Shown: piece after piece, positions 1-64,000 of the stretch
Numbering within the stretch: position 1 is the first letter of the stretch
Layout: each line of letters starts with the position of its first letter
Assembly: GCA_009746045.1 (NCBI GenBank)
Contig: RPFO01001598.1
Location: 442,501-506,500, forward strand
Length of the DNA: 64,000 nucleotides
From: Mesostigma viride
Taxonomy: Eukaryota; Streptophyta; Mesostigmatophyceae; Mesostigmatales; Mesostigmataceae
Direction: 5' to 3'
Program-made: the position numbers and the translations under genes
Notes under the pieces: generated by a model
What the model saw: the letters and a program-made list of their open reading frames with translations, nothing else
The model's database searches: none
Told to the model about the DNA's origin: nothing

Positions 1-235
1 TTTGCTGGTGGTGGACCCCGTAGCCAGCGCGGACAGGGTTCCCCATAGCCGGCTTTCTCGTCGCACACCTGCGCATGGTCACTCGTGCTTGCGGGGGTGC
101 GTGCCCGGTTGGTTCTGTGCAATGGTGTGAGTCGGGGTTGTGAGCCTTGCCCCACGTCCGGCCTAACTCTTGGCTGACCCCCTTGCATGCGATCCTGTTG
201 CACGGTATGGTGCTTCGGAGTGCCATCCACTGCAG

Positions 236-409
236 GTGCACAAGCGCAAGGCAACCTTGCCTGACTACTGGTGGCACGTGGAGTACGTGGCCGGCACCAG
301 TGCACTTCCCGCCGACGAGAAGGTGACCGGACTCCTGAGGACAAGGGAATTGCTGCGGACGCAGATGGAAGAGGACGGCGATCCGGAAGATGACCGGCAA
401 AAGTCCGCG
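236..409 (+). CDS. Probable internal exon of an unrecognised gene
   Basis: Open exon-like stretch between an acceptor-type CTGCAG (ending at 235) and a donor-type GTAGGT (starting at 410). It gives 58 codons in phase 0. The protein starts VHKRKATLPDYWWHVEY and ends in an acidic stretch (QMEEDGDPEDDRQKSA). It is compositionally protein-like: charged, with Trp and Tyr clustered and no low complexity. I do not recognise the family. The next candidate exon (676-757) continues in the same phase, which supports real splicing. Any earlier exons would lie before this window or in the first 235 bases, where I see no convincing start. It could be a chance ORF in GC-rich DNA. Confidence 0.35.
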
Positions 410-503
410 GTAGGTCGCTTGCAGCCGCCGAACGCTCGCATGGGAAGGATCTCGTCCCTGCCCGTTGTCTTGTCTGCGTCGCAGTACACTCGCCTTTCCC
501 TCT

Positions 504-556
504 CCCCCCCCCCCCCCCCCCCCCCCCCCCAACACACACGCACACACACGCGCACC
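504..556. repeat. Poly-C run followed by AC/CG dinucleotides
   Basis: An uninterrupted C run of about 27 bases (504-530) is followed by an (AC)n-like stretch. It lies in the putative intron between the first two exon candidates. Homopolymer length may be inexact in an assembly. Confidence 0.9.
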
Positions 557-675
557 ACCCTTCCCGCCCTGACGCCTGATTGCCACCTCACAGCGACCCG
601 CGCGCCCTGATGCCCGGCGAGTGCTTGCTCGACGCACGTGTTTGTCTTCTTTGCATGTGATGGCCGACGGTGCAG

Positions 676-757
676 GTGAAGAACCTGGAGGCCAGAATAA
701 AAACTCGACTTGAGTCGGCGCGCAAGGCGGAAAAGGCCGAGACGGAGCGCTCGGCCG
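676..757 (+). CDS. Probable second exon of the unrecognised gene
   Basis: Follows an acceptor-type GGTGCAG (ending at 675). It reads VKNLEARIKTRLESARKAEKAETERSA, a highly charged, helix-prone segment that continues the preceding exon in phase 0. Two donors are possible: GTGGCC at 758, leaving one base over, which fits the next candidate exon at 2260; or GTGGGG at 775, phase 0. I prefer 758 because the phase then matches 2260. No family recognised. Confidence rests only on phase agreement and composition. Confidence 0.3.
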
Positions 758-1177
758 GTGGCCACCCCGTGCAGGTGGGGCTCCGAGCAAATGCACGCTT
801 GTGGGACTGCAGGATGATGGGTGGTGGGTGTGGAATGTTGGGTGTGCTGCCCGTCATGTCCTGGTTCGGCTGCGCGTGGGCCCAGCACACACCATTTTCC
901 CCTCGCTAATGCAGCCCCCATTCTGGCGCACCCCCGTCCCACCCGCCCCACCCACCGCGTCGTACCGCGGCTTCTTCTGCCCAACCGGCGCAGCCACCAG
1001 GCGGGGTGCGCAACGACACCCCGCGTGCGTCGGGTGGACGCAGCGAGGCCGCACAGCGGGTACGTTGCCAGTCCGTACGTTTGTTTTGGTTGTTTTCGCG
1101 TCGTTCTTTTCGAACCTGCACGTTTGCTCGCCCGCCGGCCATATAATGCACCAGCGAGGACTACCCGCCGCACAGCG

Positions 1178-2070
1178 GGATAGGGAGAGAGGGAGGGGAG
1201 AAAGGAAGGACGGAGGGAGGGAGGGAGGGAGGGAGGAGGGAGGGAGGGAGGGAGGAGGGAGGGAGGGGAGGGAGGGAGGGAGCGAGGGAAGGAGGTAGGT
1301 AGGTAGGTAGGGAGGGAGGGAGGAGGGAGGAGGGAGGGAGGAGGGAGGGAGGGAGGGAGGGAGGGAGGGAGGGAGGGAGGGAGGGAGGGAGGGAGGGAGG
1401 GAGGAGGGAGGGAGGGAGGGAGGGAGGGAGGGAGGGAGGGAGGGAGGGAGGGAGGGAGGGAGGGAGGGAGGGAGGGAGGGAAGGAGGGAAGGAGGGAAGG
1501 AGGGAAGGAGGGAAGGAGGGAAGGAGGGAAGGAGGGAAGGAGGGAAGGAGGGAGGGAGAGGGAGGGAGGGAGGGAGGGAGGGAGGGAGGGAGGGAGGGAA
1601 GGAGGGAAGGAGGGAGGGAGGGAGGGAGGGAGGAGGGAGGGAGGGAGGGAGGGAGGGAGGGAGGAGAGAGGGAGGAGGGAGGGAGGGAGGGAGGGGAGGG
1701 AGGGGAGGGAGGGAGGGGAGGGAGGGGAGGGAGGGGAGGGAAGGGAGGGAGGTAGGTAGGGAGGGAGGGAGGGAGGGAGGGAGGTGAGGGAGGGAGGGAG
1801 GGGAGGGAGGGGAGGGAGGGGAGGGAGGGGAGGGAGGGGAGGGAGGGAGGGAGGGGAGGGAGGGGAGGGAGGGAGGGAGGGGAGGGAGGGAGGGAGGGAG
1901 GGAGGGGAGGGAGGGAGGGAGGGGAGGCAGGGGAGGGAGGGGAGGGAGGGAGGGAGGGAGGCAGGGAGGGAGGGAGGGATGGAGGGAGGGAGGGAGACAA
2001 GGAAGAGAGAGAGGGAGGGAGGGAGGGAGGGAGGGAGTCAAGGAAGAGAGAGAGGGAGAGAGAGAGCGGA
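1178..2070. repeat. GGGA microsatellite, about 0.9 kb
   Basis: Nearly pure (GGGA)n on the plus strand with interruptions GGGAA, GGGGA and GGTA, grading into GAGA at its right end. The plus strand carries hundreds of consecutive G3 tracts, a strong G-quadruplex-forming composition. The long ORFs across it (Pro/Ser/Leu on minus, Gly/Arg/Glu on plus) are artefacts of a stop-free repeat. Confidence 0.97.
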
Positions 2071-2259
2071 GTGCCTGACGGAAGGACGGCGGGGCGGGAT
2101 GTCAGACCACTACCCTCACAAACACGTCCCCCGATCACTACCCTCCCAAACACTTCCCTCGTTTGCGTGACATGTCCCCTCTGATGTGGCCTTGTGACGG
2201 ACAGGCTGCGCATTCAGTCAGCAAACACCGCGTGACTAGTCCTACGGAGTGGACCGCAG

Positions 2260-2330
2260 GCACCGGGCCCGGCGAAGCACATCGTGCTGCCGAGAACGAT
2301 TTCGGCCCGGCCCCCAAACGGGCGAAGCCG
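2260..2330 (+). CDS. Possible third exon of the unrecognised gene
   Basis: Lies between an acceptor-type ACCGCAG (ending at 2259) and a donor GTACGT at 2331. Read with one base carried over from 757 it gives GTGPGEAHRAAENDFG then PAPKRAKP, ending in phase 0. The KRAK stretch is basic and could be a nuclear localisation signal. The phase also fits the open exon starting at 3462, so all four blocks could be one transcript ending in the EsV-1-7/nuclease domain. Weak evidence taken alone. Confidence 0.25.
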
Positions 2331-3410
2331 GTACGTGACATGTGCACACGTGGGTGGTGGATGGCCCGCGCTGGTGTGGGTGCTGGCATGCGCCCGGGCA
2401 TCGACGTGCTGTGGCATGCCCGGGCGTGGATACTGGCCGGCGTGGACGCGGTGGTGGATGGCATGCGAGGGCGTGGTTGAGGGCCCGCGTGGGCGTGGTG
2501 GTGGATCAGGCACGGGGGGGCATGGGGTAGGGCCAGCGCGGGCGTGGCTGTGGGCGTGCGAGGGCCCGGGGGTTGCTAGAATGCCTGGGCGGGGTGGATG
2601 GCACGCGCGGGTGCCGCCGATAGGATGAGTGGGCGCGGTGGTTGGTGGGCGTGGTGGCGGAGGGTGGCGTCCGTGACGTCTGCGTGGGCGTGGTGGTCGA
2701 GGGCGTGCGTGGGCCTATTGTTGATGGCATGCGTGGTCTGGGGGTGGCATGCGTGGGCGCGGTGGATGGCACACGTGCGCCGCGTGGTTGATGGCACGCG
2801 TGGGTGTACTTGCTGGCGTGCGTGGACGTGGTGGTCAACGGCATGCACGCGTGTGTGGCTGGTCCCATACGTGTGCGTGGTTGTTGGCACACGTGGGCGT
2901 GGTTGCTGTCACGCACGGGCGTGGTGGTGGATGGCATGCGTGGACACGGCGGTTTGTTGCATGTGTGGGCCTGGAGGTCGGTGGTGTGCGTGGGTATGGC
3001 GATTGATGGCCCGCGGGGGGGACCGTAGCTGATGGCATGCATGGACATGTGGGTCACTGGCACGCGGGGATGTGGTTGCTGGCATGAGTGGGCGCGGTGG
3101 GTGGTGGCAGTGGCGGCGGTGGATGTCATGCGTGGGTGTCATGATGGATGGCATGCGCGGGTGTGCCGGTGGATGGCATGCGTGGGTGGTGTGGTGGGTG
3201 GCGTCCGCGGGGGGCCTGGGTGGCCGGCGCGTCGATGCCGTGGGTGGCATCCGCGGATGTCTCACATGGCATGCATTGGTGTGTTGGTTGCTGGCGCGCG
3301 TGCGTGTGGTGGTGGGTGGCCTGCGTGGGCGTGGTGGGTGGCCTTGTTGGGCGCGTGGGCGTGGTGGGCAGGGGCACGTGGTGGTGGGAGACGCGCCGCC
3401 GTCACTTACC
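2331..3410. repeat. Degenerate TG-rich minisatellite
   Basis: About 1.1 kb of imperfect repeats built on the words GCGTGGGCGTGG and GGTGGATGGCATGCGTGGG, with spacing of roughly 25-50 bases. There is no regular reading frame, so ORFs here are shadows. If the flanking exons are spliced together this is an intron. The words are similar in flavour to the 40-bp satellite further right, but I cannot align them as the same family. Confidence 0.8.
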
Positions 3411-3461
3411 CACGCTCTTTTCGCGGGCCCCGCGGTGATGTCGTAAAACACATGTGTGCAG

Positions 3462-5045
3462 AATGGGACGCGCCGGATTGGCGAGCCGAGCAGGAACCAC
3501 GCCGAGGATGGCATGGTGGACGTGGTGCATCCCAGGTGCCAACACCCGCCCGGGTGTGATGCGCGACCCTCGTTTGCGGAGCGCGGCGCCAAGAAGCCCC
3601 GGTTCTGCAAGAAGCACAAACAGAATGGCATGGTGGACGTGGTGCACCCCAGGTGCCAACACCCGCCCGGGTGTGATGCGCGACCCTCGTTTGCGGAGCG
3701 CGGCGCCAAGAAGCCCCGGTTCTGCAGGGAGCACGCCGCGCCGGACATGGTGGACGTGGTGCACCCCAGGTGCCAACACCCGCCCGGGTGTGATGCGCAA
3801 CCCTTGTTTGCGAAGCGCAGCGCCAAGAAAGGCAGGTTCTGCAGGAAGCACGCCGCGCCGGACATGGTGGACGTGGTGCATCCCAGGTGCCAACACCCGC
3901 CCGGGTGTGATGCGCAACCCTTGTTTGCGGAGCGCGGCGCCAAGCAAGGCAGGTTCTGCAGGAAGCACGCCGCGCCGGACATGGTGGACGTGGTGCATCC
4001 CAGGTGCCAACACCCGCCCGGGTGTGATGCGCGACCCTTGTTTGCGGCGCGCGGCGCCAAGAAAGGCAGGTTCTGCAAGGCGCACGCCGATCCGGACATG
4101 GTGGATGTGGTGACTCCCAGGTGCGAACACCCGGAAGGGTGTGAGGCGAATGCGGGATGGGGCGACGTGGGTAAACGCGCCGTCCACTGCGCGAGGCACA
4201 AGGAAGACACCGCCGTCCCTGAGCCGCGACAACGGTGCAAGGCGGAGGCATGCCGGGCCGTGGGCACGTACGCGGACCCGGATCATGGCGAGCGCTTCTG
4301 CGACGCCCACGCAGAGGCGGGCCACTGGCGGCTGGCGGGCGTGTGCGACGACTGTGGTCTACACTGGGAGTGGAGATCGGGGGTGCCCGTGGTCCTCACC
4401 CCAGCAGAGGGCAAGATCGCGGGCCAGCGACGGCCCCTACACAACCGCTGCGTGTACTGCGACCCCGTCGTGTTCAACAATCATCGACACCGCGAGGAGT
4501 GGAAGGTGGCCGCTGCCCTACAGAAGGTGCGCATCGCCCGGTGGACGCTGGTGCACGACCGGCGGATCCACGGCGGCGAGTGCGTGGCGAGCCGGCCGGA
4601 TTTCGTCATCTACACGGATGGCGCCCACGTCGTCATCGTCGAGGTCGACGAGCACCAGCACCGCTCGTACGACCAGTACTGCGAGCTCGTGCGGCTGTTC
4701 AACCTCGGACAGTCGTGCGAGGGGCTGCCGCTGCTGGTCATCCGTTACAACCCCCACTCGTACCGCAGCTCCGGGGGGGAACTCGTCCACGGGGGGACCG
4801 ATGCCAGCGACGAGCAGCGACAGGCCGTGCTGCTGTCGTACGTGAGGGCGTTGCTAGACAATTCGTACAACCCCCACGAGCGCAAACCGAAAGTGCACTG
4901 CCGAGCAGTGAAGCTTTTCTATGATGGATGGGATGACGACGCCATGACCGTGCCCACCGACGAGGGGCCCCACTGGCTGGACATCCAGCTATTCGACACG
5001 CCCAACGAGATCGCCTGCCTGGCGGAGGCGGCGATCGAGCCGTAG
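3462..5045 (+). CDS. EsV-1-7 repeat / zinc ribbon / PD-(D/E)XK nuclease protein, giant-virus type
   Basis: Open exon ending in TAG. The frame is closed by TAA at 3444. No ATG precedes 3513, so either translation starts at ATG 3513 (510 aa) or an exon joins at the TGTGTGCAG acceptor ending at 3461; the limits given assume the acceptor. Residues are numbered from codon 3456. Five near-identical 39-aa repeats (117 bp each, at 3513, 3630, 3747, 3864, 3981) follow C-X5-C-X16-C-X2-H-X12 with linker GMVDVV or DMVDVV. The EsV-1-7 (IMMEDIATE UPRIGHT) family normally has X4. Two diverged repeats follow (C223...H248, C261...H285), then a CDDC...CVYC ribbon (297-335). The nuclease-like domain has RPD382F, E395-V-D397, EHQH and Y403, resembling Vsr/DUF559 PD-(D/E)XK enzymes. 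Inferred role: zinc-binding DNA endonuclease, DNA target unknown. I recall this fusion from nucleocytoplasmic large DNA viruses; transfer in either direction is possible. Confidence 0.85.
   Translation, partial: NGTRRIGEPSRNHAEDGMVDVVHPRCQHPPGCDARPSFAERGAKKPRFCKKHKQNGMVDVVHPRCQHPPGCDARPSFAERGAKKPRFCREHAAPDMVDVVHPRCQHPPGCDAQPLFAKRSAKKGRFCRKHAAPDMVDVVHPRCQHPPGCDAQPLFAERGAKQGRFCRKHAAPDMVDVVHPRCQHPPGCDARPLFAARGAKKGRFCKAHADPDMVDVVTPRCEHPEGCEANAGWGDVGKRAVHCARHKEDTAVPEPRQRCKAEACRAVGTYADPDHGERFCDAHAEAGHWRLAGVCDDCGLHWEWRSGVPVVLTPAEGKIAGQRRPLHNRCVYCDPVVFNNHRHREEWKVAAALQKVRIARWTLVHDRRIHGGECVASRPDFVIYTDGAHVVIVEVDEHQHRSYDQYCELVRLFNLGQSCEGLPLLVIRYNPHSYRSSGGELVHGGTDASDEQRQAVLLSYVRALLDNSYNPHERKPKVHCRAVKLFYDGWDDDAMTVPTDEGPHWLDIQLFDTPNEIACLAEAAIEP
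3513..4214 (+). repeat. In-frame tandem repeats encoding EsV-1-7 motifs
   Basis: Five 117-bp units with high nucleotide identity, including silent positions, plus a sixth diverged unit from 4098. The near identity of units 1-5 points to recent unequal exchange or gene conversion inside the gene. Copy number may vary between strains. Confidence 0.95.
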
Positions 5046-6387
5046 CTGGCGCGTCGCGCATGTTGTGTTGGCCTGTCACACGCTCGCGGATGTAGACCGA
5101 CCGGTTTGGTCGTGCTGAACACCGGCCTCTTGTAAACCACACATGTGCCGAGATGGCTGTCCTGATGCCTGCGAAAACGCCTAAATGGAGGACGCTGGGA
5201 CCGTATATTTAACCAATAAATGGGCAGAAATACTGCCGATAAATCGGCTGGATCTTCACAATTTTGCAAACCAGATGCCATCCAACCCACCCATATCCAA
5301 TGGCTGTCCTTGGGGGCCAAGCATGTCCATGAGTTGCCCTAAGCCGTGATATATCACAACCTCACATATATTCATCGTAGGCCATGTATAACTGCCGTCA
5401 AAGTCAGGGGGGTCAAGACGCGCGTATTCGTTTTTGGTAGAATGTGCATTTTGAATTATGTTGTAAGAGCTAGGCACCGACAACTAAGTATCAATACCAG
5501 TACGTATCAACTATTCACATCTCACTGGAAAGGATAATAAATTTGTAGAACTCAAGATATGAATGCACTATACATTGCCCCGAGGTGTCGATGACATTGA
5601 AGGGCGTCGATGGCATTGAAAGGCGCAAATGAATGCCTCGCACAGCTCCTCGTCCAGCTGCTCTTTGCTGAGCCCGTAAGGTGCGGGCAAATTACCGTCG
5701 GTGGATTGGCCCTTTGATGATGGCTTGCTTGCTTTCCTGGCTCTCCTGGACAGGTGGAGCAAGGTTGCCAGGCCACGCAAGTCAACACAGGACCTGCACA
5801 ATTACTACTACGTACTGGGTACATATGTACGTATATCTGGCCCTCGGCCACTGCAGAATCTCTACTGCCATATGCGGCGTGGGACACAACAACAACAACA
5901 ACAACAACTGTAAATATACTACTGTATCCGGCCCTCGGCCTATGTCGACAGAATCTCTTTGGAAACGGCCGAGGGCAACAACAACAACAACAGCAACAAC
6001 CTGGCAACAACAACACCAAGAATCTCTGCTGCCCATGTGGGGCGTAGCCCTCAACAACAACACCAACAGGCGGTCAGGCGCAGGCTGGCGCAGCAAGCAG
6101 CATTAACATCAGTCCTGAAACTCGAAAAGATTTTTACTGCTGGACTCAGCACCAGGGATTTCCCTGGCTTCACCTCGATACATGAGCGCTGGTTTCAAAG
6201 TGACCATGCCAGTGTTTCGGTAACACATGGCATATGGCGATGCCGAGTGAGGTTGTTGTAACACGTAACCAAGGGGCGAGTTAGGGGCTGGTCTCTACTT
6301 TGTAAGGTAAACCACGAGCATTCCCCGCGGGGGTAAACAAGCCTCCTGATGTAATTTGGGAGAAAATTAGCTATTCAAGGATCGACG
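5046..6387. other. Intergenic region, with three CAA-rich repeats
   Basis: No gene seen. Base composition falls towards AT between 5180 and 5560. From about 5845 to 6065 three imperfect copies of a module occur: a CGGCCCTCGGCC-like GC word, GAATCTCT, then (CAA)n. The last 300 bases presumably hold the SEC22 promoter and 5' UTR, but no clear TATA box is visible. Confidence 0.7.
5131..5135 (+). promoter_or_regulatory. TGTAA polyadenylation-type signal
   Basis: TGTAA lies 86 bases after the stop of the EsV-1-7/nuclease gene. TGTAA is the common poly(A) signal of many chlorophytes. A five-base match can be chance. Confidence 0.35.
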
Positions 6388-11970
<5,583 letters not shown>

Positions 11971-14900
11971 GAGGGCGTTGCCGGAATCGCGATCTCTCTG
12001 CTAGTGTGGCGGAAATCGTTGGCATCCAATGTGGCAGATAGTCTGGCATGCGGCAGCGGGGTGGAGGGTCTGGCATGCAGTCATCTGTATAGCCGAGCTG
12101 CCCCGGAAGGCATTTGCTGCTGGTGGGGTTTTCCCATGGATGCTTGGCGAAGGCGGCCGCCCTTTGACGTTGTAGTCGGATGCCTTCCTTCCAGGGCAGC
12201 GAGGCAGGAATGTCAAGGACATGAGGGTGGTAACGGTCATGCCACTTGAGCAGTGGAATAGGGGACTGGGGTTGCCTAGCGAACCGGTAGCGAATTGCGG
12301 GTTTAGAAGCCAGCAAGCAAGCAGAGGGAGGGCATGGTGACCCTTTGCTAGCAGACCAGCGTGATAGCAGTTGGCCCGCTGGCCATGTGGTCATGGTCGG
12401 TGCTGGGCACCGCTGGATCACGGACACAATGCGGCAAACAGGGACGCTGCTGGGACCCTTCTTTTTGTCATCAGTGGCATGAGGCTGGCCTTGGCCTGTG
12501 GAGATTGTTCATGACAGACTGTAGGTATGCACGATGGCGGCAGCCGGTCCTGTTGGGATGCGTGCGGGATACGTGCACTAGTCTTGTTCGCAGCCTGCGT
12601 GACAGCTGCGGTCAGGGTTGCAGCCATTGGTTGCGGCCACAATTGTAACCAACCTGGTTGTCGGTCCAACCAGCGTCTGCCCTGTTGTTTCAACTGCGCA
12701 ACGCTTCGGGCTTGGGATGGTAATGATTGGTGACACTGGAGCTTGCACGTGGCCTCACCATGATGCCTATCAGTGGGCACCCCTTGAGAGTGGAAATTGT
12801 ATTTCGGGTTACCTTGCCCTGTTGTTAGCCGAGGCTTGCCAGGGTCACTGAAGACTAAGTTCGTCTCACGCGGAGAGTGACACTTGTTTTCTCTCATGTC
12901 GCCTTGCTAACCTATTCTTTGGGCGGGTTGTTGCCTTGTGCAATGCGAGGGCCTGGTTAGGGCCCTCGGATTCGGGTACCATGGCAGTGGGAATCTATGT
13001 GGGGGCCAGTAAAGCAGCTGCAACCCATGCTCTTCCATTATGGTCAGTGTAATGCGAGTGGCAACTCCCTCCTCACGGTGGACAAGTAATAGCTTGCTAT
13101 TCTTCTGGGCTTCTTCTTTGAGGCGTGCTCCTCGCCATTTTCCAGCATGGCATCATGCTTGGCATCTAGGTTATCATATGCCATGACGGGACAAAGATGT
13201 GGAGGTGAGACATTGATATAACTACCCTTCAACTTTTGAATATGAGTACTACTTTATAATCCTGATGTGTATCTTGATGTGTCGTCCTGGCGCTCAGCAG
13301 CATTTAGTTTACTATTTGTTGCTTGCCTCGACAATCATAATCTTGATGTGGATTGAGATCCAAAGGAAAGTTGATTTTAAAATTAAATTTATAACTGACT
13401 CTGTTGGGAGATCATGTAGCACGTACTCCACGGGCTGATGGGTGTGGGTGGGAACTGAGCCGCGAAAAACTGTCTAAGCTAACTCTAATCTAGTCGACAG
13501 CTACAAAAGCCTGAGTACTCTACTCAGTAAGGCGCCCCTTCCTCCTCACGGGGGGGGGGGGGGGGGGGGGGGCGCCTTGCCCACCGATGGGCTGGCCGCT
13601 CGTGCATGGGTCTGCCGTCTCTTCTTACCCTGCATGGCAGCTAGTCCGAGCTAGAGCTAGAGATATGGAGGAAATACGGTGTTCAAACTGATCAAGCTGG
13701 GACCATATCAGGTCAGACGCCGCAAGGGCCGCACCTTCACGTACAGAGCAGCTCGTAGATCCTGCAGACATGGGGGGCCTAGGCCTCTCGGTGATTTGGA
13801 AAGAGATGATGGAAAAGGCCAAGTGGGACTGGTCAGGTAATTAGTTAATGTATGTGTGTTTGTTTTCCCTATCAACCTTTCTTGTTACCCTCTGTCTGCA
13901 TGGAGGGATCCCTCCATGCAGGTCTTCCTAGAGATAGCTTCGCGGCTCCCGCGTCGATCCTTCCTTCCAGACTACCCTAGCCCTTCCACGGCGTTGTGCA
14001 AACATACGGGAAGCACGCCAGACAGGTCCCCTAGGGTAGCGAGCTTAGACTCGTGGGCTTTTGATGTTGTAGATAGATGTTGTAGATAGAGGTTGTTCTT
14101 AGGCCACACAGCAAAATATGGTGTTGTTCTTAGTCAGTTGCATCGTTTTTCCCGTCTTAATTTGTTCTTATCGTGGCGATTTCATCACGACTCTTGTTGA
14201 ACTCTTGCACCGTAATTTGTTGGTCAAAGACTATATGACCGAGACATTAGGCTCCGTCAAGTCCAGTGTTTTTTGCAACGTCACCCACATCTGATTGGTG
14301 CTGCCCCTTGGCACAAGCTCTACAAACAGGTCGTGGACCGGCTGGATCGCGTAGTATCTCCGCACATCTGAACCCTATGATGCCAGATCTCCTTTGCGGC
14401 CGTTCCGAGCTTGGCACTGGATTCGTTGTCCAAATCGTCGCATCGCTGCAGCAACACGATGTTTTCTGGCATATGCGGGCTTTTGGTTCCCGCGCCGCAC
14501 ATTTGAAAGTGTTGTCCTCCGGATTTTTGCCTTTGCACCGTGTGCAGTTCTTGGACGTTTGGAATCATGGCATGGCTAACGTAATGACTGACTAGCTAGA
14601 CCTTTTCAGTGGTTTTCCATTTGCCGGGTATTTCCTCGTAAATGGTGGGAGAGCGATCGCAGCAATGGTGCTCACCAAGTGCTAGACACTCCCGGCCAGT
14701 TAGGCTCGAAACACAAGCCCTGATCTGAGCTGTTTACGGCCCCACCGTCTAGGTCATCTAGTCGCTCTACACGTAAGCCAGCCAGCCATTGAATTGAATT
14801 GAATTGAATTGTAACATAACTCCGTTGGGAGTATATGTAGCACATAGCCCAGAGAAGGGGCATATGGCCTAGGCATAGGTATCATACATTCTAAGCTACT

Positions 14901-15216
14901 TCCTGCAAGGGTGGGAATGTAAACAACACTTGCTCTAGGTGCACTAGGGCACCTGCACCACCCAGAGTTTCAGGCAACACCCAGCTAAGGGGAGCCTGTC
15001 ATAGGTGGGGAAGATCAGCACAGCTATACAAAAGCTAGGGCATGGCTTCTCAGCAGGGAGTGACCCCCTGCATGGGCACGGCATAATTAAATAAAGCTAG
15101 GTATCATCTGGAGGGTGGCTCATCATAGGCACACATGTTGTACATGACTAAAAATGCTAGGCATCAGCTGGTATAGTGCCTGTGGTAGGCGGGCATGTAC
15201 AAGGCCACTGTCTATC
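11971..15216. other. Gene-free region downstream of SEC22
   Basis: No convincing coding region. The first part is presumably SEC22 3' UTR; a TGTAA at 12644 is one candidate poly(A) signal. Other contents: a 23-base G run with inverted flanks (13529-13578), short GTAGATAGAT repeats near 14070, and a (GAATT)n run near 14790-14811. Short ORFs (for example 12361-12648, 14266-14595) have no recognisable features. Confidence 0.6.
13529..13578. repeat. Poly-G run between inverted arms
   Basis: AAGGCGCCCC (13529-13538) and GGGGCGCCTT (13569-13578) are perfect inverted repeats. Between them lie TTCCTCCTCAC and most of a 23-base G run (13550-13572). This could form a hairpin or a G-quadruplex. Confidence 0.85.
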
Positions 15217-16649
15217 TATTCTACACTACTGCTGCTGTATTCCCCTAGGCTGGGGCTGCCGGAGTCGCTGGGGCCGCGGGTGGTTGAGGGGGTCGCGTGC
15301 CAGGGCTTGTGGCCGACGTAGATGTCCGCCCCCTTCCAGTACACCGGCTGGCCCGCCTTGGTCTGCCGGAGCTGGAGGTAGGTCGGCCATAGCTCCCGTC
15401 GCCGTTGTTGCTGCGCCAGGGTCAAGTCGTCGTCCACGGTGAAGGGAGTGTTCTCGAGCCGCTTGCGGCGTCTGAGGAACGAAACCTTGTCCGCTGGGCT
15501 GTCAAAGATGAGAAGAAGCGGAGGCGCCCCTGCCTTACCCCGCGCGCGGGGGAGGCGGTGGGCGGTCAGCTTAATCTCACCAAGGAGGCCCATGCGTGCA
15601 ACCTTGGATTTTGCTCTCAAACGCACGTGCAAGCTTCTCGGAATTCTCACCTTCCACCAGGTCGAAGTTCTTGAGGATGGCGTTGAGGCTGCGCTTGGAG
15701 AGCTCGGCCTCCTCGCGGAGGTCAAGCGTCTGCCGCTGGAGCTGGGCTGCGACGGCGGAGGTGGTGGAGGTGGTATGTTGCATGTCCGCCCAGGTGGTGA
15801 TGGGAGGAGCATCGCCGGCCAGGCCAGCCGGGCCGGCTGGCTTGGCGGCAATGTCCTTCACCGCCTGGGCGGTGAGGCCTGCGGTGTTCTGCAGAACCTC
15901 GATAGCGATGGCGTTGTCCTTAAGACGCTGGTCGATGTCACGGACTCTGGGCGGTGATGGCGTCGGAGGTGGAGGTGGTGGCGGTGGAGGAGGCGAGGAG
16001 GGTGGAGGTGGCGGTGGAGATGGTGGAGGTGGCGGTGGAAAGGAGGGGAAGCTCGGCAGTCAGCGTGCCGCCGATGGCCGCCACATCTGCAGCAATGGGG
16101 TCCACGTGCTCCTCGAGGACCTCCTTAAAGGAGTGAGCGGATGGAGGATTCGGTTAAGGTGGTGGTGAGAGGCTTGGGGGGCCAAAGCTCCCCGATGGAG
16201 CGTCCGAGGGAAAAGAGAGCGACTTGCTGGAGGTAGGGGCGGTGGAGGCTGGGAATGGTGTCGAAACAGGGGATACGAATCCAGCGAGGGTCAAAGAGGC
16301 GACCTTGGTGGAAGAGCTGCTTGCATAGTGCAAGAAGCGAGGCGTGCGTTCCATGAAACACGCAGACCAGGATGCGTTCCGTGGTAAGCGTGTCAAGGAA
16401 GCCGGGCTGGCTGGCTTCGGCGACAAAGTCGGCCGCTACCCAACTCGGCTCGGCAGAGCGACTGCGCTTGGGTTCAGGCGACGCTGCGGGCGAGGCGGGC
16501 TCAGCAGGGGGCTGGGCGACCACTAGAGCTTGGCTAGTGGCGCCGCTGCCTTATGGGCCGGTTGGCGAAGCTGCAGCCGGGGCTGCAGACGTATTTTCAT
16601 GGCTGAGCGCAGCCGCCAGGCTGCGTTGCGTCGAGAGGCGTTTGCTCAT
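15217..16649 (-). pseudogene. Broken LINE ORF1-like coiled-coil ORF
   Basis: Minus-strand coding-like sequence starting MSKRLSTQRSLAAALSHEN at 16649. An in-frame TAA lies near 16550, and at least two further frame changes occur (near 15950 and 15600). Middle part: HSFKEVLEEHVDPIAADV, a Thr/Ser-rich run, VRDIDQRLKDNAIAIEV, and a heptad-like AAQLQRQTLDLREEAELSKR. C-terminal part: GLLGEIKLTAHRL, LIFDSPADKVSFLRRRKRL, FTVDDDLTLAQQQRRREL. The pattern of a hydrophobic strand, FxxxxDKxxxLRxRKxL, then a DDDLTxxQxxRR motif is what I know from nucleic-acid-binding C-terminal domains of L1-type ORF1 proteins. No reverse transcriptase ORF follows. Alternatives are an unknown coiled-coil gene with unrecognised introns, or assembly indels. 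Confidence 0.45.
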
Positions 16650-18200
16650 CGTATAGTGCGTCGTATATGACACAACGAGCCACGAGCCACGAGGTAGCCA
16701 TGGCTGTCGGAGCTCATAACTTTCACGGGAGAGGCCCACACTAAATCACTAATCGAAAATTACTTGGGAAATGTTGTCTCGGGCTGAAGGACATGTGCGC
16801 CCCTCAATTGCGGAGTTAAATTGGATGTATAATTGAATGAAATACATTATTACATTCCATGCATCGATGCTCGAGTCATCGCGATATCTGAATATCTTAC
16901 ATAATTACAGACCCATCAATTGGAAGATCAGAAAGCTCCAGTGCATCTGCTCTACGACCGGACGTCTCAATCGTACGTAGTGCTTTCGAGTTATAATTAC
17001 CCTCAATATATGTCTGGAAAATCCACGTGCAGGCAGTGTCAAATGCATGGTATATGAACTAGTTATGTACATGTCAAGATGATGACAGTCAAGCGAGGCC
17101 ATACATGTTGACGGACAAGTGAGCCTGTAGACCTACGTCGATCCCCAGTTCCTCGATGTCGTGCGCAGCCCCGATATCATCAGATTTCCAATCCCCAACG
17201 GCCGTCGGCTCCGCAAAATCCACGTTCGCGATTAAACAGTGCAACCGCGCGGGCCGTTCTAACTTGTAATCCACCTATATAGTGGGCTCCGTCTCGTCAG
17301 CGTGCGTTCGCATCAACAGGACAGCCACGGGTGTCGCGACGTCTCGGACGCTGTGCACTACACGCATCATCTCGGTCATCGCAGCCGTCGAGCACGTCAC
17401 AAGCATCAATTATTCTCTGGACGAATTCTCGTGACCGTGTTGATATTAATGTCTGCCAACTTGACGACTGTGAACAGCAGCCTCACGCACGTCCGGTCCA
17501 TCCGACTCCGTCAGGCGGTGTTGCGAATGGCGTCCTGCGTGCAAAAACCAGTACATGAAAAACGAGGACAAAAATGTTAGCCCGTTACGCAGATTTGTCT
17601 GTAATTCCGCTTACAGCAGTATTAACCACCCGTTACGCGGATTTCGGGCAAGTGGGTATCCTCCTACATTACATGTATCCAATTATGGACGGGAGATTTA
17701 AAATGGGAAACAAGTATCAGCGAACCCAGAATCAAGGTATCCACGCAACGGTTTTGAATAAACGGCTATGTACATATAGACACAATGAACTGAACAAAAC
17801 TATAGTAGCTCACTCGTCGTTCACTTGTTAGTCGTAACGGAGGCAGTCAGTCAGTCAGTTTGCAAGTTCAGTTGGCAAGTACGGAAACACACCGTTAAAC
17901 GGACCACCAACCGCGTGTGTACGTCACTCTAATGTAATGTATATAATCAAGAATAACAGGGGACGCTTAACGTATCCTTTACGCAGCTTTTTCGTTCAGG
18001 GCATGTTGAAATAACAACAGTGGGGTCAGTGGTTCAAACCCTCTAAGTGCCGAATTTTTTACGAACCAGCGCATTCACAAACCTTGCACTGGGGACGCGG
18101 TGGACGTGTACCATTACCCCGGCCTAATTCTAGCATTGTACACAAGCGGCGGTGGCTAGCAGTAAAGAAGGGCATCCTAGTCATAACGCTGGGCAAGTTT
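16650..18200. other. Gene-free region, moderately AT-rich
   Basis: No ORF with recognisable features; the longest (17302-17580) looks random. Base composition is lower in GC than the flanking genes. Nothing else supported. Confidence 0.55.
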
Positions 18201-18207
18201 GAAAGCA

Positions 18208-18900
18208 CCAACGGCCGTTGAGTAGGAAAAAAAAAGAGCAGGAGAAGAGCACGTCGACGTTTCAACAGCAAGACAAAAATATTGAACCCCGAGTACCAAT
18301 GAAAATGCTTTCATGCATGTCCACCCCGACGAGGCACAAATTCATGCATGCCCACCCCGACGAGGCACAAATTAATGAACGACAGATTTCTCACCCCCCC
18401 CCGGCACATGGCACAAGTGCCATCGCACGCACACACATTGTAGACAAGGTTATGAGAGTTTCGAGAGTCCAACGGCCGTTGGCTCGGAGAAATTGACAGT
18501 ACACCCGTGAAGACATTAAAATTATCACTTGGTTGTGGTTGTCTTATGTGTGTGCCTTGTCATTTCCCAAGGTCAAAAGCCGTCAACTTCTGCACCTCTT
18601 GTCCCTCCCACCCGTACGCACTAAGCATGCCCACCTTACACTACCACATGTGGCTCTTGAGAAAACTCCCCCCGACGATGCACATGTGCCATCTCACGCA
18701 CACACCTTTAGACAAGGTTATCATTTTTTCGGAGTCCAACGGCCGTTGGCTCCGAGAAATGCTGTTACAACGCAAAATTACAATGGTGACATCCACGAGC
18801 TAGTGGTACGCCGAACAAGTGCTTGTATGACATATGGCGACTGCCCGTGAGGAAAAGTCCACCACCACACACGGAGAGTTTTTTGAGTCCAACGCACGAA
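18208..18900. repeat. Dispersed repeats centred on palindrome CCAACGGCCGTTGG
   Basis: Perfect 14-bp palindromes occur at 18469-18482 and 18736-18749, a 13/14 match at 18208-18221 and a decayed half (GAGTCCAACG) near 18887. The copies are about 261-267 bp apart. Two share flanks: AGACAAGGTTAT upstream and GGCTCSGAGAAAT downstream. A 30-bp direct repeat (CACCCCGACGAGGCACAAATT) occurs twice near 18322-18373. Looks like decayed tandem units of about 265 bp. Confidence 0.75.
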
Positions 18901-19206
18901 CAGACGTAATGCACACCAAGTGACCAAGTGGCAAGATAAAAACACCCTTGCCAATCTCTACCCACAAAAACTTAGCCCCGAAATCCGTAGCTTTTAAGTA
19001 ATTGATTTGTACATTGTAGATGACAATGCAGCGATCACATGTATTCTGGAACCAACACGTTTTTACCTTGTCCAAGTTATCCATGGCTAGAAAGTTGTTG
19101 TAAATACACGATGTGGCCACACACGCCATAGATGAAAATCATAACCAGCTCACGCACATGATCATGGAAGGGGACTATCTATTGATCTCAAAATAGAAAG
19201 CTCAAG

Positions 19207-19263
19207 ACACCCTACACCCTACACCCTACACCCTACACCATACATCCTACAACCTACACCCTT
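19207..19263. repeat. Short telomere-like CCCTACA run
   Basis: Four to five tandem copies of CCCTACA followed by degenerate copies (CCATACAT, CCTACAA, CCTACACCC). The complementary unit TGTAGGG differs at one base from the plant/algal telomere unit TTTAGGG. Confidence 0.8.
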
Positions 19264-19298
19264 AACTCTCCACCCTTAGCTTACGTGACCTATTTTTC

Positions 19299-19366
19299 GG
19301 AGAAATGTCCGAGTGGAATGCTATGTATGGGGTAACTTTCCCAAGGGTTCGAATCCCTCTTTCTCC
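19299..19366 (+). tRNA. tRNA-Ser-like sequence with deleted anticodon arm (pseudogene)
   Basis: Acceptor strands GGAGAAA (19299-19305) and TTTCTCC (19360-19366) pair perfectly. A TGTCCGAGTGG box A-like element and a GGTTCGAATCC box B are present. A variable-arm-like GGGGTAACTTTCCC precedes the T arm. The whole is only 68 nt and no anticodon stem-loop can be folded, so about 20 nt appear lost. The sequence resembles organellar type II tRNA-Ser, suggesting a transferred organelle fragment. A tRNA-derived SINE head is the alternative; a TTTT stop follows at 19374. Confidence 0.4.
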
Positions 19367-19463
19367 ATTAGAGTTTTGTTTAGCTTCTATTCTCGTCTAC
19401 ACATAATTCACACGAAGTACGTTTGCAAATACTTTATTACTATTTTGTTACTAATATTATAAT

Positions 19464-19620
19464 TGTTGTGTGTGTGTGTTGTTCACATGTGCGTGTGTGT
19501 GTTGTGTGTGGTGTGTGTTGTGCGTGTGCGTGTGCGTGTGCGTGTGCGTGTGCGTGTGCGTGTGTGTGTATATAATTTTTTGTTGTGTGTGTGTGTGTTG
19601 TGTGTTGTACGTGCAAGGTG
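19464..19620. repeat. TG / TGCG simple repeat at the satellite edge
   Basis: (GT)n and (GTGTGC)n stretches with a short AT-rich break (TATATAATTTTTTG) near 19570, leading into the 40-bp satellite. It could be the degenerate margin of the array. Confidence 0.85.
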
Positions 19621-19632
19621 TATGTACATGTG

Positions 19633-22600
19633 TGTGCAGCCGGCCCTTGCGTGCGCGGTGTGTGAACGTTTCTGTGCAGCCGCCCCTTGCGTGCGCGGTG
19701 TATGTACGTGTGTGTGCATGCCGGCCCTTGCGTGCATGGTGTGTGTACGTGTGTGTGCAGCCGCCCCTTGCGTGCGCGAGTATGTACATGTGAGTGCAGC
19801 CGACCCTTGCGTGCGCGGTGGATGTACATGTGTGGGCAGTTGCCCCTATCGTGCGCGGTGTATGTACATGTGTTTGCACTTGCCCATTGCGTGCATGGTG
19901 TGTGTACGTGTGTGTGCAGCCGCCCCTTGCGTGCGCGGTGTATGTACGTGTGTGTGCATGCCGGCCCTTGCGTGCATGGTGTGTGTACGTGGGTGTGCAG
20001 CCGCCCCTTGCGTGCGCGAGTATGTACATGTGAGTGCAGCCGACCCTTGCGTGCGCGGTGGATGTACATGTGTGGGCAGTTGCCCCTTGCGTGCGCGGTG
20101 TATGTACACATGTGTGTAGCCGCCCCTTGCGTGCATGGTGTATGTACATGTGTGTGCAGTCGACCCGTGCGTGCGCAGTGGATGTACGTGTGTGGGTAGC
20201 CGTCCCTTGCGTGCGCGGTGGATCTACGTGCGCGGTGTATGTACATGTGTGTGCAGCCGCCCCTTGCGTGCATGGTGTGTGTACATGTGAGTGCAGCCGG
20301 CCCTTGCGTGCGCGGTGTATGTACGTGTGAGTGCAGTCGCTCCTTGCGTGCATGGTGTATGTACATGTGAGTGCAGCCGGCCCCTTGCGTGCGCGGTGGA
20401 TGTACATGTGTGTGCAGCCGTCCCTTGCGTGCATGGTGTATGTACATGTGAGTGCAGCCGGCCCCTTGCGTGCGCGGTGGATGTACATGTGTGTGCAGCC
20501 GCCCCTTGCGTGCGCGGTGTGTGTACGTGTGTGTGCAGTTGCCCCTTGCGTGCGCGGTGGATGTACGTGTGTGTGCAGCCGCCCCTTGCGTGCGCGGTGT
20601 ATGTACGTGTGTGTGCAGCCGGCCCTTGCGTGCATGGTGTATGTACATGTGTGTGCAGTCGCCCCGTGCGTGCGCAGTGGATGTACGTGTGTGGGTAGCC
20701 GTCCCTTGCGTGCGCGGTGGATCTACGTGCGCGGTGTGTGTACGTGTGTGTGCAGCCGCCCCTTGCGTGCATGGTGTGTGTACATGTGTGTGCAGCCGCC
20801 CCTTGCGTGCATGGTGTGTGTACGTGCATGTGTGTGCAGCCGGCCCTTGCGTGCATGGTGTGTGTACGTGTGTGTGCAGCCGGCCCTTGCGTGCGCGGTG
20901 TATGTACGTTTGTGTGCAGCCGTCCCTTCCGTGCATGGTTAGTGTACATGTGTGTGCAGCCGCCCCTTGCGTGCATGGTGTATGTACATGTGAGTGCAGC
21001 CGGCCCTTGCGTACGCGGTGTATGTACGTGTGTGTGCACTCGCCCCTTGCGTGCGCGGTGGATGTACGTGTGTGCGCACTCGCCCCTTGCGTGCATGGTG
21101 TATGTACACGTGAGTGCAGCCGGCCCTTGCGTGCGCGGTGTGTGTAAGTGTGCGTGCAGTCGCTCCTTGCGTGCATGGTGTGTGTACGTGTGTGTGCAGC
21201 CGCCCCTTGAGTGCGCGGTGTGTGTAAGTGTGCCTGCAGTCGCTCCTTGCGTGCATGGTGTGTGTACATGTGTGTGCAGCCGCCCCTTCCGTGCATGGTG
21301 TGTGTACGTGTGTGTGCAGCTGGCCCTTGCGTGCGCGGTGTATGTACGTTTGTGTGCAGCCGTCCCTTCCGTGCATGGTTAGTGTACATGTTTGTGCAGC
21401 CGCCCCTTGCGTGCATGGTGTATGTACATGTGAGTGCAGCCGGCCCTTGCGTACGCGGTGTATGTACGTGTGTGTGCACTCGCCCCTTGCGTGCGCGGTG
21501 GATGTACGTGTGTGCGCACTCGCCCCTTGCGTGCATGGTGTATGTACACGTGAGTGCAGCCGGCCCTTGCGTGCGCGGTGTGTGTAAGTGTGCGTGCAGT
21601 CGCTCCTTGCGTGCATGGTGTGTGTACGTGTGTGTGCAGCCGCCCCTTGCGTGCGCGGTGGATGTACGTGTGTGTGCAGCCGCCCCTTGCGTGCGCGGTG
21701 GATGTACGTGTGTGTGCACTCGCCCCTTGCGTGCGCGGTGGATGTACGTGTGTGTGCACTCGCCCCTTGCGTGCGCGGTGGATGTACGTGTGTGCAGGCG
21801 TCCCTTGCGTGCGTGGTGTATGTACATGTGAGTGCCGTCGCCCCAAGCGTGCATGGTGTGTGTACGTGTGTGTGCAGGCGTCCCTTGCGTGCGTGGTGTG
21901 TGTACATGTGAGTGCAGCCGGCCCTTGCGTGCGCGGTGTATGTACGTGTGTGTGCAGCCGCCCCTTGCGTGCATGGTGTGTTTACGTGTGTGTGCAGCCG
22001 CCCCTTGCGTGCGCGGTGTATGTACGTGTGTGTGCCGTCGCCCCAAGCGTGCATGGTGTGTGTACGTGTGTGTGCAGTTGCCCCTTGCGTGCGCGGTGGA
22101 TGTACGTGTGTGTGCACTTGCCCCTTGCGTGCGCGGTGTGTGTGTAAGTGTGCGTGCACTCGCCCCTTGCGTGCATGGTGTATGTACACGTGTGTGCAGC
22201 CGCCCCTTGCGTGCATGGTGTATGTACATGTGAGTGCAGCCGGCCCCTTGCGTGCGCGGTGGATGTACATGTGTGTGCAGCCGCCCCTTGCGTGCGCGGT
22301 GGGTGTACGTGTGTGTGCAGTTGCCCCTTGCGTGCATGGTGTATGTACATGTGAGTGCAGCCGGCCCCTTGCGTGCGCGGTGGATGTACGTGTGTGTGCA
22401 GCCGCCCCTTGCGTGCGCGGTGTATGTACGTGTGTGTGCACTCGCCCCTTGCGTGCGCGGTGGATGTACATGTGTGTGCAGCCGCCCCTTCCGTGCATGG
22501 TGTGTGTACGTGTGTGTGCAGGCGTCCCTTGCGTGCGTGGTGTATGTACGTGTGTGTGCAGTTGCCCCTTGCGTGCGCGATGGATGTACGTGTGTGTGCC

Positions 22601-25600
22601 GCCGGCCCTTGCGTGCATGGTGGATGTACATGTGAGTGCAGCCGGCCCTTGCGTGCGCGGTGGATGTACGTGTGTGTGCAGCCGCCCCTTGCGTGCATGG
22701 TGTGTGTACGTGTGTGTGCAGCCGGCCCCTTGCGTGCATGGTGTATGTACATGTGTGTGCATGCCGGCCCTTGCGTGCATGGTGTGTGTACGTGTGTGTG
22801 CAGCCGCCCCTTGCGTGCGCGGTGGATGTACGTGTGTGTGCATGCCGGCCCTTGCGTGCATGGTGTGTGTACGTGGGTGTGCAGCCGCCCCTTGCGTGCG
22901 CGAGTATGTACATGTGAGTGCAGCCGACCCTTGCGTGCGCGGTGGATGTACATGTGTGGGCAGTTGCCCCTTGCGTGCGCGGTGTATGTACATGTGTGTG
23001 CAGCCGCCCCTTGCGTGCATGGTGTATGTACATGTGTGTGCAGTCGACCCGTGCGTGCGCAGTGGATGTACGTGTGTGGGTAGCCGTCCCTTGCGTGCGC
23101 GGTGGATCTACGTGCGCGGTGTATGTACATGTGTGTGCAGCCGCCCCTTGCGTGCATGGTGTGTGTACATGTGAGTGCAGCCGGCCCTTGCGTGCGCGGT
23201 GTATGTACGTGTGAGTGCAGTCGCTCCTTGCGTGCGCGGTGTGTGTGTAAGTGTGCGTGCACTCGCCCCTTGCGTGCATGGTGTATGTACACGTGTGTGC
23301 AGCCGCCCCTTGCGTGCATGGTGTATGTACATGTGAGTGCAGCCGGCCCCTTGCGTGCGCGGTGGATGTACATGTGTGTGCAGCCGCCCCTTGCGTGCTC
23401 GGTGTGTGTACGTGTGTGTGCAGTTGCCCCTTGCGTGCGCGGTGGACGTACGTGTGTGTGCAGCCGCCCCTTGCGTGCGCGGTGTATGTACGTGTGTGTG
23501 CAGCCGGCCCTTGCGTGCATGGTGTATGTACATGTGTGTGCAGTCGCCCCGTGCGTGCGCAGTGGATGTACGTGTGTGGGTAGCCGTCCCTTGCGTGCGC
23601 GGTGGATCTACGTGCGCGGTGTGTGTACGTGTGAGTGCAGCCGGCCCCTTGCGTGCATGGTGTATGTACATGTGTGTGCAGCCGCCCCTTCCGTGCATGG
23701 TGTGTGTACGTGTGTGTGCATGCAGCCGGCCCCTTGCGTGCATGGTGTATGTACATGTGTGTGCATGCCGGCCCTTGCGTGCATGGTGTGTGTACGTGTG
23801 TGTGCAGCCGCCCCTTGCGTGCGCGGTGGATGTACGTGTGTGTGCAGCCGCCCCTTGCGTGCATGGTGTGTGTACGTGTGTGTGCAGCCGCCCCTGGCGT
23901 GCGCGGTGTATGTACGTGTGTGTGCATGCCGGCCCTTGCGTGCATGGTGTGTGTACGTGTGTGTGCAGCCGCCCCTTGCGTGCGCGGTGTATGTACATGT
24001 GAGTGCCGTCGCCCCTTGCGTGCATGGTGTATGTACGTGTGTGTGCAGTTGCCCCTTGCGTGCGCGGTGTATGTACATGTGAGTGCAGCCGGCCCCTTGC
24101 GTGCGCGGTGTGTGTACGTGTGTGTGCAGTTGCCCCTTGCGTGCGCGGTGGATGTACGTGTGTGTGCAGGCGTCCTTTGCGTGCATGGTGGATGTACGTG
24201 TGTGTGCAGGCGTCCCTTGCGTGCGCGGTGTGTGTGTAAGTGTGCGTGCACTCGCCCCTTGCGTGCATGGTGTATGTACACGTGTGTGCAGCCGCCCCTT
24301 GCGTGCATGGTGTATGTACATGTGTGTGCAGCCGCCCCTTCCGTGCATGGTGTGTGTACGTGTGTGTGCAGCCGCCCCTTGCGTGCGCGGTGTATGTACA
24401 TGTGAGTGCAGCCGGCCCCTTGCGTGCATGGTGTATGTACATGTGCGTGCACTCGCCCCTTGCGTGCATGGTGTATGTACACGTGTGTGCAGCCGCCCCT
24501 TGCGTGCATGGTGTATGTACATGTGTGTGCATGCCGGCCCTTGCGTGCATGGTGTATGTACACATGTGTGCAGCCGCCCCTTGCGTGCATGGTGTATGTA
24601 CATGTGTGTGCAGCCGCCCCTTCCGTGCATGGTGTGTGTACGTGTGTGTGCAGCCGCCCCTTGCGTGCGCGGTGTATGTACATGTGAGTGCAGCCGGCCC
24701 CTTGCGTGCATGGTGTATGTACATGTGTGTGCAGCCGCCCCTTCCGTGCATGGTGTGTGTACGTGTGTGTGCAGCCGCCCCTTGCGTGCGCGGTGTATGT
24801 ACGTGTGTGTGCATGCCGGCCCTTGCGTGCATGGTGTGTGTACGTGGGTGTGCAGCCGCCCCTTGCGTGCGCGAGTATGTACATGTGAGTGCAGCCGACC
24901 CTTGCGTGCGCGGTGGATGTACATGTGTGGGCAGTTGCCCCTTGCGTGCGCGGTGTATGTACATGTGTGTGCAGCCGCCCCTTGCGTGCATGGTGTATGT
25001 ACATGTGTGTGCAGTCGACCCGTGCGTGCGCAGTGGATGTACGTGTGTGGGTAGCCGTCCCTTGCGTGCGCGGTGGATCTACGTGCGCGGTGTATGTACA
25101 TGTGTGTGCAGCCGCCCCTTGCGTGCATGGTGTGTGTACATGTGAGTGCAGCCGGCCCTTGCGTGCGCGGTGTATGTACGTGTGAGTGCAGTCGCTCCTT
25201 GCGTGCGCGGTGTGTGTGTAAGTGTGCGTGCACTCGCCCCTTGCGTGCATGGTGTATGTACACGTGTGTGCAGCCGCCCCTTGCGTGCATGGTGTATGTA
25301 CATGTGAGTGCAGCCGGCCCCTTGCGTGCGCGGTGGATGTACATGTGTGTGCAGCCGCCCCTTGCGTGCGCGGTGTGTGTACGTGTGTGTGCAGTTGCCC
25401 CTTGCGTGCGCGGTGGATGTACGTGTGTGTGCAGCCGCCCCTTGCGTGCGCGGTGTATGTACGTGTGTGTGCAGCCGGCCCTTGCGTGCATGGTGTATGT
25501 ACATGTGTGTGCAGTCGCCCCGTGCGTGCGCAGTGGATGTACGTGTGTGGGTAGCCGTCCCTTGCGTGCGCGGTGGATCTACGTGCGCGGTGTGTGTACG

Positions 25601-28600
25601 TGTGAGTGCAGCCGGCCCCTTGCGTGCATGGTGTATGTACATGTGTGTGCAGCCGCCCCTTCCGTGCATGGTGTGTGTACGTGTGTGTGCATGCAGCCGG
25701 CCCCTTGCGTGCATGGTGTATGTACACGTGAGTGCAGCCGGCCCTTGCGTGCGCGGTGTGTGTAAGTGTGCGTGCAGTCGCTCCTTGCGTGCATGGTGTG
25801 TGTACGTGTGTGTGCAGCCGCCCCTTGAGTGCGCGGTGTGTGTAAGTGTGCCTGCAGTCGCTCCTTGCGTGCATGGTGTGTGTACATGTGTGTGCAGCCG
25901 CCCCTTCCGTGCATGGTGTGTGTACGTGTGTGTGCAGCTGGCCCTTGCGTGCGCGGTGTATGTACGTTTGTGTGCAGCCATCCCTTCCGTGCATGGTTAG
26001 TGTACATGTGTGTGCAGCCGCCCCTTGCGTGCATGGTGTATGTACATGTGTGTGCAGTCGACCCGTGCGTGCGCAGTGGATGTACGTGTGTGGGTAGCCG
26101 TCCCTTGCGTGCGCGGTGGATCTACGTGCGCGGTGTATGTACATGTGTGTGCAGCCGCCCCTTGCGTGCATGGTGTGTGTACATGTGAGTGCAGCCGGCC
26201 CTTGCGTGCGCGGTGTATGTACGTGTGAGTGCAGTCGCTCCTTGCGTGCGCGGTGTGTGTGTAAGTGTGCGTGCACTCGCCCCTTGCGTGCATGGTGTAT
26301 GTACACGTGTGTGCAGCCGCCCCTTGCGTGCATGGTGTATGTACATGTGAGTGCAGCCGGCCCCTTGCGTGCGCGGTGGATGTACATGTGTGTGCAGCCG
26401 CCCCTTGCGTGCGCGGTGTGTGTACGTGTGTGTGCAGTTGCCCCTTGCGTGCGCGGTGGATGTACGTGTGTGTGCAGCCGCCCCTTGCGTGCGCGGTGTA
26501 TGTACGTGTGTGTGCAGCCGGCCCTTGCGTGCATGGTGTATGTACATGTGTGTGCAGTCGCCCCGTGCGTGCGCAGTGGATGTACGTGTGTGGGTAGCCG
26601 TCCCTTGCGTGCGCGGTGGATCTACGTGCGCGGTGTGTGTACGTGTGAGTGCAGCCGGCCCCTTGCGTGCATGGTGTATGTACATGTGTGTGCAGCCGCC
26701 CCTTCCGTGCATGGTGTGTGTACGTGTGTGTGCATGCAGCCGGCCCCTTGCGTGCATGGTGTATGTACATGTGTGTGCATGCCGGCCCTTGCGTGCATGG
26801 TGTGTGTACGTGTGTGTGCAGCCGCCCCTTGCGTGCGCGGTGGATGTACGTGTGTGTGCAGCCGCCCCTTGCGTGCATGGTGTGTGTACGTGTGTGTGCA
26901 GTTGCCCCTTGCGTGCATGGTGTGTGTACGTGTGTGTGCAGCCGCCCCTTGCGTGCGCGGTGTATGTACGTGTGTGTGCAGTCGCTCCTTGCGTGCATGG
27001 TGTGTGTACGGGTGTGTGCATGCCGGCCCTTGCGTGCATGGTGTGTGTACGTGTGTGTGCAGCCGCCCCTTGCGTGCGCGGTGGATGTACGTGTGTGTGC
27101 AGCCGCCCCTTGCGTGCATGGTGTATGTACACGTGTGTGCAGCCGCCCCTTGCGTGCATGGTGTATGTACATGTGAGTGCAGCCGGCCCCTTGCGTGCGC
27201 GGTGGATGTACATGTGTGTGCAGCCGCCCCTTGCGTGCGCGGTGTGTGTACGTGTGTGTGCAGTTGCCCCTTGCGTGCGCGGTGGATGTACGTGTGTGTG
27301 CAGCCGCCCCTTGCGTGCGCGGTGTATGTACGTGTGTGTGCAGCCGGCCCTTGCGTGCATGGTGTATGTACATGTGTGTGCAGTCGCCCCGTGCGTGCGC
27401 AGTGGATGTACGTGTGTGGGTAGCCGTCCCTTGCGTGCGCGGTGGATCTACGTGCGCGGTGTGTGTACGTGTGAGTGCAGCCGGCCCTTGCGTACGCGGT
27501 GTATGTACGTGTGTGTGCACTCGCCCCTTGCGTGCGCGGTGGATGTACGTGTGTGCGCACTCGCCCCTTGCGTGCATGGTGTATGTACACGTGAGTGCAG
27601 CCGGCCCTTGCGTGCGCGGTGTGTGTAAGTGTGCGTGCAGTCGCTCCTTGCGTGCATGGTGTGTGTACGTGTGTGTGCAGCCGCCCCTTGAGTGCGCGGT
27701 GTGTGTAAGTGTGCCTGCAGTCGCTCCTTGCGTGCATGGTGTGTGTACATGTGTGTGCAGCCGCCCCTTCCGTGCATGGTGTGTGTACGTGTGTGTGCAG
27801 CTGGCCCTTGCGTGCGCGGTGTATGTACGTTTGTGTGCAGCCGTCCCTTCCGTGCATGGTTAGTGTACATGTGTGTGCAGCCGCCCCTTGCGTGCATGGT
27901 GTATGTACATGTGAGTGCAGCCGGCCCTTGCGTACGCGGTGTATGTACGTGTGTGTGCACTCGCCCCTTGCGTGCGCGGTGGATGTACGTGTGTGCGCAC
28001 TCGCCCCTTGCGTGCATGGTGTATGTACACGTGAGTGCAGCCGGCCCTTGCGTGCGCGGTGTGTGTAAGTGTGCGTGCAGTCGCTCCTTGCGTGCATGGT
28101 GTGTGTACGTGTGTGTGCAGCCGCCCCTTGCGTGCGCGGTGGATGTACGTGTGTGTGCAGCCGCCCCTTGCGTGCGCGGTGGATGTACGTGTGTGTGCAC
28201 TCGCCCCTTGCGTGCGCGGTGGATGTACGTGTGTGTGCACTCGCCCCTTGCGTGCGCGGTGGATGTACGTGTGTGCAGGCGTCCCTTGCGTGCGTGGTGT
28301 ATGTACATGTGAGTGCCGTCGCCCCAAGCGTGCATGGTGTGTGTACGTGTGTGTGCAGGCGTCCCTTGCGTGCGTGGTGTGTGTACATGTGAGTGCAGCC
28401 GGCCCTTGCGTGCGCGGTGTATGTACGTGTGTGTGCAGCCGCCCCTTGCGTGCATGGTGTGTTTACGTGTGTGTGCAGCCGCCCCTTGCGTGCGCGGTGT
28501 ATGTACGTGTGTGTGCCGTCGCCCCAAGCGTGCATGGTGTGTGTACGTGTGTGTGCAGTTGCCCCTTGCGTGCGCGGTGGATGTACGTGTGTGTGCACTT

Positions 28601-31600
28601 GCCCCTTGCGTGCGCGGTGTGTGTGTAAGTGTGCGTGCACTCGCCCCTTGCGTGCATGGTGTATGTACACGTGTGTGCAGCCGCCCCTTGCGTGCATGGT
28701 GTATGTACATGTGAGTGCAGCCGGCCCCTTGCGTGCGCGGTGGATGTACATGTGTGTGCAGCCGCCCCTTGCGTGCGCGGTGGGTGTACGTGTGTGTGCA
28801 GTTGCCCCTTGCGTGCATGGTGTATGTACATGTGAGTGCAGCCGGCCCCTTGCGTGCGCGGTGGATGTACGTGTGTGTGCAGCCGCCCCTTGCGTGCGCG
28901 GTGTATGTACGTGTGTGTGCACTCGCCCCTTGCGTGCGCGGTGGATGTACATGTGTGTGCAGCCGCCCCTTCCGTGCATGGTGTGTGTACGTGTGTGTGC
29001 AGGCGTCCCTTGCGTGCGTGGTGTATGTACGTGTGTGTGCAGTTGCCCCTTGCGTGCGCGATGGATGTACGTGTGTGTGCATGCCGGCCCTTGCGTGCAT
29101 GGTGGATGTACATGTGAGTGCAGCCGGCCCTTGCGTGCGCGGTGGATGTACGTGTGTGTGCAGCCGCCCCTTGCGTGCATGGTGTGTGTACGTGTGTGTG
29201 CAGCCGGCCCCTTGCGTGCATGGTGTATGTACATGTGTGTGCATGCCGGCCCTTGCGTGCATGGTGTGTGTACGTGTGTGTGCAGCCGCCCCTTGCGTGC
29301 GCGGTGGATGTACGTGTGTGTGCATGCCGGCCCTTGCGTGCATGGTGTGTGTACGTGGGTGTGCAGCCGCCCCTTGCGTGCGCGAGTATGTACATGTGAG
29401 TGCAGCCGACCCTTGCGTGCGCGGTGGATGTACATGTGTGGGCAGTTGCCCCTTGCGTGCGCGGTGTATGTACATGTGTGTGCAGCCGCCCCTTGCGTGC
29501 ATGGTGTATGTACATGTGTGTGCAGTCGACCCGTGCGTGCGCAGTGGATGTACGTGTGTGGGTAGCCGTCCCTTGCGTGCGCGGTGGATCTACGTGCGCG
29601 GTGTATGTACATGTGTGTGCAGCCGCCCCTTGCGTGCATGGTGTGTGTACATGTGAGTGCAGCCGGCCCTTGCGTGCGCGGTGTATGTACGTGTGAGTGC
29701 AGTCGCTCCTTGCGTGCGCGGTGTGTGTGTAAGTGTGCGTGCACTCGCCCCTTGCGTGCATGGTGTATGTACACGTGTGTGCAGCCGCCCCTTGCGTGCA
29801 TGGTGTATGTACATGTGAGTGCAGCCGGCCCCTTGCGTGCGCGGTGGATGTACATGTGTGTGCAGCCGCCCCTTGCGTGCTCGGTGTGTGTACGTGTGTG
29901 TGCAGTTGCCCCTTGCGTGCGCGGTGGACGTACGTGTGTGTGCAGCCGCCCCTTGCGTGCGCGGTGTATGTACGTGTGTGTGCAGCCGGCCCTTGCGTGC
30001 ATGGTGTATGTACATGTGTGTGCAGTCGCCCCGTGCGTGCGCAGTGGATGTACGTGTGTGGGTAGCCGTCCCTTGCGTGCGCGGTGGATCTACGTGCGCG
30101 GTGTGTGTACGTGTGAGTGCAGCCGGCCCCTTGCGTGCATGGTGTATGTACATGTGTGTGCAGCCGCCCCTTCCGTGCATGGTGTGTGTACGTGTGTGTG
30201 CATGCAGCCGGCCCCTTGCGTGCATGGTGTATGTACATGTGTGTGCATGCCGGCCCTTGCGTGCATGGTGTGTGTACGTGTGTGTGCAGCCGCCCCTTGC
30301 GTGCGCGGTGGATGTACGTGTGTGTGCAGCCGCCCCTTGCGTGCATGGTGTGTGTACGTGTGTGTGCAGCCGCCCCTGGCGTGCGCGGTGTATGTACGTG
30401 TGTGTGCATGCCGGCCCTTGCGTGCATGGTGTGTGTACGTGTGTGTGCAGCCGCCCCTTGCGTGCGCGGTGTATGTACATGTGAGTGCCGTCGCCCCTTG
30501 CGTGCATGGTGTATGTACGTGTGTGTGCAGTTGCCCCTTGCGTGCGCGGTGTATGTACATGTGAGTGCAGCCGGCCCCTTGCGTGCGCGGTGTGTGTACG
30601 TGTGTGTGCAGTTGCCCCTTGCGTGCGCGGTGGATGTACGTGTGTGTGCAGGCGTCCCTTGCGTGCATGGTGGATGTACGTGTGTGTGCAGGCGTCCCTT
30701 GCGTGCGCGGTGTGTGTGTAAGTGTGCGTGCACTCGCCCCTTGCGTGCATGGTGTATGTACACGTGTGTGCAGCCGCCCCTTGCGTGCATGGTGTATGTA
30801 CATGTGTGTGCAGCCGCCCCTTCCGTGCATGGTGTGTGTACGTGTGTGTGCAGCCGCCCCTTGCGTGCGCGGTGTATGTACATGTGAGTGCAGCCGGCCC
30901 CTTGCGTGCATGGTGTATGTACATGTGCGTGCACTCGCCCCTTGCGTGCATGGTGTATGTACACGTGTGTGCAGCCGCCCCTTGCGTGCATGGTGTATGT
31001 ACATGTGTGTGCATGCCGGCCCTTGCGTGCATGGTGTATGTACACGTGTGTGCAGCCGCCCCTTGCGTGCATGGTGTATGTACATGTGTGTGCAGCCGCC
31101 CCTTCCGTGCTTGGTGTGTGTACGTGTGTGTGCAGCCGCCCCTTGCGTGCGCGGTGTATGTACATGTGAGTGCAGCCGGCCCCTTGCGTGCATGGTGTAT
31201 GTACATGTGTGTGCAGCCGCCCCTTCCGTGCATGGTGTGTGTACGTGTGTGTGCAGCCGCCCCTTGCGTGCGCGGTGTATGTACGTGTGTGTGCATGCCG
31301 GCCCTTGCGTGCATGGTGTGTGTACGTGGGTGTGCAGCCGCCCCTTGCGTGCGCGAGTATGTACATGTGAGTGCAGCCGACCCTTGCGTGCGCGGTGGAT
31401 GTACATGTGTGGGCAGTTGCCCCTTGCGTGCGCGGTGTATGTACATGTGTGTGCAGCCGCCCCTTGCGTGCATGGTGTATGTACATGTGTGTGCAGTCGA
31501 CCCGTGCGTGCGCAGTGGATGTACGTGTGTGGGTAGCCGTCCCTTGCGTGCGCGGTGGATCTACGTGCGCGGTGTATGTACATGTGTGTGCAGCCGCCCC

Positions 31601-31631
31601 TTGCGTGCATGGTGTGTGTACATGTGAGTGC
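19633..31631. repeat. 40-bp satellite array, block 1
   Basis: About 300 tandem monomers of roughly 40 bp (37-44). The core is CTTGCGTGC, then GCGGTG, ATGGTG or GTGGTG, then TATGTAC, GATGTAC or TGTGTAC, then a TG-rich spacer, then a variable GCAGCCGCCCC-type head. Diagnostic variants (GATCTACGTGCGCGG; GGTTAGTGTAC; CCGTCGCCCCAAG) recur at long intervals and reveal higher-order repeats. The segment from about 21000 to 25150 repeats at 27480-31631 (offset about 6.48 kb). The consensus lacks TTA, CTA and TCA, so all three minus frames stay open for kilobases; a 2364-codon frame here is not evidence of a gene. Confidence 0.97.
31627..31631 (+). repeat. Target-site duplication AGTGC, left
   Basis: AGTGC at 31627-31631 and again at 40135-40139, directly outside the two LTRs. 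Removing the element restores a normal satellite monomer (ACATGTGAGTGCAGCCGG), which proves insertion into pre-existing satellite. Confidence 0.9.
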
Positions 31632-32086
31632 AGTTAGATGAGATGCTTAGGCTGACACACGGATTTCCGGCCTGCGCGCCGCGTATTGCCTACCGCGGCT
31701 GAGCGGGACACCTCAGTACAGTACGGCAGGGTGTACGGTACTGAGGTGTCATGTGGACCGATGTGCGGTTAGTGCCAGACTGTTCCTAGGTGCTAGCTCG
31801 ACCCGCCAGGTCCGGTGTAGCCGGGCCTGACGGGCCGAGTCTTAGCTGGATGCTAGTGACGTGGTCGCATGGCATTGCAGTGTACACTTGTCCACTGGTC
31901 GTGTGCTGCAGGTAGCACCGCCATAGGCATATAGGCGTAGCACTGGGGAGTGCCACAGCACCCGAGTCTGCCCAGTTCCATTCTGAGCCCTCAGCTTTCA
32001 TCTCTCTCTCATTGTATTATTGTAATACAATCATCATTCGCTCTCAGCTTTCGCAGTTGTTCGTCGTCCCTAGTCTCCATCCAACT
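31632..32086 (+). repeat. 5' LTR, 455 bp
   Basis: Ends are AGTTAGATG...CATCCAACT, imperfect inverted termini (8 of 9) instead of TG...CA. It contains a 13-bp perfect inverted repeat, GACACCTCAGTAC (31707-31719) with GTACTGAGGTGTC (31738-31750), and a 9-bp hairpin ATTGTATTA-TTG-TAATACAAT (32011-32031). Both hairpins recur in the other LTRs. Confidence 0.93.
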
Positions 32087-32104
32087 TGGACTGAAAAGTT
32101 CGAT
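32087..32104 (+). promoter_or_regulatory. Putative primer-binding site
   Basis: TGGACTGAAAAGTTCGAT begins at the first base after the LTR; TGG is complementary to the CCA end of a tRNA. I cannot identify the tRNA without a search. Confidence 0.55.
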
Positions 32105-32129
32105 ATTTTTTTTAAGCAAAAAAAAAGAT

Positions 32130-34249
32130 ATGGCGTCCAACAACGGCAACAACGGCAACAACAACAAGGGGAAGGCGCCTGCCAGGCGCACCTCACCCCG
32201 CCTTTCGCCGGAGGGCACGCCCTCCACCACCGATGCGAGGGTGACGCCCAACGTCCCTTCCGCACGGTGGTCGCTGACCAACCCAGGCGTCGGGGCCCGC
32301 AGGTGGGGCCCGGCGCCCGGGGGATGGCGAGCGGGCGGCCGTTTGCCACTGGCGGTTTGTCCGCCATGGCACCTGGGGGGCAGGTCCCCCGGGCACGACG
32401 TTCACCCGTCGCAGGTGACGGGGGTCGTGAGCGGAGTGATTCCTCCGAGGAGGATGGCGAGGTGCCGCCTGCGAGGCCTCGGCCTTCGCTTGAGCTTTCG
32501 TCGCAGACACCTGCGACGTCTGGCAACCTTTCCGTGGGCCGACAGATGGCCACCATGGACATTGACCGGTATGGGGAACATGTTCCGCCCCCGGTCATGT
32601 TCGGGCGCCCACCCCATTTTCTCCCCCTTGGGGAGGACGACATCCCGGCGTTCATTGCGGTGAACGGCCGGATCTTGCTCGATCGTTTTCAGTTGCTTCC
32701 AGATGAGCAGATACACGCGATAGAGGTTCATCGGGTGCACTCGCTGATCGAGGGGCGTCTTAGGATGCAGCTCCCACTGGTTCAGGTGGCGGTTTGGCTG
32801 TACTGTTTCGCCAATCGGCCGCGGCACAACCCCGGCACTGTTGATCAGTGGGCGTCCAGGCAGCGCCAGAGAGAGGCGCTGCGCGTGGTCTCCAGACCAG
32901 AGATCGCGCTGACTCCGTTGCCAGCGTGGCCCCAAGTCACGCCAGTTGGCTGGGGCCCGGATAGGCGTGAGGCGGCTGCGATGCCGCCTGCGACGGGGCG
33001 CGGGGCGGCAGACGCCCCCAACACGCCCATGGGTGGTGAAGCCACCCAGGACCCTCTGGCAGGTCAGAGGGTCCAACCTCAGCCGCAGGCTCCCCCGCCC
33101 CGCGTGGGGGGCCAGGTGGCTGAGGAGGCCACCGGGGTCGCAGGGACCCCGGCGGCGACACAAGCGCCCGGGGTCGCAGGGACCCCGGCAGCGACGCCGG
33201 CGCCTCCGGCGCTGGCGGGGGATGCAGCCCCCATGGAGGGTGTCACGGGCACCTCCAGCGGCTCTGGGGGGCAGGCCCCCTCTAGTCGCAACAAGGACAA
33301 GTCCCTGGCAGGGCCGGAGGGGCCCCAGGGTCCCACCGCAGCTGGGCAGCAACCAGCACTGCTGGAGGGCGACCTGCAAGGTCGCGACTTCATCACCCTG
33401 GTGATGAGGCCGTGTGGCGTGCCATACAGACAGCCACAGCCTCCTTCCGTGGGCTGGCCGACAGGAGCCAGCAGATGCATCGCGGAGGCGGGCAGCCTGG
33501 TGTGTGCAATCATCACGCACATCCTGGGCCTGCCCAACCTCCAAGAGGGCACACGCAGGGTGTGCGACGACCTGCTGCCTGCCCTGCAGGCTCTCCTCTC
33601 AGGGAGGAGGGTGCAGGGCAGCAGGGTGCGTCTGGTGCGTTTGCTGGAGCTCCTACACAACGCCATCCTGAGAGGGGCGGGTAGGTGGCTAACTCTGCCT
33701 ACCTGGTTGCATCACAATCTTACTAACCCTACTGACGATGACGTGTCCCTCTCTCCCACCTTCCATGATTGGGAGGAGGCCCGCAGCAGGAGGCGGGAAG
33801 TGACACACACTCACACCCCCAACCAGCCCACCCCTATGTTGTCTAACCCTCCTACACAGCCCATGTTTGCCCATCCTGCTCAGCTCACTCAAGTAGCACT
33901 TCCCTCTCAGCAGGTCTCTCCTGTGAATGCTGCAGCAGCAACACCATCTTCTCCCTCTCCCCCTGCATCCCCCTCTAGGTTGCCCACTTACAATGAAAAC
34001 CGTCCTGTGGATAGGATTAATGTCAGGGGGCTGCCTGAGGGGTATACTAGGGAGCAGGGGAATCATGCACTTCTCTCTCTGCAGCTGGCTAGGGAGGAAC
34101 TGAATGTCAAGAATTGGTTTGGATCTCTCATGCAGGGGGATTTTACCATCAGTCCTCTTCTCAGATTCAGAATCTCATTCTTGTCTTCCAGCGTAGGTAT
34201 CCCAAGTGGCAGGACACGCAGGCTAGGGCAGTTTGGGAGGCTTTCATGA
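32130..34249 (+). CDS. gag: Retrotransposon Gag, N-terminal part, two frame breaks
   Basis: ATG at 32130 begins MASNNGNNGNNNKGKAP. This frame is lost after the CCC run at 32255-32257, and the following sequence is open in the next frame down to 34249. The second copy (minus strand, 52250-52130) has four Cs at that point and reads through, so one base is missing here. The N-terminal half is Pro/Ala/Gly-rich and probably disordered. It includes PAFIAVNGRILLDRFQLLP and repeated GVAGTPAAT. A capsid-like part begins near 33990 (GLPEGYTREQGNHALLSLQL) and continues in the downstream frame after a G5 run at 34135-34139. Either a -1 slip or a lost G joins Gag to Pol; because the junction falls inside the capsid domain I favour a lost base. 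Confidence 0.75.
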
Positions 34250-34803
34250 AGGAGCTAACTGACCTCCTCTCCACCCCCTCATCTGTGGACATCTATGGGG
34301 CATTCAGGTGGGTAGAGGAATACAGGGTCACATCAGTGGACTATGTGGCTGAGACAAAGAAATATGAGCTAGCCATCAAAGCACGTCCTGATGTCCAGCA
34401 GCTAGATCACAAGTTCTTGCTGCGTTCCTTCCTTGAGAAACTCAAACTTGACAAAAACACCTACGCTATGCTTGCAACAGGAATGGCAAAGTACTGGGAG
34501 GACATGAAGGAGGCATTGGATTATATCAAGCTGGCCTTGGCTCCCCTTAGCCAGGGGGCCATGGGCACCTCTGTAAAGAGGGTCAGGGGGGAAGAGAGGG
34601 AGGAGGAGGATAGGGAGAGGGAAGACAGGAGCAAGAGACCTGTCACTATGGCAGAAGTCAAGTCCCTGCTGGGACAAATGTTTAAGGGCAAGGGCAAGGG
34701 CAAGGGCAAGGGCAAGGGCAAGGGCAGGGGCTGGGGCAAGGGCAAGGGTAAGGGGCAGTCTCCCTCCAAGGGGGGCAGCTCCAGCAACAACAACAACAAC
34801 AGT

Positions 34804-34851
<48 letters not shown>

Positions 34852-37800
34852 AACAACAACAACAACAAGAAGCAGGACAAGGAGGACAAGTCTTCTCAGC
34901 GGTGCACCCGCTGTGGCATGAAGTACCACCTGCGGCCCACCTGCCGCAAGAACGTGGACGAGCTGGGGCATTTGGACGTCCTGTGCCACAAGTGCCACGG
35001 GCCGCCCCACGGTGACCCCAAGGACTGCAAGCGGCCTCCTTACGGCAAGAAGTGTGAGTCTCCCTCTCATGCTGGCTTGAGTGTGCCTGCTTCACCTTCT
35101 TCTTCTGCATGCCCCACTGTCAGAGCAGTGAGCAGTTCTGGAAAGGTGCTACAGCTGGTTTCAGAAGATTATGTCTCTAAACCAACCTTCACATCTATGG
35201 TTCCCAAGGTGTGCAGAGTGTCCCCAGCAGAGGATGCTCAGATCAGTTTTCAGGAGCTTGCTTTGCAGTTGCATTTCCTTTATGGGCATGAAGTGAGTGC
35301 AGAGGTGGTGGCAGCAGCAATAGGGGGGGCAGCACTCAGACGTGCATGCCAGGTGGTCAGATCCCACTGCCAGCATTGTCAGTTCAATGCACCCAAACCC
35401 CCTAAGTGGCATGTAGCTACCCCACCTAAGAGCAAGGGCAGGGTGGTAGGAGATGTCTTTCATATCAAAGGACAATCTTACTTGGCACTTAAAGATGCAT
35501 GGTCAAGGTACACAACCATTGAACCATTACCTGGAATGGACAAGACACAGTTGCTCAGGGCTCTCTTGATTGCTCAGGCCAGGTACTACCCTGTGGAGGC
35601 ATTGTTACTGGATCAGCAGTTCACATGTCTTGCCAATGAACCAGGGTGTGAGGCTATTGATCTGGCTGGGCTAGAAGATCATGAGAGGCAAGGCATTATT
35701 GAAAGGGCCATCAGGTCCATTAAAACCCTTGTAGCCAAAGAAGATGGCAATCTGCTGGCTGACAGTGGGTCCTATGCTGACAGAGCTCTGTGGTCCACCA
35801 GGTTGTGCCAAGTCCTCAACAGGAGGCCACTCATGAAAACCCCACAAGGGGTGGTCATTACACCAGATGGATTGCATGCAGGCATTTATCCACCTGAGGT
35901 ACTAGCCCTCTACAACGCACAGCGAGCACAGACAGCTAGCAGGTTAGCTGTCAAGGATGCAAAGCATCCACGTCCCACCTTCAGAGAAGGGGATCAGGTC
36001 CTATTCTACAAGGAGTCGGGACTAGGCAAGGTGGGTACCTGGCATGGGCCAGCCACCATCCTAAAGTTTAACACCACTGGCAGGACAGTGTTAGTTAAAC
36101 ACAATGACACGGGAAAAATTCACAGGTGTTCACCTCACAGGATGAAATTGTATTTTCCAACTGTGTCAGACGTGGCAGAGGAGGAAGAGCTGTTGGCCGA
36201 CAGCCCTGTACAGTTGCCTGGCATCCCAGCGTTGCCCAGTGAGTGGTTGTTTGGAACACCCACTGGTGAGTGTGAGAGCCACACCCACTGTGACACCCAG
36301 GTCACCCTTGATGATTGCAGGCAGTCACTGCAGGATTGGCCCCCTGCAGCAGAGGGTCACATTGGCAAAACAGGTGATCAGCAACCTATCACCTCTACAA
36401 GTGTGAACATAGCTCAGCCACTAGCTGCACCTTCCAAACGCAGCCTAGCAGACGCTGTTCGCATTTTACAAGCAGCTCATAGAGCCAAAGCTCAAACTGC
36501 TGCAGGATCAGCTAAGGTGGGGAAGGTTGGGCAGAATGACAATAGCCCATTTATGGTTGCAGTGGACACACAAGCCCAGGTCAGCATTATCAGTGCCCTG
36601 GCTGTGCCCCATTTGCCTTTGGAACCTTCACCCTGGCACCATGTGGCTGATTTCTCAGGGCAGTCATCCCTCAAGGTATTAGGTCAGGTCATGTTGACTA
36701 TACTCGGTATCCCCACTCCTTTTCAGGTCTTGGAAGGTTATAAAGGGAATGCTTTGTTGGGGGATCCTTTTCTCTGTTACCCTGGTGTCCTCATATCCAG
36801 TGATAGACTATCCATCCAGGACATGGGTGGTGTTGATCTGAATCATTTCAAAATTTCTCTTGAAAAACTTCTTAACACCAACATTGCTTCTGTAAAATTT
36901 GCTACACCCAAGTATGCCCCAGGGCAAGAACCCTGTGTGGCAGACCTGGTTCACAACCAAAAACTTCATCCCAACTCATTTGGATTGGGCAAGCATGATG
37001 TGGCTAAAATGTCTCCTCTTTCTTATGAACAGATAGAGCAAGACTGTCGCACACACATAGGATTCCTAAAATGGGTGGAGGCCTTTAACAAGGCCAGGGA
37101 AGAATGGGTAGTGCCAGATCCTCTTAGTCCTTCTCATACTCCCCCTGTCACACCTATTGACAAAAAGCCTGCAGGGTGCAAGCACTTGCGCCTGAAGTTT
37201 GTGTGTAAACATAAGCCAGCAGCAGATGGGTCAGTCATCTTTCATGCTAGACCTTGTGTGACAGAGTTCAAGGGCACCACTGATCTGACAGAGGCAGAGT
37301 TGTACACGCCAGGCATTCAGCAAACATCCCTAAAAATCTTGCTGTCTGTCTTTGTGGGTCATCTCAATGATGGGGATGACTATATCTGTAAGGCTACAGA
37401 CATTAAAAGGGCTTTCCTGAAAGGCTCACCTGAGATAGCACAACAAGTGTGGCATGGTCAGGTGTACGTAGTCTCCACTCCCAGAGTTTGGGCAAAACAC
37501 ATCCCTCAGCAGTACCTGAAAGCTAACATAGGTGTTGAAGGGCTGCAATCAGCTCCTCGCATTTTCAGGATGTCAGCTCAGGCTGTGTTTGAAAAGTTAG
37601 GGGCTAGATATGATGACATAGACCCTTGCTTCTTTGTGGTCCCACACCCTCATGGCATTCTCACCTTTGTGTGGCATGGGGATGATCAGCTGATTGCTGG
37701 GCCAAGGCGTGCTGTGGATGATTTTATTCAACAAGTGTCACAGCATTTTGAGATTGGCAAGCAAGTAGAGCTGGGCACCACTGCCATAAAATTTTGTGGC

Positions 37801-38613
37801 ACAATGTTACAACTCCAGCAGCATCAAAACCAGTGGGTGTGTGCACTCTACTCTCCCAATGATTACATGCACAGCTGCTTGGAGGTTTTGCAAACAAAAA
37901 TCAAACCTGGAGCCTGTCCTACCATTAGAGGCAAGCTGGGGTGGTTGTGCTCAACGTGTGCACCTCACCTGGCTGTGGTTAGCAGAGTTGATGATGATGT
38001 CTTGATGCAAGTAGGTCACAAAGCCATCACCAAAACTCTCCAGGAGGGCCCTCCCCTTATCTTGCACTCCTTGGATCTCCACAAAACCATTCACATCCAA
38101 GCTATGATGGATAGTTCCATGGAGTCCAGGCAGATTACCAAGATGCAGGCAAGGGAGTCAGGCTTGTATTTTGTGCAGAATGATGATGCACCCTTGTCTC
38201 TCATTTCATGGTACAGCCGGTTGCATAGACGCAAGGCTGTCAGCAGCAATGCTGCTGAGTGCAGGGCAGTGGTGTCAGCAGTGCTTCATGCCAGGTACTT
38301 GAATCATGTGCTGGTTTGGTTGCAGATGCAAGCAGGCAGCAATGCTGGGGTGGTGGCACACTTGCTCACTGACAGTCAGTCAGTCCTCAGTTTCCTTGCT
38401 AACCCCTATGCTGTCCACACTGATCTTGACTGGGTGGTCCTGAAACAGGAGTCCACCTACTGGGAGTCCACCCGTCACGTGGAGGACAAACACAACGCTG
38501 CTGATGCACTCACTAAAGTGCCTCAGCAGGCAGCTGAACAATATCAGCTGTTGTACCACTTGATGAACCCCTATGGCAAGCAGGCAACCCTGCCCCATAG
38601 GGGGGACGCCTAG
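34114..38613 (+). CDS. gag-pol: Gag C-terminus and Pol polyprotein (IN-PR-RT-RH)
   Basis: Open for 1499 codons to TAG; the first ATG is not the biological start, since the Gag domain continues from the previous frame. In order: capsid part (RRYPKWQDT...AFMKEL); (KG)n basic tract; poly-Asn of (AAC)n (34790-34867); two zinc knuckles, C-X2-C-X4-H-X4-C (34903) and C-X2-C-X4-H-X5-C (34984). Integrase: zinc ligands H...H and C-X2-C near 35271-35379, catalytic D (35452), D (35611), E (35701). Protease VDTQAQVS (D at 36565) with a later ALLGDPFL. Reverse transcriptase: D of TDIKRAFLKGS (37399) and the HGDDQL pair (37681, 37684). RNase H: D (38110), E (38257), D (38371), then HVEDKHNAADALTK. The RT-RNase H arrangement is Copia-type, but the protease sits after the integrase. 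Confidence 0.9.
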
Positions 38614-39679
38614 CAGGGTCCTGTTCACCAGGGCTGCCTAGGTCACCCAGTACCCCTTGGGCAGGTCCAAGGGGTAGGTTGTGGCTTCCAGCAAGGGGGG
38701 TTGGTTGGAGTCTGTTTTCATACATCTGCGTGCCCTATGCCCAATAAAATCTGTTTTGATTTTCTCAACACCATGGAATTTCGTTATGCACACCTTCATA
38801 GGTGGGCATGGGATGTATCTCACACCTTTATTCCCTAGGGCGTATGCCTTGGTGGAATGGCCTTGAGCTCAGTGGCTCAGGTGCCCCCATTCAAGTGGAG
38901 GGTCAAAGCTCCCTTGACAGGTGGTTACCCAGGACCCCAGTTCACTGTGGCTATCCTGGGCCACCTGGCCTTACTGTTCAGTGGCAGTAAAGGCATGGGT
39001 GCTGTCATGTTGTCTAGTACAACGTGCTCAGCACAGGTGCAGGATGAAATATTCCTGTCACCTGTCACCAGGACTTCAGTCACCCATGTGCAGGGCAGGG
39101 GTGGCTGGTCTCCCACGTTGTGCAGGTGCAATGTGGCCAGGTCCAGGATGTCATAGTCCTGTCACCTGTCACTCGGACTTCAGCCCCCTCTGTGCAGGGC
39201 AGGGGTGGCTGGTCCTCACATGTTGTGCAGGTACAACATGGACAGTGCAGGGTGCAATAAACCTGTCCACTGTCACTCCTCAGGTTGCAGGTAACCTGAG
39301 CTCAGTTGACCCAGCCTGGCTGGGTATTTTCTCTCTGAGTGGGCGATGATGATGGAACAACATGGAACCTCTTAAACGGTTACCTTGGCATTTTTTTACA
39401 AGGGCTCTCTTGGCTGGTGGTGCACTCCCTGGATAGGCAGACAGGCATAGCTATCTCCCTTGTGAGCTCGCGAGGAGGAGGAACTCCCCGGGCATGTTGA
39501 GCTAAACGTGATGCCATCACAAGTATTGCACGAGTTCTGGGGCCCATCTTTTTCAGTCCAGATGTTGCAGTATGGGTGTCAGTTGCTCAGCACCTCAGTC
39601 AGCTTGGAGTCAGTCTCCTAGCTGGGCAGGGTCAGGCTTGAAGTCGCTAGCCTTCAACCTGAAAGGAAAACATAATGGG
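38614..39679 (+). other. Non-coding region between Pol and 3' LTR
   Basis: No ORF of note. Contains AATAAA at 38743 and two to three imperfect copies of a ~105-bp unit with the words CAGGGCAGGGGTGGCTGGTC and CCTGTCACCTGTCAC (about 39030-39290). A purine tract GAAAGGAAAA (39661-39670) lies nine bases before the LTR and may be the polypurine tract. The whole region is retained in the deleted copy at 50570-51655. Confidence 0.75.
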
Positions 39680-40134
39680 AGTTAGATGAGATGCTTAGGC
39701 TGACACACGGATTTCCGGCCTGCGCGCCGCGTATTGCCTACCGCGGCTGAGCGGGACACCTCAGTACAGTACGGCAGGGTGTACGGTACTGAGGTGTCAT
39801 GTGGACCGATGTGCGGTTAGTGCCAGACTGTTCCTAGGTGCTAGCTCGACCCGCCAGGTCCGGTGTAGCCGGGCCTGACGGGCCGAGTCTTAGCTGGATG
39901 CTAGTGACGTGGTCGCATGGCATTGCAGTGTACACTTGTCCACTGGTCGTGTGCTGCAGGTAGCACCGCCATAGGCATATAGGCGTAGCACTGGGGAGTG
40001 CCACAGCACCCGAGTCTGCCCAGTTCCATTCTGAGCCCTCAGCTTTCATCTCTCTCTCATTGTATTATTGTAATACAATCATCATTCGCTCTCAGCTTTC
40101 GCAGTTGTTCGTCGTCCCTAGTCTCCATCCAACT
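39680..40134 (+). repeat. 3' LTR, 455 bp
   Basis: Appears identical to the 5' LTR over its full length by eye. Followed by the AGTGC target duplication at 40135-40139. Confidence 0.93.
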
Positions 40135-43100
40135 AGTGCAGCCGGCCCTTGCGTGCGCGGTGTATGTACGTGTGAGTGCAGTCGCTCCTTGCGTGCGCGG
40201 TGTGTGTGTAAGTGTGCGTGCACTCGCCCCTTGCGTGCATGGTGTATGTACACGTGTGTGCAGCCGCCCCTTGCGTGCATGGTGTATGTACATGTGAGTG
40301 CAGCCGGCCCCTTGCGTGCGCGGTGGATGTACATGTGTGTGCAGCCGCCCCTTGCGTGCGCGGTGTGTGTACGTGTGTGTGCAGTTGCCCCTTGCGTGCG
40401 CGGTGGATGTACGTGTGTGTGCAGCCGCCCCTTGCGTGCGCGGTGTATGTACGTGTGTGTGCAGCCGGCCCTTGCGTGCATGGTGTATGTACATGTGTGT
40501 GCAGTCGCCCCGTGCGTGCGCAGTGGATGTACGTGTGTGGGTAGCCGTCCCTTGCGTGCGCGGTGGATCTACGTGCGCGGTGTGTGTACGTGTGAGTGCA
40601 GCCGGCCCCTTGCGTGCATGGTGTATGTACATGTGTGTGCAGCCGCCCCTTCCGTGCATGGTGTGTGTACGTGTGTGTGCATGCAGCCGGCCCTTGCGTG
40701 CATGGTGTATGTACACGTGAGTGCAGCCGGCCCTTGCGTGCGCGGTGTGTGTAAGTGTGCGTGCAGTCGCTCCTTGCGTGCATGGTGTGTGTACGTGTGT
40801 GTGCAGCCGCCCCTTGAGTGCGCGGTGTGTGTAAGTGTGCCTGCAGTCGCTCCTTGCGTGCATGGTGTGTGTACATGTGTGTGCAGCCGCCCCTTCCGTG
40901 CATGGTGTGTGTACGTGTGTGTGCAGCTGGCCCTTGCGTGCGCGGTGTATGTACGTTTGTGTGCAGCCATCCCTTCCGTGCATGGTTAGTGTACATGTGT
41001 GTGCAGCCGCCCTTGCGTGCATGGTGTATGTACATGTGTGTGCAGTCGACCCGTGCGTGCGCAGTGGATGTACGTGTGTGGGTAGCCGTCCCTTGCGTGC
41101 GCGGTGGATCTACGTGCGCGGTGTATGTACATGTGTGTGCAGCCGCCCCTTGCGTGCATGGTGTGTGTACATGTGAGTGCAGCCGGCCCTTGCGTGCGCG
41201 GTGTATGTACGTGTGAGTGCAGTCGCTCCTTGCGTGCGCGGTGTGTGTGTAAGTGTGCGTGCACTCGCCCTTGCGTGCATGGTGTATGTACACGTGTGTG
41301 CAGCCGCCCCTTGCGTGCATGGTGTATGTACATGTGAGTGCAGCCGGCCCCTTGCGTGCGCGGTGGATGTACATGTGTGTGCAGCCGCCCCTTGCGTGCG
41401 CGGTGTGTGTACGTGTGTGTGCAGTTGCCCCTTGCGTGCGCGGTGGATGTACGTGTGTGTGCAGCCGCCCCTTGCGTGCGCGGTGTATGTACGTGTGTGT
41501 GCAGCCGGCCCTTGCGTGCATGGTGTATGTACATGTGTGTGCAGTCGCCCCTTGCGTGCGCAGTGGATGTACGTGTGTGGGTAGCCGTCCCTTGCGTGCG
41601 CGGTGGATCTACGTGCGCGGTGTGTGTACGTGTGAGTGCAGCCGGCCCCTTGCGTGCATGGTGTATGTACATGTGTGTGCAGCCGCCCCTTCCGTGCATG
41701 GTGTGTGTACGTGTGTGTGCATGCAGCCGGCCCCTTGCGTGCATGGTGTATGTACATGTGTGTGCATGCCGGCCCTTGCGTGCATGGTGTGTGTACGTGT
41801 GTGTGCAGCCGCCCCTTGCGTGCGCGGTGGATGTACGTGTGTGTGCAGCCGCCCCTTGCGTGCATGGTGTGTGTACGTGTGTGTGCAGTTGCCCCTTGCG
41901 TGCATGGTGTGTGTACGTGTGTGTGCAGCCGCCCCTTGCGTGCGCGGTGTATGTACGTGTGTGTGCAGTCGCTCCTTGCGTGCATGGTGTGTGTACGGGT
42001 GTGTGCATGCCGGCCCTTGCGTGCATGGTGTGTGTACGTGTGTGTGCAGCCGCCCCTTGCGTGCGCGGTGGATGTACGTGTGTGTGCAGCCGCCCCTTGC
42101 GTGCATGGTGTATGTACACGTGTGTGCAGCCGCCCCTTGCGTGCATGGTGTATGTACATGTGAGTGCAGCCGGCCCCTTGCGTGCGCGGTGGATGTACAT
42201 GTGTGTGCAGCCGCCCCTTGCGTGCGCGGTGTGTGTACGTGTGTGTGCAGTTGCCCCTTGCGTGCGCGGTGGATGTACGTGTGTGTGCAGCCGCCCCTTG
42301 CGTGCGCGGTGTATGTACGTGTGTGTGCAGCCGGCCCTTGCGTGCATGGTGTATGTACATGTGTGTGCAGTCGCCCCGTGCGTGCGCAGTGGATGTACGT
42401 GTGTGGGTAGCCGTCCCTTGCGTGCGCGGTGGATCTACGTGCGCGGTGTGTGTACGTGTGAGTGCAGCCGGCCCCTTGCGTGCATGGTGTATGTACATGT
42501 GTGTGCAGCCGCCCCTTCCGTGCATGGTGTGTGTACGTGTGTGTGCATGCAGCCGGCCCCTTGCGTGCATGGTGTATGTACACGTGAGTGCAGCCGGCCC
42601 TTGCGTGCGCGGTGTGTGTAAGTGTGCGTGCAGTCGCTCCTTGCGTGCATGGTGTGTGTACGTGTGTGTGCAGCCGCCCCTTGAGTGCGCGGTGTGTGTA
42701 AGTGTGCCTGCAGTCGCTCCTTGCGTGCATGGTGTGTGTACATGTGTGTGCAGCCGCCCCTTCCGTGCATGGTGTGTGTACGTGTGTGTGCAGCTGGCCC
42801 TTGCGTGCGCGGTGTATGTACGTTTGTGTGCAGCCGTCCCTTCCGTGCATGGTTAGTGTACATGTGTGTGCAGCCGCCCCTTGCGTGCATGGTGTATGTA
42901 CATGTGAGTGCAGCCGGCCCTTGCGTACGCGGTGTATGTACGTGTGTGTGCACTCGCCCCTTGCGTGCGCGGTGGATGTACGTGTGTGCGCACTCGCCCC
43001 TTGCGTGCATGGTGTATGTACACGTGAGTGCAGCCGGCCCTTGCGTGCGCGGTGTGTGTAAGTGTGCGTGAAGTCGCTCCTTGCGTGCATGGTGTGTGTA

Positions 43101-46100
43101 CGTGTGTGTGCAGCCGCCCTTGCGTGCGCGGTGGATGTACGTGTGTGTGCAGCCGCCCCTTGCGTGCGCGGTGGATGTACGTGTGTGTGCACTCGCCCCT
43201 TGCGTGCGCGGTGGATGTACGTGTGTGTGCACTCGCCCCTTGCGTGCGCGGTGGATGTACGTGTGTGCAGGCGTCCCTTGCGTGCGTGGTGTATGTACAT
43301 GTGAGTGCCGTCGCCCCAAGCGTGCATGGTGTGTGTACGTGTGTGTGCAGGCGTCCCTTGCGTGCGTGGTGTGTGTACATGTGAGTGCAGCCGGCCCTTG
43401 CGTGCGCGGTGGATGTACGTGTGTGTGCAGCCGCCCCTTGCGTGCATGGTGTGTGTACGTGTGTGTGCAGCCGCCCCTTGCGTGCGCGGTGTATGTACGT
43501 GTGTGTGCCGTCGCCCCAAGCGTGCATGGTGTGTGTACGTGTGTGTGCAGTTGCCCCTTGCGTGCGCGGTGGATGTACGTGTGTGTGCACTTGCCCCTTG
43601 CGTGCGCGGTGTGTGTGTAAGTGTGCGTGCACTCGCCCCTTGCGTGCATGGTGTATGTACATGTGAGTGCAGCCGGCCCCTTGCGTGCATGGTGTATGTA
43701 CACGTGTGTGCAGCCGCCCCTTGCGTGCATGGTGTATGTACATGTGAGTGCAGCCGTCCCTTGCGTGCGCGGTGGATCTACGTGCGCGGTGTGTGTACGT
43801 GTGAGTGCAGCCGGCCCCTTGCGTGCATGGTGTATGTACATGTGTGTGCAGCCGCCCCTTCCGTGCGCGGTGGATGTACGTGTGTGCGCACTCGCCCCTT
43901 GCGTGCGCGGTGGATGTACGTGTGTGCGCACTCGCCCCTTGCGTGCATGGTGTATGTACACGTGAGTGCAGCCGGCCCTTGCGTGCGCGGTGTGTGTAAG
44001 TGTGCGTGCAGTCGCTCCTTGCGTGCATGGTGTGTGTACGTGTGTGTGCAGCCGCCCCTTGAGTGCGCGGTGTGTGTAAGTGTGCCTGCAGTCGCTCCTT
44101 GCGTGCATGGTGTGTGTACATGTGTGTGCAGCCGCCCCTTCCGTGCATGGTGTGTGTACGTGTGTGTGCAGCTGGCCCTTGCGTGCGCGGTGTATGTACG
44201 TTTGTGTGCAGCCGTCCCTTCCGTGCATGGTTAGTGTACATGTTTGTGCAGCCGCCCCTTGCGTGCATGGTGTATGTACATGTGAGTGCAGCCGGCCCTT
44301 GCGTACGCGGTGTATGTACGTGTGTGTGCACTCGCCCCTTGCGTGCGCGGTGGATGTACGTGTGTGCGCACTCGCCCCTTGCGTGCATGGTGTATGTACA
44401 CGTGAGTGCAGCCGGCCCTTGCGTGCGCGGTGTGTGTAAGTGTGCGTGCAGTCGCTCCTTGCGTGCATGGTGTGTGTACGTGTGTGTGCAGCCGCCCCTT
44501 GCGTGCGCGGTGGATGTACGTGTGTGTGCAGCCGCCCTTGCGTGCGCGGTGGATGTACGTGTGTGTGCACTCGCCCCTTGCGTGCGCGGTGGATGTACGT
44601 GTGTGTGCACTCGCCCCTTGCGTGCGCGGTGGATGTACGTGTGTGCAGGCGTCCCTTGCGTGCGTGGTGTATGTACATGTGAGTGCCGTCGCCCAAGCGT
44701 GCATGGTGTGTGTACGTGTGTGTGCAGGCGTCCCTTGCGTGCGTGGTGTGTGTACATGTGAGTGCAGCCGGCCCTTGCGTGCGCGGTGTATGTACGTGTG
44801 TGTGCAGCCGCCCTTGCGTGCATGGTGTGTGTACGTGTGTGTGCAGCCGCCCCTTGCGTGCGCGGTGTATGTACGTGTGTGTGCCGTCGCCCCAAGCGTG
44901 CATGGTGTGTGTACGTGTGTGTGCAGTTGCCCCTAGCGTGCGCGGTGGATGTACGTGTGTGTGCACTTGCCCCTTGCGTGCGCGGTGTGTGTGTAAGTGT
45001 GCGTGCACTCGCCCCTTGCGTGCATGGTGTATGTACACGTGTGTGCAGCCGCCCCTTGCGTGCATGGTGTATGTACATGTGAGTGCAGCCGGCCCCTTGC
45101 GTGCGCGGTGGATGTACATGTGTGTGCAGCCGCCCCTTGCGTGCGCGGTGGGTGTACGTGTGTGTGCAGTTGCCCCTTGCGTGCATGGTGTATGTACATG
45201 TGAGTGCAGCCGGCCCCTTGCGTGCGCGGTGGATGTACGTGTGTGTGCAGCCGCCCCTTGCGTGCGCGGTGTATGTACGTGTGTGTGCACTCGCCCCTTG
45301 CGTGCGCGGTGGATGTACATGTGTGTGCAGCCGCCCCTTCCGTGCATGGTGTGTGTACGTGTGTGTGCAGGCGTCCCTTGCGTGCGTGGTGTATGTACGT
45401 GTGTGTGCAGTTGCCCCTTGCGTGCGCGATGGATGTACGTGTGTGTGCAGCCGCCCCTTGCGTGCATGGTGGATGTACATGTGAGTGCAGCCGGCCCTTG
45501 CGTGCGCGGTGGATGTACGTGTGTGTGCAGCCGCCCCTTGCGTGCATGGTGTGTGTACGTGTGTGTGCAGCCCGCCCCTTGCGTGCATGGTGTATGTACA
45601 TGTGTGTGCATGCCGGCCCTTGCGTGCATGGTGTGTGTACGTGTGTGTGCAGCCGCCCCTTGCGTGCGCGGTGGATGTACGTGTGTGTGCATGCCGGCCC
45701 TTGCGTGCATGGTGTGTGTACGTGGGTGTGCAGCCGCCCCTTGCGTGCGCGAGTATGTACATGTGAGTGCAGCCGACCCTTGCGTGCGCGGTGGATGTAC
45801 ATGTGTGGGCAGTTGCCCCTTGCGTGCGCGGTGTATGTACATGTGTGTGCAGCCGCCCCTTGCGTGCATGGTGTATGTACATGTGTGTGCAGTCGACCCG
45901 TGCGTGCGCAGTGGATGTACGTGTGTGGGTAGCCGTCCCTTGCGTGCGCGGTGGATCTACGTGCGCGGTGTATGTACATGTGTGTGCAGCCGCCCCTTGC
46001 GTGCATGGTGTGTGTACATGTGAGTGCAGCCGGCCCTTGCGTGCGCGGTGTATGTACGTGTGATTGCAGTCGCTCCTTGCGTGCGCGGTGTGTGTGTAAG

Positions 46101-49100
46101 TGTGCGTGCACTCGCCCCTTGCGTGCATGGTGTATGTACACGTGTGTGCAGCCGCCCCTTGCGTGCATGGTGTATGTACATGTGAGTGCAGCCGGCCCCT
46201 TGCGTGCGCGGTGGATGTACATGTGTGTGCAGCCGCCCCTTGCGTGCTCGGTGTGTGTACGTGTGTGTGCAGTTGCCCCTTGCGTGCGCGGTGGATGTAC
46301 GTGTGTGTGCATGCAGCCCCTTGCGTGCGCGGTGTATGTACGTGTGTGTGCAGCCGGCCCTTGCGTGCATGGTGTATGTACATGTGTGTGCAGTCGCCCC
46401 GTGCGTGCGCAGTGGATGTACGTGTGTGGGTAGCCGTCCCTTGCGTGCGCGGTGGATCTACGTGCGCGGTGTGTGTACGTGTGAGTGCAGCCGGCCCCTT
46501 GCGTGCATGGTGTATGTACATGTGTGTGCAGCCGCCCCTTCCGTGCATGGTGTGTGTACGTGTGTGTGCATGCAGCCGGCCCCTTGCGTGCATGGTGTAT
46601 GTACATGTGTGTGCATGCCGGCCCTTGCGTGCATGGTGTGTGTACGTGTGTGTGCAGCCGCCCCTTGCGTGCGCGGTGGATGTACGTGTGTGTGCAGCCG
46701 CCCCTTGCGTGCATGGTGTGTGTACGTGTGTGTGCAGCCGCCCTGGCGTGCGCGGTGTATGTACGTGTGTGTGCATGCCGGCCCTTGCGTGCATGGTGTG
46801 TGTACGTGTGTGTGCAGCCGCCCCTTGCGTGCGCGGTGTATGTACATGTGAGTGCCGTCGCCCCAAGCGTGCATGGTGTGTGTACGTGTGTGTGCAGTTG
46901 CCCCTTGCGTGCGCGGTGTATGTACATGTGAGTGCAGCCGGCCCCTTGCGTGCGCGGTGTGTGTACGTGTGTGTGCAGTTGCCCCTTGCGTGCGCGGTGG
47001 ATGTACGTGTGTGTGCAGGCGTCCCTTGCGTGCATGGTGGATGTACGTGTGTGTGCAGGCGTCCCTTGCGTGCGCGGTGTGTGTGTAAGTGTGCGTGCAC
47101 TCGCCCCTTGCGTGCATGGTGTATGTACACGTGTGTGCAGCCGCCCCTTGCGTGCATGGTGTATGTACATGTGTGTGCAGCCGCCCCTTCCGTGCATGGT
47201 GTGTGTACGTGTGTGTGCAGCCGCCCCTTGCGTGCGCGGTGTATGTACATGTGAGTGCAGCCGGCCCCTTGCGTGCATGGTGTATGTACATGTGCGTGCA
47301 CTCGCCCCTTGCGTGCATGGTGTATGTACACGTGTGTGCAGCCGCCCTTGCGTGCATGGTGTATGTACATGTGTGTGCATGCCGGCCCTTGCGTGCATGG
47401 TGTATGTACACGTGTGTGCAGCCCCCCCTTGCGTGCATGGTGTATGTACATGTGTGTGCAGCCGCCCCTTCCGTGCATGGTGTGTGTACGTGTGTGTGCA
47501 GCCGCCCCTTGCGTGCGCGGTGTATGTACATGTGAGTGCAGCCGGCCCCTTGCGTGCATGGTGTATGTACATGTGTGTGCAGCCGCCCCTTCCGTGCATG
47601 GTGTGTGTACGTGTGTGTGCAGCCGCCCCTTGCGTGCGCGGTGTATGTACGTGTGTGTGCATGCCGGCCCTTGCGTGCATGGTGTGTGTACGTGGGTGTG
47701 CAGCCGCCCCTTGCGTGCGCGAGTATGTACATGTGAGTGCAGCCGACCCTTGCGTGCGCGGTGGATGTACATGTGTGGGCAGTTGCCCCTTGCGTGCGCG
47801 GTGTATGTACATGTGTGTGCAGCCGCCCCTTGCGTGCATGGTGTATGTACATGTGTGTGCAGTCGACCCGTGCGTGCGCAGTGGATGTACGTGTGTGGGT
47901 AGCCGTCCCTTGCGTGCGCGGTGGATCTACGTGCGCGGTGTATGTACATGTGTGTGCAGCCGCCCCTTGCGTGCATGGTGTGTGTACATGTGAGTGCAGC
48001 CGGCCCTTGCGTGCGCGGTGTATGTACGTGTGAGTGCAGTCGCTCCTTGCGTGCGCGGTGTGTGTGTAAGTGTGCGTGCACTCGCCCCTTGCGTGCATGG
48101 TGTATGTACACGTGTGTGCAGCCGCCCCTTGCGTGCATGGTGTATGTACATGTGAGTGCAGCCGGCCCCTTGCGTGCGCGGTGGATGTACATGTGTGTGC
48201 AGCCGCCCCTTGCGTGCGCGGTGTGTGTACGTGTGTGTGCAGTTGCCCCTTGCGTGCGCGGTGGATGTACGTGTGTGTGCAGCCGCCCCTTGCGTGCGCG
48301 GTGTATGTACGTGTGTGTGCAGCCGGCCCTTGCGTGCATGGTGTATGTACATGTGTGTGCAGTCGCCCCGTGCGTGCGCAGTGGATGTACGTGTGTGGGT
48401 AGCCGTCCCTTGCGTGCGCGGTGGATCTACGTGCGCGGTGTGTGTACGTGTGAGTGCAGCCGGCCCCTTGCGTGCATGGTGTATGTACATGTGTGTGCAG
48501 CCGCCCTTCCGTGCATGGTGTGTGTACGTGTGTGTGCATGCAGCCGGCCCCTTGCGTGCATGGTGTATGTACACGTGAGTGCAGCCGGCCCTTGCGTGCG
48601 CGGTGTGTGTAAGTGTGCGTGCAGTCGCTCCTTGCGTGCATGGTGTGTGTACGTGTGTGTGCAGCCGCCCCTTGAGTGCGCGGTGTGTGTAAGTGTGCCT
48701 GCAGTCGCTCCTTGCGTGCATGGTGTGTGTACATGTGTGTGCAGCCGCCCCTTCCGTGCATGGTGTGTGTACGTGTGTGTGCAGCTGGCCCTTGCGTGCG
48801 CGGTGTATGTACGTTTGTGTGCAGCCGTCCCTTCCGTGCATGGTTAGTGTACATGTGTGTGCAGCCGCCCCTTGCGTGCATGGTGTATGTACATGTGTGT
48901 GCAGTCGACCCGTGCGTGCGCAGTGGATGTACGTGTGTGGGTAGCCGTCCCTTGCGTGCGCGGTGGATCTACGTGCGCGGTGTATGTACATGTGTGTGCA
49001 GCCGCCCCTTGCGTGCATGGTGTGTGTACATGTGAGTGCAGCCGGCCCTTGCGTGCGCGGTGTATGTACGTGTGAGTGCAGTCGCTCCTTGCGTGCGCGG

Positions 49101-49266
49101 TGTGTGTGTAAGTGTGCGTGCACTCGCCCCTTGCGTGCATGGTGTATGTACACGTGTGTGCAGCCGCCCCTTGCGTGCATGGTGTATGTACATGTGAGTG
49201 CAGCCGGCCCCTTGCGTGCGCGGTGGATGTACATGTGTGTGCAGCCGCCCCTTGCGTGCGCGGTGT
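40135..49266. repeat. 40-bp satellite array, block 2
   Basis: About 228 monomers, same orientation and variant set as block 1, and a direct continuation of it across the retrotransposon. Large parts match block 1 (for example the GGTTAGTGTAC-containing segment at 42850 matches 27860). Several monomers have a shortened head (GCAGCCGCCCT instead of CCCCT, near 41010, 43116, 44534, 44812, 46740, 47347, 48503), a pattern not obvious in block 1. Confidence 0.97.
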
Positions 49267-49330
49267 TTTGTGAGCTCACGCTCGTATTATCTATGACTTG
49301 CGGCATACTCAAAGGGGGAGGGGCGGCCGC

Positions 49331-49527
49331 AGTAGTCAGTCCGACTAGAAGTGAGGGGGGGGTAGTGTGGACCGGGGTGGCGCGGCGCCACTGGCCTTTT
49401 GGTCAGTGGGCTGGCGCGCGCCACGGCACCACTGGCCTTTTTGGTCAGTGGGCTGGCGCGCGTCACGGTGCCACTGGCCTTTTGGTCAGTGGGCTGGCAC
49501 GCGCCACCCCAGGGCGGTCCGACTACT
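49331..49527. repeat. Triple-hairpin module inside A
   Basis: Three tandem ~41-bp units, each with CACTGGCC-TTTT(T)-GGTCAGTG (49389, 49430, 49472), enclosed by AGTAGTC (49331-49337) and GACTACT (49521-49527). Could fold as a cruciform with three side arms. Present in all four A modules. Confidence 0.85.
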
Positions 49528-50023
49528 TAGGGTTGTGGTACTGCCACAATTAGGCCTCTTTGCAGCTGTCGCGACCATCGAAATTCGGTGGCGGCTGGCC
49601 ATGGCGGCACAAGCCCAAATTAGTCGATGGCTACCAGCCTTCCCGTTTATTCGGGAGGGCCCAGAGTGATTTAAATTTTTGGCCGCCGAGGGGGGAAGGT
49701 GGCGGGGCCCCTGTTTTTCGAAGTACAGGACTCGATTTCCACTGCATTATTTGGGCGCCGACCGACACTATGGAACATCATCTCCTGCCACGAGATGATT
49801 TGGGCAGGCCAGGCCACAGTCGACGGGAGCTGTGGAGTAGTGCAGGCGGGTGGTAAAAATCGTGAGATGGTGCAGGAATCACTGTAAAACAGTATTGCGT
49901 GGGCCAAGCTGCCGAAACCTGAAATTCAGTTCGCCTGGCGTATTCCCTCCGGCCGGCGTGGGCCAGAAGGGGAGGTGCGGGGTATGGCGAGGTGACGAAT
50001 TGTTGGGGGAAGTGTCCATGCAG

Positions 50024-50031
50024 TATATAAG
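50024..50031 (+). promoter_or_regulatory. TATA-box-like TATATAAG
   Basis: TATATAAG in module B of the composite element, followed by GC-rich sequence with a purine-rich GGAGGAGGAGGAG at about +30. The same box is in the minus copy near 59826. Suggests a promoter; no downstream ORF. Confidence 0.45.
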
Positions 50032-50114
50032 GGCAGAATTTTACCCAACGCATGGAGGAGGAGGAGCCTCGTGCTGCAGACGAGAGGGTAGGGTCCGGTG
50101 CCTTAACGGGCACC

Positions 50115-50569
50115 AGTTGGATGGAGACTAGGGACGACGAACAACTGCGAAAGCTGAGAGCGAATGATGATTGTATTACAATAATACAATGAGAGAGCGG
50201 TGAAAGCTGAGGGCTCAGAATGGAACTGGGCAGACTCGGGTGCTGTGGCACTCCCCAGTGCTACGCCTATATGCCTATGGCGGTGCTACCTGCAGCACAC
50301 GACCAGTGGACAAGTGTACACTGCAATGCCATGCGACCACGTCACTAGCATCCAGCTAAGACTCGGCCCGTCAGGCCCGGCTACACCGGACCTGGCGGGT
50401 CGAACTAGCACCTAGGAACAGTCTGGCACTAACCGCACATCGGTCCACATGACACCTCAGTACCGTACACCCTGCCGTACTGTACTGAGGTGTCCCGCTC
50501 AGCCGCGGTAGGCAATACGCGGCGCGCAGGCCGGAAATCCGTGTGTCAGCCTAAGCATCTCATCTAACT
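50115..50569 (-). repeat. LTR (3' LTR of the deleted element)
   Basis: 455 bp, reading AGTTGGATG...CATCTAACT on the plus strand. Differs from the full element's LTR at a few bases that are shared with its partner LTR. Confidence 0.92.
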
Positions 50570-51659
50570 CCCATTATGTTTTCCTTTCAGGTTGAAGGCT
50601 AGCGACTTCAAGCCTGACCCTGCCCAGCTAGGAGACTGACTCCAAGCTGACTGAGGTGCTGAGCAACTGACACCCATACTGCAACATCTGGACTGAAAAA
50701 GATGGGCCCCAGAACTCGTGCAATACTTGTGATGGCATCACGTTTAGCTCAACATGCCCGGGGAGTTCCTCCTCCTCGCGAGCTCACAAGGGAGATAGCT
50801 ATGCCTGTCTGCCTATCCAGGGAGTGCACCACCAGCCAAGAGAGCCCTTGTAAAAAAAAATGCCAAGGTAACCGTTTAAGAGGTTCCATGTTGTTCCATC
50901 ATCATCGCCCACTCAGAGAGAAAATACCCAGCCAGGCTGGGTCAACTGAGCTCAGGTTACCTGCAACCTGAGGAGTGACAGTGGACAGGTTTATTGCACC
51001 CTGCACTGTCCATGTTGTACCTGCACAACATGTGAGGACCAGCCACCCCTGCCCTGCACAGAGGGGCTGAAGTCCGAGTGACAGGTGACAGGACTATGAC
51101 ATCCTGAACCTGGCCACATTGCACCTGCACAACGTGGGAGACCAGCCACCCCTGCCCTGCACATGGGTGACTGAAGTCCTGGTGACAGGTGACAGGAATA
51201 TTTCATCCTGCACCTGTGCTGAGCACGTTGTACTATACAACATGACAGCACCCATGCCTGTACTGCCACTGAACAGTAAGGCCAGGTGGCCCAGGATAGC
51301 CACAGTGAACTGGGGTCCTGGGTAACCACCTGTCAAGGGAGCTTTGACCCTCCACTTGAATGGGGGCACCTGAGCCTGAGCTCAAGGCCATTCCACCAAG
51401 GCATACGCCCTAGGGAATAAAGGTGTGAGATACATCCCATGCCCACCTATGAAGGTGTGCATAACGAAATTCCATGGTGTTGAGAAAATCAAAACAGATT
51501 TTATTGGGCATAGGGCACGCAAATGTATGAAAACAGACTCCAACCAACCCCCCTTGCTGGAAGCCACAACCTACCCCTTGGACCTGCCCAAGGGGTACTG
51601 GGTGACCTAGGCAGCCCTGGTGGACAGGACCCTGCTAGGCGTCCCCCCTATGGGGCAGG

Positions 51660-52293
51660 GTTGGCGTGTATCTGCTCATCTGGAAGCAACTGAAAACGAT
51701 CGAGCAAGATCCGGCCGTTCACCGCAATGAACGCCGGGATGTCGTCCTCTCCAAGGGGGAGAAGATGGGGTGGGCGCCCGAACATGACCGGGGGCGGAAC
51801 ATGTTCCCCATACCGGTCAATGTCCATGGTGGCCATCTGTCGGCCCACGGAAAGGTTGCCAGACGTCGCAGGTGTCTGCGACGAAAGCTCAAGCGAAGGC
51901 CGAGGCCTCGCAGGCGGCACCTCGCCATCCTCCTCGGAGGAATCACTCCGCTCACGACCCCCGTCACCTGCGACGGGTGAACGTCGTGCCCGGGGACCTG
52001 CCCCCCAGGTGCCATGGCGGACAAACCGCCAGTGGCAAACGGCCGCCCGCTCGCCATCCCCGGGCGCCGGGCCCCACCTGCGGGCCCCGACGCCTGGGTT
52101 GGTCAGCGACCACCGTGCGGAAGGGGACGTTGGGCGTCACCCTCGCATCGGTGGTGGAGGGCGTGCCCTCCGGCGAAAGGCGGGGTGAGGTGCGCCTGGC
52201 AGGCGCCTTCCCCTTGTTGTTGTTGCCGTTGTTGCCGTTGTTGGACGCCATATCTTTTTTTTGCTTAAAAAAAATATCGAACTTTTCAGTCCA
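51660..52293 (-). pseudogene. Truncated gag remnant of the deleted element
   Basis: Encodes the Gag N-terminus (MASNNGNNGNNNKGKAP from about 52251 downward) to the ATACACGC deletion point. It keeps the C4 run that the full copy lacks, but has its own single-base losses in G and C runs (near 52060 and 51990), so the frame is still broken. Not functional. Confidence 0.75.
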
Positions 52294-52748
52294 AGTTGGA
52301 TGGAGACTAGGGACGACGAACAACTGCGAAAGCTGAGAGCGAATGATGATTGTATTACAATAATACAATGAGAGAGCGGTGAAAGCTGAGGGCTCAGAAT
52401 GGAACTGGGCAGACTCGGGTGCTGTGGCACTCCCCAGTGCTACGCCTATATGCCTATGGCGGTGCTACCTGCAGCACACGACCAGTGGACAAGTGTACAC
52501 TGCAATGCCATGCGACCACGTCACTAGCATCCAGCTAAGACTCGGCCCGTCAGGCCCGGCTACACCGGACCTGGCGGGTCGAACTAGCACCTAGGAACAG
52601 TCTGGCACTAACCGCACATCGGTCCACATGACACCTCAGTACCGTACACCCTGCCGTACTGTACTGAGGTGTCCCGCTCAGCCGCGGTAGGCAATACGCG
52701 GCGCGCAGGCCGGAAATCCGTGTGTCAGCCTAAGCATCTCATCTAACT
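52294..52748 (-). repeat. LTR (5' LTR of the deleted element)
   Basis: 455 bp; appears identical to 50115-50569 by eye. Followed by the GCACC target duplication. Confidence 0.92.
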
Positions 52749-52939
52749 GCACCCGGCTACTGCTATGTTACATCGTTGGTCTGCTTCCATGGTGCAAAAA
52801 CATAAAAACGGGATGACGGGGCATGGCGTACAGGCGGAGGGGGAATCCAAGGACGCAGCTTGGGTGCGGGGGAGGGTGCGTGGAAAACCCCTCACGGGTT
52901 GGCAGGTTTCCAAAAAAATTTTCCCCTCGCACCCCGCGT

Positions 52940-53006
52940 GGAAAACGCGAAGGCTCCGCCTCGCCCGCGGTAAGGCTGCGGGCTCCGCTCTGCCTTTGCG
53001 TTTTCC
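52940..53006. repeat. Long imperfect hairpin in module C
   Basis: GGAAAACGCGAAGGC (52940-52954) and GCCTTTGCGTTTTCC (52992-53006) pair at 14 of 15 positions around a GC-rich loop. Mirrored in the minus copy near 59490-59555. Confidence 0.8.
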
Positions 53007-53498
53007 CCGCCCCCCACGAGGGGGGGGACGTGTAAGGACCCACCTGTGTGGCGGGCCCGTCACTGGGGTTGTGTTTTATCCGGCGTGTCTTTACCCTCGA
53101 CGAGTTGCACCTCTTGGGGTGAGGGGATGTGTGCTGGGCCTGGGGATGAATCATCCTGCTCAGGAAGACTATTAGCTCCCCCGTTGTATTGCCGCCTGGC
53201 TAGGCTGATGGAGCCGCTGGTAGCGGCAGGGGACACGGGGGCAACGGGAGGCGGGGTCACGCGACAGCCTGCGGCCGAGGGCCAGGTTGGGGGTGTAGGG
53301 TATTACAAGTCCAGGTCCTCATGACTGGCCCAGGTGAGTTGGCCCTGGTAATGTGATGTCCTAGCCACCTGTCGGGTGGCCTAGTTAGTCTAGAGTCTCA
53401 GATTGGCTACGGCCTTGACGTGGGCTTATCACTTATATGTAATAAATCTGGTTCTTCTGGCAGCCCCTCACTCCAATGGGATAAAGCAATGATTGGAT

Positions 53499-54027
53499 TT
53501 TGTGAGCTCACGCTCGTATTATCTATGACTTGCGGCATACTCAAAGGGGGAGGGGCGGCCGCAGTAGTCAGTCCGACTAGAAGTGAGGGGGGGGTAGTGT
53601 GGACCGGGGGTGGCGCGGCGCCACTGGCCTTTTGGTCAGTGGGCTGGCGCGCGCCACGGCACCACTGGCCTTTTTGGTCAGTGGGCTGGCGCGCGTCACG
53701 GTGCCACTGGCCTTTTGGTCAGTGGGCTGGCACGCGCCACCCCAGGGCGGTCCGACTACTTAGGGTTGTGGTACTGCCACAATTAGGCCTCTTTGCAGCT
53801 CCCACCCGCCCTCCCTCGCTGCTTGAGGGTATTACAAGTCCAGGTCCTCATGACTGGCCCAGGTGAGTTGGCCCTGGTAATGTGATGTCCTAGCCACCTG
53901 TCGGGTGGCCTAGTTAGTCTAGAGTCTCAGATTGGCTACGGCCTTGACGTGGGCTTATCACTTATATGTAATAAATCTGGTTCTTCTGGCAGCCCCTCAC
54001 TCCAATGGGATAAAGCAATGATTGGAT
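53499..54027 (+). mobile_element. Short 529-bp derivative (A-spacer-D) of the composite element
   Basis: Joined directly to the end of the long unit (GATTGGAT|TTTGTGAG). It has the same A start and D end as the long unit, with about 1.06 kb of B and C replaced by a 26-bp filler (CCCACCCGCCCTCCCTCGCT and 6 more). This is the pattern of an internally deleted non-autonomous copy, here in a head-to-tail dimer with its parent. Confidence 0.75.
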
Positions 54028-57000
54028 GTGTGTGTGCACTCGCCCCTTGCGTGCGCGGTGGATGTACGTGTGTGTGCAGGCGTCCCTTGCGTGCGCGGTG
54101 TATGTACGTGTGTGTGCATGCCGGCCCTTGCGTGCATGGTGTGTGTACGTGTGTGTGCAGCCGCCCCTTGCGTGCGCGGTGTATGTACATGTGAGTGCCG
54201 TCGCCCCAAGCGTGCATGGTGTGTGTACGTGTGTGTGCAGCCGGCCCTTGCGTGCATGGTGTGTGTACGTGTGTGTGCAGCCGCCCCTTGCGTGCGCGGT
54301 GGATGTACGTGTGTGTGCAGCCGCCCCTTGCGTGCATGGTGTGTGTACGTGTGTGTGCAGCCGCCCCTTGCGTGCGCGGTGTATGTACGTGTGTGTGCAT
54401 GCCGGCCCTTGCGTGCATGGTGTGTGTACGTGTGTGTGCAGCCGCCCCTTGCGTGCGCGGTGTATGTACATGTGAGTGCCGTCGCCCCAAGCGTGCATGG
54501 TGTGTGTACGTGTGTGTGCAGTTGCCCCTTGCGTGCGCGGTGGATGTACGTGTGTGTGCACTCGCCCCTTGCGTGCGCGGTGGATGTACGTGTGTGTGCA
54601 CTCGCCCCTTGCGTGCGCGGTGGATGTACGTGTGTGTGCAGGCGTCCCTTGCGTGCGTGGTGTATGTACATGTGAGTGCCGTCGCCCCAAGCGTGCATGG
54701 TGTGTGTACGTGTGTGTGCAGTTGCCCCTTGCGTGCATGGTGTGTGTACGTGTGTGTGCAGCCGCCCCTTGCGTGCGCGGTGTATGTACGTGTGTGTGCA
54801 GTCGCTCCTTGCGTGCATGGTGTGTGTACGGGTGTGTGCATGCCGGCCCTTGCGTGCATGGTGTGTGTACGTGTGTGTGCACTCGCCCCTTGCGTGCGCG
54901 GTGGATGTACGTGTGTGTGCAGGCGTCCCTTGCGTGCGTGGTGTATGTACATGTGAGTGCCGTCGCCCCAAGCGTGCATGGTGTGTGTACGTGTGTGTGC
55001 AGTTGCCCCTTGCGTGCATGGTGTGTGTACGTGTGTGTGCAGCCGCCCCTTGCGTGCGCGGTGTATGTACGTGTGTGTGCAGTCGCTCCTTGCGTGCATG
55101 GTGTGTGTACGTGTGTGTGCATGCCGGCCCTTGCGTGCATGGTGTGTGTACGTGGGTGTGCAGTTGCCCCTTGCTTGCGCGGTGTATGTACATGTGAGTG
55201 CAGTCGCTCCTTGCGTGCGCGGTGTATGTACGTGTGTGTGCACTCGCCCCTTGCGTGCGCGGTGGATGTACGTGTGTGTGCAGCCGCCCCTTGCGTGCAT
55301 GGTGTGTGTACGTGTGTGTGCAGCCGCCCCTTGCGTGCGCGGTGTATGTACGTGTGTGTGCATGCCGGCCCTTGCGTGCATGGTGTGTGTACGTGTGTGT
55401 GCAGCCGCCCCTTGCGTGCGCGGTGTATGTACATGTGAGTGCCGTCGCCCCAAGCGTGCATGGTGTGTGTACGTGTGTGTGCAGGCGTCCCTTGCGTGCG
55501 TGGTGTGTGTACATGTGAGTGCAGCCGGCCCTTGCGTGCGCGGTGGATGTACGTGTGTGTGCAGCCGCCCCTTGCGTGCATGGTGTGTGTACGTGTGTGT
55601 GCAGCCGCCCCTTGCGTGCGCGGTGTATGTACGTGTGTGTGCCGTCGCCCCAAGCGTGCATGGTGTGTGTACGTGTGTGTGCAGTTGCCCCTTGCGTGCG
55701 CGGTGGATGTACGTGTGTGTGCACTTGCCCCTTGCGTGCATGGTGTATGTACATGTGAGTGCAGCCGGCCCCTTGCGTGCATGGTGTATGTACACGTGTG
55801 TGCAGCCGCCCCTTGCGTGCATGGTGTATGTACATGTGAGTGCAGCCGTCCCTTGCGTGCGCGGTAGATCTACGTGCGCGGTGTGTGTACGTGTGAGTGC
55901 AGCCGGCCCCTTGCGTGCATGGTGTATGTACATGTGTGTGCAGCCGCCCCTTCCGTGCATGGTGTGTGTACGTGTGTGTGCATGCAGCCGGCCCTTGCCC
56001 CCGTGCGCGGTGTGTGTGTAAGTGTGCGTGCACTCGCCCCTTGCGTGCATGGTGTATGTACATGTGAGTGCAGCCGGCCCCTTGCGTGCATGGTGTATGT
56101 ACACGTGTGTGCAGCCGCCCCTTGCGTGCATGGTGTATGTACATGTGAGTGCAGCCGTCCCTTGCGTGCGTGGTGGATCTACGTGCGCGGTGTGTGTACG
56201 TGTGAGTGCAGCCGGCCCCTTGCGTGCATGGTGTATGTACATGTGTGTGCAGCCGCCCCTTCCGTGCATGGTGTGTGTACGTGTGTGTGCATGCAGCCGG
56301 CCCCTTGCGTGCATGGTGTATGTACATGTGTGTGCATGCCGGCCCTTGCGTGCATGGTGTGTGTACGTGTGTGTGCAGCCGCCCCTTGCGTGCGCGGTGG
56401 ATGTACGTGTGTGTGCAGCCGCCCCTTGCGTGCATGGTGTGTGTACGTGTGTGTGCAGCCGCCCCTGGCGTGCGCGGTGTATGTACGTGTGTGTGCATGC
56501 CGGCCCTTGCGTGCATGGTGTGTGTACGTGTGTGTGCAGCCGCCCCTTGCGTGCGCGGTGTATGTACATGTGAGTGCCGTCGCCCCAAGCGTGCATGGTG
56601 TGTGTACGTGTGTGTGCAGTTGCCCCTTGCGTGCGCGGTGTATGTACATGTGAGTGCAGCCGGCCCCTTGCGTGCGCGGTGTGTGTACGTGTGTGTGCAG
56701 TTGCCCCTTGCGTGCGCGGTGGATGTACGTGTGTGTGCAGGCGTCCCTTGCGTGCATGGTGGATGTACGTGTGTGTGCAGGCGTCCCTTGCGTGCGCGGT
56801 GTGTGTGTAAGTGTGCGTGCACTCGCCCCTTGCGTGCATGGTGTATGTACACGTGTGTGCAGCCGCCCCTTGCGTGCATGGTGTATGTACATGTGTGTGC
56901 AGCCGCCCCTTCCGTGCATGGTGTGTGTACGTGTGTGTGCAGCCGCCCCTTGCGTGCGCGGTGTATGTACATGTGAGTGCAGCCGGCCCCTTGCGTGCAT

Positions 57001-58467
57001 GGTGTATGTACATGTGTGTGCAGCCGCCCCTTCCGTGCATGGTGTGTGTACGTGTGTGTGCAGCCGGCCCCTTGCGTGCATGGTGTATGTACATGTGTGT
57101 GCATGCCGGCCCTTGCGTGCATGGTGTGTGTACGTGTGTGTGCAGCCGCCCCTTGCGTGCGCGGTGGATGTACGTGTGTGTGCAGCCGCCCCTTGCGTGC
57201 ATGGTGTGTGTACGTGTGTGTGCAGCCGCCCCTTGCGTGCGCGGTGTATGTACGTGTGTGTGCATGCCGGCCCTTGCGTGCATGGTGTGTGTACGTGTGT
57301 GTGCAGCCGCCCCTTGCGTGCGCGGTGTATGTACATGTGAGTGCCGTCGCCCCAAGCGTGCATGGTGTGTGTACGTGTGTGTGCAGCCGGCCCTTGCGTG
57401 CATGGTGTGTGTACGTGTGTGTGCAGCCGCCCCTTGCGTGCGCGGTGGATGTACGTGTGTGTGCAGCCGCCCCTTGCGTGCATGGTGTGTGTACGTGTGT
57501 GTGCAGCCGCCCCTTGCGTGCGCGGTGTATGTACGTGTGTGTGCATGCCGGCCCTTGCGTGCATGGTGTGTGTACGTGTGTGTGCAGCCGCCCCTTCCGT
57601 GCGCGGTGTATGTACATGTGAGTGCCGTCGCCCCAAGCGTGCATGGTGTGTGTACGTGTGTGTGCAGTTGCCCCTTGCGTGCGCGGTGGATGTACGTGTG
57701 TGTGCACTCGCCCCTTGCGTGCGCGGTGGATGTACGTGTGTGTGCACTCGCCCCTTGCGTGCGCGGTGGATGTACGTGTGTGTGCAGGCGTCCCTTGCGT
57801 GCGTGGTGTATGTACATGTGAGTGCCGTCGCCCCAAGCGTGCATGGTGTGTGTACGTGTGTGTGCAGTTGCCCCTTGCGTGCATGGTGTGTGTACGTGTG
57901 TGTGCAGCCGCCCCTTGCGTGCGCGGTGTATGTACGTGTGTGTGCAGTCGCTCCTTGCGTGCATGGTGTGTGTACGGGTGTGTGCATGCCGGCCCTTGCG
58001 TGCATGGTGTGTGTACGTGTGTGTGCATGCCGGCCCTTGCGTGCATGGTGTGTGTACGTGGGTGTGCAGCCGCCCCTTGCGTGCATGGTGTGTGTACGGG
58101 TGTGTGCATGCCGGCCCTTGCGTGCATGGTGTGTGTACGTGTGTGTGCACTCGCCCCTTGCGTGCGCGGTGGATGTACGTGTGTGTGTGCACTCGCCCCT
58201 TGCGTGCGCGGTGGATGTACGTGTGTGTGCAGGCGTCCCTTGCGTGCGTGGTGTATGTACATGTGAGTGCCGTCGCCCCAAGCGTGCATGGTGTGTGTAC
58301 GTGTGTGTGCAGTTGCCCCTTGCGTGCATGGTGTGTGTACGTGTGTGTGCAGCCGCCCCTTGCGTGCGCGGTGTATGTACGTGTGTGTGCAGTCGCTCCT
58401 TGCGTGCATGGTGTGTGTACGGGTGTGTGCATGCCGGCCCTTGCGTGCATGGTGTGTGTACGTGTGT
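54028..58467. repeat. 40-bp satellite array, block 3
   Basis: About 111 monomers, same strand as the other blocks, lying between the inverted composite copies. The segment from about 55870 to 58440 matches block 4 (61920-63900 and on) with an offset near 6.05 kb. One irregular monomer (CGGCCCTTGCCCCCGTGCG, near 55990) marks a local rearrangement. Confidence 0.97.
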
Positions 58468-60590
58468 ATCCAATCATTGCTTTATCCCATTGGAGTGAGG
58501 GGCTGCCAGAAGAACCAGATTTATTACATATAAGTGATAAGCCCACGTCAAGGCCGTAGCCAATCTGAGACTCTAGACTAACTAGGCCACCCGACAGGTG
58601 GCTAGGACATCACATTACCAGGGCCAACTCACCTGGGCCAGTCATGAGGACCTGGACTTGTAATACCCTCAAGCAGCGAGGGAGGGCGGGTGGGAGCTGC
58701 AAAGAGGCCTAATTGTGGCAGTACCACAACCCTAAGTAGTCGGACCGCCCTGGGGTGGCGCGTGCCAGCCCACTGACCAAAAGGCCAGTGGCACCGTGAC
58801 GCGCGCCAGCCCACTGACCAAAAAGGCCAGTGGTGCCGTGGCGCGCGCCAGCCCACTGACCAAAAGGCCAGTGGCGCCGCGCCACCCCCGGTCCACACTA
58901 CCCCCCCTCACTTCTAGTCGGACTGACTACTGCGGCCGCCCCTCCCCCTTTGAGTATGCCGCAAGTCATAGATAATACGAGCGTGAGCTCACAAAATCCA
59001 ATCATTGCTTTATCCCATTGGAGTGAGGGGCTGCCAGAAGAACCAGATTTATTACATATAAGTGATAAGCCCACGTCAAGGCCGTAGCCAATCTGAGACT
59101 CTAGACTAACTAGGCCACCCGACAGGTGGCTAGGACATCACATTACCAGGGCCAACTCACCTGGGCCAGTCATGAGGACCTGGACTTGTAATACCCCACA
59201 CCCCCAACCTGGCCCTCGGCCGCAGGCTGTCGCGTGACCCCGCCTCCCGTTGCCCCCCGTGTCCCCTGCCGCTATACCAGCGGCTCCATCAGCCTAGCCA
59301 GGCGGCAATACAACGGGGGGAGCTAATAGTCTTCCTGAGCAGGATGATTCATCCCCAGGCCCAGCACACATCCCCTCACCCCAAAAGGTGCAGCTCGTCG
59401 AGGGTAAAGACACGCCGGATAAAACACAACCCCACGGGCCCGCCACACAGGTGGGTCCTTACCCGTCCCCCCCCTCGTGGGGGGCGGGGAAAACGCAAAG
59501 GCAGAGCGGAGCCCGCAGCCTTACCGCGGGCGAAGCGGAGCCTTCGCGTTTTCCACGCGGGGTGCGAGGGGAAAATTTTTTTGGAAACCTGCCAACCCGT
59601 GAGGGGTTTTCCACGCACCCTCCCCCGCACCCAAGCTGCGTCCTTGGATTCCCCCTCCGCCTGTACGCCATGCCCCGTCATCCCGTTTTTATGTTTTTGC
59701 ACCATGGAAGCAGACCAACGATGTAACATAGCAGTAGCCGGGTGCCCGTTAAGGCACCGGACCCTACCCTCTCGTCTGCAGCACGAGGCTCCTCCTCCTC
59801 CATGCGTTGGGTAAAATTCTGCCCTTATATACTGCATGGACACTTCCCCCAACAATTCGTCACCTCGCCATACCCCGCACCTCCCCTTCTGGCCCACGCC
59901 GGCCGGAGGGAATACGCCAGGCGAACTGAATTTCAGGTTTCGGCAGCTTGGCCCACGCAATACTGTTTTACAGTGATTCCTGCACCATCTCACGATTTTT
60001 ACCACCCGCCTGCACTATTCCACAGCTCCCGTCGACTGTGGCCTGGCCTGCCCAAATCATCTCGTGGCAGGAGATGATGTTCCATAGTGTCGGTCGGCGC
60101 CCAAATAATGCAGTGGAAATCGAGTCCTGTACTTCGAAAAACAGGGGCCCCGCCACCTTCCCCCCTCGGCGGCCAAAAATTTAAATCACTCTGGGCCCTC
60201 CCGAATAAACGGGAAGGCTGGTAGCCATCGACTAATTTGGGCTTGTGCCGCCATGGCCAGCCGCCACCGAATTTCGATGGTCGCGAGAGCTGCAAAGAGG
60301 CCTAATTGTGGCAGTACCACAACCCTAAGTAGTCGGACCGCCCTGGGGTGGCGCGTGCCAGCCCACTGACCAAAAGGCCAGTGGCACCGTGACGCGCGCC
60401 AGCCCACTGACCAAAAAGGCCAGTGGTGCCGTGGCGCGCGCCAGCCCACTGACCAAAAGGCCAGTGGCGCCGCGCCACCCCCGGTCCACACTACCCCCCC
60501 CCTCACTTCTAGTCGGACTGACTACTGCGGCTGCCCCTCCCCCTTTGAGTATGCCGCAAGTCATAGATAATACGAGCGTGAGCTCACAAA
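58468..60590 (-). mobile_element. Composite repeat element (minus copy), empty site
   Basis: 2123 bp, the reverse complement of the plus copy without the nested retrotransposon. Order on the plus strand: D (58468), spacer, A (to about 58996), D, C, B, A (ends 60590). The retrotransposon target is uninterrupted here as GGGTGCCCG near 59740. The flanks GTACGTGTGT and GTGCATGCCGG join to a normal satellite monomer, so it inserted cleanly into satellite with at most a very short, GT-masked target duplication. No coding ORF. Confidence 0.82.
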
Positions 60591-63500
60591 GTGCATGCCG
60601 GCCCTTGCGTGCATGGTGTGTGTACGTGTGTGTGCAGTTGCCCCTTGCGTGCGCGGTGTATGTACATGTGAGTGCAGTCGCTCCTTGCGTGCGCGGTGTA
60701 TGTACGTGTGTGTGCACTCGCCCCTTGCGTGCGCGGTGGATGTACGTGTGTGTGCACTCGCCCCTTGCGTGCGCGGTGGATGTACGTGTGTGTGCAGGCG
60801 TCCCTTGCGTGCGTGGTGTATGTACGTGTGTGTGCAGTTGCCCCAAGCGTGCATGGTGTGTGTACGTGTGTGTGCAGTTGCCCCTTGCGTGCATGGTGTG
60901 TGTACGTGTGTGTGCAGCCGCCCCTTGCGTGCGCGGTGTATGTACGTGTGTGTGCAGGCGTCCCTTGCGTGCGTGGTGTATGTACGTGTGTGTGCAGCCG
61001 GCCCTTGCGTGCATGGTGTGTGTACGTGTGTGTGCAGTTGCCCCTTGCGTGCATGGTGTGTGTACATGTGAGTGCAGTCGCTCCTTGCGTGCGCGGTGGA
61101 TGTACGTGTGTGTGCACTTGCCCCTTGCGTGCGCGATGGATGTACGTGTGTGTGCAGCCGGCCCTTGCGTGCATGGTGGATGTACATGTGAGTGCAGCCG
61201 GCCCTTGCGTGCGCGGTGGATGTACGTGTGTGTGCAGCCGCCCCTTGCGTGCATGGTGTGTGTACGTGTGTGTGCAGCCGCCCCTTGCGTGCGCGGTGTA
61301 TGTACGTGTGTGTGCATGCCGGCCCTTGCGTGCATGGTGTGTGTACGTGTGTGTGCAGCCGCCCCTTGCGTGCGCGGTGTATGTACATGTGAGTGCCGTC
61401 GCCCCAAGCGTGCATGGTGTGTGTACGTGTGTGTGCAGTTGCCCCTTGCGTGCGCGGTGGATGTACGTGTGTGTGCAGCCGGCCCTTGCGTGCATGGTGG
61501 ATGTACGTGTGTGTGCAGGCGTCCCTTGCGTGCGCGGTGTGTGTGTAAGTGTGCGTGCACTCGCCCCTTGCGTGCGCGGTGGATGTACGTGACAGTGTGT
61601 GCAGGCGTCCCTTGCGTGCGCGGTGGATGTACGTGTGTGTGCACTTGCCCCTTGCGTGCGCGATGGATGTACGTGTGTGTGCACTCGCCCCTTGCGTGCG
61701 CGGTGGATGTACGTGTGTGCAGGCGTCCCTTGCGTGCGTGGTGTATGTACATGTGAGTGCCGTCGCCCCAAGCGTGCATGGTGTGTGTACGTGTGTGTGC
61801 AGGCGTCCCTTGCGTGCGTGGTGTGTGTACATGTGAGTGCAGCCGGCCCTTGCGTGCGCGGTGGATGTACGTGTGTGTGCAGCCGCCCCTTGCGTGCATG
61901 GTGTGTGTACGTGTGTGTGCAGCCGCCCCTTGCGTGCGCGGTGTATGTACGTGTGTGTGCCGTCGCCCCAAGCGTGCATGGTGTGTGTACGTGTGTGTGC
62001 AGTTGCCCCTTGCGTGCGCGGTGGATGTACGTGTGTGTGCACTTGCCCCTTGCGTGCGCGGTGTGTGTGTAAGTGTGCGTGCACTCGCCCCTTGCGTGCA
62101 TGGTGTATGTACATGTGAGTGCAGCCGGCCCCTTGCGTGCATGGTGTATGTACACGTGTGTGCAGCCGCCCCTTGCGTGCATGGTGTATGTACATGTGAG
62201 TGCAGCCGTCCCTTGCGTGCGCGGTGGATCTACGTGCGCGGTGTGTGTACGTGTGAGTGCAGCCGGCCCCTTGCGTGCATGGTGTATGTACATGTGTGTG
62301 CAGCCGCCCCTTCCGTGCATGGTGTGTGTACGTGTGTGTGCATGCAGCTGGCCCCTTGCGTGCATGGTGTATGTACATGTGTGTGCATGCCGGCCCTTGC
62401 GTGCATGGTGTGTGTACGTGTGTGTGCAGCCGCCCCTTGCGTGCGCGGTGGATGTACGTGTGTGTGCAGCCGCCCCTTGCGTGCATGGTGTGTGTACGTG
62501 TGTGTGCAGCCGCCCCTGGCGTGCGCGGTGTATGTACGTGTGTGTGCATGCCGGCCCTTGCGTGCATGGTGTGTGTACGTGTGTGTGCAGCCGCCCCTTG
62601 CGTGCGCGGTGTATGTACATGTGAGTGCCGTCGCCCCAAGCGTGCATGGTGTGTGTACGTGTGTGTGCAGTTGCCCCTTGCGTGCGCGGTGTATGTACAT
62701 GTGAGTGCAGCCGGCCCCTTGCGTGCGCGGTGTGTGTACGTGTGTGTGCAGTTGCCCCTTGCGTGCGCGGTGGATGTACGTGTGTGTGCAGGCGTCCCTT
62801 GCGTGCATGGTGGATGTACGTGTGTGTGCAGGCGTCCCTTGCGTGCGCGGTGTGTGTGTAAGTGTGCGTGCACTCGCCCCTTGCGTGCATGGTGTATGTA
62901 CACGTGTGTGCAGCCGCCCCTTGCGTGCATGGTGTATGTACATGTGTGTGCAGCCGCCCCTTCCGTGCATGGTGTGTGTACGTGTGTGTGCAGCCGCCCC
63001 TTGCGTGCGCGGTGTATGTACATGTGAGTGCAGCCGGCCCCTTGCGTGCATGGTGTATGTACATGTGTGTGCAGCCGCCCCTTCCGTGCATGGTGTGTGT
63101 ACGTGTGTGTGCAGCCGGCCCTTGCGTGCATGGTGTATGTACATGTGTGTGCATGCCGGCCCTTGCGTGCATGGTGTGTGTACGTGTGTGTGCAGCCGCC
63201 CCTTGCGTGCGCGGTGGATGTACGTGTGTGTGCAGCCGCCCCTTGCGTGCATGGTGTGTGTACGTGTGTGTGCAGCCGCCCCTTGCGTGCGCGGTGTATG
63301 TACGTGTGTGTGCATGCCGGCCCTTGCGTGCATGGTGTGTGTACGTGTGTGTGCAGCCGCCCCTTGCGTGCGCGGTGTATGTACATGTGAGTGCCGTCGC
63401 CCCAAGCGTGCATGGTGTGTGTACGTGTGTGTGCAGCCGGCCCTTGCGTGCATGGTGTGTGTACGTGTGTGTGCAGCCGCCCCTTGCGTGCGCGGTGGAT

Positions 63501-64000
63501 GTACGTGTGTGTGCAGCCGCCCCTTGCGTGCATGGTGTGTGTACGTGTGTGTGCAGCCGCCCCTTGCGTGCGCGGTGTATGTACGTGTGTGTGCATGCCG
63601 GCCCTTGCGTGCATGGTGTGTGTACGTGTGTGTGCAGCCGCCCCTTGCGTGCGCGGTGTATGTACATGTGAGTGCCGTCGCCCCAAGCGTGCATGGTGTG
63701 TGTACGTGTGTGTGCAGTTGCCCCTTGCGTGCGCGGTGGATGTACGTGTGTGTGCACTCGCCCCTTGCGTGCGCGGTGGATGTACGTGTGTGTGCACTCG
63801 CCCCTTGCGTGCGCGGTGGATGTACGTGTGTGTGCAGGCGTCCCTTGCGTGCGTGGTGTATGTACATGTGAGTGCCGTCGCCCCAAGCGTGCATGGTGTG
63901 TGTACGTGTGTGTGCAGTTGCCCCTTGCGTGCATGGTGTGTGTACGTGTGTGTGCAGCCGCCCCTTGCGTGCGCGGTGTATGTACGTGTGAGTGCCGTCG
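60591..64000. repeat. 40-bp satellite array, block 4 (continues beyond window)
   Basis: About 85 monomers, same orientation, running off the right edge, so the full array is longer than seen here. One insertion (GTGACAGTGTGTGCAGG near 61591) interrupts a monomer. Confidence 0.97.

Follow-up and report, generated by a model that had tools for sequence, protein, structure and literature searches.

EsV-1-7 repeats are known from giant viruses and from a brown algal regulator of development, and we know of no molecular function assigned to them. In the streptophyte alga Mesostigma viride, one gene joins an array of these repeats to a predicted nuclease, which raises the question of what such a protein does and why the genome holds it in many copies. 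The gene lies in a stretch of 64,000 nucleotides (contig RPFO01001598.1, positions 442,501 to 506,500 of the forward strand), hereafter called the window. The reading favoured here, with somewhat better than even confidence, is that it encodes a modular zinc-array endonuclease carried on a multicopy algal unit, and that the nuclease most likely serves to make the break that enables the unit to spread. No description of an EsV-1-7–nuclease fusion was found in the literature titles and abstract openings listed; the 2017 paper that defined the repeat may mention it.

The repeat array and the C-terminal domain

On the + strand, a frame of 532 codons runs from stop to stop (3447-5045). The first-pass annotation had begun the gene at 3462, a position in the same frame but without a start codon; from the first in-frame ATG (Table 1), the protein opens straight into a repeat, as does its relative P0004 (MVDVK...). 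Residues are numbered here from codon 3453, giving D383, E397, and D399 for the nuclease (D363, E377, and D379 when counted from the ATG), and the earlier numbers D382, E395, and D397 are off by one or two.

The protein matches the EsV-1-7 repeat family PF19114 in seven stretches with E = 1.3e-74 and 246 bits, above the curated Pfam cut-off of 25. The five C-X5-C-X16-C-X2-H repeats and two diverged repeats first noticed by inspection were all located: the exact motif occurs five times, compared with a maximum of one when the protein was shuffled 1000 times, and the array was picked up independently as a tandem repeat of 117 bp with 5.6 copies and 90% matches. The consensus spacing of EsV-1-7 repeats is C-X4-C-X16-C-X2-H, from which the canonical repeats of the window depart in having X5 for X4, while the remaining spacings agree. 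This first spacing, also remarked upon at the outset, is indeed unusual, since 651 of 871 repeat-like stretches in 121 proteins have X4 and only 30 have X5, six of the latter belonging to the window protein.

Table 1. Features of the window and of the 1.65-kb repeat (positions are those of the window unless a locus is named).
Feature	Position	Strand	Description	Basis
Dispersed repeated unit, window part	1..5485	+	5′ end within or past an assembly gap	blastn against 20 other copies
Upstream gene, exon-like stretch 1	236..424	+	VHKRKATLPDYWWHVEYV...; in the repeated unit	limits by eye
Upstream gene, exon-like stretch 2	673..774	+		splice sites by eye
Nuclease gene	3513..5045	+	510 aa from first in-frame ATG; intron-free reading suffices	ORF, collinear relatives
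EsV-1-7 array	3513..4310	+	5 canonical and 2 diverged repeats	PF19114, motif, shuffle test
Canonical repeat cores	3537-3617, 3654-3734, 3771-3851, 3888-3968, 4005-4085	+	exact C-X5-C-X16-C-X2-H	
Diverged repeats	4122-4199, 4236-4310	+		
Zinc-ribbon-like C298-x2-C301...C333-x2-C336	4344..4460	+	19-residue insertion separates the Cys pairs	
PD-(D/E)XK (Vsr-like) nuclease domain, predicted	4464..4985	+		AF2 model, fold comparison, conservation
Nuclease residues	D383 4599-4601; E397 4641-4643; D399 4647-4649; Q402/H403 4656-4661	+		
1.65-kb repeat, first ~277 bp, cut off here	5209..5485	+		offset from L021
1.65-kb repeat	L021:5925/5929-7575		about 2266 candidate places in the genome	
40-bp satellite (GTGCAGCCGCCCCTTGCGTGCGCGGTGTATGTACGTGTGT), long arrays	19610-31567, 40136-49266, 54028-58467, 60591-63995		fill much of the window	
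41-bp x 3 repeat	49383-49507, 53616-53740, 58755-58879, 60348-60472		four times, two per orientation, near satellite arrays	

Downstream of the array, the CxxC...CxxC ribbon and the RPDF and EVDEHQH motifs named by the annotation are all present, the insertion in the ribbon being found in 2 of 105 aligned sequences. Its assignment of this part to the PD-(D/E)XK nucleases is also supported. The AF2 model has an alpha-beta-beta-beta-alpha-beta core (helix 338-358, strands 364-368, 384-388, and 393-398, helix 408-421, and strand 427-432), and re-alignment of the best 1000 chains from Foldseek, of which 998 aligned, gave fold matches that we take to be mostly PD-(D/E)XK. D383 and E397 are conserved and, as putative catalytic acids, are placed at the strand hairpin; as modelled, the C-terminal domain would have the Vsr fold. 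There was also a profile match to Vsr.

Weak Pfam hits to NERD (E 0.021, window protein) and Hjc (5 of 43 members, best E 0.004), which are presumably PD-(D/E)XK families, agree with the fold. Sequence searches of PDB returned nothing better than E 0.27-0.28, and NCBIfam returned scattered names, each in 1 to 7 of 43 members. When matches anywhere in the proteins were counted, 62 PHROGs families were matched, the strongest being families without known function, such as phrog_38167 (5 members, best E 7.7e-14) and phrog_20634 (5 members, 7e-11).

With regard to DUF559, the E-x-D-x-x-Q-H stretch of E. coli YcjD aligns column by column with the nuclease, whereas a DUF559 profile of 20 sequences (YcjD and 19 of 80 loci found) reached a probability of only 28 (E 6.5e-4), and YcjD, with 117 aa, has no zinc array. 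Against the C-terminal part alone, the profile scored 27.2 with probability 18, the maxima of 200 shuffles being 22.8 and 5.2 when only columns present in the window protein were kept. An earlier control, in which gap-rich columns were shuffled too, gave 131 in at least one of 60 shuffles against a real score of 31.0 and, as it stands, speaks against the link; it was set aside on account of those columns.

Relatives of the protein and their zinc arrays

When 5.8 billion proteins were searched and 8000 candidates scored, 236 of them matched, and most of the 120 matches listed cover 80-95% of the query. The EukProt protein Mesvir1 (P0002) has 94% identity over 59% of the query. Conservation was counted over all 121 sequences (query included), without any choice by motif. 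C298, C301, C333, C336, E397, D399, E400, H403, R414, and N433 are kept in all 121 C-terminal parts, R431 and P434 in 120, D383 in 119 (E in the other two), R381 in 118, and Q402 in 108, and an exact E-x-D-E-x-[QE]-H occurs in 105. In the set of 105 sequences, as in the genomic copies used for pN/pS below, conservation of this motif is by construction, since both were chosen by EVDE/VDEHQH.

A search with the nuclease domain only found 336 proteins among 1245 candidates; it covered proteins of about 101 to 322 residues, so that full-length members and C2H2 forms could not appear. Of 119 newly listed matches in this size range, 74 carry EsV-1-7-like stretches, 41 are too short at the N-terminus for the array to be judged, four have the ribbon region only, and none carries C2H2 fingers. 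Many of these short proteins are probably gene pieces from short contigs. Among the matches listed, the nuclease domain is usually paired with an EsV-1-7 array.

A different array was found with the same domain. A scan with the family alignment detected an IMG/VR contig (L043, 7.2 kb) that encodes the nuclease domain behind classical C2H2 fingers joined by TGEKP-type linkers; four other frames on it have no Pfam match save a weak one to DUF5901. A protein search gave four C2H2-nuclease clusters, one of them 98% identical to the L043 protein over the searched part. Profiles of the EsV-1-7 and C2H2 types match each other over 134 columns (probability 99.7, E 1.7e-25), and 16 columns are invariant across 13 sequences of both array kinds. 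TGEKP-linked C2H2 arrays typically bind DNA, so the EsV-1-7 array probably serves the same purpose; this analogy is the main new argument made here, and the existence of relatives with another zinc-finger type suggests that nature has built swappable zinc-finger nucleases.

The IMG/VR contig also bears on the origin of the gene, which might be an endogenised giant-virus gene whose viral relatives use it against competing DNA. The C2H2-type relative sits in that contig, and two papers report EsV-1-7 domain genes from several viral genomes (PMC7457493) and from the virus EsV-1 (PMC12993054). However, three scans of IMG/VR, which were not exhaustive since the third missed even L043, gave no EsV-1-7 nuclease and one C2H2 form only, and a full-length relative exists in a green alga, Pedinophyceae sp. 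YPF-701 (P0054). A viral origin of this kind appears somewhat unlikely.

The multicopy unit in the Mesostigma genome

In the 440-Mb assembly of 2243 contigs, tblastn gave 132 matches, with 81 of 175 candidates scored. By hand count, about 49 places extend into the C-terminal part, and 29 closer copies (at least 74% identity) are spread over 26 contigs, although a few may be assembly duplicates (e.g., C2079/C1827, 99% alike). Within 10 kb around 20 inspected copies, likeness extends beyond the gene, the compared copies having non-coding DNA and an upstream gene in common: a blastn comparison with 20 other copies shows 88-96% likeness over the gene part and, in those that have it, mostly 84-93% over the first 1.7 kb of the window. 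Exon-like stretch 1 of the upstream gene was found at 22 genomic places, 21 of which are on a contig with a listed nuclease copy (19 within about 3.4 kb of it and two at 9.4 and 13.7 kb), while C1624 has the exon without a listed nuclease copy. One copy appears to contain a 3.3-kb insertion. An open frame within an insertion in one copy (L044) gives the impression of a LINE ORF1. More diverged copies (about 52-77%) on C69, C336, C856, and C1170 form tail-to-tail pairs, and the C69 pair repeats every 14.3 kb.

Of 21 loci, 14 keep at least three repeats in frame with a native C-terminus, L029 among them ending two residues short, six have a frame break, and in L038 no repeats remain. Array length differs between copies, reaching 15 repeats per frame. 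Over the nuclease part, 14 copies give a pN/pS of 0.66, and all of them keep RPD, CE, and RYNP unbroken; L030, L031, L032, L035, L036, L039, and L040, which lack either a native end or an anchor, were left out of this set. Of the 102 repeat units compared, 66 are distinct, the most variable positions being 6, 16, 18, 29, 33, 34, and 36-39, from which no recognition code could be read; to our knowledge, none has been described for EsV-1-7 repeats.

On the 5′ side of the unit, a 5000-N gap adjoins the window, and further copies are also interrupted by gaps. On the 3′ side, the window copy ends at 5485; this point was rejected as the end of the element because other copies continue, by differing distances. 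An open frame farther downstream (6388-6792), which begins MVRLTLIARVADGLPLAEG... and looks like what we take to be a Sec22-type SNARE, is probably an ordinary host gene adjoining the unit.

About 164 bp past the nuclease stop codon begins a 1.65-kb repeat with sharp ends, which overlaps the nuclease unit over about 1.46 kb. Among 40 scored candidates of about 2266, 28 belong to the repeat (mostly 97% alike) and the other 12 to nuclease copies, including the query's own; 7 of the 11 other nuclease copies leave the repeat at the same point. The ends of the repeat showed no terminal inverted match exceeding 14 bases. A hairpin-like GCCGA..TCGGC lies close to both of them.

Taken together, the nuclease unit looks mobile. 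A 5′-truncated retrotransposon was considered on account of the differing 5′ starts of the shared DNA; it remains for L023, L024, and L038 and is otherwise weakened, because on C1 and C667 the upstream exon turns up again at a distance of 14 and 9 kb, so that the break there is explained by an insertion, and because the 3′ ends are variable as well.

The copies might instead form a multicopy but non-mobile nuclease family, generated by segmental duplication and unequal exchange and at work in the cell, for instance in repair or in warding off foreign DNA. The differing ends of the shared DNA, an upstream gene that appears to retain its introns, the mild constraint on the nuclease part, the variable array lengths, and the paired and tandem arrangement of the more diverged copies would all fit. 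On the other hand, the closer copies are dispersed over many contigs, and beyond the 3′ breaks the tails of 19 loci give one alike pair (L022/L027) at a length of at least 150 bases. A stationary family seems somewhat unlikely as well.

The nuclease gene could also be a passenger of an unrelated transposon, for example one akin to the 1.65-kb repeat or one that the upstream gene encodes, and play no part in movement. The abundance of that repeat and its overlap with the unit point this way, as does the upstream gene that travels along at 21 of 22 places; against it, the nuclease motifs are intact in the copies examined. The genome has 55 Helitron_like_N matches, all away from the listed nuclease copies as far as the unit could be read (its 5′ end lies in or beyond a gap), and no KDZ transposon match, although the KDZ control likewise matched nowhere. 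We consider a passenger quite unlikely.

The proposed modular nuclease compared with known systems

What best explains both the multicopy unit and the C2H2 swap is a natural nuclease with a zinc array that is modular and probably mobile. Briefly, the EsV-1-7 repeats would fold into small zinc-binding units that bind DNA, and the C-terminal ribbon and Vsr-like domain would cut it by means of D383, E397, and probably D399/H403 with Mg2+. The gene is carried on a multi-kilobase unit, and the break made by the nuclease could let this unit spread in a homing- or transposase-like manner. A bolder version, which we hold to be unlikely, is a self-spreading natural zinc-finger nuclease system, in which one Vsr-like domain has interchangeable arrays (EsV-1-7 in algae and metagenomic sequences, C2H2 in the contig from the virus collection), repeat number and sequence alter the target, and the unit, by cutting DNA, mobilises both itself and its 1.65-kb non-autonomous relatives. 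That the nuclease fold is dead, leaving a regulator of the brown algal IMM kind that binds DNA or RNA, is very improbable: the classical E-x-K lysine is D399 here and nuclease activity is predicted only, but the conservation of D383, E397, D399, E400, and H403 is hard to explain without catalysis.

Among known systems, the modular nuclease resembles the TcMar-2 transposase of Ectocarpus in having an EsV-1-7 module on the enzyme of a mobile element; according to that report, the module is N-terminal on a TcMar transposase, in place of the PD-(D/E)XK nuclease of Mesostigma, and its authors suggest that it is perhaps an uncharacterised class of zinc finger domain (PMC12477816). The C-Xn-C-X16-C-X2-H repeat is shared with EsV-1-7 proteins such as Ectocarpus IMMEDIATE UPRIGHT and the EsV-1 gene EsV-1-7, whereas the C-terminal nuclease and X5 for X4 set the Mesostigma protein apart, the brown algal proteins being compared by description. 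It differs from E. coli Vsr in its extra zinc array and in EVDExQH, which replaces the histidine-rich stretch of Vsr. I-Bth0305I, which we take to be a Vsr-like homing endonuclease of the EDxHD type, differs in its phage intron host and its other DNA-binding region. The conserved fusion to a Vsr-type nuclease and the replacement by C2H2 fingers make the proposition that EsV-1-7 repeats bind DNA directly testable, and the unit, if correctly interpreted, would represent a multicopy element of a new kind in an alga from an early branch of the streptophytes. Engineered zinc-finger nucleases likewise combine a zinc array with a separate cutting domain, a likeness closest in the C2H2 form, but the Mesostigma type is natural and has a Vsr-like rather than a FokI domain; zinc-finger nucleases, best known as engineered tools, would then have natural counterparts.
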